Positions 1 through 64,000 of a DNA stretch of 64,000 nt are shown here, piece after piece. How positions within the stretch are numbered: position 1 is the first letter of the stretch; each line of letters begins with the position of its first letter. A program made the position numbers and the translations under genes. The DNA comes from Lagopus muta (Eukaryota > Chordata > Aves > Galliformes > Phasianidae): the NCBI RefSeq assembly GCF_023343835.1, contig NC_064438.1, positions 59,420,578 to 59,484,577 on the forward strand, given 5' to 3'. The notes under the pieces are model-generated. The model saw only the letters and a list, made by a program, of their open reading frames with translations. It had not been told where the DNA came from and did not search any database.

Positions 1-1224
1 GGAATGTGCTCTTCAACTTATAAACAGGATTCGTTATGTAATTGCAAATACCAGACTGTGGTTCAGATAACCTTTTGTTTTGTTCCAAGGCTGAAGTTTT
101 ACTTTCCATAGGCTCAGATAATTCCAAAACTATTTTATACTCCTTTTTTGTGTAACAAAAAATCATGTCATTCAGTTAGCTGAAAAACTGAGGTGTTTAC
201 CTTCATGGCTTCCTCTGTTCTTTTTCTCTAAGGCAATGCCAACTGGTCAGTAACTGTGGCACCGTTTGGACAACCAGAGCTAATGGCATTGTGTAGACAC
301 ACAGTATCCACCTTCGTGTATCTGGAAACTAAGTCAGAATTCCTTTCTAGTTTCTATTCCTTTCCAGTTATAATCATCTGCACACTTATTAAAATTAAAT
401 TGAATGCATTCGCTTACAACTCCAGACCTGACATATTTTCCTCCAACCTTTAGAAATCTGTGGGCATATTTTCAGAGCGCCAAGCCTAAATTCATATTTG
501 CACAATGCATCTGCTTCAGCCAGGTTTCTCCTGCAATTAACTGAAAAGCACACAGAGCAGTGCTGACAACCTGAAGTCTTCTGACGCTCCTGTCCCATTG
601 ATCCGGACACTAAACAGGGGAAAGCTACTGCAGACATCAGTGGATTCACAGCTGTATACTCAAATTTTCCTGTGCTCAAACTCATTTCTTTGTTTGGGAA
701 GTTGAAAAGGAATTGAAGAGCATGAGTTAAATATTTCATGTTGTGCTGGCATGTATAATTCATGATCAAATCCTTCAGAAAGGAATGGATAAGATGGAGC
801 TGCAAAAGCTTTAAATGAAATATTTTCTTTTTCTAGTAAACAGACTGCTGAAAGAGTGCTTTCCTTCTTTTCTGTTGGTATTATAAAGAGAATTAAAAAC
901 GTGATAGAAGTAAGAAACGTGCTAAATGGATTTGAGAAGTTATTCACTCATACAGTTTGTTGATTGATGCAATTAATGTTTTATACATGCTCTTCCAAAG
1001 GTACCTCGTTGTACTGAGTTCCTCCACATATCACAACCTCCCACAGGAATGGGATGCATTGGCCTCACCGTTTAAACATTATTTGTTTGTTGTGCTAAGC
1101 ATGAGGAGTCAAGGGTCTATTCAGCAGTGCAGAGCTCCTGGAACTGGCTCACTCCATTAAGGCTGATGTGGTGCTTTCCAAAATCTGAACTTTCCTCCCC
1201 TTCTCTAGCTGGACACCCCCACCT
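1..1224. other. AT-rich non-coding stretch
   Basis: No gene, repeat family or splice-supported exon was recognised. The open frames here are short, overlap on both strands and have no recognisable domain. Confidence 0.5.
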
Positions 1225-1395
1225 CCCTCAGCCTCTCCTGGTAGCAGAGTTGCTCCAACCCCTGCACCTCTTTGGTGGCCCTGCAGCGGACTGTTTGCAG
1301 CAGCTCTGTGTCTCTCTTGTACTGGGGAGCAGAGGACATAAGAGCACCACTCCAGATATGGCCTCCCCAGGGTGGAGTAGAGGGGAAGGAGCTCT
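1225..1395 (-). mobile_element. CR1 LINE fragment (antisense)
   Basis: The stretch lines up with the 3' coding part of the long CR1 copy at 36.29-36.44 kb in the same orientation: the same succession of 'ggccct..gctggact', 'tactggggagc', 'ctccagat.' and 'gagtagaggg' blocks. It is short, diverged and lacks the 3' tail. Long minus-strand frames running through it (1149-1877) are therefore not host genes. Confidence 0.8.
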
Positions 1396-1479
1396 TCCCT
1401 CTGCTTGTTTTGAGCACTGAGCTTAACAAAAACATTGGGATATGAACATTTCTTGTTTTCTGGTTGTTGGGTTTCTTTT

Positions 1480-1502
1480 TTGTTTGTTTGTTTGTTTGTT
1501 TT
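1480..1502. repeat. (TTTG)n microsatellite
   Basis: Five perfect TTTG-type tetramers followed by a degraded extension. It is the same repeat type as the much longer tract at 23.5 kb. Confidence 0.9.
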
Positions 1503-2175
1503 GCTGGTTGGTTGGCCTGGATTACTTTTAAATAACAAACATTCAAGGCAATAACCACTGAGAGTGTGTGTGTCTTTTTCACGTATCTGGTGGCAAACAA
1601 AGATATCGGATGAGAGATCTTCAGCTTTTTCAGCCCATGGTTCAAGAAGTTTCCAGTACAAAGAGAGCCCTGTGAGATCTGCCTGCAGCAGGTCTCTGAG
1701 GAGACAATTTGCTCTTTGAAACTGCAGATACACCTGACATAATTTGCAGTCTCTCTTCTCCCATTTCTCCAAAGCACACAGAATTCCAAGCACACTCTGA
1801 GAGCACCGAATGCTGCTTAGCTTTCCAAAAGTGTTCTGCTTTGCTCTGTTTCTATAACAGAGATCCGAATTGTCCACCGGTAGTTTACTTTGAGTTGCAA
1901 AAGCAGCAAGTTAATGCTGAGCTGCATTTGGTTTCATGTGGGAAATAATCACAGTGCTTTGACAATGGAGCAATAGACAAATGTTTGTTGTCTCTTTACT
2001 TCCTTTGAAGAAATCTGTACCAAAAGGACACCGACAAGGTTTCCACATGCAGTTAATCATGCCTTGAGACACGATGAAAGATTTTTAAATTGGAGTGAGT
2101 TTAGGATGAGTTGATTGTGCTGCCATGGCAACAGATGTGTACTGCATACCAACAGTACCAAGTAGTTGTATGGGA
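1503..2175. other. Non-coding stretch
   Basis: Nothing recognisable beyond unique-looking AT-rich sequence. It ends at the target site of the solo LTR that follows. Confidence 0.4.
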
Positions 2176-2536
2176 TGTATGGGAACTGCTGAGTCACGGC
2201 CTGAACCTCTGATTAATCACCTGAGGTGAGCCATGAGTCAGCCAGAGGAGCACAGGTGAAGGCAATTCACCTGTGCTGCCGGAAGGGGTGGAGCCAGGCT
2301 ACAGCCCTCCTGGACATATTTAAGAGCTGGCTACCAGAGGGGAAGGATCTCTTCTGGAGATCCTCCTCTTTTGGTATCTTCTAGTGAGCTCAACCCAAGG
2401 GTAAGCTCTTCTACTTATTCTCTTTTGTGATCCTTGTTTGCTTTGCCTTACTCTTTTGATTATATTGCAATTATAACATCTTGATATCTATTGATTATAC
2501 ACAATTGTGTTGTGATTATAACGTCTTGGTTATACA
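2176..2536 (+). mobile_element. Solo LTR, copy A of a 325-360 bp family
   Basis: Begins TGTATGGGAACTGCTGAG and ends TTATACA, so it has the TG...CA ends of an LTR, and is flanked by the 6-bp direct repeat ATGGGA (2170-2175 and 2537-2542). It carries a TATTTAAG box near 2320 and a GGGTAAG donor-like site near 2398, as expected of a retroviral promoter followed by a splice donor. Copies B, C and D share the same blocks. The 3' end is about 35 bp longer than in B and D, with a repeated 'gattata' motif. No internal retroviral genes are attached, so it is a solo LTR. The exact ERV class is not assigned. Confidence 0.75.
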
Positions 2537-3018
2537 ATGGGACGTATTTTAAAAACGTATAAAATAAGGGAAAACATCAGAGACGAATTCAACAATCAGG
2601 AAAAAAGAATGTGAATTAATTAAAAAGAAAGTAAATATTAACAAAGAAAGTCTACATGAAATCCAAACTACTTGAAATAATGTGCACCCTAGGACAGGCT
2701 AAGTTAAAATGCAAGCAAGAGTGTTTATAACACCAAGAGAAACAATGCGCTTTAAAAAATGTTTATAAATGTTTATGTTTACTGAAGTGGAGAAACAATA
2801 CCCAACCTTATCGTGCAACATATCATATGTAAGAGGTTTCTGTCTCCCTGTTTGTCAGCCTGGCTCAGCCGTGCTCTGTGCAGCCACACGATGTCTCTGC
2901 GCTGCTCTTCGGCAGCATGGGCAGCAGCTCCATCCATCGCCGAGTCTGAGAACCAGTGGGTCCAACAAACAAAATCTGTATGATCAGTGCAACCATTAAT
3001 GTTTCTTGACTTACAAAT
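2537..3018. other. Spacer between solo LTR copies A and B
   Basis: AT-rich sequence of about 480 bp between two same-orientation LTRs of one family. It is much too short to be a provirus interior and has no gag/pol-like frame, so A and B look like independent insertions, or remnants of a provirus whose interior has been almost entirely lost. Confidence 0.5.
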
Positions 3019-3341
3019 TGTATGGGAACTGCTGAACCACTGAACCTCTGATTGAGCACCTGAGGCGAGCACTGAGTCAGCCCTGGGAGCACAGGTGGAG
3101 GCAATTCTCCTGTGCTACTGGAAGGGCTGGAGCCTGGCTGCAGCTCTCCTAGACACCATTTGAGAGCTGACTGCCAGTGGGGAAGGATCTGTTCTGGAGA
3201 TTGCTTCTCTTGGGGTCTTCTCAGTGAGCCCAGGACAAGGGTAGGTTTTCCATCCGTTCTTTTTTAGTGTGTTAACCTGTTCAGCCTAACTTTTCTGTAT
3301 GGTTTTTAAATTGTAGCATCTGTGTATTCTTTGATTATACA
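3019..3341 (+). mobile_element. Solo LTR, copy B
   Basis: Same family as copy A: starts TGTATGGGAACTGCTGA, contains the 'gaggcaattc' and 'ggaaggatct.ttctggaga' blocks and ends TTATACA. Flanks are CAAAT on the left and CAAAG on the right, a 4 of 5 match consistent with a mutated 5-bp target-site duplication. Confidence 0.75.
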
Positions 3342-3484
3342 CAAAGGTATGTTATTTATGTACTTTGCAGTGAAGGAACTTGTTTGTAGAAAAAACTGTA
3401 GCAAGAAATATTTTGATAAAGTAATAGGAAGATACTTTGGAGGGTAGACTTTATTGTCTGTGGCAGGTAAGGTAAAATAAAGTT

Positions 3485-3905
3485 TCTATTTGTAGCCAGC
3501 AGTGTAAGGGAGGTTCTGCTCCCATTTGCTCTGTCCTGGGTCAGGCACATCTGGAGCACTGCTCCATTGAGATGGAACTGCTAGGAGAGCCCAAAGGAGG
3601 GTACAGAGATGGCAGGGGCACCTGCAGCACCTTCTTGTGTGACAGGCTTAGAGCCTAGGGGTTGTGCATGTGAAGGAGCGGAAGGCGAGGGGATCTGAGC
3701 AGTGCTGGGGGATATCTGTAGGGTAGGTCAGGAGGATGGGGCTGGGCTCCGTTCTGTGGTGCTTAGCACGAGGACAAGGGGCACTGGGCACAGACCAGAG
3801 CCTATGGGGTTCTGTATGGACATAAGGAAGAACTCTATGCTGTGAGGGTGGCAGAGCCCTGGCACTGAGCCCAGAGAGGTGGAGGAGTCTCCTTTTCTGC
3901 ACGGA
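3485..3905 (+). mobile_element. Degraded CR1 LINE fragment
   Basis: Recognised by CR1 3'-coding blocks: 'gacataaggaagaactct.tgctgtgag', 'ggtggcagagccctgg' and 'cccagagaggtggaggagtctcc'. It has many substitutions and no intact 3' tail, so it is an old copy. Confidence 0.65.
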
Positions 3906-5787
3906 TCCAAACCACCTGCATGCTTTGTGCGCAGCTGCTGTGGGGAACTGCTTTGGGAGGGCAGGACTGAAGGAATTTCAGGGGTATTTCTGGCATCTGC
4001 AATTCAGTGATTTTTTTATGGTAAGTTCCCATAAACAGATCTACTGGGGGAGAGCAAACGAGACAGGAAATCGTAGCTCTTAGAATGCCTAAATGCACAC
4101 ACATCTTCAGTCACGTGTGACAGATTTGTAGGGTCTTTACTAGATTTATCACTCTACTTTCATGTTTTTCAACTGTCAGGTTTTAAAAACTGACTCTGAC
4201 TTTTGAAACAGAATGAAAGTCTCTTAAGTTATACTAACAAAATTCAATTCATTATATTGGTTTGCATTTGCCTTCTGCTTTAAATTACCCCTTTGACTAG
4301 AATTATACAGTAAATGAGGTTAACAATATTATTGAGTGAAATTAATACGTCTGCATTGCAAGAGCTCTTCACTGTGTGGCATCCACACTGGAGAGTCTGG
4401 GACGAGTATAATAGGGCTATCAGTCCTGTGCTAGTCCTATGCTCAAGCTGTGTAAACATAGGAATAAACTTTCTGTTACAATAAAAACTTTGAAGGATAT
4501 CCCATTTTGAAACTGTAGAGTGCATGTGTGTTACTGATCATCCTCTGCCTTCTGATTTCTGTCCCCCATCCCCCCATTTTGCAGGACTGGCAGGAATACA
4601 GCTAGGAAATTAAATGTGCTCAGACAGGAGGTGGTGCTGTTTCTAATGCTGAGCTGTCATATAGGGGCTACATCCTGAGTAGGGAGGCTCTATCCAGTTG
4701 CAAACTTGGACTTCTATTTTCTCCCAGAACATCTGTTCCACAAGGAATGGATTTCATCTTCATTTTGTTCATATTTTTACACCTGCCTTGTTGTGGCAGG
4801 ATGGGTAACCCCCAGTCCAGCAGAACCACCAGGTTCTCTGGAAGCCCTCCTGCTAACTGCCTGCCTGTGCCAGGGACAGAGCTCAAGTCAGTGGCCCTTC
4901 ATAAATTGACCTGATGAGGATGAGTGAATGACCACCTCTGCTGGTCGCACAACAGCCCCTGAGTGTGACAGTGTGGTCGTTGGTGTGGCATGCATCAGAG
5001 CACAGGCTGAACGATGCTATCCGTGATCATCCCCGCAGGCTCAGAAGCGAAGGCTGTCCTAAAGTACTGCTTTTAAAGACCCCTTCTTAATGGCATTTCC
5101 CTGCATACTCTGTTCTGTGCATTAATGAACTTCTGCTTGAGTATTGTTCAGGATAAAGGAATACAGATGAAAAGGTAGAACTTAGGCACGAGTTGCCTGT
5201 AGTTTCAGCAAAATGCTTGTTGATGCCTGCTGTCAAACTTTTGCCACAGTCAGAAGAAAACCTGTGGTCAGCCACAGCCCTCATCCCGGGCCTGGGAGCC
5301 AGTGCTGCCCACAGTCTCCTCTGCTGCATGCACGCGGTAACGTGTGCTGGACTCCAGGAGCAGCTGTGGGAGCACGGCTGGGTCCATCGCATGGCAGTGC
5401 AGCGTAGCACGTTGGTTGGGCCGGGCCCAGCCATGTGGGCATGCAGCACAGGAGCTGCTTAAGGCTGCCCAGACCGCAGCCCTGCAGCTCGGCCTGCTCC
5501 TTCCCATTGGGGCAGGGAACTGCTGCCGCTTCCGAGCTTTGTCAGTTTTGCGTATTTGTCTGCCTCCATTGTGAAACAGAAAATGCATTGTATGTGCTCA
5601 ACTCGGGGAGTGTTTCCCTGCTGTTCAGTGAACGGGCTCTTTTCTACTTTTTCTGTATTTCTGCTTTTGAAGGCACATTAAGTACATGGCCCTATGTAGA
5701 TGCTTATTAAGGATTGTCATCTCTGCACACAGCACTGTGACATGCATACCATGTCTGGCTTTTCAGAAGCTGTGTCCTTACATGGCA
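3906..5787. other. Non-coding stretch
   Basis: No recognisable gene. GC rises around 5.2-5.5 kb, which produces several overlapping open frames on both strands (for example 5087-5449 minus and 5193-5462 plus). None has a domain or splice context. Confidence 0.4.
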
Positions 5788-5850
5788 GGGTCAGACTGGA
5801 TGATCTCTGCAACTCTTGTCCAGCCCCTACTATTCTGTGACTCTGTGATT
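5788..5850 (+). mobile_element. CR1 3' end fragment
   Basis: Contains 'gggtcagactggatgatctc' followed by a tail of 'attctgtgactctgtgatt', the typical CR1 3' terminus. It is strongly 5'-truncated. Confidence 0.8.
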
Positions 5851-8064
5851 GTTATTTTTCTGAATGTTTAAGTATTTGCCATACCAAAATTGCACTGAAA
5901 GTTGAATAGCCAGGAGAAGTCGGTGAAAACAACTTTAATTGCTGCAGCTATTAAGCATGGCTAAGCAGATCTGTGTGTAAATGGGGAGTCCCAGGTTTAT
6001 CAGCATTAGGACTGAGCTGGGAATTGTGAGTGGGAGGTAAAGCACAAAGAACAACATTAATCAGCTTAGATTCTGACTCAAATGTGATGATAAATAAGAA
6101 CATTAATCATCACCTGAGAAGCAAAAACAATGAAAATAAAAAGGCAAGCCTAGCTTCACTGTTACAATACTTTAGCAAACTTCAACATGACAGAAATGTC
6201 TTAAGAAATGTGCACAGGTGTGTCTCAATTACTGAGATTTTTAATCTAGTAAACTGATAATGAACTGATAATGTAATTACCAGCATTTATTCAGCAATCA
6301 GAACTTTTCAAACATTTGTGTTCTGTTTTTATCAGAAGCTTGATGAGGAAATCCCTGCCTTTGTGAGGGGGTGAAGCAAGGTGTGCACAACTATCAGAGC
6401 ACTCATCCCTCACCTGCAGTGCTCAGTCAGAGCACACGGGGGCAATAAGCGTTGCATGCACTGCTCAGCTGGCCTCACAGTTCTAGAGGAAATACTTCCC
6501 AAAGCCTGCAGCACTACAGCTTGCCGAGACGTTATCCAGATCTGTGTGTTGAGAGCTTGCTAGCTTAAGTGTGTGCTTAAATTCCTGTGCTGCTGCTTTT
6601 TCCTCCGTTTACAAGACCTGTGGGTGTGTGGCTGATAGGCCAGGTAGATCTTAATGTGCAATTAGCAGGAAGAGACGATTGAGGGAGCAAAGCCCAGGAA
6701 GGAGGCTCTGATCCATTGTGACCAAAGAGTGAAGTCTCTGCCTTCCTCTAACAGAAACTGGAGAAAATCTGTGTGCACACAACCTCTTCACCCCCAGCAA
6801 TCTGTGTCTGCTTTGCCCTGCTCCTCTGCAGCTGTGTCTGTATGGATACTGGCACGTGGAGCATGAAGGAAGGCAAAACACCCTATGAAAGCACAGTTTG
6901 TTTGCCTTGCTCATGTGTTTGTTTCTTCTCCGCTGGCTTATAACACTTGTGGGCCTATTCATGGAATGTTTTGTGTCTTTGTAAAGTACCCTGCTGTGCA
7001 TGTCACAGAGCTGCCTTTCTCCCCATCACCTCAGTGATGTGCATGCCCTCTGCTCCAAGCATGCAGGGATGCCACATTCCTTCCCCAGCAATCCCATGCC
7101 CAGGGGCTGGGGCTGCACACCCCACAGCTTTGCTGCAGAGTGTGAGCAGCACCTGTTGCTGGCTGCGGAAGCGCTGTGGGCTCTGTGTCCCAGTGTTGGA
7201 AGCAGTCTGCAAATCGGCAGGTATGGCTGTGACTGCCACCACCAGAAATATGTAAATCTAATTAATGGGAAGTGCGACAACCAAATGATTGAGGAATAAG
7301 AAGGGGCTGTTTCCATGGCAATGGAAAGCAAGAGGAAGGAAAGAGTAATGAAAATTCAAGCACTCTTTCACGTGTTACACTAATTTTTCTCAACCTAGAC
7401 CAGCCACAAACTGGTTAATGCCAGGGAATGGAGAACACTGATGTAGGGAGTATCCTTCCCATCATAAACACTTCCGGAGAATGCACATATGATGAAGCAG
7501 AAATATGTTTGCTAGCCCAAGTCAACCAAAAATGTGCCTTATTAATAGCAGTAAGCAGGTGGAGCTTATCATTACTTCTAACATGGTAGTAGGAGACGAA
7601 TTAAAGCGAGTGCTTGGAGTTAACAAAAAGACTGTAATATGTATCTTTTCTTTTTTGTAGAGCAGTATAATCCAAGATAAATAGGTAAATCCAATAAATA
7701 AAGAGATTCTAAGGAGTTTGAGTTCAGATCGCTTTCCTTCATGTAGGTCTTGTTGCTGTGCATGGGGTGAAAATGATATTCTACACAAACCTTAAACATT
7801 AAATTGTCCCTTATGTCTGTGTAGTTATGGAGCCCTTGGTGGGTGTATCCAGTGATCTATGCTAAGACCATCATACATTTATCTTCTTTCCTTTGAAATG
7901 TGACAGCACACTGAGCTGCTGAGAGCAGCTGTTTGGCTTTGCTTTTCAGGCTGGACAGGAACTCCTCTGGGCTCTGCATTCTGACCAAGTGACTAACTTC
8001 ACCAGATGAGCGTATGGCATAGATGTTCTCTTTTATTAAATCAATATTAGATCTCTAAGTAAAT
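5851..8064. other. Non-coding stretch
   Basis: Nothing supportable. Short open frames (for example 6651-7001 minus and 6947-7255 plus) overlap one another and show no family signature. Confidence 0.4.
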
Positions 8065-8150
8065 CATAGAATCACGGAATCGGTGAGGTTGGAAAAGATC
8101 TCCAGAATCATGTAGTGCAACCAGGGGTGCAGCGGTCTCCTGGGTCAGCA
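8065..8150 (-). mobile_element. CR1 3' end fragment (antisense)
   Basis: Starts with the inverted CR1 tail 'aatcatagaatcacggaatc', then 'ggttggaaaagatctcc', the reverse complement of a CR1 3' end. Confidence 0.8.
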
Positions 8151-11100
8151 GGGCCCCTTTGCTGCTTTGTTCATCAGCACAGGCAGACTGTGCAGCCGTG
8201 GCTTTGTTCTCTTACTCTGTCCACTCTATACGTGGAGGAAACAGGAAGACTTCTGTTCAGTATGAGAAATATTTGATTATCAGTGCAAATATGGAGGAGA
8301 AATCCTGCCTGCTTTGCTTCCCAAGGTGGCTGTTATTTCTGTGATTAGCAATGATCTGGCTGCCTCCATCATACCTGGTATTCGAGCACTCTTGAGGTGA
8401 TTTATGGGGCTGTATTTCCTCTAGCAACATGCTAGTGCCATTTATGCAGTCCATGCTTTCTGCAGCTGCTGTGGTCTTGCTAAGAAGCAGCACCTACTGC
8501 AGCCAATGGCCCTGGAAGCACACCAGCCATTTGACAGCTGCCCTCTCTGGAAAGTTGTTTGCATAGTTACTGTCCTGTATTTGGTTCTTGATGCTTTTAC
8601 CAGAGAAGCAGAGCAGTTTCCCACAGGCTGGACTCATCATTGCGCACAACCCCTCTTCAGCTGTGAGCAGCAGCATTGCTCCCCCAAGTGGCATTCACAC
8701 ACAGGTGGGGCAGCTGCCTCTATTGGAACAGAAAGCTCCTACAGCTCTTGTTTCTAGCTAAAAGGGAAATCGACAAGGGTTTCCCACATGGGAAGCTACT
8801 GCTACCACTGCCCATAGAGTGAAATTCATTTGGGAAAAGTGTTCTTCTGTTTCACAGGGGAAAAAATTGCGTAACGGGAACGTTCCTGGTTCCTGGCCAC
8901 TGCGTGGGAGAGCACAGCAGGGAGAGCTGTGCTCTGCACCCATTCCTGCACACGCTGCAGGAGCCTCTTACAGTGAGCCTTTACTTAGCAAAGCACTGGG
9001 GGCTTTCACACTTGTATTGTTGACGTTATTTGCTTTTGGCCTCTTATATCATGTTGAGGTCTTTAATGACTGGACTTTTGGTTTGCCAGAATTGCCATCT
9101 CAAGACGTGGCCGTGACTGGTTTCAGTCCATGGGCTGAAGACTCATTTCCCCAAGGAGAACCCCAATACTGGGCGTGATCTTCATGCCACCGTTATTTGC
9201 TCTCATAATGCTGTGTAGGCTTTATGCCGCTGAGGAGATGAGGTGGGAAGGAAGGTTTACCTGGCTGACCACCAGAAAAGCTGAGGACCTGCACAATGGG
9301 GCCCTGGGCCCTGCCTTCTCAGGAGCTGGAAATAGCAATGCTCATGTCATTAAGGGCACTGAACTTTTGAAGGGGAGTCTCCACGGCCTGTCAGCAATGT
9401 TCATGAAGGAACCGGTGCAATGAAGCCGTGCAGGAGGTGATGGTACCTGCATTCACGCTTCCACAGAAACAGAATAGCGCAGGACAAGAGCATTTGATTA
9501 AAAATGCAGATTGTGTCTGTGGTCAGAATGATCTGATGTGGAAATTAATTGAAGATTCACATGATTTTGCTTACGTCTGTGACCTATAGAAGTGCAAAGG
9601 CATGAACACATAGTTTTTATTATAGACAAATGGAAACAGCTTGATACACTGTGAATCAGTCATCTTCTTTAAAGTTCAAATCTGTTTTCTGCTGAAAATT
9701 TATTAGTTCTTACAGCAGTAAACACTACTCTGACATTTCTAGCTGCTAGACAAGAGAATGAATTGGACAAAAGGAAATAATAGTCAACAAGAAATGTAAT
9801 ATAGCACTGACATGAACTCTCATGGTTCTTAGAACAGTTGCAAACTTTTGTAAATGAGAGCACACGTGTACTGGGCTTGAAAAGCACAGGACACTGCACC
9901 TAAGACTAAGCAGGTATCAGAAGGTTGCGCTTGCCCCTGAGGAATTCGTTCCAGCTCATTCTTGTTCTTGCTGTGAAGTGAATGAGGTTCGTTAAGGCAG
10001 TTGTGGAGTCAGGTAAAACAGCCCCTCTGCTGGCTGCTGCTCCCATGGCTCAGCATTCAGGGTCTGCTTGTATCTTCCCAGCCCTGTGGAGTTGCTGCTT
10101 GCTGGCACACAGCTATGGCCATGAGCAACTGATTCTGCACCCTTAGACCCCAGGTGCTCTGAGATATCTCATTTGTGGCTGTAAATGAGAATTTCTCAAT
10201 GGTCCCCAATAGTCAGACATTGTGCTTCTGACAGATAACGATTATTTGTTCCCCAAATTACATTGAGTAGAAGAGTTGAAGTGTCTCTTGTATATCTTGT
10301 CATGCTCTATTAACTGAAAAAGACAGCAGGAAAAAAAACACAACTGCCCAAATATTGACCATTATCCATCAGCACAGATTATTAGCACCAATCTTCATCG
10401 TGCAAATGCCTGTACCTCCTAATAAAACAGCAATGTTCCTTATGTGAGACCTTGCTTTCATCTTTATGCATTCCATAGCTGTGTAGATCGCCTTGCTTCA
10501 CTTGTCAAAGCTAATCAGTGCCCCACCTTCTGCTAAAAGCATGCTTTTTAAGTAATACTTTGATAGGCATTTGTCTTACATAAGCTTCACCTTTCCATGC
10601 AAAGATCAAAAGCAGAGCAGTGACAGAAGGATTTGTCTGAAATCAAAGAAATACTCCTTCTCTGGCTCTCTGCTAAGTAGCTTATTCTGAGAGTTTATTT
10701 CACCTTCATTACACTTTACTCATGCAGATGCTGCTACCAGGAAGTAAGAGAACTGGGAATTCATCTCCAGAATTATTCACTGAAGTGAGATGTCCAAGTA
10801 ATGGTGTGTGGTTGTGCTGCCCAAAGGGGTGCACATGCCCTTGAAAACTTGTCTATAGAGATGTACTTTTGCTCAGCTACTGTCTCATGTATTTGTCCAT
10901 GTGTTGGCATACCATAATTTGTAATCATTACTCATTCCTGTCAAAATCACTGAATTATTTTTTAGCACTAAAGCTGTCACAGAAGGCAGAAGCAGGATGG
11001 TGCCGTTAGGTGCAGCTGAGCTGGCAGCAGGACAGTTCAGGTGTGAGGCAGCTCCAGACAGAGACGTGCAGCTGGGCAGTTCCACCAGGCTGCAAACACT

Positions 11101-12719
11101 GGAAGGGACACAGGAGGAAGAGACTGCAAGGGAGTTCCAGTACAGTAAGCGTTAGAGCCAAGGCAGGGGAGCTGCAGCAATGTCTAAGGCAGAGAGAGGT
11201 GTGCTGGTGTTTGAGGAGGAACAATAGCAGTGCAAGATGACAAGGAAAGAGCTGCAGAAGGTAGGTGCTACTAAACTGCAGCTCCAAGAGGCTGAACCCC
11301 GTGAGGTTCAATAGCTTATTTCAATTCAGAATAATGCTATCTGAAAATTTCTAAGTGGTCCCATATTTCACTTTGTGAGATAACAGACAAAGTGCATTTT
11401 CAATTTTTGTCCTTTCTTATGCACTCAGTTTATCAATGCTGTAGTGCATGACCAAGAATGTTGTATACATACATGTCTCTGCTTCTGTATCATCTGTAAC
11501 TTGGGTGGCTCAGCTGCTTTCAGCTGCCAGAAGGAATTTCTATTTGTGCCGAATTCAAAACATAGCACAGAATAAACATCAACTTACCTCCAATCTTGCC
11601 AGTAATCCAGTATTTTTGTAAGAAAAAAAAAAAAAAAAAAAAAAGAGAGAGAGAGAGAAAAGTGACAGCCAGATCCAGGCCATTCCTTCATTTCCTGTAT
11701 CCTTCACTATTGGATGATGCTCCTCTCATCAGGACCTGGGTGGCTGTCACACCATGCTGTGCTGCTGAACCAGGCCCACTCCCTTTCCTGCATGGTGTCC
11801 CACTGGTTGTCATCATCCAGACTTTTCTACTTTCTGATAGAAGCTAATAGCTCTGAGGGTGTCAATTCCCATTTGCTATGCGTGTGGAGCTCAGTATCAA
11901 TGGTTATGAATAATAACAGTGATTCACTATGGCTATTAATGGTAAAAAGGCACTGAGTATGCTGGCCACCAAGACCAAGGCTTATCAGGCTTTCTTTGAC
12001 ATAGATGTGATGATGAGAACTAGGGCTAGACAATCATTTCAAATGTAAATCACAATGAAATACGTAAGAATGCAAGGGAAATTGGAAACATAAGGATATA
12101 AACGCATATTTCCCATTTAAAAATAGTTTCTGCAAGTGATATCTGAGCTTGTCACTGCACAGAAGGGCCAAAGGAGTGATTGCAGCCATCTATAACAGCA
12201 GCGCTGAGTGAGGTTTTAGCTCAGCCTCTTGCAGAGCGCACACTGTGAGTCTGTGTGGCACTGACGCTGGTTTAATCAAGTTAAACTTCAGTCATTTCTT
12301 TCAGTATTATTTCAACTGAAGAATTGTGCCGTGAAAAAAATAATTTTCCTTAATTAACATTTTGCTCAAGTAATTATTTTTCTCAGTAGAGAACTTCATT
12401 AAGTTATTTGAAAGAAAGAAAACATCTTGTTATGGATATTTCATTACATCAAAGCAAGCCATAAGCTTCTACTTTAATTACTATTGTCTTCTGTATTGAT
12501 CTTTGCACAAGTTCTCTAATTGATAATCTTTTCCAGGGGTTAAATTTTGCCTTGAGACAGATACCTGATGAAGAGCCATACTTCAACCTCCTGGAATATA
12601 TCGCAAGCATAAAATGAAATATGAAAAAGAGGCAGAGAAGAAGCAAAAATGCATGGGGAATTCTGTTGATGTTATTAGCTGTGCACATACATAACACTTT
12701 AGCGCTGTAACCTGTAAGA
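8151..12719. other. AT-rich non-coding stretch
   Basis: No gene recognised. Apart from the A/GA simple repeat at 11.62 kb nothing stands out. The plus frame at 8819-9178 (119 codons) has a hydrophobic stretch near codons 57-78 but no start context, splice sites or family resemblance. Confidence 0.4.
11623..11660. repeat. Poly(A) followed by (GA)n
   Basis: About 22 consecutive A followed by a short GA dinucleotide run. Confidence 0.95.
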
Positions 12720-13290
12720 CTGCCGGCCACCTCGTGTCAGCCTGGACCCTCTGACAGCTGGAGGCCTTCAGCCTCCCGTTCCGCCAGAGCTCCCCCGTCC
12801 TCCCCGCAGGCATCACTCGGAAGAACAACCATTTGCCACCCCCTCCTAACTCATACTTTGCTGCTCGCTGCTCGCTGTGCTGCCGCTCGTGGTGCCGCCT
12901 CACAGCGCCTGCAGCTGGAAGCGGCCGCGTGCAGCGCTGCCCGATCAGCAGCCGCGGGGCTCAGCCCGGGCCTCACCGCGGGCTGCGCTGGGATGGCGGG
13001 GATGGTCCTTGCGCCTCTCTGCCGTGGGCTCTCCGGAAGCCACCAGAGCTGAGCAGTTCAGCTCCCCATGCTCCTCCACTGCGTCCCCTTGCTAAATCAT
13101 CTCTGTGCTATGATACTGAGGGTGTCTGGAGAGCAATTGGGCTGGGAGTTGGCAGAACCCTGCCATCAGTGCGATGTGCCGCAGAGGCAGCTGCCTGCCG
13201 TGCCCCACCCGAGGATGCAGGACTCCCTGGGCTTCCCTTCTCTCTTTATCCATCAGTCCACTGCGAGGAGGCTGACTGTTCGGTTAACCA
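12720..13290. promoter_or_regulatory. CpG-rich island 1
   Basis: An abrupt GC- and CpG-rich block inside AT-rich DNA, with a NotI-type GCGGCCGC at about 12.93 kb and many CpGs between 12.8 and 13.0 kb. Such islands usually mark vertebrate promoters. No first exon could be assigned: the open frames on both strands are those expected of GC-rich DNA. Promoter function is inference. Confidence 0.45.
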
Positions 13291-14119
13291 ACATGGGCAT
13301 TTAAAAAGAGGTAGTAATATTCATGCAAAGTACCTCTGAAACCACTCCCGCCGTAATTATGGTCAGTTTCATTAGCAAGAATATTGGAACTATAAGCAGG
13401 TTCCAAAACTTGCATGAGCTCAAGAAAAAAAAGACCTCTTTTTATGAGGCACTATGATTTACGAGGGGTTGTGGGAATTGCTGCTGCAGTCACCGACGAG
13501 AAGGTAAAATTACAGCCACAGCATTGTCAATATATTACTTAATAGTTTTGAGACCACTTGGGACAATTTTTACTTTGGTTTCTTCTGCAACATCCTGGCA
13601 TAAAATGAAAATTTCGAACCTGACCTCTTTCTTTTTCTTTTGGCCATTGGATTAGAATTTTTAGTTAAAAAAAAAACCTCATGGGAAAATCATCTTCTAC
13701 TTTAAATTATTCTTTTTTAATGACACATAATGACACATAGACAGCGCCTTACAGGATTCAAAACCATAATTTTATTCTGGGTATTTATTCTAGACATAAG
13801 ATATCTTTTAAACACTAATTGCTTAACTATTGCTTCAGTAGATCTGAAGGATGTACGTTTGGTGTGAGTTACTGTGGATTGGCTGTCTTCAGGGGCTGTC
13901 TCTATATAATATCTGAGAGACTGGGATTTGGAATAGGAAAAAGCAGAGAAAATGTAGAAGGTATTGCATGCAAAGTCAAATCTGTCCATTGTAGTCTTAA
14001 AAGCCAGCATACTCGTTCCAAAATCAATGCTTTTCCATTTATTTCTAGCATATATGATTCCATCTCATATCCTGAATCACTTTCAAATTCATATAAAGTT
14101 AAATAATCTGAAGTCAAGA
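13291..14119. other. AT-rich spacer between two CpG-rich islands
   Basis: Low-GC sequence with A- and T-runs. No exon or repeat was recognised. Confidence 0.4.
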
Positions 14120-14790
14120 AGCTGACGATGCTGCACGCAGCAGAGAAACCCGCAGGAGGGGTGTCGGAGTGGGGCCGGAGCGCTGCAGGGAACGGGAGCC
14201 CCGCGGGGCCGCGCCGGTAACTGCGGAGCAGCGCCGCGGAGCTGCAGGGAGGCTCGGCTGAGCAGAACGCTGCCCTGAGCTCGGGGGCGTCCGGGGAGGA
14301 CGAGGAGGGGAGGCAGCCGTCCACGGCGAGTGGGTGATCGAAAACGCAGAAGGGAGCGGGCAGAGCCGCCTTCGCTGTGGCGGCCCGGGGCTGCCCTGTG
14401 CGTCCCCAGAGGGGGGTCTGCAGCCCGGCCCGCGGCACTGCGGGCAGCCGGCCCTTCTCTGGGTCGAAGGCAGCAGGGACAGCGGTAGCCCCTGAGTGAG
14501 TTCCGCAGTGGGAACCGCCGAGGGAGGGAGCGTTCCCTCGGCTCTCTGTGCATCCCGGCTCCAATCCCACCACAGCAGAGCTGTACCCGCTGGAAAGCAG
14601 GAAAAAAAATCCACGGCAGGGGTAGCCCTAGCAACTCTGCAGCCACTGCGAGCTTTTATCTCCGGGACGGATTTACGGCAATTCCACGCCGAGCAGATTT
14701 TCGGCCTCGTGGTGTCTGCACCCGGCTGCGTGCAGGCTGCGCTCCTGGAGGCGTGGAGGAGCCCCGCCGAGGCTGTGCCGTGCCTCCACC
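14120..14790. promoter_or_regulatory. CpG-rich island 2
   Basis: Dense CpG block (for example 'ggggccgcgccggtaactg' near 14.2 kb) bounded by AT-rich DNA. Minus-strand frames of 166-223 codons cross it in all three frames, which indicates lack of stops in GC-rich DNA rather than a gene. Together with island 1 it could be a promoter or first-exon region of a gene whose other exons lie outside the window or are unrecognised. Confidence 0.45.
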
Positions 14791-17700
14791 TTTTGTTTTA
14801 AAGAAGTAAAGCAGAGACGTCTCAGAGAGACGGTTCAAGGACTGCTGGAAGTTAATTGTTTTCTGCTCTTCTCTGATAATGGCAAGCGGAGAAATAAAAA
14901 GATACTGAATATAAAAACTCAGATAAGGGAAATTTTCATTACTGTGCATGCGCTTATAACCTGTGATGTAAATAATCTGCAATTTGTACATTTCTCTTCA
15001 CCTGAGCCATAAATGTGTTTCAAACGGGGTTGATTTTTCTGCTTTCCTTTCTGTTCTTCGGATATATTGGTTATAAACATGAGGATAAGCATAAGGTGAT
15101 TCATGGAAAGTAAAAATTGCAGAATGCCCCACAGAAATAACCCATTATAACCATTGGTCGTTATAAAATGGGGAACAGTAAATCTTAACATATTCATTTA
15201 ACATTTTCAGGGACGCTGCACATTTTTTCAAACAGTTGTGAGAAGTTTTGTCTGATTTAGCGACTTCATTATTAATGGGAATGCGAAATGGCAGGAAAAG
15301 CATCCCTCTGTTCTCTGACTGTGGTATTTCACAGTTGCTGTCCGATGGCACAGCTGAGACAATGCTTCCTGGAGATGAAGTGGAAAGAAAAAGGAGATGC
15401 GGTGACTGCAAGCTCCGTACTGGAGCTCAGGCACAGATGAGCAGCATCTCTGGAGGCCCTACAGGAAGCGCAGCTGGCAGTAACCCTGCACACCTCCACT
15501 CCACCCATCCTTGCCCTAGTCCAGACCCACAGGTGGAAGAGCTCTGTCTCTCTGCCCTGCTCACCTCAATGAGCTCCATGTGAGCCAGGGGCTGCACCTC
15601 ACCTAAGCTGCATCAAACACAAAGGGAGAGGAGAACAGAGTCCCTACAAATTCCAGCAGCATTTCCAGATGCAAATTGTTTGAAGGCAGCAGCACCTTGT
15701 TGCTCCTAGTCAGACCAATTCACACATGGTTAAGGAAGGTTTATACAAGAAGACAGGAACTGTATCAGGAAGAGCAGAATTCAATCTCTTTCTCCTCTAA
15801 TCGTCTGGATTTTTCTTGTCAATCTTAACTAAAAGCAAATTTTAATCGTGAACAGATTGCAGAGGTGTGAATGGGAAGCACTCCCATTTATTGCAGGTTC
15901 TAACATCCCTTACGTACATTCACAGATTTTCTCTTTTAACTTTCCCACCTGCCTTTACATGTCAACAAAGCATTCCACAAATGCTCTTTAACCACGCATG
16001 AGACGCTTATCCAGAGCTGTGAGTAGTTCCTGGCCACACTCTCTTCCTCCAATTAGGGTCACTGTCACACAGCATCATGCTGCTTACTTGACTTTGTTTT
16101 TTCCTCTTCTGGATATGTCCTTGGCTCTCAGCCTTGCTTTCTCAAGCTGTTTATGTCATTCCAGAGCTTCTGCTCTGAATATTCTTTCTTGTATTCCCAC
16201 ACCAGGCACAGAGCATCTCCTCTGGTCCCTCTCTCTCTCTTAATACTCTCATGGAATATCTCTCCAAACCAAGGAGCTGCACACTTCACCAGGGCCACTC
16301 ACACACCTTTTTATAATGTTTGTGCAGTTGGACTCCAGTGATAAAGAAACAATATTTTCTCAGCAGGAAAGAATATTCAGTCAGACCCACAAGAACATCT
16401 GTGCAGAGTTCTGGGACAGAGGTGCCAGTGGTCTTACTGGTCCCTGACAGGCACTGCCTCGCATTAGGTAGTGCTCACAGAACTAGGATTCCCTCAGACC
16501 TAAGCGTAACATGGTAACATTGCACCATTTGTGTTAAATGGACAGATGGCTTCTAGGGATATTTCTCTGTCATGTTTGCCACTCACGACTTTCTGGAAGC
16601 ACAGAGGACTGACCGCAGGGAGCACAGTGCCGCAGGTTCCTGCACCTTCTGGTCCTTGGGGTGAGGAGCATTTGTCTCACTGCTGCTGCTGCTCCCTCTC
16701 TCTCCTGCTGCCTGAAAAGCTCCTTTCCCATCTGCTGTCTCCATGACCTCCACAGAAAGAGCAGCGCATGCCCTGTGGCTGGTCTCAGTGAGAGGCTTTC
16801 TTCTGTTTTATTTTTTATGGTTCATATAACTGGTATTTGTTCTGAAAGTCTCTGCTTATATACACGCGGTATATTTGATATATAAACCCACATAAATACC
16901 ACTGGCATGTAATGAGGTACTGAAATTAATACAGACTATGTGCTTAGTGCTGCTGGATCATATTTAATCAAAGCCCCAATTTTACTGGTGATAAGGAAGA
17001 AATCTTTATTGATGGGGACATAAAATATGAAAAACTGCCTCTTATAAGGAGGCATTAAAATCTAATTCACAGAAAAATCTACCTTAGGAAGCGTATTACA
17101 CTAAGAAAAAAGAGAAAGGGAGAGAGCAACAGAGGTGGAAACATGCACAGATTTACAATGTACTGCAGAAAAAAATGCTACACTGGCAAAGCAATGCTCT
17201 ACAGTATTTGCTTCTAAAGCTGTTCTTAAGTGATGAAGCTGAATGGGCAAGTATTGATGGATAATGCACTCCCTGCACCATGCCTCTGTCTCTGTCTGCC
17301 TTGCGCTCGCAGCCTGATGGTGCCTCTGACCTGGGCTTTTCAGGAGCAGCACATGCAGGAGATCACTTCAGAGTGCTGTGCAACGTGGGCAGTGTGGCAG
17401 GGCTCTGGGAAGGCATAACATCACAGTGCAACCTTGTGAGCTTTGTTGTGTTGCACTAGGACCATTCCACGGAGGAGCTGAGGCTCCGGCTCAGCCCCGC
17501 TGCTGTTGGCACTCCCTGTGAGGTTGGAGTTCTGCAGAACAGCAGAGGTCTTTCTCTTAATGGATCACGGTGCTCCCTGTGCCCAGAAGTACCAGATCCA
17601 CACATGCATCCAAGAATCTGCAGGTATTGCATTTTGTATGCAGAACTGAATTTTCCTGCAGCACTGCAGTTCATTTCGGTGCTCCCACAGTTCCCCCTTT

Positions 17701-20700
17701 ATTCCAGCCAGCTGGGTAATTGCAGTGTTCTCACCTTTGTGCCTGAAATGGCATCACCGACCTTTTCATTACTACCGCCAAGATTTGTTTCCCTCTCTCC
17801 CACAAAGCTTCCAGATTACAGAATAATTGAGTCTGGAGGCACCTCTGAATTCACCAGATACAAACCCCTGCTCAAGCTGGGCCATCTAGAGCTCACAGCC
17901 TTTGGCTGTGTGCAGTCAGATATAGATTGTCTCCAAAGACAAAGGCTCCCATGTCTCTCTGGACAGTCGGCATCAATGCTCAACCACCCTGGCAGTCTCT
18001 CCATATAGTCCTCTGCAGCTCTGCCACACTCTCATGAAAGAGCAAGTGTGTGGTTTGCTCCCAGTGCTTTCTTATGATGCCGCTCCTGAGTCTTAGTACA
18101 AAAACTTTAAATGACAATCTAAAGATACCCATATATCCAAGTGCTCATTTTTCTACATTGACTATTAGAAGTGGAAAGGTCCCACCTGCTACTCATTTCT
18201 GTGACTACCCAGAAACAGTAACCCAACAGTCTGTTCCTTAAAACCGACCTCTCTTTAGGTGATGCAGCGCAGATCTTTATGCAGAGAAGTCAGCATAAAA
18301 CATTCCATCCCATCTCCACATATCTTTCCCGCTCCGGCCACGTAGCTCATTGCTTCTCCAGTCAGAAAGCACACATAAGTGGGCCCTGCCAATGTGGCCC
18401 ATGCTTTGCAGGTGGTGGTTTGACAAGTCCACTGTGCTGCAGCACAGCAGAACACAGCTGTTGAGGAGCGTGGGGAAGCGGAAGGAGAAAGCCTACAGGC
18501 AAGTGGCAATAGAGAGTGACAGCAGCCAGGAAGAGGTCTTTGGCTTGCTACCAAAGGAAGTGTATTATTTATCATTTCTGCAGCTTCTTCCAACAAGAGT
18601 GCCATTGTTAGAGGAAGAACTAGACACCATGCCCACTATTCATCCATTAAAGAAAAATCCCAAGTGGTTTTCCATGGTGAGCTCTGTAACTGTGCCACAA
18701 CTTATGTGGGATTCGAAGATGAATATTTCTGCATGGCTGTGCAGCTTCACTGTCACAATGTGTCTCTTTACAGCAGCTTCGTGTGGTGCCCCAACTATTG
18801 CCATTGCTTGCCACGTGAACCTTTCACAGGGCACTCTCCACACTGTGGGAATGATAACCTTCCACCCTGTTGGTTTCCAGATAGCCAGCTCAAGACTTTG
18901 CACACATTCGTGTATCAAACACAACTTGTTTACTCCAAGCTGAGAGCTAATATACTCTGGGTTTGTGTAAAGCTACATTTCCTTCAAATCAAGTTGTTCT
19001 CTATATTTTCCCGTTGATATCTTTGGTTGCATCAATGACTATTGAAAGGAAAGCAAAATCTGACTCATTAAGAAAGAGATAAGGCACCTTTTCTTAGACC
19101 AGGTAACAGTGGATAAAATCCACTTTAAACTGATGTCTTAATGTCAAGCAGAGTGAAATCTTCTGTGTCTTCAGGATGGTTTGCTACAGAAAAACGTTGA
19201 TTCAGAACAAAATGCTGATGGTCTCCAACTGTTCAATGTTGCTTCTGAGGATGTCTGTCAAGTGAAAATTACTGTTCAAACAAATCTTGAAAATAAACAA
19301 AATGAACAGCTGAATGAATAATTAATAATACTATACCAAGTATTACAGGTGTTAGGCAGAGTTGTTGTTCTTAGCCCATAAATTTGTGCTTCCAATGTGA
19401 CTTACTCTGTATTGCTGAACTAACGTTAAATGTGTTTGTGTACATATGCATGTGTTAGTGCATATTCCTGCTTCTTCAGTATTATTGTCAGCTTGAAATA
19501 TATGACAGCTTTTGTGGCAGAATACAAAGCAGGAATGCTCCTTGCTCATATTTTTGCAACACTGAATGCAACAAGGGGTAAAAATGCTAAGAACAGAAAG
19601 ATTATTTTAAAAAGATTTTATCTCATCACTATATGATAATTAGCTTTTCAGTGATAAAGATGTAGTCATGCGAAGGCTGTTCTTTTCTTCCTTACTTTGC
19701 TGTCAGATTTTCCAAACTGCATGATCTCAGGGAACAATGCTCTTTTCCTCCCAGGTACCACAAGAATGCTGACTTCTGGGATACATTATTCTATCTTCAG
19801 GGCTCAGGAGACAGAACACACATTTCCATGTTACAAGAGATCACACACTAATTAGCAGCATTAAACATTTATAACAAATTATCATATTTACTCAGAACAA
19901 ATGCATTCTACATTTAATTATAATTCAAGATCTCATAAAAATAAGCTTGTGATTGAAGAAAAGTCCAGTGCACCCTATTAGCATTTTGCAACTGAAAGTC
20001 AAGACATTTTGTCAAGTGCATTTTGTATCTTCCTTTTCTAGCACTATCCATTATATTAGCAGTGTTAAGCCCTGAACTGTGTAATAAAGTGGCTGATTTG
20101 CCCTCCTCCAGTAAGTGCTTCATTTTCCCCAGGACATTCTCCCCAACAAGCTTTGCTCAGTCAGCATCATTCCTCCCTGCTGGCAGCCCTTGGCCAGGTA
20201 GAGTTATCAAACACATGGCAGAATAACCATGACCTGTGCAGGCCCATCAAACAGAAAATAAATGCCATGTATCCGGATACCATGAAACTGCCAATTTCAA
20301 ACACTGCCTTTTTATTATAAGCACAGTCTTCATTACCACAAAATCTTCAGGGAAGCAGGAGACAAAGTTATTATCAGTCTTAACTTTTTAAAATGTGAAG
20401 CTGATGTTCACACGGAACATTGTTCTCTTTGCATCGATGAACATGAATACTGAGAGAACAGGTGTTATTTGCAAGGCGTTTCTTCCTCTCAGGACTTGCA
20501 GCAATGTCTCGGAGCCGAGGCGCTCATGCAGTTTGCTCTGACCGCTCACGGCGATGGCTCTGCTTTGGCCAGCTACGACATGTGCCCTCATCATTCCTCG
20601 ATGTCATTCCTCATGGAATGATCTTTTCCATGAAAATATCACTGTTCAGTAAATCAAAGAATTTAGCTCATACCTAATTATAAATTCACAGAAAACACCT

Positions 20701-22043
20701 TTTTTTCTGAACCAAGCTGGTCAGAATAATGAGTAAAAACAAGTATTCTCTGAGTAGTTCTTGATAAATGAAAACTAAAATATGTACTTTCCCATCTAGA
20801 ACAAGAAATTGCTAACTACGTTTTATGGATGTCTGCTGTATCTTAATGCATTCTTTTGGTCCACATTTTTCTCATAGTGTTAATATTAAGGATTTGCAAC
20901 GTTACATGAAGAATTGCATAGCTACAGTGGGAAAGGCCCAGAACTATGCAGCTCAGCATCCCCAGTTGCCTGGATACGGGCATCAGGTGCTTTAGTTTTT
21001 AGAATTCTGTGCATTCAGTGTCTGTTTGGTAGAAATATTCACCAAACACACATCATTCAATGGTTTCAGCCTTTTTTCCCCCATTTACACAGTCAATTCA
21101 ATCAGTTTGTCCCTTGAGAATGTGTGAAGATATTTTAACACTTAAAGCTGTAACAGTGGCAACTTCTGTTCTGAAGAAAAGTTTGCATCCTACAGAGATA
21201 CTGTTGGGGTAGCTGGCATGGCAAGCACTTAGCAAAGCATTATAGCCTTCTGAAAGGAAACAATCTGAACACGTGTGTTGGATACCAGGGCACCTAGCAC
21301 TCCCAGTCACCACTTTCTATGGAACTCACTGCAAGTGTAAAATTTATTTCTACCAACTTGACTGAGCTATATGACAAGACTCATGCTCTGTATGTTCATT
21401 CATCCCTGAACAAATAGGGCAGATGGAGCACCAGGAGCAGTGTCAGCGGAGCTACTGATCTCCCCAAGGTGCCTTGGCCATCCCTACCAGAGGACGGGGC
21501 TCAGACACCTCACCTGTCATTTGAACAAAAGTCATCAGAAAGCAACTTTGCCCCTAGATAGCAAGCTCTGGGGCATTGCGGTGCCCTTGCATACGGAAGC
21601 CTTGCAAACATCACCACAATTAAAATAATCTCTGTTTAAAGCACATCAGGTTTTGTCAGTGGCACCAGCACAAGGCTGCTCTGAAGGGTTAGGTCTGGTT
21701 TTCAGCCTGCTTTCAGGAGCTGAAAGAGGTCAGAATATTTGCATCTATGAAATGCATAATGACAAGCTTCTTACCTGAATGAGCAGCTTTCTTATCCTGG
21801 CTGTGTTGAGGATCGTCCTGGGAACCCAGCCTACTGACCTTATTACTTCTTAGTGCCACTGCCCAACTTTCACTCTGAGTCCTTTTCATTAACATACTAA
21901 TCCAAAATGTTTTGTTCCCTCAAAAGCGGTGTTCCATTTTTATTCCACAGCCACTTTTGCTACCCAACTGCAAAGAGTAGGGATGACAAATGATCTTTAA
22001 GTCTTTTAAAACAGTCATAGAAGAGTCATTCAAACGGATGGTG
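14791..22043. other. Long AT-rich non-coding stretch
   Basis: Seven kilobases without a supportable gene. The longest plus frame (18350-18943, 197 codons) overlaps a 94-codon minus frame and shows no domain, signal peptide or compositional bias, so it is not called. No CR1 tail or LTR boundary was recognised here. Confidence 0.4.
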
Positions 22044-22649
22044 TGTCCTGGTTTCAGCTGGGACGGAGTTGGTTTTCTTCATAGTGTCTGCTGTGATGCT
22101 GTGTTGTGGCTTTAGAGAAAAACAATATAGATAAAAACTAAAACACCGATGTTTTAATTTTTGCTGAGCAGTGCTGCACAGAGCCAAGGATGTTTCAGTT
22201 TTTCAGCTTCTCATACTGACCTGTCAGCAATCTTTTGAGAGAGCAAGGAGCTGGGAGGGAACTGAACCTGGACAGCCAAAGGGATATTCCATAGCATATG
22301 ATGTCCTGTGAGATAACCACAGAACTGAGGGGAGCTGCCCAGGGAAAGCAGCTGCTCTGCAGGGACTATCTGGGCATTGGTTTGTGACGAATTGTATTAA
22401 TCACAAACCAATTCATATTTGTATTTGTATTCACAATTGTGATGAATGTTGTATTGTACACCAATATATATATTATTACCATTTCTGTTATTTCTGTCTT
22501 CTATTTCCTAGTAAGTTGTTGTTGTCTAAACCTCTCAACCTACATGTTCTACTCCCTCCCCCCCAGTTCTCTCCCCCATCCCACTGAGGGGGGGAAATGA
22601 GTGCATGGTTGTGTGGTGCTGAGCCACTGCTTTGTTAAACAGCAGCACA
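22044..22649 (+). mobile_element. ERVL-type LTR (solo)
   Basis: Opens with TGTCCTGGTTTCAGCTGGGA and follows the layout of a widespread avian ERVL LTR: 'gttggttttcttcatagtg', 'tttcagcttctca', 'agggatattccatagcatat', then a pyrimidine-rich stretch 'tctcccccatccca' and an end near 'ttaaacagcagcaca'. There is no internal coding region beside it. A diverged antisense copy of the same family lies at 33.98 kb. The family assignment is from remembered consensus features, not a search. Confidence 0.75.
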
Positions 22650-23282
22650 GTGCCACAGGGGGAAGTCTTGTGCTCACATATATCTGGAAAATAAACAGGT
22701 ACCTGGGAACAAAACTAATCATAATATTTTGTTCAGGTTTGTTCAGAAATTAAAAATACTTTCTTCTTCTATACCTGTTATTGAAATACATTCTGCTACA
22801 TTCTTAGTAATTCATGATAAGGAATGAAACAATAATTTTCTCTGAGGCAGATTGTATGTTTTAAAAGCTCTATAAACACAAAATTTCCAAAATACAGCTG
22901 TTGTTTCTGTGGGCATTAATGCAGAAAACCATGTAATAAGGCTTCAAACACCAATAAGAAAACTGAGAACTGCAAGTTGATAACAAACAACCCAAAGCCC
23001 AAATAGCTATTAGCACTAAAAATAAATCCAGATTTGTCAGGGATCTCTGTGGAGTTTTGTAGCTTCCAGACCACAAATGAACTTTCATTTTAGCTTTCAA
23101 AATTAGTTAGTAATTACATTGATTTTGCATGTATAGAAGAATCTTCCCTGATAGAGAAAGCCAATAGCTTCAGGTTGGTGATGTCTGCAGAGCTAGCTCA
23201 TCTTTGAAACACCAGCCCAGTACATTTTCCTGATTTATTACTCTAATTTGCTTTTAATTGAATACACTGGGAAGGGGGAGTT

Positions 23283-23500
23283 GTAGTAGAAATGCTAAGC
23301 CACAGCTAGAAATAGAGATTGAGCACACAGTGGGAAGGCAGGGCCAGCCCAGGGGAGCTCAGGTGCGTGCAATGTACCTGAGTGATGGAAGGGGTGGAGC
23401 CAGGATGCACCTCTTCCCAGACCTCATTTAAGGATTGGCAGTGGAGGTAAGGTTAACTTTCTCAAGATTCCTGTCTATCTAAGGCCTTCTGAAGGTAAGC
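23283..23500 (+). mobile_element. Eroded LTR, copy E of the A-D family
   Basis: Matches the A-D family through 'aatgctaagccacag', 'gattgagcac', 'ggaaggggtggagccagga', 'catttaag' and 'gaaggtaagct'. The 5' end is diverged. The 3' part after the donor-like GGTAAGCT is replaced by an 84-bp TGTT microsatellite. Confidence 0.6.
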
Positions 23501-23584
23501 TGTTTGTTTGTTTGTTTGTTTGTTTGTTTGTTTGTTTGTTTGTTTGTTTGTTTGTTTGTTTGTTTGTTTGTTTGTTTGTTTTTG
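23501..23584. repeat. (TGTT)21 microsatellite
   Basis: Twenty-one uninterrupted TGTT tetramers directly after the GGTAAGC of LTR copy E. Perfect purity suggests a young, length-polymorphic tract. Confidence 0.95.
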
Positions 23585-24078
23585 GTACTCTGTTGCTGAT
23601 GCATTTGAGCAAAACCCTCTTCTGCTGTAGCCTGGGATCTTGATGCTCTGCTATTGTGTTTTTCCATTGCATTACATAAGGAAAGCAGTAAGATATTAAA
23701 CATAGCGGAGGGTGGAAGAAACAGGAAAGCAGCTGTTAACAGGGCAGGAGAAAGTAGAGGAAGGCAACTTGTTCAGTGTTGCTAAGCTGTTAATTTGGAC
23801 ATTTAAAAACACCTTTACTATGAACAGACTGCAGGAGTCAGAGCTGATTTATGTGCAGCAGCACTTCACCCAGGTATGGGATGCTGTGACCAGGGGATCC
23901 CCTGTAGCAGTTAGTGTCAGTGACACTGGAGCACTCCTGCATTGGAGAGGGGCTGGATTCTGCCTGTAACACAGAACTGGGAATACTGAGATGTTGACAG
24001 CAATGCCTGTCTGCTTTTCCTTAGGCGAAGCCTAAGCTTATAAGCTGAGCTGTAGGTTTGATTACTTACAGTGCTAAA

Positions 24079-24345
24079 AAATCATAGAATTGTTTAGGTT
24101 GGACAAGCCTCAAGATCACTGAGTCCAACCTTTAACCTGATGTGTCACTAAATCCTGTCCCTTATGCTATGGCCACTGGTCTCTTAAGTACCTTCAGGGA
24201 TGAGGTCCCCACCACTCTTCTAGGCAACAGTTTGAATGCTTGAACACCTTCTCCACAAAGAAGTTCTGCCTAATGTGCAATCTAAACCTCCTTTAATGCA
24301 ACTTGAAACCATTATACTTTGAAAGTACTTCTCTGTTTTTTCCCA
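24079..24345 (-). mobile_element. CR1 3' fragment (antisense)
   Basis: Starts with the inverted tail 'aatcatagaattg', continues with 'ggttggacaagcctcaagat' and 'gagtccaacc', then CR1 3'-coding blocks such as 'ttctccacaaagaagttctg'. It is about 267 bp and diverged. Confidence 0.8.
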
Positions 24346-26029
24346 AAGAGTAAAGCTGCTGTTTACAGAAGCATTTTAATTTGCTTAGGGATATCAGAAT
24401 TGTCAGAGCTTTTTGCTCTGTGACTGAATCTCCAAGTTATATCACTTGTGCTGATGGTTTTTAAGATACTAATGGGGATGTCTGGCCCATTCCCTCTGGC
24501 ACCTCTTTGCTGAGTTCCACACTATTGTCATAAGAATTACACCATGACATGATAACTAGTGTCACATAGTTTCACAAAAGTACTCCCTTCCCCCCCCCCC
24601 CCCCAAAAAAAAAACCTTAAAAAAACAAAAACGAAAAACTGCCTCTTGTGAGTATCTTTTGACCTTTATTTTAAACATTTTCTCAAAATATTCCACATGA
24701 ACTGCAGGAACATCATTTGTCATAGGTGCTGTTGGCAGCTGGTGGTGAAACAGGCTTGTGATGTTTGCTGATCGGGCAAGAGTGCATTCTGGAGAAAATT
24801 GCTTCCTTCACAAACAAAAGCTGAGATCCCTGAAGTTGCAGACACCCCCTGAAATGCTAGTTTAAAGTAACCCCTAAGAAGGACTACTTTCCACTGATCT
24901 GGGACACCACGGTTTTTACAGGGATCTGGTTAAATACCAGGCGTAGGAATGGGGCGCGTTTATGGCAGATGTTAATGAAATTAATGCCCAGCTCACCATC
25001 ACACTGTCTGAGAGTATCTCGCGTTCCAACAGTGGTGGTCACATTCAGTGCCCTCTCAGCACCACGTCACAGTGTGCCCAGAACAGTGCCTGAATGCCAC
25101 GTCCTGCCTGGGGTCTGTCCTAAGCACCACCTCCTTTGAGGTGCCCAAAGGACCGAGCGCTGTTCCTATGCCCACGTGCCTGGTTTGACTGGGGCAGAAG
25201 TTGCAGGAGGTGGACTGGGCAGGAAGTGCAGAGCATGGGGCTGTGTCCTGGGAAGACCCTGTGCCCTGTGGTGCTTCCAGGGGCTCTCTGGAAGATTCTG
25301 TTGTTTCCATGGAGTCTGACAGAGACATGCTGTAGTTTAAAAACCATCTTGCCTTGCCGTAAAGGGCCCATAAAAACAGAGAAAGTTGTTTTTCTTTCCA
25401 TGTCTGGTGGAATTTGCATCAAACATTTAAGTTTAAAATATTGTAATGCTCTCATGTTAGAGGAGTATGTAGAGCTGGGTATGAAGTTCAGAGTTGTACC
25501 ACCTGCTGTTTCCCAAAGATGCATGTCAGTGAAACATTAAGAACTTGAATGCAGTGAAAAGGGAGCATAAAGCATCTGAGTATGCGAACACAGTGAGTCT
25601 CTTTAAAATGTTTATTTGGTAAAAAGCTAGGAAAAAGCTTAAGCTGTATCCACAAAACCAAATGCTATTCAGCAAAACCAAATGCTCTGATGGGAGAAAA
25701 ATCTGAAACTCAGGGAGGATCTGCAGTTGTTAATTCATACTGCGTACAGGAAAATATATTCCTCCATACACAAAATCCTAAGAACAAAACAGTGTAGCCT
25801 TTGGATTGGTCATTTTCAAATCTCTCCTCTGTGTTTACTTGTTATAATTAGGCAGGATCTTTAGGCATTATCAAAATCCAAAGCATTTAATTTGCATTCA
25901 GAATTTTTAATTTGCAATCAGAAATGGCTTGTGCAGTTTTCCAAGGAATGGGAATCTTGGAAATTGTTTTGATCGATCTTCAGGATTTCAACATCTGCCT
26001 TTGGGCCAAACTATCTAGTGAGTTGTTCC
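24346..26029. other. Non-coding stretch
   Basis: No gene or repeat family recognised except the C/A homopolymer at 24.59 kb. Complementary open frames at 25.12-25.54 kb on both strands (134 codons each) cancel as evidence. Confidence 0.4.
24590..24614. repeat. Poly(C)-poly(A) homopolymer junction
   Basis: About 15 C followed by 10 A. On the opposite strand this is a long G-run, so it is a possible sequencing-length error site. Confidence 0.95.
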
Positions 26030-26095
26030 TGCCCAGGGGGTTAGAATCAGATGTTTTATAACGATTCCTTCCAACTCAATCTATTGTATGATTTT
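26030..26095 (+). mobile_element. Degraded CR1 3' end
   Basis: A weak match to the CR1 terminus, best seen in 'cccagggggtta' and 'attccttccaactcaatcta' followed by 'tgtatgattt'. Confidence 0.5.
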
Positions 26096-26203
26096 TCTGT
26101 GTATTCTAAAGAACTGATGATGTTAGAGGGATATGAGGTGAAATAGCAAGCTATTTGAGTGAAAGATTCAGAAATATCTTAAAAATTTGGATCTTCTAAA
26201 AGT

Positions 26204-26303
26204 TACCTGTGCTACCTGGTGTAGGGAGCCTGCTTTGGCAGGGGGGTTGGACTCGATGATCTCTGGAGGTCCCTTCCAACCCCTACAATTCTGTGATTCT
26301 GTG
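26204..26303 (+). mobile_element. Young CR1 3' end, 100 bp
   Basis: Identical over 100 bp to the reverse complement of 35895-35994, the 3' end of the long CR1 copy, ending in two ATTCTGTG units. Severe 5' truncation is typical of CR1. Identity shows that both come from the same recently active subfamily. Confidence 0.95.
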
Positions 26304-26629
26304 AACTCTAGCTCTTCAGTTTAATTTCATGTTCTACTCAGACTTTGCTGAACAGGACTATACATTATTGATTGACAAAACTGATGTTTTTTTCTCATTG
26401 CAAGCCATGGATAAATGCCGGAGACTTGGGAGCTAGCAGATAATGTCACTGTAAATCGAACATCTTAAAAATAAATAAATAAATGTGACTGATGTAAGTT
26501 GAAGTTCAGAGCGCGTTTTAACCTAGTTGATGAGGGAGACTTTAGAACCTTAATTACAAGATTATTCAATGGTTAATGTTTAATGAAGTTTAAATGAAAT
26601 TTTAAAAGTGAAGTGTGAAATCCACCTAG

Positions 26630-27131
26630 AATGCCCCTCTACTCTGTTCTTGTGAGACCTCACCTGGAGTACTGTGCCCAGTTCTGGGGCCCCCGACACA
26701 AGAAGGACACATCAGAGGGTTGAAGCACCTCCTCTATGGGGTCAGGCTGAGAGAATTGGGGCTCCTCAGCCTGGAGAAGAAAAGTCTCGGGGTACAGTAT
26801 AGTGGCCTTCCAGTACTGCAGGGGGCCTACAGGAATGCTGGGGAGCAAGGGACATATTACAAGGACTCATAGCAACTAGATGAGGGGAAATGTCTTTAAA
26901 CTAGAGAAGGGTAAATTTAGACTAGATCTTAGAAAGAAGTGATTTAGTGTAGAGTGATGAGATGCTGGGACAGGCTGCCCATAGGAGTTATGGATGCCCC
27001 TCTGTGGAGGCATTCGAGGCCAGGCTGGATGGGGCTGTGAGCAACCTGATCTGGAGGGAGATGTCCCTGCCTGTAGCAGGGGGTTGGGACTAGGTGATCT
27101 AAGGTCCCTTCCAACCCAAACCACTCTATGA
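26630..27131 (+). mobile_element. CR1 fragment, about 0.5 kb
   Basis: Covers the 3' coding and terminal region: 'tgagacctcacctggagtac', 'cccagttctggggc', 'ctggagaag', 'gacaggctgccca' and 'gatctaaggtcccttccaac', ending with a degraded tail. Reading frames are broken. Confidence 0.85.
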
Positions 27132-29474
27132 GAATTATCAGCCTGGAGAGAGATGTCTTAGGAAAGGCCTTATTGTATGAATGGAGAAAGTGATAGGATT
27201 AAGCTGTTCATCGTTTTCTGCAATATCAACTCAGTACCACCATGGAAATCTAGTTGGAGTCTGCTCCAACCCACAGCTGCAGCAGCTGTTTCTTGATTTG
27301 CCAGACTTGGGCTCTCTCCCAGTCTGCTCACTGTTACAGAGCGCTTTTCCTGAGGAGCAGCAATCCTGGCGTGTTCTCATTTTGAGTACAACATGCTTGT
27401 GATTTCCTCAGTCTCCTGTGCTGCAGCAAACACAGCTGCACACCATGGAGTGACCATTGTCCTGCTGCAGAGTGGTTCCTCCTGCTGGCACAGCATCAGC
27501 GTTGGTTGGCTCAGGGACTGCCTGTCATAAGCAGGAACAGTAGCAAAGGAATTGGAGAAGAATGCTTTGTCTCTGTGAGTCTGGTGAAGCACTGGGCACA
27601 CTGAGTTCTGCTGACTACAAAAAGTTACTGTCTTTTCCTTCTTGTTGTTGTCTAGCTATCTTCAGTAACTGCCATGCCAGAAGAGCCTTTCCTTTCTCAA
27701 GAGCTGTTTGAATTACAGGAAGATGAGGAAAGTGCAACTTTTAAAACAGGCTGTTTTTAAGCTTTTAGGGAAAGTTTCCATGGATAATTTCTCTTGAGCA
27801 GGCTGTGCACTCTAAGATGGTCTGTCACAGAGTCACTTGCATACTGCAATGACCTCCAACTGTTCTAGTCAACCGTCATCATCATGCTTGTTGTTAGCAA
27901 AATATGAAATTGATTACAATTAACTGAGACAAATCATTTCAAATGGAAAGGTAACTGGGATGAGAAGATGAGGAAGTGAATATTGAATATAATGAGCTAT
28001 CTTAAAAAAAAAAAAAAACTTCAAATTAAGATTACTTTGATTCTTTTTACAAACTGCCAAAGTTTAAATGTGCAACAGAATAGGATTTAGAAAGACAGTG
28101 CTGGCACCTTTAAGGTATCTTTTAGTGATTGTATTCCAGAGGGCAGACAGTGATGCTGCACAGAAACTTCTGATCCTGGAAATCTTCATTCAGGTGGAAA
28201 CTCTAGAAGCATTAAAAAATCCATGTCAAATTCTTTCTGGACTTAGATCAGTCAGAATTCCACTATTCACATTTTAGTTACAAAAGAGAAACACTTCTCA
28301 AATTTGTTCTCCTAACTGCATGTAGAAATATTTTAAGTTATTAAGTTATTAATATTTTAAGTTATTTTAAGTTATATTGTAAGTTAGATTACAGTAGCTG
28401 GAAATTTTGTCATATCTTTTGCTCTGCAGATTCCTAGAGCTACCATCTCCTATGCCTCTGCGAAGAAGAGGTGAACAAGTTTGCGGTGATATTCAGCAGC
28501 TGTACAACCAAAGGTTGTAAAAGAGGGCTGCTGGGCCCTTCTTCTGGCACTTTATGGAGCAGTGGAATGTTTATCATCAGTCTGAATGTGCAGAACCTTG
28601 TAGTTGTAAGACCACGATGGCATGGATCCAGACACTGCTACCAAGTAGGGTGGCCAGGATCTGTGGGCCCAGGGACATGCACACTGGGGGGTTGCCCTCC
28701 AACTGTCATGGGCACAGACTGCCTGAATCTAAAGAAATTCAACAACTCCCTCCTCCAGCAAGGGCAAGCTGTTACAAGAGCAATATCTCAGTGAAACTGG
28801 TATACTGTAGATAAGACAGGTATGGTCTGCTCAACTGGAATCAGAAGTGAATGGGAAAGGTAATTGTTTTATTTTCCCCTTTGCTTCTTACAGAAAATAT
28901 CTTACTCAGGGAGGTGTCTGACAAAGTATTCATACAAGATATGGTGCTATATTTATCAAATTCCATAACCAATCTAGGCATGATGGTGCTGCTTCTCCTG
29001 GCTGGCTGTGATGCTACTGGGGGCTGTTCTGCACCCACACTCTGACACTGCCATCCCAGTGCATCTTCCATGAGACCATCAGACCAAAGGCTGCGTCCAC
29101 ATCAGCGTTTTCTGATAAAAGCATCTTGAATCACTTCACTTCTCCCAGGCAGTCTTAAGAATCAGCCTTGGCTAGAGCTTAATGTCTTGATGTATCGCTT
29201 CTGGAGCACCAGGGAATCCTGAGCTCAGGCTACAGGCACTGTGATGCCACAGACAGATGTGGGTGGTGACAGGGAGGGACACTGACATCTCTTGGTGTGC
29301 AGTGCTCGGCTGGCTGGGAAGAAGACCTTCCAGGACAGGCTGCCACGAGGCCAGCTCAGGACCAGTGGCTCTCAGCTGCACCAGTAATAGCACGAGGGTG
29401 TTTAATCGCCACGCAGGCATCAGAGCTACAAAGGGTCCTTGCTCAAACTATGTCCCCACTTGCATTTGAATGTT
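27132..29474. other. Non-coding stretch
   Basis: No gene recognised. It contains a run of A near 28.0 kb and an AT-rich imperfect repeat of 'ttaagttatt' at 28.32-28.39 kb. Confidence 0.4.
28320..28392. repeat. Imperfect AAGTTATT repeat
   Basis: Several imperfect copies of 'aagttatt' in about 70 bp. Confidence 0.6.
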
Positions 29475-29530
29475 GGATTTGGTAATCTCAGCGGTCTTTT
29501 ATAACCATTATGATTCTGCGATTCAGTGAT
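29475..29530 (+). mobile_element. Degraded CR1 3' end
   Basis: Residual terminus: 'ttataaccattatgattctg' followed by 'cgattcagtga'. Confidence 0.5.
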
Positions 29531-30989
29531 TTTCATTGTTATAATTATTCACAAGAGCAGCAGCCTGCAGGTGAATCCCACTTTTGAGTTAAATACAGGT
29601 TTTTCTTTTTAATTCTACCTATAGAATAGCTACCAAATACTTAAGTTTTGAAACAAAAAAAATAATCTTTTATTCTTCCAAAGCGTAAAACACGCACTTA
29701 AAATTTTGTTCTCTGTCATGTTTAATCCTGAATTTCGGAGAAAGTGGTATCTTGACTCGCACCTGCTTGTAATATCTAGCGTTATTCCCAGAAAAATTGA
29801 TCCACAGACTTGAAGTAAAATATTAATTACCAATCTCTCAGGAGACAGTTTATAAACAAAGCGATTGACTTCTCGCAGATTACAGAGTTAACATGTCATA
29901 TGCATTGGGTTTTGAAGGGAGTGTAACTGCTCACTTTTGCATACGCTTACCTCCACTGAGCGGTTTGTTTTCTGGGAAGATGTGGAGATTGGACATGGTT
30001 GAAATTTCTGTTTTGTCCAATGCACTGCAGGAAGAAACTTTCTGAGTACAAAAGAGGGTGGTGGCACAAAAAGCTGCAGTGCACCTTTTGTACTCCATGT
30101 GCAATGATTGCTCTGTTGTGCAGCCATTCTATAGAAGTCTGAGAATGAAATCAGAGCTGGGGAAAGCAGCACTCAGTGTGTGCAAGGTGCTCATCAGTGG
30201 TAGAGATCCTGAGGTATCTGTTTTTGGATATGAATCAGGTTCATGATATAGTGCAGCAAGTCTACAGGGCAGATGGCTTCCCACTCACCCTGAGTGGATG
30301 ACTGAATGATTATCAACTGTCAGAGGACAGAGAGCTTTAAGCTGTGGCCCTGCAGATGCAGTGTGCATAGGTGAGTGTGGTGTGAGATGATAACTGCTGG
30401 CACGTGGGAGGACTTGATGACTTCCTAAGAGTGAGGACTGGTTGGGAGCTGCCTGGGACAGCACACAGGGCAGAGCTATGCTGGGTCTGGCCTTTCCGTG
30501 CCTTCAACACAGCCATTTAGAAGTTTTCCCTGGACTTCTGCATTGTTCCTGAACCCTGAAGGTGTTTTCTGAGCTGAAGCTGGACCACTGGCTTTAATGA
30601 ATATACACAGAATTTGTCTGCTCCCTTTGTGGACAAATTTGTTTTTGCTTTCCCACGTCTCATTGTCCGGTTGTCCCAGTTTTTTGCCTTTTCCTGTCTG
30701 TCACTGCTCCTGCTCATTTATCTATTCTTCACCAGCTGAGAGCGTAGGGTGTGATGAGTCCCTCCTCTGCCCTGTGCACAAGCACCTTTCCTGAGTATCT
30801 TTGTCTTGTAGAAGCTCGCATGAATAGCAGTCACCTCCGTGAACTTCAATAGCTGTAGAAATATCAGTTTTTCAAGAAGGCATTCACAAAAAGTTATTTT
30901 CATATGTAAAAGCCAACTTCTGCTGATCCTGAAGCATAATATTCAAGGAGTGGATCAAGGAGCATTCTATGGCCAGCAGGGCAAGGGAG

Positions 30990-31145
30990 AGGGACCCTGC
31001 CCCTCTGCTCTGTGCTTGTGAGACCTCATCTGGAGTGCTCTGTCCAGATGTGGAGCCAGAGGAGGGCCATTGGCTGAGACCCTTTCCACTTGATGAAGAT
31101 GTTCAAAGCCCCATCCAGCTTGGCCTTGAACACTTCCAGGGATGA
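30990..31145. mobile_element. Compound CR1: plus fragment abutting a minus fragment
   Basis: The first half reads as plus-strand CR1 ('tgcccctctgctctg', 'gagacctcatctggag', 'tccagatgtgga'). From about 31.08 kb it reads as the reverse complement ('aagccccatccagcttggcc', 'cacttccagggatga'). Two fragments in opposite orientation are joined directly. Confidence 0.6.
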
Positions 31146-33555
31146 AGAATGGATTTTTTTTTTTTAATTAAAACATTAGTTTTCCAGACTTTGATCATAT
31201 TTTATGTTGTTGTCAGATAGCCATGTAGGAATGACCATTATTTTTAAATCTGTCTCGGAATTTTGGCTTTCTGTACAATTAATTTAAAATTTAATTTCAG
31301 ACAAAAAGACAGCTCACAAGATAAAGATGGCCAAGAACTAATTCTCCATGGTAGTGTGGAACTATGGAGTAGAATAACAGCTTAACAGCTTGCTTAAAAA
31401 ATAGCAGATCCATGATTTTATGCATTATTCACTTGTTTTTATCTGTAGTTCGTGTTATAAATCATTGTCTCATTCTGTTTTAAGTCATTACACAACTATT
31501 TCAATGTACTTTAGCTCCAATGGGGGAAAAAAGCCTCTATTATTTGTATGGTAATGCCAATTTCTTTTTTCCTCTGAAAAATTTTATATATCAATTCATC
31601 AAAAATTAATTGAGAATGTCCACATGCCAATGCTGGTAAAGGCACTTGCAAGGCATGAGAGGAAGAGGGTCAGGTTCTGGGATTAGGTAAAACAGCATAG
31701 GTAGAGCCAATGAGCAAAACCTTCTTGCAATATTTTCTCGTGAGCCCTGTGGTTGAATACTGTGGTCTCAGCATTGCTGTGAAGCAGTATGCTCTGCAAC
31801 AGAAAAGCTGAATGCAAAGGCACAGCACTGAGTAACAGGGAGGAGAAGGGTAGGGGACAGGTCCTCTGGGAGCTCGGGCTGTATTTGGGTGCTGCACACA
31901 AGGGTGCAGCTGGGCTTCTCCTAGTCTGAAAGGTTTCATTAAAGGATGCCACAGGAGTAGGGTTCCTGACCAGGTGCAGTTTTCCTGTTAAGACCAGGTT
32001 GGGTGGCAAATGGAGCAGTGTAAAACAGAAATATTTAACGTGGTCCACTTACAAAGTCTATAAGTTAAGAGTCAAAAAGTACAAGACTTCCCTATACCAG
32101 CCTTGTAATGTCTCTGCTGAACTATCCACTTGCAGTCTGCTTCCTGTGTACCTGCACTGGTAAGGTAGAATATGAAATTCAGTGCCACTTATATGAAATT
32201 TACAGTGATAATCTCTAATGGAATTGATTTGACTCCAAGGGAGAAAAGAAAGAGCTCAGTTTTTAGCCGATCTCCTAATAGTTCTTTATTTCATTTCCTC
32301 TTCTTTTTCTGAAACAGTGACACTGAATGCTGATTAGGTAATATTTTGCTGATATTCATTTTGGATAATTACTTTGGATTGCTAACTTGGTTACAGATGC
32401 CTGGTTTGGGAAACATGACTAGAATGTGATTTTAAAAACCTCTGTGCCTTTGCACAATGTATCATTACTCACTTTGACTACTGGTGTACTGAAGCTCTGG
32501 GAAGCAGTCTGTGATTGTCCAGTGCAGAAGCATTCTTTTCACTGTCTTGCATGGCAGTAATTATTATTTAAAATCAGTATTTTTTTATTCTCTCCTCTAG
32601 TTAACATTTAGTTGCTTTTTAGCCAGTAATGATCAATTCAAATATGTTTACTCCCCTTAGTACAACTGACCTTACAGGGACAGCTTTTGTAGTTAATGAG
32701 TGCTGGTGACTCTATGCAATCAACATCGCCGAGTAAAACATCTTTAAGAAGCTGCCACATCTGGCACAGGGTGACATGGTCCTTCCTGTGTCTCAGTACC
32801 ATTTTTGGAGGGTGAGAGTGCCCACACCACCGCAGCATCTCTAGCAGCTTGCTGGGAGCATTGATGTCTTTGCTGCAAGAGACACTCCCGGCCAGTTGAT
32901 GCTATGTGAGCTGTGGGGTACAACTGTGCTCGCTGCCATCCAGCTGCAGCCCCGGAGGCTCGCTCTGAGCTAAGGGCATAGCCGGGGCCGCCTGAGCACT
33001 GCAGCACTGCCACCACCCACAGGGCTTCTGGATGCCTTATCTGGGCAGTCCTCTACACGTCCTGACATCACATCTGTGCGGTGGCAGCCCCTTGGTGTCC
33101 CGATGCCAGAGGGCAAGGCACTCTGCTTTCTGCCCATGCAGCTACTGGTGGATTGATGGTGTACAGATCCAGGTAGCTAGTTTCAGTCTCCTTTGGGGCT
33201 CTTAGCACACAGGTGCAGGAACTTGGGTATGAGCAGAGCATTTTCCACTGAGGAAGATGCTGCTCTGGTACAAACCACCCTGCCTCAGCAAACATCTGCT
33301 CCGAGAAGAGTGCTTGACTTCAGATGCCTCTCTCCCTCTTATGCTGTTAAGGGAGGATGTCTTAAACTGCTGTCACTTCATGAATCAGGAAAATTGTTAC
33401 TTATTTATTGTTGTAGAATGTTTGTAATTTAATTTCTTATAACTGTATTCTTAAACTCTCTCTCATTGTACAATACCCTTATTGAGGACAAGATGGGAGC
33501 ATTGGAAACATTCATGATTCTCCTATTGTGAATCTCCTTGCAGTGGGTCTCAAGC
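31146..33555. other. Non-coding stretch
   Basis: Nothing recognised. A GC-richer block at 32.7-33.3 kb gives short overlapping open frames without family signatures. Confidence 0.4.
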
Positions 33556-33579
33556 TTTTTTTTTTTTTTTTTTTTTTAA
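33556..33579. repeat. Poly(T) run
   Basis: About 24 consecutive T. Confidence 0.95.
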
Positions 33580-33981
33580 TTAAAGAAAAAGTAATTAAAG
33601 ATGTAAAAGTGAAGTGGAAATTAAAAATAACATGAACTACTATGCTCAGATATGCTGGTCTAGTCTGGCATCTCTTTTTATGTGACAAACAGTATTCCTA
33701 GACAAAAGTGTATGCAGAAGGCTTCATAAGGGGAAGAGACAGTGCCAGGAGGATTAGCTATGGTGAAAAGAGAATGGAGGGCCTCTAGATGGCTGCACAG
33801 GGGCCTCTGGTCCCACTCCACTTTACAATTCCAGTAAGCCCTTGTAACTGGGTGAAGTTCACCTGCGGGCATTCTGTAGAAAGCTCACTTTGCAGTGGAG
33901 ATTAAGGGTGAAGCCCTGTGCCAGCCGTGCTGGTTCCCTGGAGCGATAGCTCTAGTCAGCATCTGCGGCCACGTGGATGAG

Positions 33982-34330
33982 TGCAGTGGGTTAATCCAGC
34001 AGGTGGCTCAGTATCACGTAGTGATTCACCCACTGCCCCCTTCCCCATGGGATGAGGGGGAGGATCAAAATAACAAAGTAGAACTCATGGGTTAAGATAA
34101 AATTGTCTACTAAGATAGAGGAAAAGAAAATAGTTATGACTATATATAAATGTATATAACAAATGATGTACAAGTAGTTGCTCACAACTCCCTGGCATAT
34201 GCCCAGCTAGCCCTTTGAGCAGGGGCGATGAACTCCTTAATCCCCTCAGAACTCATTCTGCTTGATGTCATGCAGTATGCATTATTTCATTGGCCATTTT
34301 AAGACCGCTACCCTAATTCTGCTTCCTTCC
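33982..34330 (-). mobile_element. ERVL-type LTR fragment (antisense)
   Basis: On the minus strand it shows the same landmarks as the LTR at 22.04 kb: 'tggccaatgaaat..tgcat' with 'atgacatcaagcag', then 'cttaacccatgagttctac', 'cctccccctcatcccatggg' and an end near 'ggattaacccactgca'. The 5' half of the LTR is diverged or missing. Confidence 0.65.
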
Positions 34331-34384
34331 ATCTCCTTGGGCTCTTTGTTGCAAACAACCTCGGGGGTTGTTGGCCCTGCCTGA

Positions 34385-34455
34385 GGGGAGGGCAGTGAGG
34401 GGTTGGAGGTGCATTATCCTCGAGTCCCTTCCAACCAGGGCCATTCTGTGCTTCT
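34385..34455 (+). mobile_element. CR1 3' end fragment
   Basis: Has 'gaggggttggaggtgcatta', 'tcgagtcccttccaaccagg' and 'gccattctgtg', a diverged CR1 terminus. Confidence 0.65.
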
Positions 34456-35894
34456 GGCATCCTGCTCTGGTTTCCTCACATCCTCACTAATGTAGGGTAT
34501 GTTAATGCAGTACTTGTTTGATCAACAGGTAAGTTAAGTCTTCAAAAAATAAGATGTTTGTAGAATAAAATAAAATCTGGATATTTACCTGTTGGAAAAA
34601 AAATAGCAGAAATCACATAATAAAAAAACCCTGTTACAAAATGCCTATAGTTTCTATTTTTAACGGTTTCACTACATTTGTGCTGCTCCAGTGGTCAAGT
34701 TCACTGCAGAGGTTCAACACCATCTTCTCTTTGGTAACTTTTGGTGCTTTCAACTACGTATTGACTAAGCAGAAGATGTGGTATGTTTGGAATTTTCACA
34801 CGCTTTCTGGTCTACAGTGTTTTTTGGTTCTTTTAAGGCAAATTAACAGGAATCCTCCTCACGCTCCCTCCTACCTCTCTATTTTCTGATATAATATGTG
34901 TAACTAAGAATGAGAAAGTTAGAGGTAGATAGCTATCAATAGATAACGGATACTGATACACAGAAAAGGGAACGGAAGACAGCATGAGGAGGTTTCCTGA
35001 TTTTTTATTGATTATACACAAAAAGCAAGATGATAATTGTATATAGACAATGAATACTATACATGAGTAGATGTATATATGTGCAATTCTTCTGTATAAT
35101 TTTCTTATATATATACAAAAAAATATGCTCTATGTACAATATATGAGTGTACTGTTTTGGAATAAGAGCAATCTGTTGGAATTCTGTACAGGCAAAAATA
35201 TTTTACCTGTAAGGCAAAGATATGGGCAATCCCTGTGCATAACCTGGTTAGCAGGAACCTAGTAAAGCAGCTTTGGGCACTGTGAGTGCTCTTTCTGCCT
35301 ATGCCTGGAAAATACATTTTGCATAGCATTTTAAAGACTGGACACTTACTGCAAATGGCATCAATCTTGGGCTGCTTAAAATGCGATTTCAGTGTCATAA
35401 CATCTGCAGCATCATAACTGACAAACGTTCATATGCTATTAATTCCTTAACATTCTCAACCCCACAGATGTTGATAATATAAATATATGGAAGCCATTCA
35501 GAAGTCTGTTACATTTAATGGTTGAAAGGGAAATCAGTGAGTATGGTAAACACCTTTAAAGATTCCAAATTGTCCAATAAACTGTACTAAGAGATTAATC
35601 GTTTTGTTTTGGCTTAGAAATATTTTACTTTTTTTTTTTTCTTAGACTGAAATCACTAGAATTTGGTTTAACATTATACCAGCAGTCTTCATCTCTCTTC
35701 AAACAGGACATATAAGGAGAGAAAGCTCTATGGATTCAGAATGAGAATTCCTGAAGGGTGTATTCTTGATTGTTTCTTACATCTATTCCCAGTATTCAGT
35801 ATGACCGGCATATGGAAACTGCAGATGAAAATAAAAAACATGCTATTAGTGGGAAAATGCAATAAATAGCCAAGAATATTTCATAGTTTTCTTT
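34456..35894. other. AT-rich non-coding stretch
   Basis: Low-complexity AT-rich DNA with 'tatata' runs near 35.05-35.12 kb. No gene recognised. Confidence 0.4.
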
Positions 35895-37799
35895 CACAGA
35901 ATCACAGAATTGTAGGGGTTGGAAGGGACCTCCAGAGATCATCGAGTCCAACCCCCCTGCCAAAGCAGGCTCCCTACACCAGGTAGCACAGGTAGGCATC
36001 CAGGCAGGTCTTGAACATCTCCAGAGAAGGAGACTCCACCACCTCCCTGGGCAGCCTGTTCCAGTGCTCCGTCACCTCACTGTAAAGAAGTTCTTGCGCA
36101 TGTTTGTGCGGAACTTCCTATGCTCCAGTTTCTGGCCGTTTCCCCTTGTCCTGTCTCCACTCACCACTGAAAAGAGTCCGGCCTCGCCATTCTGCCCCCC
36201 ACACCTTAGATATTTATAGACCTGGATCAGGTCCCCTCTCAGTCTCCTTTTCTCAAGGCTGAACAGACCCAGTTCTCTCAGCCTTTCCTCATAGGGGAGA
36301 TGCTCCAGGCCCTTCACCATCTTTGTGGCCCTCCGCTGGACTCTTTCCAAGAGATCCCTGTCTTTTTTGTACTGGGGAGCCCAGAACTGGACTCAGTGCT
36401 CCAGATGAGGTCTTACCAGGGCAGAGTAGAGGGGGAGGATCACCTCCTTTGACCTGCTGGCCACGCTCTTTTTAATGCACCCCAGTAAGCCATTGGCCTT
36501 TTTGGCCACAAGGGCACACTGCTGGCTCATGGCCAACCTGTCGTCCACCAGGACACCCAGGTCCCTTTCCGCAGAGCTCCCCTCCAGCAGGTCATCCCCC
36601 AACCTGTACTGGTGCATGCAATTATTCCTCCCCAGATGCAAGACTCTACACTTGCTTTTGTTAAACCTCATCCGGTTTCTTTCTGCCCAGCTCTCCAGCC
36701 TATCCAGGTCTTGCTGAATGGCAGCACAGCCTTCAGGCGTGTCAGCCAATCCTCCCAACTTCGTATCATCAGCAAACTTGCTGAGGGTGGCCATTATCCC
36801 CTCATCAAGGTCATTGATGAAGATGTTGAACAAGACCGGACCCAGCACAGACCCCTGAGGAACACCGCTAGTTACAGGCCTCCAACCAGACTCTGCACCA
36901 CCAACAACGACCCTCTGCGCTCTGCCAGTCAGCCAGTTCTCAACCCACCTCACTGTCCACTCATCTATCCCACACTTCCTCAGCTTTGTTATAAGGACGT
37001 CATGGGGGACAGTATCAAATGCCTTGCTGAAATCAAGGTAGACTACATCCACTGCTCTCCCCCTATCCACCCAGCCAGAGACAACATCATAGAAGGCTAC
37101 CGGGTTGGTCAAGCACGACCTCCCCCTTGTGAACCCGTGCTGACTACTCCTGATAATGTCCTCTTCTTCCAGTTGTCTGGAGATGACATCCAGTACAAGC
37201 TGTTCCATCACCTTTCCAGGGACAGAGGTGAGGCTGACTGGCCTATAATTGCCTGGCTCTTCCTTCTTGCCTTTTTTGAAGACTGGGGTGACGTTGGCTA
37301 TCTTCCAGTCTTCAGGCACCTTCCCCGTCTTCCAAGACTTCTCAAAGATGACCGAAAGTGGTTCAGCAATCACCTCTGCCAGCTCCTTCAGCACCCGTGG
37401 ATGAATCCCATCGGGTCCCATGGATTTCTGAACATTGATGTTGCCTAGGCGCTCCCGGACCACCTCTTCCCTGACAGAAGGGGGGTCTTCCATTCCCCAG
37501 ATCCTCTCACTAATCTCCAGGGTCTCAGATTCCCGAGGGGGAGCTTTTCCACTGAAGACAGAAGCAAAGAAGGCATTCAGTATCTCCGCCTTCTCAGCAT
37601 CCCCCGTTACCAGAACACCCCCGTCACTTAGCAGGGGAGCCACATTCTCCCTAGTCTTCCTTTTACTGTTAATGTACTTGAAAAAACCTTTTTTATTATG
37701 CTTTATCCCCTTTGCCAGATTTAATTCTAGGCGGGCTTTAGCCTTCCTTGTCGCATCCCTTTCATAAAACAAAACTTTCATAAGTCTTTTGTTCATAGG
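35895..37799 (-). mobile_element. 5'-truncated CR1 LINE, about 1.9 kb
   Basis: The longest CR1 copy in the window. The 3' tail (two ATTCTGTG units on the minus strand) lies at 35895, preceded by the 3' untranslated region and then the ORF2 reverse transcriptase frame. It stops abruptly near 37.8 kb, so the endonuclease part of ORF2, ORF1 and the 5' region are absent, as usual for CR1. The tail is identical to the short copy at 26.2 kb, indicating a relatively recent insertion. No target-site duplication was evident. Confidence 0.95.
36072..37796 (-). pseudogene. CR1 ORF2 reverse transcriptase, one internal stop
   Basis: A non-LTR retrotransposon reverse transcriptase frame. The first 467 codons (37796 down to 36393) carry the RT core in order: a '[11 protein letters not shown]' block (about residues 251-261), '[21 protein letters not shown]' up to residue 330 and the catalytic 'FADD' box (about 341-344), where the two Asp bind metal. 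A TGA at 36395-36393 falls where related copies suggest Cys. The same frame then continues without further stop to 36072 and encodes the conserved C-terminal tail ('[14 protein letters not shown]'). A single nonsense change thus separates this from an open RT frame. The N-terminal endonuclease is missing by 5' truncation, so the copy cannot be autonomous. Confidence 0.9.
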
Positions 37800-40760
37800 G
37801 AAACAAAAAGTCTCTGTAAATTTTTAAATAATTTTATTTAGGTACATCCTGGGCCATATCCCTTTATGGAGGCAGTGGAAGAGTGAGAACACTGAAGAAC
37901 TGAGGATAAAAAACATACATGGTATCAAAATTGCTTTCGGCTGTTACCAAAGTCGCTGCATTTTTGTATACTTTTAAATCGCACATGTACAAACTCTGCT
38001 TGTTTGGCTTGTTTTGCTCAGTCTTGCACTTTCTTACATGAGGAATGCAAGCCATCATCCGTTTAGGTAACGTTAGGAGTGGGTAGATTGAGAACCAAAG
38101 CAGTTGCCTTTGCACAGCATTTTGTCCATCGCTACTTGCAATGCCGGCCCACAGCAGCCTGTTGGACACAGCAGGGCGGCTCATTCAGTATTGCTGAAGT
38201 GCTCGTTAAACAGAACCACAGGCTGGAGTTCCTGAGCTGCCCTGTGGTAAGAGCAGTCACAGGAAGGGATTGAAACAGCAGCAGTGGCTGGCTATTGCCT
38301 CTGCTTAAAGCAGAGAATATTTTAAGATCAGTAGGTGAGTAAACTCTAACTCAGCCTGTTACATACCATGTTGTCAGCCCTGCAGAGCACAGCTTCCTGT
38401 TAGAAAACAGCACGTGCTGAAGAGTGAAAGGAATTACTGAGTTCTTTGAAGCAACTGGATGGGCTCCTTCTCACACCGATGTCAGTATGCTGTCAGCCCA
38501 TCGCAGGACAGCGTGCATGTCAAAAAGGGCTGGAATGCACAAAGAACCTCCAAGTGTCTACAACGCTGTTTTTCAGAAGTGTTTGAAATAGAAAAATAAA
38601 TTTCATTCCTGCTGATTTTATTTGGCACCTGCGGTTCTTACTGAAATCACTACAAAGCATCTGAAAAAGTTACTGCTTGTACCTCAGTGACATCTGCTTC
38701 CCTAAGCCCCAGTGCAGCTTCTCCCGAGGGCAATGCAGAGCAGCACTCCCAGAACAATTTCTCCTTGATACAGAAGTCATTGCTGTCGATGACGTCATTT
38801 TGTAACCCTTGCACTCATCCTGCTAACGCACCTGCAGATTTTCCACTCTAGGCAAAATAACTTCAACTTCTGCTGCTGGATTTGCTCCAGAGCCTCGGCA
38901 CAAAATTGCTGCTTCTGTAGTTGGTGCGAGTTACTTCTGCTACGGTAAAATATGCATGAGGCTGGATATTCTTTAAAAGCAAAACTTAACGAAGCAATTA
39001 TTTAACTAATTGAAATGGTTATATTGACATCTCTATGTAGCAGCTTTACTGCCACTCCATTAAGTCGCACTTTAACATAACGCAATTACTTCTGAAGCAG
39101 CACGGTATGGTTGTAGATATGCTTCATGGAATCACAGAAAGGAAAATAATAACAATGAAAGGCTTTATTGAGCCTTTTGGGGGATTTCTTTTTCAGGCAG
39201 TTCAGGCTCACAAGAGCTAAGCTAATTAAACATCAACCTTAATACAGAAAATATTTTTAATCAGTTACTTTGATATCAGTAAATGCTATGACAATTTTTT
39301 CCATTCTTATCCTGAAGAAAAATCAGTTAGCAAACCAATTAGCTTGTCAGAGATATAAAGCTCTTCTATGAGCATTGGTGTTTTTTTAACATTTTATGAA
39401 TCTGGGTGTGTATAGATAGATTCTAGAGCCTTTATTTGATATGCTTCTCATCCTTATCTTCACCTTCCCAAGGAAAAAAACAGACAATTGCGTTTTTGAA
39501 AATGAAGAATGGGATGGGAAAAATGACAACAATGAATTAATACTGGAGTACATTTTTCTAAAGTATATAAATGGTAATACTTGCTATGGTAACACAGTGC
39601 AGGAAAGCAAAAACCATCGTGAGGCTGACTGCTCGCAGTTAGGAGTTACTGATCCTTTTTCCAAACCTTACCAGTGAAACATTCCAACTTTAGCATCTGC
39701 ATTTCCATATCTTCTTTGTTTGTCCCACACGTCACACCATAGACTGTATGTCAAGTTGTGTCCATCAGAAAGCATGTCGATTCAGCTTTCTGAAGTCAAC
39801 CTAAATCTTCACATCAGTATCACCACTCCGATTTGGGAAATATTTTAATTACTCATGATAATCATCAATTAGATAAGAATTTCACTGATTCAAAGAAACG
39901 GGAGAAGTAGATCAGTATCATTATGTGTGCACAGGGTGCAAGTGCGCGCATACGTCCTCTGCAACAACAGTGTGACCAAGCATCCAGCTTTAACAGTGCA
40001 CCCCCCATCTGTAGAATATAGAAAATCAGGTAGCATAATACTCTGAAGCGTATAGAGAATATTTGAAGACCCTGGAGAAAGACATGCTATTTGCAAAATG
40101 CAAGAAGCACACACTGAGTTATGCCAGAGCGTGCCACCTCGTGAACTGAACTGCTTCAGCAATGTGGGGGCATTCCTGCTGCATTTTCACTGTCACAAGA
40201 TCCTCACTCAAGATCTTTCTACAACGGTATCTCTTCCATCTCTTATTTGTTTATGTCTATGAACATTGTGACCCCAATTCTTTCTAGCTGCTATTTCCAA
40301 GCATCCACTTGAGAATGCTGCCCTTTATCTTCAGATCTTTCCCTGAAGTGAAGCAGGACAGGTGTACAGATGTACAGTCATCAGCTGTGCCTGCAGCCTC
40401 ATTGAGCATTCACTGCCCAGCAGGAATGGAAGCATGGCTCTGGAGTCAGACTGCTGCCTGACTGCATGCAGCCATGCACTGCAACTGCACTGCCATTTGA
40501 ACACTAGGAAGGCTGTGTTCAGATAATGCAAGTTAGCCAAATACTACGCGTTTTCATCTGAGGAAAAGCGTGCAGTACTTCCCCAGTTTGTAGTGACTTG
40601 TTTTGAAAGCTGTAGTGACTTAAAAACCCTGCACGCTCACAGCCATCCCAGTGGCTCCACACAGTCGGATGCTACATATGAAATGCTGAAATACCTCACT
40701 TGAAAGATTCAGCACACACAGGAAAAGCCTCCTAACTGCCATTTCTGAATGTTCTGGGGG
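37800..40760. other. AT-rich non-coding stretch
   Basis: No gene or repeat family recognised. Confidence 0.4.
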
Positions 40761-41103
40761 TGTATGGGAACTGCTGAGCCACGGTTTCAACCACTGATTG
40801 AGCACCTGGGGTAAGGACCTGGTCAGCCATGGGAGCGTGGGTGAAGGCAGTTCAGCTGTGTGAGCAGAAGAGGTGGAGCCTGGCAGCACCTCTCTTAGAC
40901 TTCATTTAAGGGCTGACTGCTTCTGGGGAAGGAGCTCTGGTTGGAGATCCTTTTCTTGTGGAGTTTTCCTTGTGAGCCGAGGTGTTCAGAGGCAGGTGAG
41001 CACTTCTCCTTTTTCTTTGTAACGCTTTTCCATCACACTAGTTCCTTTGTCATTGCACCTGCTTTGTCACTGTTCCACTGTGTTGATTTTTCTGATTGTT
41101 ACA
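40761..41103 (+). mobile_element. Solo LTR, copy C
   Basis: Starts TGTATGGGAACTGCTGAGCC and ends TGATTGTTACA. It contains the family blocks 'ggtggagcctgg', 'catttaag' and 'ggaaggagctctgg'. Flanks GGGGG and GTGGG match at 4 of 5 positions, consistent with a mutated 5-bp target-site duplication. More diverged than A and D. Confidence 0.7.
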
Positions 41104-42989
41104 GTGGGATAAGTGATGACTACTGAGGGTAAAGATGGAAACGGAGACTTGGTGACAACTTGCAGGCAGCATTCCTATCTTGAACCCTATGCAAATAATG
41201 GGCACATTCCCCATTTCACAGGAAATGACTTTTGCTATCAACAGAAATGGATGGGCTGTTCCAGCTTTTCTGAGCCCACACAGAGGAACTCATTGATCTG
41301 CACACAGACTGCTCCAGCTTGTTTAGTAATGAAATTAGCAGCAATAGAAGCTGAGTCTAAGAGAGCCTGTCTGGGAACGTGTTGTGGACTCTGTGCATGG
41401 AGCCACGCTGTGGAGTGCTGCCCTGAGAGCAGCTCTGCTGTTCTGAGGGCTGCTGGGCAGACCGGAGCACCGTGAGGGCAAGATGAGGAATTGTCCCAAA
41501 GCCAGCAAGCATACACCTGCAGGCTGCTTATGGATGGTGTGCTCTCACAGGAATCCTGTTACCTCAGCAGGCACTGGAGAACGGATTCTTTTCTTATACC
41601 ACCAAGCTGTCCTCTTCAACGTGCTTTATTAACGATCTGAACTACATCACCATCCTGCTTAACTGGAGAGAGACTAGGAGAAACCTGAGGCACCATGTGG
41701 GTAAAAGAGAATGTTTGGATAAGGTATGTTTGTTCATATTTGTGGATGCTGTGTATCAGTAAAGCTAGTTCTGAAAAAGATGGAAAGGGGATGTGCTGTA
41801 GGCCGAGAGCCAGCAAACGTTACCAAGTGAAAGATAATGGTTTGGGTGAGGGTTGGGAACTAGCAAAAAAATTAGTAAAGTTTATTGTCTTTTCACAGCT
41901 TTACTCCAGCACCTCAATAGACCTCATTGAAATATGATAGACAGTGGCGGGATCAGGTGACATTATATGAAAATTAAACAAACCACAGGGGCAAGAAATG
42001 TTTTTCTATCTTTCTGTAAATGTCCTTGGTAAGGATCAGGTGCTGCTAAATAACATAAAACTCAGCCAGGCAGCTAATATGATCATCACTATTAGCAGAG
42101 GAACATGAATTCCAGGAGACAGTGTCAGCTGGAATAACATTTAATTTGTTGTGGGATTGTGAATGGGTTATTAAAAAGAGCAGGATCCTGCTGGATCCAG
42201 GATCCTGTTTCCTCTTCCATCTACCATGTTCTGTTCCACCTGCTGGGTGTTTGCTGCTGGACATTACACTTCTGAGTTTGTCAGTCCTTGGAGAATATTG
42301 CTCTTCTGCTGAATCTGAGGATGTCTGTAATTACTGACTAACCGTCCCTGGCTGAGGCCTGGGTTCTCACCAGCACAGTTCAAGCTGAAGTTCTGGTCAC
42401 CTTTCCCTTTGGTCCTGAATGGCGTGGTGCTAGGCTTGACCTGGTGTGAAATCTGAACTGTGGCAGTAAAGCCGATTTTCAAAGGAGGCTCCAACTTTGG
42501 GCTGATGCTGACAGCACAAAGTGCCATCATTCTCAGAGTACGTAGACACAATGAGGAAGCAAAATAGAAAACAGGAGTTGGGGCTTGTAGTCCAGTTTAG
42601 AGAGAAAGGCATTCTCAAGCACCTTCAGGACACTAGCAGCTCTGATAGTAGTCACTGCTCAGAGCAATTAGTCCTTCTGGGGTTCTCAACAAACTCAGGA
42701 ATTTGGGAACAGGATGGAGAACTCACTGCTCTAACAAATGGCATTCCTTTCAGCAGCCCCAGATGTACCTCGCCTTTGATTTTCCACATGCAGGAAAGCA
42801 GCCTCTCAGGTGCAACTTTGTCTGATCTTGCTTTTTTTGGGATGTTTAAGCATGGGATCTGTCCCTCTCTGTTCTTTGCACGATGTTGTTTCTCACAGCG
42901 AAAAGGAGAAAAAGAAGCAGCTCTCTGACATGACGATCCTGAACAAGCAAAAAGGAAGGTCGAAAGCTTTAAGCGAAGAGAAGAGAGGA
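41104..42989. other. Non-coding stretch
   Basis: No recognised gene. The plus frame 42521-42928 (135 codons) has no family resemblance. Confidence 0.4.
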
Positions 42990-43223
42990 AAAAAAAAAAA
43001 AAAGCTGGAAGCCTGTCGGCATCTTTTCTGCTTCCTTCAAATATGCAGCTTCTCGTGCTGCCCCTAGAGCACTCCTCTTGCCATAGAGGCTTCCGTGTGT
43101 TGGCGCAGTCTTTGCGATGTACCGCAGCATTGGGGCATCGTAGTTCTTTGTGGCGCTGGCCTTTGTGGACACGTGCATGGAGCAGTTTTTCTTGTTGTAG
43201 ACTAGCCCGGTGTAGTTGGGCAA
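42990..43223 (-). CDS. Unrecognised coding-like frame
   Basis: On the minus strand, codons from about 43218 read 'PNYTGLVYNKKNCSMHV' onward for some 70 residues. Third positions are strongly C/G (ccc aac tac acc, tac aac aag aaa aac tgc tcc), which stands out from the AT-rich surroundings and resembles real coding sequence. An acceptor-like 'ctctacag' lies just upstream on the minus strand (about 43243-43250), but this frame meets a stop between it and the conserved-looking part. The 3' side runs into a 16-base T-run. An overlapping minus frame (42652-43236) is also open. I do not recognise the protein. It may be an exon, a retrocopy remnant or chance. Confidence 0.25.
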
Positions 43224-43249
43224 GCTGCTGCCTCAAAGCAAACCTGTAG

Positions 43250-44432
43250 AGTTCATGGATTCAGTCATCCTCACAGTGTGTGACTGTGCGTCCAGGCAAA
43301 GAGAGGAATATCTGCTGTCAGCTTTCCCAGACAGCGCTGCTGGAGGAGAGCAGGCATGTCATGGCACAGGACACAGCCTTGCTGTTGCCTCAGTTTGGAT
43401 GGTTTCTAGAATTGAGGCTGTTCTCATGTGATGTCCCGTGCTAATTTGCAGATAAACTGTCCCTGCTTTCTGCTCATCCTGTTTCACGTTGGTCCTTTCA
43501 GTAATCTAGAAAGGAGGAATTAACTTTGTTCTTGAGGAAGTAACCCATTTTTATTTAGCCCATACTTTGTCTCTCAGGGCGGCACTGTTTTTGATCTAAT
43601 GCAAAAGCTTCCTAACATTCAGTCCAATCTAAACTCTCTGCTGTCCAGTAACAAGGATTGCCAACAGCCTGTGAGCTCAGCCGTTACAGCCCAGAGGTGG
43701 AGCTAACATGGAGACCTCGGGATTTTCAAAAAGGAACGAGAAGGCTGAGAATTGGGGGCTTTGTTCTGACATTTTTACGGGCTGTCCTACTTAAGGATTC
43801 TGCCTGTTTCGTTGGTTTGGCTGGAGCTGAGCAGCTCGGTGCTCACGACTTCAGTTCTTTGTGATACAGAGCAGTGCCAACTGCTGCCCAGACCAAACAC
43901 ATGTATTGGTGGAGGAGATTGCTCTATGCATTTTATTTTTTTCTTTAATGCTTTTGAAGTGTGAGAGTGGTATATGCCCTCAAACAGGTAACATCTAAAA
44001 TAAACTGATTTTCCTTTTTTCCTTGGAGCAGTGCTTCAGAGAAACGTGGATGCTTTCTTCCCTGCCGCTATGTTTCCCATCGCAGAATTCTAGGAAGGCT
44101 TCTGTTGTTGACTGCTTACTTTCTTATTTTCAGTACTGAAAGAAACACACCATTCTTTTTATGCTGCCTGTGTAGAATTCCCTTTGTTTCCTTTGTAGTT
44201 TTGAGCTGTGCTCTGGAACAGAACATACAGCTAGATCTAGAACAGTTGCCAAAGAGGAGTCTGCGGGCAAATGGTGCTGGATTCCCAGACAGAGGTCATA
44301 AAGCTCCTTGCTTCCTTGCGAAGTGTTCCTGTATTATTCTTACATATCTTTGTATGTTACTGCTGTGCTGAGACTTTTATGGCAAATCCATTCTCTGTTT
44401 CCCAGAGGTGATGCTGAGAAGCTCGCCTCACA
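43250..44432. other. Non-coding stretch
   Basis: No recognised gene or repeat. Composition begins to shift toward higher GC beyond it. Confidence 0.4.
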
Positions 44433-44699
44433 ATGACTTATGCAGACCTCTCGTTTCATGTTAATGCTTCCTTTGGGTCCAAAGAAGACCAACTCCTTGA
44501 AACCGTGCCTGGGAATCCCACTGTTGTTCAAATGGTTGAGCTGTGGTGCTGTGGTCAGAACGCCCTGCCGCAGATCCTGGCACTGGTTGTGAATGGAAGA
44601 ATTGACAGCAAATCACTCGATATCAAAATTGATCCGGTGGATATTTACAAGCCTCGGGCGACCCAGGTGGGATATCAGAGTTGTGAGGCCAGGTACTGA
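44433..44699 (+). CDS. Possible first exon or orphan frame with ITIM-like start
   Basis: An 88-codon frame starting 'MTYADLSF'. The TYADL pentapeptide resembles the ITIM (V/I/L/T-x-Y-x-x-L) at the N terminus of CD72-like and other type II lectin receptors. The rest shows no transmembrane segment, stalk or lectin domain, and no clear splice donor defines an exon end. It lies just upstream of the CpG-rich 45-46 kb block. Treat as an unassigned frame: the motif match is short enough to be chance. Confidence 0.15.
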   Translation: MTYADLSFHVNASFGSKEDQLLETVPGNPTVVQMVELWCCGQNALPQILALVVNGRIDSKSLDIKIDPVDIYKPRATQVGYQSCEARY

Positions 44700-45056
44700 A
44701 GTTGTTACTGCTATGTTTCTTCTAAGAGTTGCTCGGCTGTTTTGCATTGCTCTGTTAATCGTTCCAAGCCAGCCTTGGCTTCGCTGCGCTTTTTCATCAC
44801 CTCAGACGCTGGCTAAAAAAAAAAAAAAGAATAAGAGAAAGCAAGACAACATCATTTTGTTGGTTATTTACCTATTTACAGATATTCATAACATCTTAGC
44901 GCAGATTTGGTGGGTTTGCCGAAGTTTTTCTTCGTCTTATTTAGTTCACATTATTGTCTGTTTCCCCCCAATCCTCCCCCCAATCCAACTTTGCGCTTTT
45001 CCTCTGCCCTCATGAGAAAGAGAGAACAGAGCGCCAGAAACTGTGGCGCAGCTGCG

Positions 45057-45215
45057 CGTCAATCGGGTCGCAGTTGTTTCCGCGGTCTCTGCCGCCCTCA
45101 CGTGGCCAATAGGTGGAATTGTGGCCATGTACGTTTGGTGCCGCAGGACGCATGCGCGCAGGCACACGGAAGTGGTGTACGGACGTTCTCGTCGCTCTGC
45201 GCAGCAAATCCGCCG
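45057..45215 (+). promoter_or_regulatory. CpG-rich promoter-like module, left arm of an inverted repeat
   Basis: Reading plus: CGTCAAT (45057), TTTCCGCGGTCTCTGC (45077), a CCAAT box (45106-45110) preceded by CACGTG, an NRF1-like ACGCATGCGCG (about 45149), an ETS-like CGGAAGTG (45167) and CGCTCTGCGCAGC.AATCCGCCG ending at 45215. The same succession is found on the minus strand at 46396-46238 with the outer blocks at identical offsets. NRF1, NF-Y and ETS sites together are typical of TATA-less CpG-island promoters. The promoter role is inference, as no transcript start can be seen. Confidence 0.6.
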
Positions 45216-45448
45216 AACTTTGTTATACCTAGTCCTCTAAGTGGTAGTGCGCATGTGCCAAAGACTTTTAAAGAAGGATCAGTTTCTACGAAACCCTGCG
45301 GTGCGGGTGAGCAGCCAATTCCTGGACCACTGGCACAGAAATGCTTTCCTCTCGTCTAGACTGTGCTTCTTGTTTATTTTCTTGAGCAGTCTGACGAGCT
45401 GCCTCTACAGCAAACTATTCTGGCTCCCAGCGGACCTTGCGCCCGGTG

Positions 45449-45924
45449 CATGCATAATAAGGAGTCAAAAACAACGCATGCGTAGGTGCGTACACGAAAA
45501 TGCGCATGCGAAGTAATCTCTGCGCATTGCCGCATGCGCAATGCTTTCCAGAGACTTGCACATGCGCAGTGCTGTGCCAAGAGAAGCGCATGCGCACAGT
45601 AGTGCCGCGACAGGCGCATGCGTGGTGCCGTACCGGGACTGGCGCATGCGTAGTGAGGTTTTGAGGCTGGAACATGCGCAGTGCGTTCCAGACAATGGCA
45701 CATGCGCAATATGCTGCCAAGATCGGCACATGCGTAGTGCGGCCTTCAGATTCGCACATGCGCACTGCGCCACCGAGAGTGACGCTTGCGGATTGTGTTG
45801 TAGAATCCCGGGCATGCGCAGTGCACTGGCAGGACCGGCGCATGCGCAGTACGGTGTCAAGAGTTGCTCATGCGTAGTGAAGTGCCATTACTGGTGCGTG
45901 CGTAATCCTAGACTGCCAATCTCC
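45449..45924. repeat. 28-bp tandem array of NRF1-like sites, 17 units
   Basis: Cores fall at 45449, 45477, 45505, 45533, 45561, 45589, 45617, 45645, 45673, 45701, 45729, 45757, 45785, 45813, 45841, 45869 and 45897, that is, exactly every 28 bp. Fourteen units carry CATGCG. Unit 1 has CATGCA, unit 13 CTTGCG and unit 17 CGTGCG. Eight units have CATGCGCA, and units at 45589 and 45841 form the full palindrome GCGCATGCGC, the NRF1 consensus. Outside the core units diverge widely, with a weak consensus of 'agtgc', then 'cca', then 'ggc'. Long open frames on both strands through this block are a by-product of the repeat. Confidence 0.95.
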
Positions 45925-46237
45925 GAGCTGCTCCTTTCCACTGCCGCTGAGAGGGCTTTTAAACGGCTGGGGGACGGTGCAGGGCTGGGGCGGGAAGGGG
46001 ACGTCTGCTAGTTCATCGTGGCGGCGAGCAAATTGGATGCCACGAGGAGCTGAGGGGCAGCTGTGAGCCGAACCGGTCCGATCCCGGGTGGGTTCGGGCA
46101 TAAAAAGGCGGAAATAGACGACGGGCATCCCGGATTAGATGGGGAAGAATATTGCTAAGCTGGCGGTCCAAGAATCGACTGCTTGCCTGTACGGGCGCAC
46201 GTACGCTATTACCTGGAGGACTGATCACCATAGAGAG

Positions 46238-46396
46238 CGGCGGATTAGCTGCGCAGAGCGGTTAAAACGCCAGTTCCGGATTTGTAGGCGCATGCGTTAT
46301 GCTGCTGGCGGGACTCGGTGGCAGATAGCAGCAGTTCCGCGCATTGGCCACGAGGTGGCAGCAGAGACCGCGGAAAGAGCTCTGGCGGCATTGACG
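46238..46396 (-). promoter_or_regulatory. CpG-rich promoter-like module, right arm of the inverted repeat
   Basis: Minus-strand copy of the left arm: CGTCAAT (46396), TTTCCGCGGTCTCTGC (46376), CCAAT (46347), AACGCATGCGCC (about 46296), CCGGAACTGG (46279) and CGCTCTGCGCAGC.AATCCGCCG ending at 46238. Both arms span 139 bp from TTTCC to CCGCCG, with compensating 8-bp indels inside. The plus strand at about 46345-46364 reads GGCCACGAGGTGGCAGCAG, close to the CTCF core motif. The arms point toward each other across the 28-bp array. Confidence 0.6.
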
Positions 46397-47911
46397 GGGA
46401 CCCGCGACGCTGTCCTCGGCGATCCGTTCGGTCTTGTGATGACGGGGGAAGAACACGAAGTTAGAAGCAGGGGGAAAAGACAAAGAAAACAGAGGGAAAT
46501 TACTCCAGACCCTGGAAAGCCGTGCTAAGTGCTTATGAATATCTGTTTAAAAAAAAAAAGAAAAAAAATTTGTTTTTGTCAGTATGTGTTGCATTGTTTT
46601 TAAATATTCACATACCAAAACGTAACTGCCCAGCAAATTTAATGATAACGAAATAAAGCACATTGGCAGAAGGCACAGGGCCGTATTAATGCTTGCTCAA
46701 CCTCTGTCTTGTTCATATTTTAATGTATTTGTTTCCATGGGCCTTTCTTCAACTCCAGGTTTCATTTTCGGCTTTTTATTCTTTTCAATTCCATAAAATG
46801 GGTAGTTTTAGGCCCTAGCAGGTCTATGCAGGCAGAGACAAAGTTGCAGTTTTGATATTCGTGGGGATCTTTACATCCTTTCCACAAAGATTGACAAAAC
46901 CTAAGTTTCCGCAGTTCTCCACCTATGTTTACAGATGGAAAAAATTAATTCCCCTGCAGAGAAAGAATTGATGTCACAGCTGCCATTGTCACAGCTGCAA
47001 GATGGCCTGAGAGTTGTGCAGGTCCATCAGGCTCAGCTGCAGCTTTCCATTTACCCTTCTCTGGTCCTCCTGCAGCTGGACAGATCGCCCACAAGGGCAT
47101 GGGGTACGCAGACCCTCCCCGGCCAGCTGCAGCAGTCACTCCTGCCAGCACTCCCTTTCCCCCCGACCATTCCCATTTCGCAGGCTGGAGCCCTGTGTGG
47201 CAGAGGAGAGGAGAGGTGCAGGCAGAAGGAAAACAGGGTGCTGGGATTCCTCCAGCTCGCTGCCAGCTGTCTTCTCTGACATTTTTGGGGTGGGCAGGGG
47301 ACTGTGGGAGCACCCTCGAAGTGCTGGGCAGGAGGGAAGGAATTAAAGATGCAGCTGCAGGCAGCAGGCTCTGAGCTGAAGCAGTGCGGCCGGGCACTGT
47401 ACAGCTCACAGTCTGGGCACACAGAGGAAATTTGTCCAGCTGAGGGCTGCAGGGCTGTCCTTACCAAGCCCCATCCTACAGGTCTGCATGGACTGCACCA
47501 GTTGCTCGAGTTCTTCCCACTGCAGGAGCTCAGAAGCAACAGCAACCCTGGCCCGAGTAGGTAATGACAACACGCACACACAAATACACCCGATACAGAA
47601 TCTGGCATACTACAGTCCTCCCAGAGCTTGTTGCTGCTTTTTAGGCTGCTCTACAGCTATTCTGTCCATTCCCCTTCATTCCCCTATGTCTTGCCCCCTT
47701 TCTTCGCCCATTCCTTTTTCAGGTTTTCTCCTTTCTTTCCTCACTTCCTTCCCCATGCCTTTTGCCTGCAGTGGCCCCATGTTCTGCTGCTCTTCTCAGC
47801 TGACGATCCTTAAACCACACTTTTCAAAGACATGGGATCAGACTGCATACTATCACTGATTTTAAAACAGCCAAAGAAGTACAGTATTACGTATGGATAA
47901 CAAACTCCTAC
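46397..47911. other. GC-richer stretch without an assigned gene
   Basis: An A-rich tract lies at 46.54-46.57 kb. Plus frames at 46935-47279 and 47304-47564 and minus frames opposite them are open, but none has a recognisable domain. GTAATG after 47559 could be a donor, without a matching acceptor that I trust. Confidence 0.35.
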
Positions 47912-48052
47912 CTGCTGGAAGACCAATATCAGCTCCTCATCCTGGAGCATCACCATCGCCCCCAGGTTAGGCTGGCACTGCTCATCTGCCCCGCAGTGCT
48001 GCTTGAATGGCACTGGCACCTCCTGGCACAGCCTGCCACCTCCCTCTGTCAC
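47912..48052 (-). pseudogene. Integrin alpha-like exon, isolated
   Basis: On the minus strand the frame reads 'VPFKQHCGADEQCQPNL' and continues to 'LILVFQQ', followed at once by a GTAGGA donor (boundary 47912/47911). The P-F-x-x-x-C-G-x-D-x-x-C-x-x-x-L pattern is a hallmark of integrin alpha subunits, most like the leukocyte CD11-type chains, at the disulphide-bonded junction in the leg domains. The preceding residues ('GGGRLCQEV') also fit the family. The upstream acceptor is unclear: the sequence 5' of it is purine-rich and soon meets a stop, so 48052 is only an upper limit. No neighbouring integrin exon was found on either side. It may be one exon of a broken copy or of a gene whose other exons are too diverged to see. 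Confidence 0.5.
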
Positions 48053-48097
48053 ATCTACATGTCACCTCCTCTCACTGCTGTAGTTCTGACCCCACAC

Positions 48098-48185
48098 ATC
48101 AAACCCATGTCCCCCCATGTCCTCACGTGTCCCTGTGTCCCCATATGCCCTCTCATGTCCCCTCAAGTCCCCCCATGTCCCCTGC
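48098..48185. repeat. Imperfect CATGTCCCC minisatellite
   Basis: About eight imperfect copies of a 9-16 bp unit built on 'catgtcccc' and 'tgtcccc'. Confidence 0.75.
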
Positions 48186-48976
48186 CCCGCTTTGCTCCTT
48201 GCTGATGTCACTGTGGGGTTGAGGATGGGGACAGGGATGCCTGTGGGATGCGTGGAGCCCTGGGACGAGTTGATGGCCATGTGCAGTGGGGTGATGGTGC
48301 CCTCGGCGCACAGTTGTGACATTGGGGGGCGGGGGGGGGTAGTGCCCTGCAAGTGGGGGTCATTGCCCCCAGAATGGGGCTCGTGCCCCACGCACATGGG
48401 CAAGTTGTACGGGCAGTGCTTTCTGGAGATGATCTGTCTTTTCTCCAGATCTGCAGCGACTTCAGCAATCCCGCGTCGAGCCACAGCAGCAATGGGGCAC
48501 TGCAGCACGTCAGGGATCTCTGACTCGAGGAGCACAGGGCTGCACGAAGGACGCACTGCAGCCTCCCTGTTTCTGTGGGGTTTGGATTGCTGTTGGAGCC
48601 CAAAGGCCACACGCTGCCATACAGGCAGGTGCCAGGTTCACCCCTGAGGACACCAAACCCTCCAATAATGTCACAGCGGCCTTTAATTGCTGTGTGAGGA
48701 GATGACGTGCGTTTCTCCCTGGGGAGCCGTAAGCTGAGCCTGGCAGCTGGGCAGCCAGCACTCGCTCCATTGACGCCACTCATCTCAGCTCTTGTGCTGC
48801 ATGTGCAGCTTCTCAGCACCTCGCTGTATCAGCACTGAAATCTGTGCTCCCCTATCTATTAGAAATGTCACCAATTGCCATTGAGGACAGACTGGAAGCA
48901 AAATACGTGGGCCATCCTAGCTCACCCATCAATAAAGCTCCCCTTGCCAGACAGGCAGACCCAATTGGCTGCTGGG
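48186..48976. other. GC-rich stretch with G-run, no assigned gene
   Basis: Contains a G-rich tract 'ggggggcggggggggg' near 48.33 kb. A minus-strand frame (48610-48062) is open and includes 'TPLHMAI', reminiscent of an ankyrin repeat helix, but no complete 33-residue repeat can be traced. Confidence 0.35.
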
Positions 48977-49016
48977 TTTTTTTTTTTGTTTTTTTTTTTT
49001 GTTTGTTTGTTTTTTT
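48977..49016. repeat. T-rich / GTTT simple repeat
   Basis: T-runs interrupted by single G and two GTTT units, immediately 5' of LTR copy F. Confidence 0.9.
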
Positions 49017-49026
49017 CCTTCATGCC

Positions 49027-49265
49027 TTTATGGGAACTTTGAGATCACAGCCTGAAGCAGTGATGGAGCACCTGGTGAGGGGTGCAGCCCTGCCTGCACA
49101 GGTGGAAGCAACGCAGCTGTGGGAGCAGATGGGGCTGAGCCTGGCTCAAGCCCTCCCTCACCTCATCTGAGAGCTGGCAGGCCCACAGGCAGTGTCTCTT
49201 CTTAGTAACTCCCTCCCCCATGGGTGGTTGGGGGGCTCTGGTTCTTGGAAAGAGGTAAGCAATTC
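49027..49265 (+). mobile_element. Eroded LTR, copy F of the A-D family
   Basis: Shows 'tatgggaact', 'gcagtgatggagcacctggtgag', 'cacaggtggaagcaa', 'gagagctggcaggcc' and a GAGGTAAGC donor-like site, in the order of the family. Diverged and without clear target-site duplication. Confidence 0.55.
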
Positions 49266-49667
49266 TTTCTTCATTGTAGGGTTTTGGTCTTTCCCTTCCT
49301 GTGGGGATCCTAAGCTGGTTTAGAGTAACTCTATCTGCTTTGCCTGTCTTTATGATGCCCTTCAATTGTTTCCTGCGGGAAGTGAAGGGGGTATCTCCCT
49401 TTCTCTGAACTGGTAAAGCAGGGACTGATGTTCGTTCCTTTCTTTTGCTCTTATCTCATTTCTGGAATGCACCAATCAGCCCCAAGGTAACGCTGGTTGG
49501 CTGACTGTGAATTGCAACTCTGGAAATGCCTGGAGCTGATGCTCTTTTCCATAAAGGGATTCTGTGTTCTCCAGATCTTTGCGGCTCTTTTTAAACTCAA
49601 TACTTCTCATGAAGTCTCTGTTCCCTCTTTTGTGGGCACGTAATTAAATTATGTTCTGTGTCTCTTT
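49266..49667. other. Stretch between LTR copy F and an 89-bp direct repeat
   Basis: No gene recognised. It could be 3' sequence of LTR copy F or another eroded retroelement. Confidence 0.35.
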
Positions 49668-49756
49668 GGATCTCGTTCTGTTTTGCAGCTCAATGGGATT
49701 TAATGGTTTCTGGGGCTCCTCTAGTTAGTGGTTTAAGCACTGTGAAATCTGTGGAG
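49668..49756 (+). repeat. 89-bp perfect direct repeat, copy 1
   Basis: Identical over 89 bp to 50003-50091. It begins GGATCTCGTTCTG and ends AAATCTGTGGAG, with a 'ttctgttttgcag' acceptor-like block inside. Confidence 0.95.
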
Positions 49757-50002
49757 CAGGCAATGGAGCCCCTCATGAGCTCCCTGTTCATGCATCACTT
49801 GTATGCAGGTGGGTTTTGTGATGGCTGTTGGAAGCTCACTTACAGATGGAGTGGGGGTCACAAGGGGCTCCCTGGGGTCTGTTCTTCCAGCCCAATAAGC
49901 GATGTGACTGGTGATAGAGTGTGGTGCATCCATCAGGCTGGGACCTGAGCTTAAGAAAATCTCTGGGCCCCTGCGGCCCTTTTCTTCATCCTCACTTAGT
50001 GA

Positions 50003-50091
50003 GGATCTCGTTCTGTTTTGCAGCTCAATGGGATTTAATGGTTTCTGGGGCTCCTCTAGTTAGTGGTTTAAGCACTGTGAAATCTGTGGAG
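50003..50091 (+). repeat. 89-bp perfect direct repeat, copy 2
   Basis: Identical to 49668-49756, offset by 335 bp. Flanking bases differ on both sides, so the identical block is exactly bounded. Confidence 0.95.
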
Positions 50092-50179
50092 TCCTTCCAC
50101 CCCCTGACTCCCATTCAATAGCTAGCTCTGCAGCTATGGGACCCAGCAGTGTGATGAAACAAGGCCTCTGGTCTGCTGA

Positions 50180-50504
50180 TGTATGGGAACTACTGAGTCA
50201 CAGCCTGAACCTCTGATTGATCACCTGAGGCGAGCCATGAGCCAGCCAGAGGAGCACAGGTGAAGGCAATTCAGCTCTGCTGCCGGAAGGGGTGGAGCCA
50301 GGCTCCCCCCCTCCTAGACCTGTTTAAGAGCTGGCTCCCAGTGGGGGATGATCTCTTCTGGAGATCACCTCTTCTGGTGTTTTGTAGGTGAGCCCAGCAT
50401 AAGGGTAAGCCTTTCATTTATTCTCTGTTGTTATCATTGTCCACTTTGCCTAACTCTCTTGATTATATTGTGATTGTAACATCTTGATATCCATTGATTA
50501 TACA
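50180..50504 (+). mobile_element. Solo LTR, copy D
   Basis: 325 bp from TGTATGGGAACTACTGAG to TTATACA, flanked by the perfect 5-bp target-site duplication GCTGA (50175-50179 and 50505-50509). It has a 'tgtttaagagctggct' TATA-like region and an 'aagggtaagcc' donor-like site. Closest to copy A. This copy fixes the ends and insertion signature of the family. Confidence 0.9.
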
Positions 50505-50689
50505 GCTGAATACTGGGACTGCCATGGACAGGCTCTGTGGCTGATGTGGATCTTTCTGGTTGGACTGCTTGGTGAGTGTCCCCAGAGCTGCTGAGCACTC
50601 AGGCCTCCCTGCCTGCCCTGATTGCTCATCAGGCCATCAACATCCTTTGTGTTGCCATTCCTCATGGCATCAGCTGTCTCATACCATAG

Positions 50690-51160
50690 AGACATACCAT
50701 CTCACACCATAGACTCCTTGGAGTCAGAAGGAACCATTTGTGATGATCTAGTCCGACTCCCCACAAGGAACAGGGATGTTCACAGCTAGATCAGAGCCCG
50801 ATCCAACCTCATCTCGGAAGGGACAGGGCATCCAGCACATCTCTGGGCAACCTGTTCCACTGCCTCACCACCCTTACTGTAGAAGATATTTTCCTTATAT
50901 CTAACCTAATTTTTCTCTTGTTCTTTCCTTTTGCTCCAATTTAAGTATCGAAAGGCTGTTACCAGGTCACCTCAGAGCCTTCGCTTCTCCGGGCTGAACA
51001 GCCCCAGCTCTCTCAGCCTGTCCTTGGAGGAGAGCTGTTTGATCCCTTGGTTCTTTTTTTTTTTTTTTTTTTGTGGCCATCCTCTGATGTGATCCAACAG
51101 GTCCATGTCTCTTCTGCACTGAGGACTCTACATTCTGACCCAATCTCTAGATGTGGGATT
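50690..51160 (-). mobile_element. CR1 fragment (antisense) with poly(T) insertion
   Basis: Reverse-complement CR1 blocks: 'gatctagtccgactcccc', 'gggcaacctgttccactgcc', 'ccgggctgaacagccccagc', 'tctctcagcctgtcc' and 'gtggccatcctctg'. A run of about 19 T (51054-51072) interrupts it. It belongs to a different, more diverged subfamily from the 36-kb copy. Confidence 0.75.
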
Positions 51161-51644
51161 GTGCAGAAAATGGACTCAGATAAGGGAAGCCTCTTCACAA
51201 GTCCTACAGGAGCTGATGAGAACTTCAGAAATGAAGTGGGAGCTCCATACTCCGTGGCACCCTCCTTCTTCAGGGAAAGTAGAATGAATCAATCAGATGC
51301 TGAAGAAGCACTTGTCAAAATTGGTTTCAGAGACCAAATTACCATGGACAAAGTGTTTGCCTGTAGCCCTTGTCAGAATACGAACCACTCACAGAAAAGG
51401 CTTAGGAGTATCACCACACAAAGTGCTGTTTGGGTGGCCGTACTTGGGAATGGTGAGATGCCCGCTCTTGAAACCAAGGGTAAGTTTCTCCAGAACTGTG
51501 TACTCGGGTTGTCTGCTGCTCTGTTATCCGTTAAGGAATGTGGACTGTTGGCTCAAACTCCACCTCTGGAATTTCCAGTGCACTCATCCCGTGTTGGAGG
51601 CTGGTCCTAATACGTGCCTGGAAGGAATCAAGGCTTCAGCCCGA
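51161..51644. other. Non-coding stretch
   Basis: Plus frames 51047-51610 and 51297-51728 cross it, but no family is recognised. The second runs into CR1 sequence. Confidence 0.35.
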
Positions 51645-53412
51645 GTGGGATGGAATGGACCATTTCAGGTACTGCAGTGGGTGTCATCTTCCTTGACTTC
51701 AGCAATGTTTTGTTACAGTCTCCTGTGACATCCTGGTAATGAAGCTGAGAAAGTGTGGGATAGATGAGTGGATGATGAGGTGGGCTGAGAACTGGTTTAC
51801 TGGCTGAGCTCAGTGGTGGTGATCGGCGGCGCAGAGTGCGGCTGGAGAGCTGTGAGCGGCGGTGCTCCCGGGGGTTGGTGCTGGGTCTGGTTGTGAAGGG
51901 GAGATTGTGTTGTTGCTGTAGAAGCTTTGAGTATTTTCTGTATGTAGTACTGGCTTTACTGAACTTACAGCCCTCTTGTGGAAGAGCTGTTTGCCTTCCA
52001 CTAAGAAAGTTGCTGAGCAGAGTTAAAAAGTTAAAGATTCGGGGTGTTCTGATTGGGGTGGAATTGAGCCAGGCACAAAATAAGGCAAATATGCAGGGTG
52101 GAGAGAGAGAGGGAGCTCGGCACAGGACAGAACAAATGTGCTCACTCTTGGAAATACGGCCCTCGTATCTCCATGGAGAAGTAGAAAACATACCAAAAAG
52201 AGCAGGTTGGTAATGGACCTTATATGGAACTACATCATAGCAACAGTGTCGGGGAGATTGTGAGCCTAGACGCTCAACCAGTGAGCGCCAGGAGAGCATT
52301 GCCTGCGTCGGGCTCAGAGTACAGAACAGGATGAATTTCACTGACCGATGTGCAATTTTTCCCATATTAACAGGGAGCATGTGCCTGTTATTGAAATAAC
52401 GAATAAACTTTGCTGCTATCACTAAGATCCTTGCCTAAGCTGAAATTGGTGACTTTGAGTGTTTCTCACAAGGTCTTGTTCAATATCTTTGTCAATGACC
52501 TTGATGAGGGGATATGTTCACCCTTAGCAAGTGCACTGATGAGACAAAGCTGGGAGAGAAGTGGTTGGCACGCCAAGAGGCTGTGCTGCCATTCAGCAAG
52601 ATCTGGACAGGATGGAGAGCTGGGCAGAAACAAACCAGGTGAGGTGGAACAAAAGCAAGTGTAGAGTCTTGCACCTGGGAAGGAATAACTGCAAATATCA
52701 GTAAGCTTAGGATGTGACCGGCTGGAGAGGAGCTCTGCAGAGAAGGACCTGGGGGTGCTGGTGGACAACAGATTGGCCGTGAGCCGGCAGTGTGTCCTGC
52801 TGGCCAAGAAGACCAATGGCATCCTGGGGTGCTTTAAAAGGAGCGCGGCCAGCAGAGCAAGGGAGGTGATCCCCCCTCTCTGCTCTGCCCTGGTCAGGCC
52901 TCACCTGCAGTACTGCATCCAGTTCTGGGCTCCCTTCCTGGTACAGAAATGACAAGGATCTCCTGGAGAGAGTCCAACAGAAGGCCAGGAAGGTGATAAA
53001 GGGCCTGGAGCATCTCCTCAGTATGGAAAGGCTGGGGGACCTGAGTCTGTTCAGCCTTGAGGAAAGAAGACTGAGAGCAGATCTGATTAATGCTTATTAT
53101 TTGTTAAGTGTGGGAGTCCAAAGGACACGGCCAACCTCTTGTCAGTGATCTGTGGGGACAGGAGAAGGGGAAATGGCCACAAACTGCAGCACAGGAAGTT
53201 CTGCACCAAAATGCAAAGGATCTTCTTCACGGCGAGGATGATGGAGCGCTGGAACAGGCTGCCCAGGGAGGCTGTGGCTTCTCCTTGTCTGGAGATATTG
53301 GATACTGGACGCCCACCTGCGCAGCCTGCTGTAGGGAGCCCGTTTTGCAGGGACTTTAGACTCAATGATCACTGGGGGTCCCCTGCAACCCCAATTCTGT
53401 GGTTCTGTAATT
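51645..53412 (+). mobile_element. CR1 LINE, about 1.2 kb, interrupted by an LTR
   Basis: The left part (to 51891) contains the RT region ('gtcatcttccttgacttcag', 'tgtgggatagatgagtgg'). The right part resumes at 52471 ('ggtcttgttcaatatctt', 'aatgaccttgatgagggga') and continues through the RT C terminus to the tail 'ccaattctgtggttctgt' near 53.41 kb. Frames are broken by several shifts. The 579 bp between the two parts is an inserted LTR. Confidence 0.9.
51892..52470 (+). mobile_element. Solo LTR, 579 bp, nested in CR1
   Basis: Begins TGTGAAGGGG and ends GTTTCTCACA (TG...CA). CR1 sequence is interrupted exactly at these points: '..ctgggtctggt' before and 'aggtcttgttc..' after. Flanking TGGT / AGGT fits a mutated 4-bp target-site duplication. 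Near its 3' end it carries AATAAA (about 52.40 kb) followed by 'ctttgctgctatcac', as expected for a retroviral polyadenylation region. Not related to the A-F family or to the ERVL LTR. Confidence 0.8.
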
Positions 53413-53850
53413 TTAATCTTTGCTTCTTGTAGCGATGCAGTGTTTCAGAAGGGAGAAAAGCACGGCAGGCGTAAACTGGATTTCTGTGGTTGGTAAAGCT
53501 GTGCTGAGAAGTGGGCTGACACTTGGACCTGGAAATGTGTCTGCAGACTCTGCACCCAGAGGAATGACTTTTCCCTGCAGGTTGGGTTTGTCTAAGGTAG
53601 GTCACTGCTAGGTGAGCTTCTGCTTTAAAACATCAAGTTGTACAAATAAGGAAACTTCAAAAGCAAGATTGCCAATTCTTTTTTACATAGGTGATTTTTT
53701 CACGAGGAAAGATTTGAAATGCTGTTTGCTAATGGAAGATGGAGTGAGGAAAATCAAGTGAAAGGCACGCTGTGCATAGCCAGCACATAGCATCTGCACC
53801 GCTCTCCCCCTGCACAAAGGAGGAGCAGCTCAGCAAGCCTGGCCTGAGCC

Positions 53851-53904
53851 ATGGAAGGGAGCACACAAACATCTGGACCAACCCCAGCGGAGCTGCTTCT
53901 GCAG
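53851..53904 (+). CDS. Possible short first coding exon
   Basis: ATG in a good context (gagccATGg) opens 18 codons, 'MEGSTQTSGPTPAELLLQ', ending at CAG followed by GTTAGT. Position and strand would suit a 5' exon of the ARHGAP32-like gene, but its phase does not join directly to the 56036 exon. Low certainty. Confidence 0.15.
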
Positions 53905-54129
53905 GTTAGTTGTCTTCCGCTGTGTGTCTGCCATCCTGTTGCTCTGGGGTAGATTTGTTCATGTTCAGCTCATGGATCTGAGGTCTGAGTTTAAGGCTGT
54001 GGGCATCGTCCAGGAATTGGGGTAGGGTACGAGGCAAGGAAAACTGGGGTAAGAGGATGAGGTTTAGGACCAGGAACCTCTTCCATCACTATTAGCTCTT
54101 GCTGTTCCATTTTGGCTTAGGAATCCATG

Positions 54130-54222
54130 TGGGTGGCCCTGCTAGGCAGGGGGGTTGGAACTACATGATCCTTGGGGTCCCTTCCAACCCGGGTGATTCT
54201 GTGATTCTGTGTGATTCTGTGG
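54130..54222 (+). mobile_element. CR1 3' end fragment
   Basis: 'ggcaggggggttggaactac', 'ccttggggtcccttccaacc' and three 'gattctgtg' tail units. Confidence 0.85.
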
Positions 54223-54559
54223 GTTTTTTAATGAAGAACAGACTCGTTGTGCAGCTTGTGAGTGAATTCATTCACGCCTGTTAATTGACGTTCTTCTCTA
54301 CATGGAGCTGCAATTGCAATGGATGCTTGTGGTCTGATGTGCAGGCCCCTCTGATGTGCTCAGATGAGCCAAGTTTGCAAGGCCTGGCTCTCGGTTGGTG
54401 AGTTGTGCCCAAGGTCAGAGAGTTGACTCTTGTCGGCTTTGAGATGCATCTTCCAGTTGCACGCTGTGTTCTTCCTGTTGCGTTGAGCTCTTGAGCTCCA
54501 GCCCTAAGTGAGGATGCAAGCGCTACCGCAGAAGGGATGGTTGAGATGGGAAGTGCAGT

Positions 54560-55122
54560 GCAAAGGGCTGGAGACAGCAGGAGCAGAGATGTGATCATCC
54601 CCCTGTACTCAGCTCTGGTGAGTCCTCCCCTTGAGTGCTGTGTTCAGTTCTGGGTCCCTGACTACAAGAAGGACACTGAGTCCCCGAGATATTGCCAGAG
54701 AAGAGCAGTGAAGCTGTGAGGAGTGTAGAGCACCAGTCTCATGGGGAGCGGCTGGCTGAGAGAACTGGGATTATTTAGCCTGGAGAAGAGGAGGCTCAGG
54801 GCAGACCTCATCCCTCTCTACAATGAGCTGAATAGAGATCATGTCGAGGTGGGGGTCGTCCTCTTCTCCCGTGTAAGTAGCGATAGGACTGGGGGGAACG
54901 GCCTCAAGTTGCACGGGGGGAGATTGAGGCTGAATGTTAAGAAACACTTCTCCAAGGAGTGCCCAGGGAGGTGATGGAGTTATTGTCCCTGCAGGTGTTC
55001 AAGAAACGTTAGATGTGGCAGTGAGGGACGTGGCTTAGTGGGGAATATTGGTGGTAGGTGGACGGTTGGACTGGATGATCTTGGAGATCTTTTGCAAGCT
55101 TGCTAATTCTATGATTCTGTGA
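54560..55122 (+). mobile_element. CR1 fragment, about 0.56 kb
   Basis: 3' coding part and terminus: 'tgatcatccccctgtactc', 'ttcagttctgggtccctgac', 'ctggagaagaggaggctcag', 'gaaacacttctccaaggag', 'ggttggactggatgatcttg' and a tail 'attctatgattctgtg'. Broken frames. Confidence 0.85.
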
Positions 55123-56005
55123 AAGGCATCTGCTGGGCGAGTGCTTTGGTGGGTGAGCATCAGGCTGCTGGACAGCAGGCAGCTGTTGTCTGTGCAGACA
55201 GCCACATCCATGGGGAGTGGAGGCTTTTTCACCTTAGCCTTGTCTTTCATGTCTCACGTGCAGTAAGTCCTGTTGTTACACACAGCATCTTGGGGGCAAC
55301 CTTGATTTCTGCAGCCCCGAGCTTTGTGGCACGAGAGCTCTCGGCCATGCTTCTCCCTGTGATGTGTGACCGTATGGAAGGCCTCGCAGAAGCCTGGGTA
55401 GGTGATGGCAGTCGCTCCTCCTTTCCCCAGCGATGCTGGAAATAGCGTGGAACGGGACGGGGGGACATCCCAGCCGTGGGTTCCTCTCAGCAGGACTGAG
55501 CGGCTGTTCTGATCCTCGTGTTTGAACTTGAGGGAATCTGATGCTGAGTAGAGAAATGAGGGGCTTGTTCATAAAGAAGAAAAGACTGTGTCGCATCTTG
55601 TGGTGCAGGATGTTCTCCGAACTGCTGCTAACAGTGCCCAGGATGCTCCCTTTTTGATGGGGAGAGGTTTAGCAGGGATTTCTTAAATGAAAATAGTTTG
55701 TCGTGTAATTTCCTTTTCATCGACCTTTCATGCTACTTCTTGATAAGTTATCTTTGGTTTATGAATCAATATTTATTACTGAAGAGAATTGAAGAGAATA
55801 CGTATGCACCCTGCGCCTTCATCTGCACCAAGAATCTTCTGAACATCTTTGCACTGTTTCTTTTTGGCCCTGAGATGAAGCTGTGTGCAATATGGGCTTG
55901 GATGCATTTTCAGTCAGGTGCAGGACACGTAACGCTCATCTGAGTTGTCACGCTGACAAGAACAACACAGTAGCAAATTTTACAGGGTTGCGTGCTTTAC
56001 TTTAC

Positions 56006-56026
56006 TTTTTTTTTTTTTTTTTTTTT
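56006..56026. repeat. Poly(T) run before an exon acceptor
   Basis: About 21 T followed by CCCCTCCAG. It may serve as a very long polypyrimidine tract for the exon at 56036. Confidence 0.9.
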
Positions 56027-56035
56027 CCCCTCCAG

Positions 56036-56162
56036 TCATAACCATGGAACCACAGAAGTGTTACCCAGGCAGAAGGAGCCTTTGTCACCTGGACTTCCTA
56101 CCAACGACACAGGCAGTGGAAGTCAGCATCCCAAGCATCCATGAAACCCCTGCACAGGACTG
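56036..56162 (+). CDS. Candidate 5' exon of the ARHGAP32-like gene
   Basis: Bounded by TTTCCCCTCCAG and TG|GTGAGA. An ATG at 56044 in good context (aaccATGG) opens 39 codons plus two bases, ending '..SIHETPAQD' and the first two bases of a Trp codon. Joined in phase to the next candidate exon it gives 'HETPAQDWKKSLMS', which resembles the 'HPRERPDWEETLSA' stretch I recall from the N-terminal region of ARHGAP32. The similarity is weak and from memory, but splice sites, phase and position agree. Confidence 0.35.
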
Positions 56163-56973
56163 GTGAGAGTTACCCTGGCGCCGTCCTTTGGCAATCTCAG
56201 GTCTCTCTGTAAGCTCCCAAGCTGTGTCGTAACTCCTCCCTTGGTGCTGACTCAGCTCTCCCAGTCTTTTGTGTGGGAGAGCTGGAGTTGAACTCCTTCC
56301 TGCTTCCTGCCTCTGTCCTCCCTGCTTTGCCCATGGCCCACTGAGCCTCCATCCTTGTTAGGTGTCTTGAATTACTGAGTTGCTTAAGGATTGGGTGGAC
56401 CAATTGAATTCTTAGCGATGTCTCTAGGTCCACGTGTGCACAAATGCACACTCTGATACAGTCAGTGTAATGATGAACACACGCCTTGTTTCCTTTAGCC
56501 CGTATTTTTAGTTCAGGAGAACAGATTTCTGGAATGATGTTCAGCTTAGCACCACAATCCCCTTGCCGCCCCCCATTGCAGTCACTCACGAGGGCTTGAG
56601 ATCCACAGGGAGGAAGTATTGCCGATAATTACAATCCATGGTTTTAAAACTGATCTAATCTATGGTGTATGATATGAATGGTCCTGGTGAATGATGTGGT
56701 TAGGCATCCCAGCAATTTTCAACAGGAATACTTCAAGGCAGCTTTTCAAGGTTTCTTTGAGAGCTCTCCAAGTCTCCAGGAATTTTAAGCGCCAAGGTTT
56801 CTTAGCCTTCCGAATGGCAGTGTTTCTATCTAAGCTGGCAGCCTTTAAGCCCAAACCCAAACCGAAGCTTGCTCATCTCAGTGGAGGTACCTTAGCTATA
56901 TTCTAATGGTGTGTGCAAAATAAGTTTCACGTTCACGAGTCCTTTCTGACTCACTACGTGTTTGATTGCACAG

Positions 56974-57080
56974 GAAGAAAAGCTTGATGTCTGTGCAAAG
57001 GGAGACGTACACCGCACTTGCGCTGCCTGGACGATGTGGAAACTGGAAATTCTGGGGTGTGCTGAAGCATGCCCTCTCAG
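56974..57080 (+). CDS. Candidate second exon of the ARHGAP32-like gene
   Basis: 107 bp between GATTGCACAG and a GTCAGT donor. In the phase left by the 56036 exon it is open throughout ('KKSLMSVQRETYTALALPG', then 'NWKFWGVLKHALS'). It leaves one base over, so another exon of phase 1 to 0 would be needed before the 58840 exon; I could not find it. ARHGAP32 assignment rests on the short DW.x.SL match at the junction. Confidence 0.35.
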
Positions 57081-58839
57081 GTCAGTCTAAGCATACATAG
57101 AGTTGACCTGTCCAACAAAACAGGGAATAGACAGTTAAACCCATTCTGTTGGGAAATACTCTGTCCTTCTAAGTACCTTTAGAACGTGAGTTTCTTCAAT
57201 TAATTACTCAACTCATTTGCTTTTCCTGAATGATCCTAAGTTCTTTTCTCAGGCTACATCTGCACTCTGCTCAGTCCAAGGAGAATCCCTGCCCGCAGAT
57301 GCAATGACACAGCATGGCTCACAACCTCATTTGTCATTGCTTACTCTTATGGTAGCTGCCATCCATGTCCACCCTGCGTATTCTTAGAGCTCTTCTGGAG
57401 TCCATGGGGCAGACTTATGGTTGAACTGAAGGGAATTTTTTCATATTGCTCTAGCTCCAGATGATTATCCCTAGTATCATTATATTATAAAAAAAAAGGC
57501 GTTTTGAAGTAGTGTGATATATATTCTGTGCCTCAGAATGTGGCACGTGTGGCATGAGAGAGTTTTGAGGCCACGAGGACTGCCCAGACAGCGTGAGAAC
57601 TGTAAGGGCAGAGAGCTATAGGTGATGCAGCGCTGTTTGTGGCACCCGCAGGAAGCGGTAGCTGGAACAAAATATGGCCAGAAGAGTGATCAGATTGTGT
57701 TTGGTAAGGAACTATTTCATTAGTTGTAGAACTTTGACAAAATGTATATTCAGGATGATGATCAGCGTGCCAGGTGCTGGGACCATGCCGAAAGAGAAAT
57801 GGTGTGAAAACGTCGGTGCAATTTGCAATATATCCCCTTCCACAAAGCCCTCAGATCCATGCTGCAACTGCATCCAAAGCAACCCAGAGCCCTGTGCTTG
57901 TTGTACCCGGAGCTATCGGTGCCAGGAGTTGCTGCTGTGTTTGCAAGGACGTTGTGTCAGCAGTGTGCCGTCAGTGGGGTTGTTTGATGACAATGAAACA
58001 GCTGAATGGTGTACCTCAAGACTAAGAAAAAAGATGGTAGTGGTGACTGTGTGTCTAGGTATAGATAGCTTGATAGAGATCTATAGGACTCCAGTGTGGA
58101 TTGTACATAGGCCCTGCGCTGCAAGGTACACTGTTGGGAAGCAATGTCCATCTGCCCGAGGGCAGGAAGGCCCTGCAGAGGGACGGCCTGAGGCCAGTCG
58201 TACCAGGCTGCACAGCTGAGGCCAGTCGTAGGAGGCTGCACAGGAGCAAGCGCTGGGTCCTGCGCTGTGGTCATGACAACCGCATGGCAGCTTCTGCAGG
58301 ATTGGGCTGAGGTAGAATTCCAACCGCCCGCTGATTCTAGAATGTTGGGTGCTGTGTTGGAATCTTCTGGTCCTGTGACATGGTCTTGCCTCCCCACCCT
58401 GTTGTCATGGCGGAGCAGCCTGGTGGCCCTTAGTGATGTCACAAGCGGCTGGAATGAGGGGAGGAGCAGTGCGTGCTGCGTCCCTTCATTGGAGCGCTTG
58501 AGCTCTGCGTGAGTAGCTCGCTTGTTGCCCTTGTGCAGCGACTGAGTGCCTTCGTTTTCACCCCTTGTGTCTTGTGCAGCATCTTGTAGGTAAGCTGAGA
58601 CAGGGCGTGGGATAGAGGGATGGGATGTGAGCTGTTGAGAACTGCTGGCTGGTGGAGCTCCTAGCAGCTCATACTGCTTACTCTTGTCCATCAGACGTAA
58701 CTTTCAGCCAGTACCTGCATTCCCAAGCGATCCACAAAGATGGCATTTGTCCCATGGTTTTTCCCTTGTCATCTTTGCTCCATTGTGCAAGCTCACAGAC
58801 CTGTTCCTTCTCTCTCCTCTACCCGCTCCCTTGGTGCAG
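57081..58839. other. Presumed intron or decayed exon region
   Basis: The ARHGAP32 exon that should precede the PX start was not found. A Cys-rich plus frame (57674-58219, 181 codons) has a weak local resemblance around 'MPKEKWCENVGAI' to the expected '.PK.AEC..Y.NV' segment, too weak to call. A 244-codon minus frame (58691-57957) overlaps it and shows no domain. Confidence 0.35.
58188..58243. repeat. 28-bp tandem duplication
   Basis: Two adjacent 28-bp copies of 'ctgaggccagtcgta..' ending 'ggctgcacag', with two mismatches. Confidence 0.9.
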
Positions 58840-58925
58840 CTTTCGCTCGTGGAAGAACAGAGCAAAGTGACAAGAAACAGCTGCGAGTTCAAGGAATTGT
58901 CTACCTTGTTCTGATCTCCTGCCAG
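58840..58925 (+). pseudogene. ARHGAP32-like PX exon with -1 frameshift
   Basis: After a strong pyrimidine tract and GGTGCAG the exon reads 'LSLVEEQSKVTRNSCEFKEL', matching the ARHGAP32 segment leading into the PX domain. At about 58900 the frame slips: the rest of the match ('YLVLISCQ', then a GTACGT donor) is in another frame, while the original frame stops at TGA after four more codons. The exon is 86 bp where 87 (29 codons, phase 0 to 0) is expected, so a single base appears deleted. Either this is a true inactivating change or an assembly or sequencing error. Confidence 0.8.
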
Positions 58926-59596
58926 GTACGTGCCACGCTTTGTCCCCCCACGTGGTTGACCAGCACTGTGTCGCACCATGTTTGGTAACACAGCCTCACT
59001 CAGCTTTGATGGGACACTGGTCCCGTGTGGGCTTTTTCCCTTCCCCTGCAGCTCCGCCCTCAGAAGGATGCTGTGTGTGGTGCTGTGACCAGCTGGTCTG
59101 AAGGAAACCAATCCCTTAGGCAAAGAGTCCTAGGCCCAGTTTGTGCCGAGCTGCAGAGCGTGACCCAAGGTCACAAGCACGCACGCTTGGGCTGTGTGAG
59201 TGTGCGCGGCAGCTGTAGGGAGCACAGCAGAGATGCAATCAAGGAAATGTCCTTGATGTGCGGGGCTGCAGCAGGTGCCGGTGGTGAGGCTGCTGGGAGC
59301 CGTGGCCGGGGAGCAGATGCACCTGCAGCAATGATTCCTCTCACTGCCCTGCTGCTGCGCTGTCAGAGCGCCCTGGGTGAATGCATCTGCTGCTTTGTGC
59401 CAGTCCCCATCTGCTAGCAGAGGGACAGCTGCTTGGTCAAATGCTGCCTAATGGGCTGTCCCATTTGAACGGAGTGAACAGAGTGGTTGCTTCTAGAGCA
59501 CCTGCCTGTGCCAGAGGATAGCCAAGGGTAGTTCTCCGGTAATCTCTCAATACTGTGGTGTGTGAAGAGAGAAAATATGAGCGTGTTTCTCTTCAG
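58926..59596. other. Region where central PX exons are expected but absent
   Basis: In ARHGAP32 the residues following '..IACQ' form the PX core with the phosphoinositide-binding Arg motif ('KRSYEDF'). No frame in this 670-bp interval matches it in either orientation. Several acceptor-like sites occur (for example CCCCTGCAG at 59051) without a matching exon. Confidence 0.5.
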
Positions 59597-59674
59597 TTCC
59601 AGCTTGTCGTGCCTGCTGTGATGGGCGTCGCGTGCAGCGAGATCAGCTGTGGGCCTGACATGACACGGATGGAG
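59597..59674 (+). CDS. ARHGAP32-like exon, C-terminal end of the PX region
   Basis: 78 bp, phase 0 to 0, between TTCTCTTCAG and GTAGAG. It encodes 26 residues ending 'ISCGPDMTRME', which aligns with 'INCGPALTWME' in ARHGAP32. The N-terminal half ('FQLVVPAVMGVAC') is much more diverged from the expected helix ('..MAYLSRLSAIAG'). It joins in frame to the next exon ('ME' + 'AENNGKPLLV'). Confidence 0.75.
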
Positions 59675-59980
59675 GTAGAGTACGGAGCTCTGATTGGTCT
59701 TTGTTCCCTGATTTGAGCCAGCAGAGTGAGCTGCAGATGTGCTCTCCCGCTTTTCAAGAGAGAGCGAATCCTTGCGGCTCTATCAGTGTCACTGAAAAGC
59801 TGCCTTAAAGGCTTTCTTTCCTTGCTGCGGGCATGTTCTTAGCCTTGCCGTTCCTTCTTGTGTGCCCATGATAAGGACCGAGTGCATTTCCTGCAGCTTT
59901 CTCTGCTGACGTGCTCCTCAGCCTGAAATCCTCCTCGTTTGCCCTCAGCTCCTCACCATGGCCTGTGCTCTCTGTTTCAG

Positions 59981-60103
59981 GCTGAGAACAACGGGAAGCC
60001 CCTGCTGGTCCGTGAAGAGTCATCTCTTAATATCCCAGCTATTGCTGCTGCCCACGTTATTAAGAGATACGTTGCCCAGGCACCGGGTGAACTCTCCTTG
60101 GAG
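59981..60103 (+). CDS. ARHGAP32-like exon, PX-SH3 linker and SH3 start
   Basis: 123 bp, 41 codons, phase 0 to 0, between CTGTTTCAG and GTAAGC. It encodes 'KPLLVREESSLNIPAIAAAH' followed by 'VIKRYVAQAPGELSLE', the segment that precedes and begins the SH3 domain (the ALYDY-like strand is 'IKRYVAQAPGELSLE'). Strong match to ARHGAP32/33 at the protein level. Confidence 0.92.
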
Positions 60104-60682
60104 GTAAGCAGTTAAGGGTGTTCCTTGTTGTCCTGTACAGAAGAGTATAACATGTGAAGCTATCAGGAATATTCTCAGACAGCTTCAGAGTGTTTGGTGA
60201 GGTGAAGCCCAGCAGATGCGGTTCCAGATTAGACTTGCACTGGGTTGGATGCAGGGAGGAGTTCAGCCATCTCTAAACTATGGCTCTATTTGGCATTGGA
60301 ATCTTGTGATCAAAGAGCTACTGCCCAGTGTGGTAGCCTGGTCTCTGAGCAATGGCAGAGCATTGTATGGAGTGTGCAGACCTGTTCAGGATCAGTTCCG
60401 CTGACTTATGCCTGCGGTTTAATTGGAGCTCTCCCTTTGGCAAAGAGCCTGCTGCTTTTGAGAACCATTTCATACTGAACAGCTGAATTCTGTGTGTTGT
60501 GTATTGCAGTGACTCTTCTACCTCCACGTTCGGTTGTACGACTGCAAATGCCTGAAGAGCTGCACTGGTGCAATGGCTCTCAAGCTTGACGATATTGGGC
60601 AGTGCAGAAGAATGCAGTCATTTGAGCTGCGCTTTCCTCCCAGCCGTGCTGAAGCTGGGATTGACGTTGCAATCTCTTGCAG

Positions 60683-60760
60683 GTGGGAGACCTCGTGTGC
60701 GTCATCGATATGCCGCCTCAGGAGCTGAGCCCCCGCTGGAGAGGCAAGCACGGCTTTCAG
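60683..60760 (+). CDS. ARHGAP32-like exon, SH3 domain core
   Basis: 78 bp, 26 codons, phase 0 to 0, acceptor CTTGCAG and donor GTAGGC. It encodes 'VGDLVCVIDMPPQELSP' then 'RWRGKHGFQ'. In SH3 domains this region carries adjacent aromatic residues before the 'RG'; the first, which packs against proline-rich ligands, is Arg here (RW instead of WW). The fold-defining second Trp and the Gly are kept. Confidence 0.92.
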
Positions 60761-61536
60761 GTAGGCACAAGCTTCAGACGTGAGAGCGCAACTTGGGTCG
60801 AGGCAGGAATCTCAGCTTAGAGCTGCCCTGCCTGCACAGCATGGCTCCACATGGAAAATGGTTTCCCTGTGTTGGTGTCAGGGGACTTTGCCTTTTGCTG
60901 TGGGCTTAGGCCAGAGCTGAAAGTTGGTCTTTGTAGGAAACTGCCTCCTCAATTAACTTAGAAAGAAGAGCCGTCACGGCCACTGAACCGCACCTTTGGA
61001 AATGCAGCAGCTAGGACACGTGTTTCAGTGTCTCTGAGCACTTGTGCTTGCACCCATGCGGAAGGTGAAGTCAGTGTCTTTTAGGAAGTCGCTGCCTGTC
61101 AGCCGAGATGAGGCAGGGTAACAGAGCCTCTGTGTGCTTGCTGCTGCTGCTGGCTGCAGAAGGCTGGGTAGCTCAGAGCTGGAGATGGCAGCTGCATCTC
61201 AGTCAGCAAGCAGAAAGTTCATAGGCTGTGCTAACTCAGATCTAGCTGCATCAATCTATCATAATATATAGCTTCTGTATGAAGTCTTTCCCTTCGGGCA
61301 CACTTGATATTTAGGGGTGCATAGCACACTTGTCCTTTCCCCGCTCCATACACAGTTTTATGGATATTTGCCTGCCAATTTGGAATAATTATTAATTTTA
61401 AGCAGGCCATTTTTTTGTTGGATTGTCTTACGGAGCATCCGGCAGGCACGTTATGAGGAAAATGTGATGTTTGAACAGTTCAGGCCTGAGAAACGCTGCC
61501 TTCAGTATCACACCTCTCTTCTTCTTCTTGTTACAG

Positions 61537-61618
61537 GTTGGATTTTTCCCTGGTGAGTGCGTGGAGCTCATTAACGGAAAAATCCCGGAGTCTCTCATCA
61601 ATTCGGTGCCAAAGCCAG
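61537..61618 (+). CDS. ARHGAP32-like exon, SH3 end
   Basis: 82 bp, phase 0 to 1, after CTTCTTGTTACAG and before GTACGG. It encodes 'VGFFPGECVELINGKIPESL' and 'INSVPKP', the last SH3 strands ('GFFPGECVEL', with the conserved F-P-x-x-x-V-x-L) and the start of the linker to the RhoGAP domain. Confidence 0.92.
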
Positions 61619-62017
61619 GTACGGATGATCCATTTGATGGTGCAGGGAAGCAAAATGGAGTCTTTTTTGGGTGTGTTCCATGTTTAATACCTCCCTTATC
61701 CTTCCCACGTTATCCTGTGTGCTGATGATCCTTCATGCATAGCACGGGGCGTATGGCTGGTGTTTGTAGGCAGTGAGAATGAGGGAAGGCAAAGGTAGTT
61801 CTCCTGCAAGTCAGTACGAGGCTGAGAACAGCCAGCGTCCCTGGTGGACAGATAGAGGTCTGGTTGTGCTAGTGCTTCTGTGCTTGATCAGAACGTGGCT
61901 TTTCAAGAGGGTCCTTAATGCGCAGGTTGAGCAAGCTAAGCAAGAGGAGTGCATTAAACTCCATCAGAACGTGCAGAGATTTGGCCCAGTCCTCCTGTGT
62001 TTATGACTGGAGCTGGG

Positions 62018-62192
62018 GAAATCCTAGAATCCTTGTAGAATGGCTTGGCATGGAAGGGAGCTCAAGGATCATCAAGCTCCAAGCCCCCTGCCTCAAGCTG
62101 GGCTGCCAACCAAGCTCCACATTTAATGTGGGACTGGACCAGGCTGCCCAGGGCCCCATCCAGTCTGGCCTTGGACTCCTCCAGGGTTGGGG
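62018..62192 (-). mobile_element. CR1 fragment (antisense) in an intron
   Basis: Reverse-complement CR1: 'aatcctagaatccttgtaga', 'ggaagggagctcaaggatca', 'gaccaggctgcccagggccc', 'atccagtctggccttg'. It lies in the intron before the 62325 exon. Confidence 0.8.
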
Positions 62193-62324
62193 AAAATCCA
62201 TTTTGGTACGCACTTGCTCATCATGTTCTTCCCGTTTTGAGGTGCTCTGTAGAATGTGTTGTGCTCGGCCTCGTCCAACGGAGCCAAACCTGAGATGAAC
62301 TGGTTTCTTCCTTTTGTTGTGCAG

Positions 62325-62468
62325 TGCCAAAGAAGCGCGGCAAGCTCCTCACCTTCCTTCGTTCCGTGGTGAAGGCCCGGCCAAAGCAACGGAAAGAGCG
62401 GGAGGTGGAGAAGGAGAGGGTGTTCGGCCGTGACCTGGGAGAGCATCTTCTCCACTCTGGTCGTGATG
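62325..62468 (+). CDS. ARHGAP32-like exon, basic linker and RhoGAP N-cap
   Basis: 144 bp, phase 1 to 1, between CCTTTTGTTGTGCAG and GTAAGG. It encodes 'VPKKRGKLLTFLRSVVKARP', a Lys/Arg/Glu-rich stretch, and 'ERVFGRDLGEHLLHSGRD', the conserved start of the RhoGAP module ('VFGCDLGEHL' in the family, here Cys to Arg). The basic linker favours ARHGAP32 over ARHGAP33. Confidence 0.92.
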
Positions 62469-63058
62469 GTAAGGGACAGCCCATTCCTGAGAGCCTCCCT
62501 GTTTGGGAACCTAAAGCTGAAAGGGAGATGGTATCTAGCAAGGGGCAGGTTGATACCAATGGAGAAACGGGGAATGGGAGTTGACGACTGCAAGATAAAG
62601 TGAGTAGGTGATGGCTGCAAGGGAAATGCTCCTAAGGGACAAGCACATTTGTATTTGCTTAAAGCAAAGCCTGTAAGCCAATCCCCTGGTAGCCTGAAAA
62701 GAAAGGAAGCCTTTTGGCCAAAGAGAGTGTCCTGCCTCAGTTTCCCAGCTCCTTCCGGGCGTGAGATTTTCCACCTCCATTCCCGTGGGAGCTGTGATGG
62801 GACTTGCAATGTCTGCGGCTTCCCCGGAATTACTTTCTCCAGGCTGATTCCTAGGTCCTGGCATTTCTGGAACGCAAGGAACACATCTCTGTCCAGTTTC
62901 CTCAGCAGCTCCTGCAGAGGTGTCTCTGACAGCTGTCCCCTTCAAGGAAGAACACAGCAGTAGCCTGGCTGGGCTTAGTGGATGGGATGTGGCGGGAGCG
63001 TAGCCTGAGCCAGGACTTGAATGAGGAGCTCCAGTAACCGCCGGCACGTGTTCTTTAG

Positions 63059-63161
63059 TCCCCCAGGTCCTCCAGAGCTGCGCCGAGTTCATCGAGCAGC
63101 ATGGCGTGGTGCAGGGGATATACCGCCTGTCCGGCGTGGCGTCCAACGTCCAGAGACTGCG
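63059..63161 (+). CDS. ARHGAP32-like exon, RhoGAP arginine finger
   Basis: 103 bp, phase 1 to 2, between GTTCTTTAG and GTAAGA. It encodes 'VPQVLQSCAEFIEQHGVVQG' and 'IYRLSGVASNVQRLR'. The Arg in 'GIYRLSG' is the arginine finger that stabilises the GTP-hydrolysis transition state on Rho-family GTPases, and it is intact. Confidence 0.93.
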
Positions 63162-63425
63162 GTAAGAGTGCTGCGACTGACAGACACAGCTGCCAGCAGG
63201 GGCACGTGCCCTGTTGCGGGTGTTCAGAGGCCTGTGGGCCATGCCTTAGCACCAAGAGAAGGTCTCCTTTGGGAACATCCCATCCAGCGCGGCTGACGTG
63301 GTGCTGGTGGCCGAGTGGTTGTGTTCTCCTGTACATCAGGAAGCCCTTCCAACTCTTGATTGCATTGGGTGTGGCTTTTGACTTGCTTTCCTCTTTCTCA
63401 ACCGTTTTCGTGTCCTTCTCTGCAG

Positions 63426-63558
63426 CCAGGAATTTGAGTCTGAGCAGGTTCCTGAGCTAACCGTCCGCGACGTTCACAGCGCGAGCTCCCTCTGCAAAAT
63501 GTACTTCAGGGAGCTCCCGACCCCCCTGCTGACCGACCAGCTGTACGACAAGTTCTCG
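63426..63558 (+). CDS. ARHGAP32-like exon, RhoGAP middle helices
   Basis: 133 bp, phase 2 to 0, between CTTCTCTGCAG and GTAAGC. It encodes 'QEFESEQVPELTVRDVHSAS' and 'SLCKMYFRELPTPLLTDQLY' ending 'DKFS'. The 'LCK.YFRELP.PLLT' block, with Lys and Arg that contact the GTPase switch regions, is kept. About four residues between 'PELT' and 'VRDVH' are missing compared with the family, an in-frame deletion. The gene continues beyond the window. Confidence 0.93.
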
Positions 63559-64000
63559 GTAAGCACAAGGCAACGCCTTTCCTTTCCCTCTTCCCTGGGC
63601 CTCTTGGGAGATGGCTGCAGCAGTGCCCCAGCTCTGAGGCCCTTCTTCTGTTAGCGCCACGGGGTTTACTCGCATGTCTTTGCCACATCCTGCATTGTGC
63701 TGATGCCACTTCTGGTGGCCCCAGGAGGTGGTTATTTCCATATTCACAATGCTTACGAGAATTCCTGTGTTGTTTGTTTGTTTGTTTGTTTTTTGCTATT
63801 CCCAACTATTTCTGGAACGGGAAGGGAATTAATAGCCAAGGGTACTTGGAGATGAATGCCCCCTGCGAGGAGCTGAGCTGCCCAACCAGGCTGTAAACCG
63901 GCCCGGTGCTTGGACTCCTTGGCCGTGGTGGCACCAGCTGCGTGCCGCTATGTTCGCCAGTTGCCTCTGGGGAGGCCTAAAATCTTTCTCAGTGCTGACC
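63559..64000. other. Start of the next intron of the ARHGAP32-like gene
   Basis: No further exon before the window edge. Contains a (TTTG)n tract at about 63770-63794. Confidence 0.6.

Follow-up and report, generated by a model that had tools for sequence, protein, structure and literature searches.

Why does one short motif return 17 times at a single pitch in bird DNA when the bases between its copies have drifted far apart, and which protein, if any, might read it? The locus is a tandem array of 17 units of 28 bp at positions 45439-45914 on the plus strand of a 64-kb window, by which we mean the whole stretch of DNA that was analysed. The majority unit is GAGACTGGCGCATGCGCAGTGCGGTGCC; its positions 11-16 form the core CATGCG, and the first core base falls at 45449 + 28k throughout the 17 units. 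Fourteen cores read CATGCG (units 1-11 and 13-15), the longest run being 11 consecutive units at the 28-bp pitch, and the deviant cores are CATGCA in unit 0, CTTGCG in unit 12, and CGTGCG in unit 16. Over a longer span, eight cores match CATGCGCA and two match GCGCATGCGC (45586 and 45838). A prior sequence-only reading had reported these 17 cores, their exact pitch and coordinates, and the same tallies for the three core forms, all of which proved correct on recount. Autocorrelation exceeded 0.33 only at lags of 28, 56, 84, and 112 among the lags of 10-119 examined, and Tandem Repeats Finder called only 2.4 copies at the locus. The array is confirmed as real and beyond chance.

We found no longer, off-register array when a model of the unit was searched beyond these limits with nhmmer, the best match agreeing at no more than 17 of 28 positions. 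A literature search of titles and abstract openings likewise returned no description of such an array. As a background measure, two collections from a library of prokaryotic, viral, plasmid, phage, or metagenomic sequence were scanned for four consecutive CATGCG motifs at 28-bp pitch, which gave 0 stretches in viral_contigs and 45 in genome_contigs. One of the contigs scanned, from an Acidimicrobiia genome (VFYY01000196.1, 2268-2471), carries CATGCG at this pitch on both strands with four matches, apparently a separate bacterial tandem array.

The spacers between the cores hold a record of the age of the array. Outside columns -2 to +7 (counted from the first core base as 0), mean identity between units was 0.427 across 136 pairs vs. 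0.257 in a shuffled control (s.d. 0.009, maximum 0.302, 2000 within-unit shuffles), and the units therefore descend from one ancestral unit. The strong spacer divergence that had been described was thus borne out, yet the copies remain related beyond their shared motif, as the members of a minisatellite are. Pairwise identity was 0.41-0.47 at lags of 1-10 units and lower at lags of 11-16, where pairs are few. The most similar of the 136 pairs was only 0.79 identical over 28 bp, so the near-identical neighbouring copies of an active VNTR-type repeat were not found. The array is a very old, star-like minisatellite without recent turnover. Its total tree length came to ~137-197 substitutions depending on the model and columns used, an estimate that is rough at such divergence.

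Against this background of drift, the core stands out. Columns C0, T2, G3, and C4 are identical in 17 of 17 units, G5 in 16, and A1 in 15, while 16 of the remaining 22 unit columns have majority counts of only 8-11. The best window of six columns holds 99 of 102 majority letters, vs. maxima of 92 in 20,000 neutral equal-rate runs on a star tree and 95 in 10,000 runs on a maximum-likelihood tree. The core was thus kept beyond all 30,000 neutral simulations. That it changed so much more slowly than its surroundings suggests, without proving, that the copies have been retained for a purpose.

One such purpose would be protein coding, with a reading frame that forbids indels. Long open stretches do overlap the array, reaching 150 amino acids on the minus strand and 164 on the plus strand. 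However, each of the six frames holds at least one stop across the array (1, 5, and 9 on the plus strand; 2, 3, and 1 on the minus strand), on which ground a coding repeat was rejected. Nor was the array depleted of stops relative to column shuffles (P = 0.41 and 0.21), and a 28-bp period cycles its core through every one of the three frames. The odds of a coding repeat are therefore vanishingly small.

A better candidate for the reader of the core is the transcription factor NRF1, whose consensus is RCGCANGCGY. This consensus occurs seven times in 44750-46500, vs. 0.135 expected and a maximum of two in 200 Markov sequences. Among the 17 units, five fit it exactly, eight with one mismatch, and four with two. 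According to the binding study PMC10810270, an NRF1 site comprises two GCGC half-sites flanking AT and is bound with sub- to low-micromolar affinity, arginine R206 stacks on the central T, and the optimum for the dimer is GCGCATGCGC, with a Kd of 0.31 uM; Kd values for variants are given in its Table 2. By these values, measured on oligonucleotides whose flanks were unlike those of the array units, eight of the 17 cores match sites with a Kd of 0.31-2.11 uM, a ninth equals an oligonucleotide that bound weakly, and the other eight are unmeasured. Two cores are the optimal palindrome GCGCATGCGC (unit 5, 45586-45595, and unit 14, 45838-45847; 0.31 uM), as the sequence-only reading had noted in calling them full NRF1 palindromes. 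Next come GCACATGCGC (0.66 uM) in unit 4 at 45558-45567 on the plus strand and also at 45698 (unit 9) and 45754 (unit 11), GCGCATGCGT (1.27 uM by palindromy) in unit 6 at 45614-45623 on the plus strand and also at 45642 (unit 7), and GCGCATGCGA in unit 2 at 45502 (2.11 uM). Unit 1 at 45474 (ACGCATGCGT) fits the consensus exactly, yet it equals the oligonucleotide with measured weak binding. To speak of 17 NRF1-like sites was therefore too strong, and the 17 cannot be taken as equal in strength.

The pattern of change within the cores also resembles what NRF1 would tolerate, at least in part. The central T is present in 17 of 17 cores, which fits the stacking of R206. Of the inner-left changes, G to A at -1 is the most frequent (five units) and has the mildest loss among those measured in PMC10810270. 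The commonest core change overall, C to T at +6 (seven units), costs ~4-fold by the same table, which counts against NRF1, as does the weak binding of the unit 1 sequence. Across the 20 of 25 core changes that could be used, there was a bias to mild changes (p = 0.003 vs. uniform choice among eight measured types). We give this bias little weight because core changes were mostly transitions (19 to 7 transversions in the core vs. 54 to 63 outside, p = 0.017) and because the units share ancestry. Still, the central T and the mild inner-left change support a fit of part of the core pattern to NRF1, which is the best candidate for the reader, by inference rather than demonstration.

The surroundings of the array point in the same direction. 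It lies within a CpG island at 44851-46600 (passing thresholds of GC 0.5 and observed/expected CpG 0.6) that is probably a promoter region. In 500-bp windows, observed/expected CpG was 0.93-1.15 across 44751-46750 and 0.15-0.65 in the other windows reported within 43001-49250. Four CpG-island stretches occur in the 64 kb (12451-13350, 13851-15000, 44851-46600, and 63001-63600), and the island with the array has the highest CpG value among them. Outside the array, the island contains three free-standing NRF1-type sites, namely ACGCATGCGC at 45148-45157 (1.27 uM), GCGCATGTGC at 45249-45258 (0.66 uM by palindromy), and GCGCATGCGT at 46288-46297 (1.27 uM by palindromy), all rated by PMC10810270. 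Their flanks are unrelated to the unit, resembling it no more than background does. Three such measured-type sites compare with 0.03 expected, and none of 5000 Markov sequences reached three. The island thus holds more sites than chance would supply, as an NRF1 homotypic cluster does. That the core matters, and not the repeat, is best argued from these independent sites. The remaining 62,250 bp hold one site of a type measured in that study, GTGCATGCGC at 14944, which sits in another of the CpG-island-like stretches, those within 12451-15000.

Could the array instead be a functionless relic, a neutral minisatellite in a CpG island where uneven mutation mimics conservation of the core? CpG islands are as a rule unmethylated in the germline, and CpG loss in such an island would be slow. 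The edge units 0 and 16 lack a CATGCG core, and the CpG of the left half-site has been lost in 9 of the 17 units and retained in 8, as might be expected of decay. However, the CpG of the right half-site was retained in 16 of 17 units. Because the left CpG decayed while the right was kept in the same sites, CpG content or base composition by itself explains the pattern poorly. Equal-rate neutral runs also never reached the observed core, and independent NRF1-type sites lie close by in the island. We therefore regard a neutral relic as very unlikely.

The inequality of the two arms raises a different alternative. Decay has gone further in the left half-site, where the inner CpG has 10 changes vs. 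1 in the right half-site (p = 0.012, for a comparison picked post hoc), whereas at the outer position the left has 3 changes vs. 9 in the right. Two columns beyond the decamer are conserved as well, A+7 in 16 of the 17 units and T+9 in 15. Neither the unequal arms nor these two flanking columns are predicted by a symmetric dimer. They could reflect an asymmetric partner, shared ancestry of the variants, or chance. If the core were selected for another, asymmetric protein reading approximately CATGCGYAnT, NRF1 binding would be incidental, and the invariant C0, T2, G3, and C4, the conserved A+7 and T+9, and a left palindrome arm that keeps far fewer CpGs than the right would follow. By contrast, the free-standing island sites, whose flanks are unrelated to the unit, match NRF1 sites measured in PMC10810270, and the central AT and mild inner-left change fit NRF1 by the same source. 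In addition, no candidate factor was found, motif-library ranking not being part of the search. An asymmetric reader that replaces NRF1 is therefore unlikely, in our estimation. The earlier proposal that selection had kept spacing and core was thus borne out in part, through the conserved core and the improbable net spacing. A symmetric NRF1 constraint was not supported.

Taken together, we favor a reading with a probability of about 0.58, in which an old tandem array with selected NRF1-type cores forms a homotypic cluster in a CpG-island promoter. An ancestral NRF1-type site in such a promoter would have been multiplied tandemly long ago as 28-bp units, after which the spacers would have drifted while purifying selection held an NRF1-type core in most units. 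Whenever the island is unmethylated, NRF1 dimers may then bind seven or eight good cores and the others more weakly. Because 14 bp of DNA are enough for NRF1 binding, 28 bp would leave room at each unit. The array and the three free-standing sites would together keep the promoter open and active. The promoter role, the activation, and tandem duplication at an NRF1-bound site as the origin of the array are parts of this account that we infer from sequence.

Whether the 28-bp spacing was itself selected, beyond selection on the core, is a separate question. All 16 intervals between cores are exactly 28 bp, and MAFFT alignments of the units stayed gap-free under each of three gap costs. At an assumed 0.03-0.1 indels per substitution, 4.1-19.7 indels would be expected in the array, and seeing none has a Poisson probability of 0.017 or less, which falls below 1e-5 at the rate of 0.1. 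Zero net indels against this expectation support a constraint on net length. Other repeats in the window gave 49 gap events per ~689 substitutions, or 0.071 indels per substitution, from 11 non-independent pairwise alignments, two of which were of identical copies.

The earlier description of the array as indel-free and without slip thus holds for net length, but the spacers are less uniform than it implied. Scored against a leave-one-out profile, 12 of the 34 half-spacers fitted better when shifted by 1-3 bases, most strongly the right half-spacer of unit 16 (+3, past the last core) and the right of unit 1 with the left of unit 2 (+1 each). We also fitted compensated indels, allowing one insertion and one equal deletion per spacer, and 4 of the 16 spacers gave uncorrected p < 0.05 (1-2, 0.020; 5-6, 0.040; 8-9, 0.042; 4-5, 0.047). 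Across all 16 spacers, this signal was non-significant after correction (Bonferroni 0.32, Fisher 0.089), and we dropped compensating indels as proof of selected spacing. If real, they would strengthen the case, but they are only a hint.

Selection on the pitch, whether through ordered dimers or a nucleosome-excluding lattice, would account for the 16 exact intervals where several indels were expected and where other repeats in the window have accumulated them. It would also explain why units 1 and 2, which have lost spacer similarity (6/17 and 4/17 vs. a background mean of 4.5), still have their cores in register, and the four spacers that individually fit compensated indels would agree with it. 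However, that last signal is the one lost on correction, and the indel control comes from non-independent alignments. The free-standing sites are off register as well (offsets 10, 27, and 2). Moreover, DNA has a helical repeat of 10.5 bp per turn, so 28 bp spans ~2.67 turns and neighbouring units would face different ways. Selected spacing is therefore possible but doubtful. Stronger still would be a promoter lattice where long-lasting selection kept the NRF1-type half-site as well as the 28-bp pitch, compensating indels included, and where NRF1, as dimers or paired with some asymmetric protein, binds in an ordered, methylation-gated row; this combination we consider distinctly unlikely.

Tandem arrays of binding sites are known in other settings. 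Imprinted genes such as Peg3 contain tandem YY1-site arrays, and as there, each unit of our array would carry one factor's core near a CpG-rich promoter, although those arrays use a different factor and belong to mammalian imprinting. A closer architectural parallel is found in human TERRA promoters, where PMC6600276 describes tandemly repeated 29-bp units that lie in CpG islands and each contain a pair of putative NRF1 sites, every site departing from the consensus at two positions. In that report, 5-aza-dC raised the NRF1 ChIP signal 2.3-fold beside the repeats, and NRF1 depletion blunted the demethylation-dependent rise in TERRA. The bird array shares with the repeats described there a similar unit length, a CpG island, and NRF1-type cores, a likeness of architecture and not of homology. 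Unlike them, its units are strongly diverged around a conserved core. The TERRA repeats are also subtelomeric, adjoin 61- and 37-bp repeats, and drive TERRA (PMC6600276), whereas periods of 61 or 37 bp were absent from the 12 Tandem Repeats Finder rows of our window and the 64 kb contain no telomeric doublets.

A plausible origin is suggested by the human germline. As described in PMC8559717, NRF1 sites in human spermatogonia are among the most insertion-prone, and insertions of 5-20 bp at them often duplicate the motif and build clusters. Like those clusters, the array groups sites for one factor in regulatory DNA, and motif-duplicating insertions of this kind could have started it. However, the human insertions reported are shorter than 28 bp, which counts against this origin, and the bird array differs from them in its 28-bp unit, its 17 copies, and its single pitch. 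PMC6600276 and PMC8559717 thus offer precedents for the architecture and for a plausible origin. What would be new is the age of the array, the way its spacers drifted while the cores of 17 parallel copies stayed fixed, and perhaps also the unchanging pitch.

With one site repeated 17 times at a single locus, and with drift in the spacers but not in cores or pitch, the array offers a natural record of a transcription factor's requirements. If NRF1 reads it, the array would allow tests of whether clustered CpG-containing sites shield an island from methylation, whether the spacing between NRF1 dimers matters, and whether germline duplication of NRF1 sites builds lasting arrays beyond human, in other vertebrates.

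To place the island in its neighbourhood, we surveyed the rest of the window, where G+C varies between 38% and 55% in 2-kb steps. Pfam searches of six frames in 15001-29999, 30001-44999, 46001-60999, and 61001-64000 (E up to 0.01 or 0.1 by region, with 1-15000 and 45000-46000 left out) detected two domains and no others, one of a reverse transcriptase and one of a RhoGAP. The RhoGAP exons at 63055-63168 and 63427-63564 on the plus strand are the nearest recognised protein-coding sequence downstream of the island, and their best solved relative is RICS (ARHGAP32; 3iug). A RhoGAP-related-looking segment also occurs at about 62414 on the plus strand. The gene is probably of the ARHGAP32/33 type. 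A solved-structure search with one frame of 46003-60999 gave no match. Five splice-donor-like matches fall in 44701-46600, two of them inside the array, and the best by a donor matrix is CGG/GTGAGC at 45304-45312 on the plus strand, a speculative assignment. Use of this donor would make the array part of a first intron, which is equally speculative. A structured RNA or tRNA was also considered and rejected, as nothing in the 64 kb matched Rfam at gathering score or was recognised as a tRNA.

The reverse transcriptase (PF00078) lies on the minus strand within an open stretch at 36393-37823 and is presumably of CR1-like type, which gives the window the look of bird DNA. That stretch and 51674-53408 are two related but oppositely oriented CR1-like copies whose identity is ~77-80% across two pieces. 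Four further dispersed repeats (2174-2501, 3019-3344, 40750-40982, and 50169-50504) are related to one another at 72-87% identity. Two identical pairs are much younger than the other repeats in the window, one of 102 bp in inverted orientation (26204-26305 and 35893-35994) and one of 89 bp in direct orientation (49668-49756 and 50003-50091).
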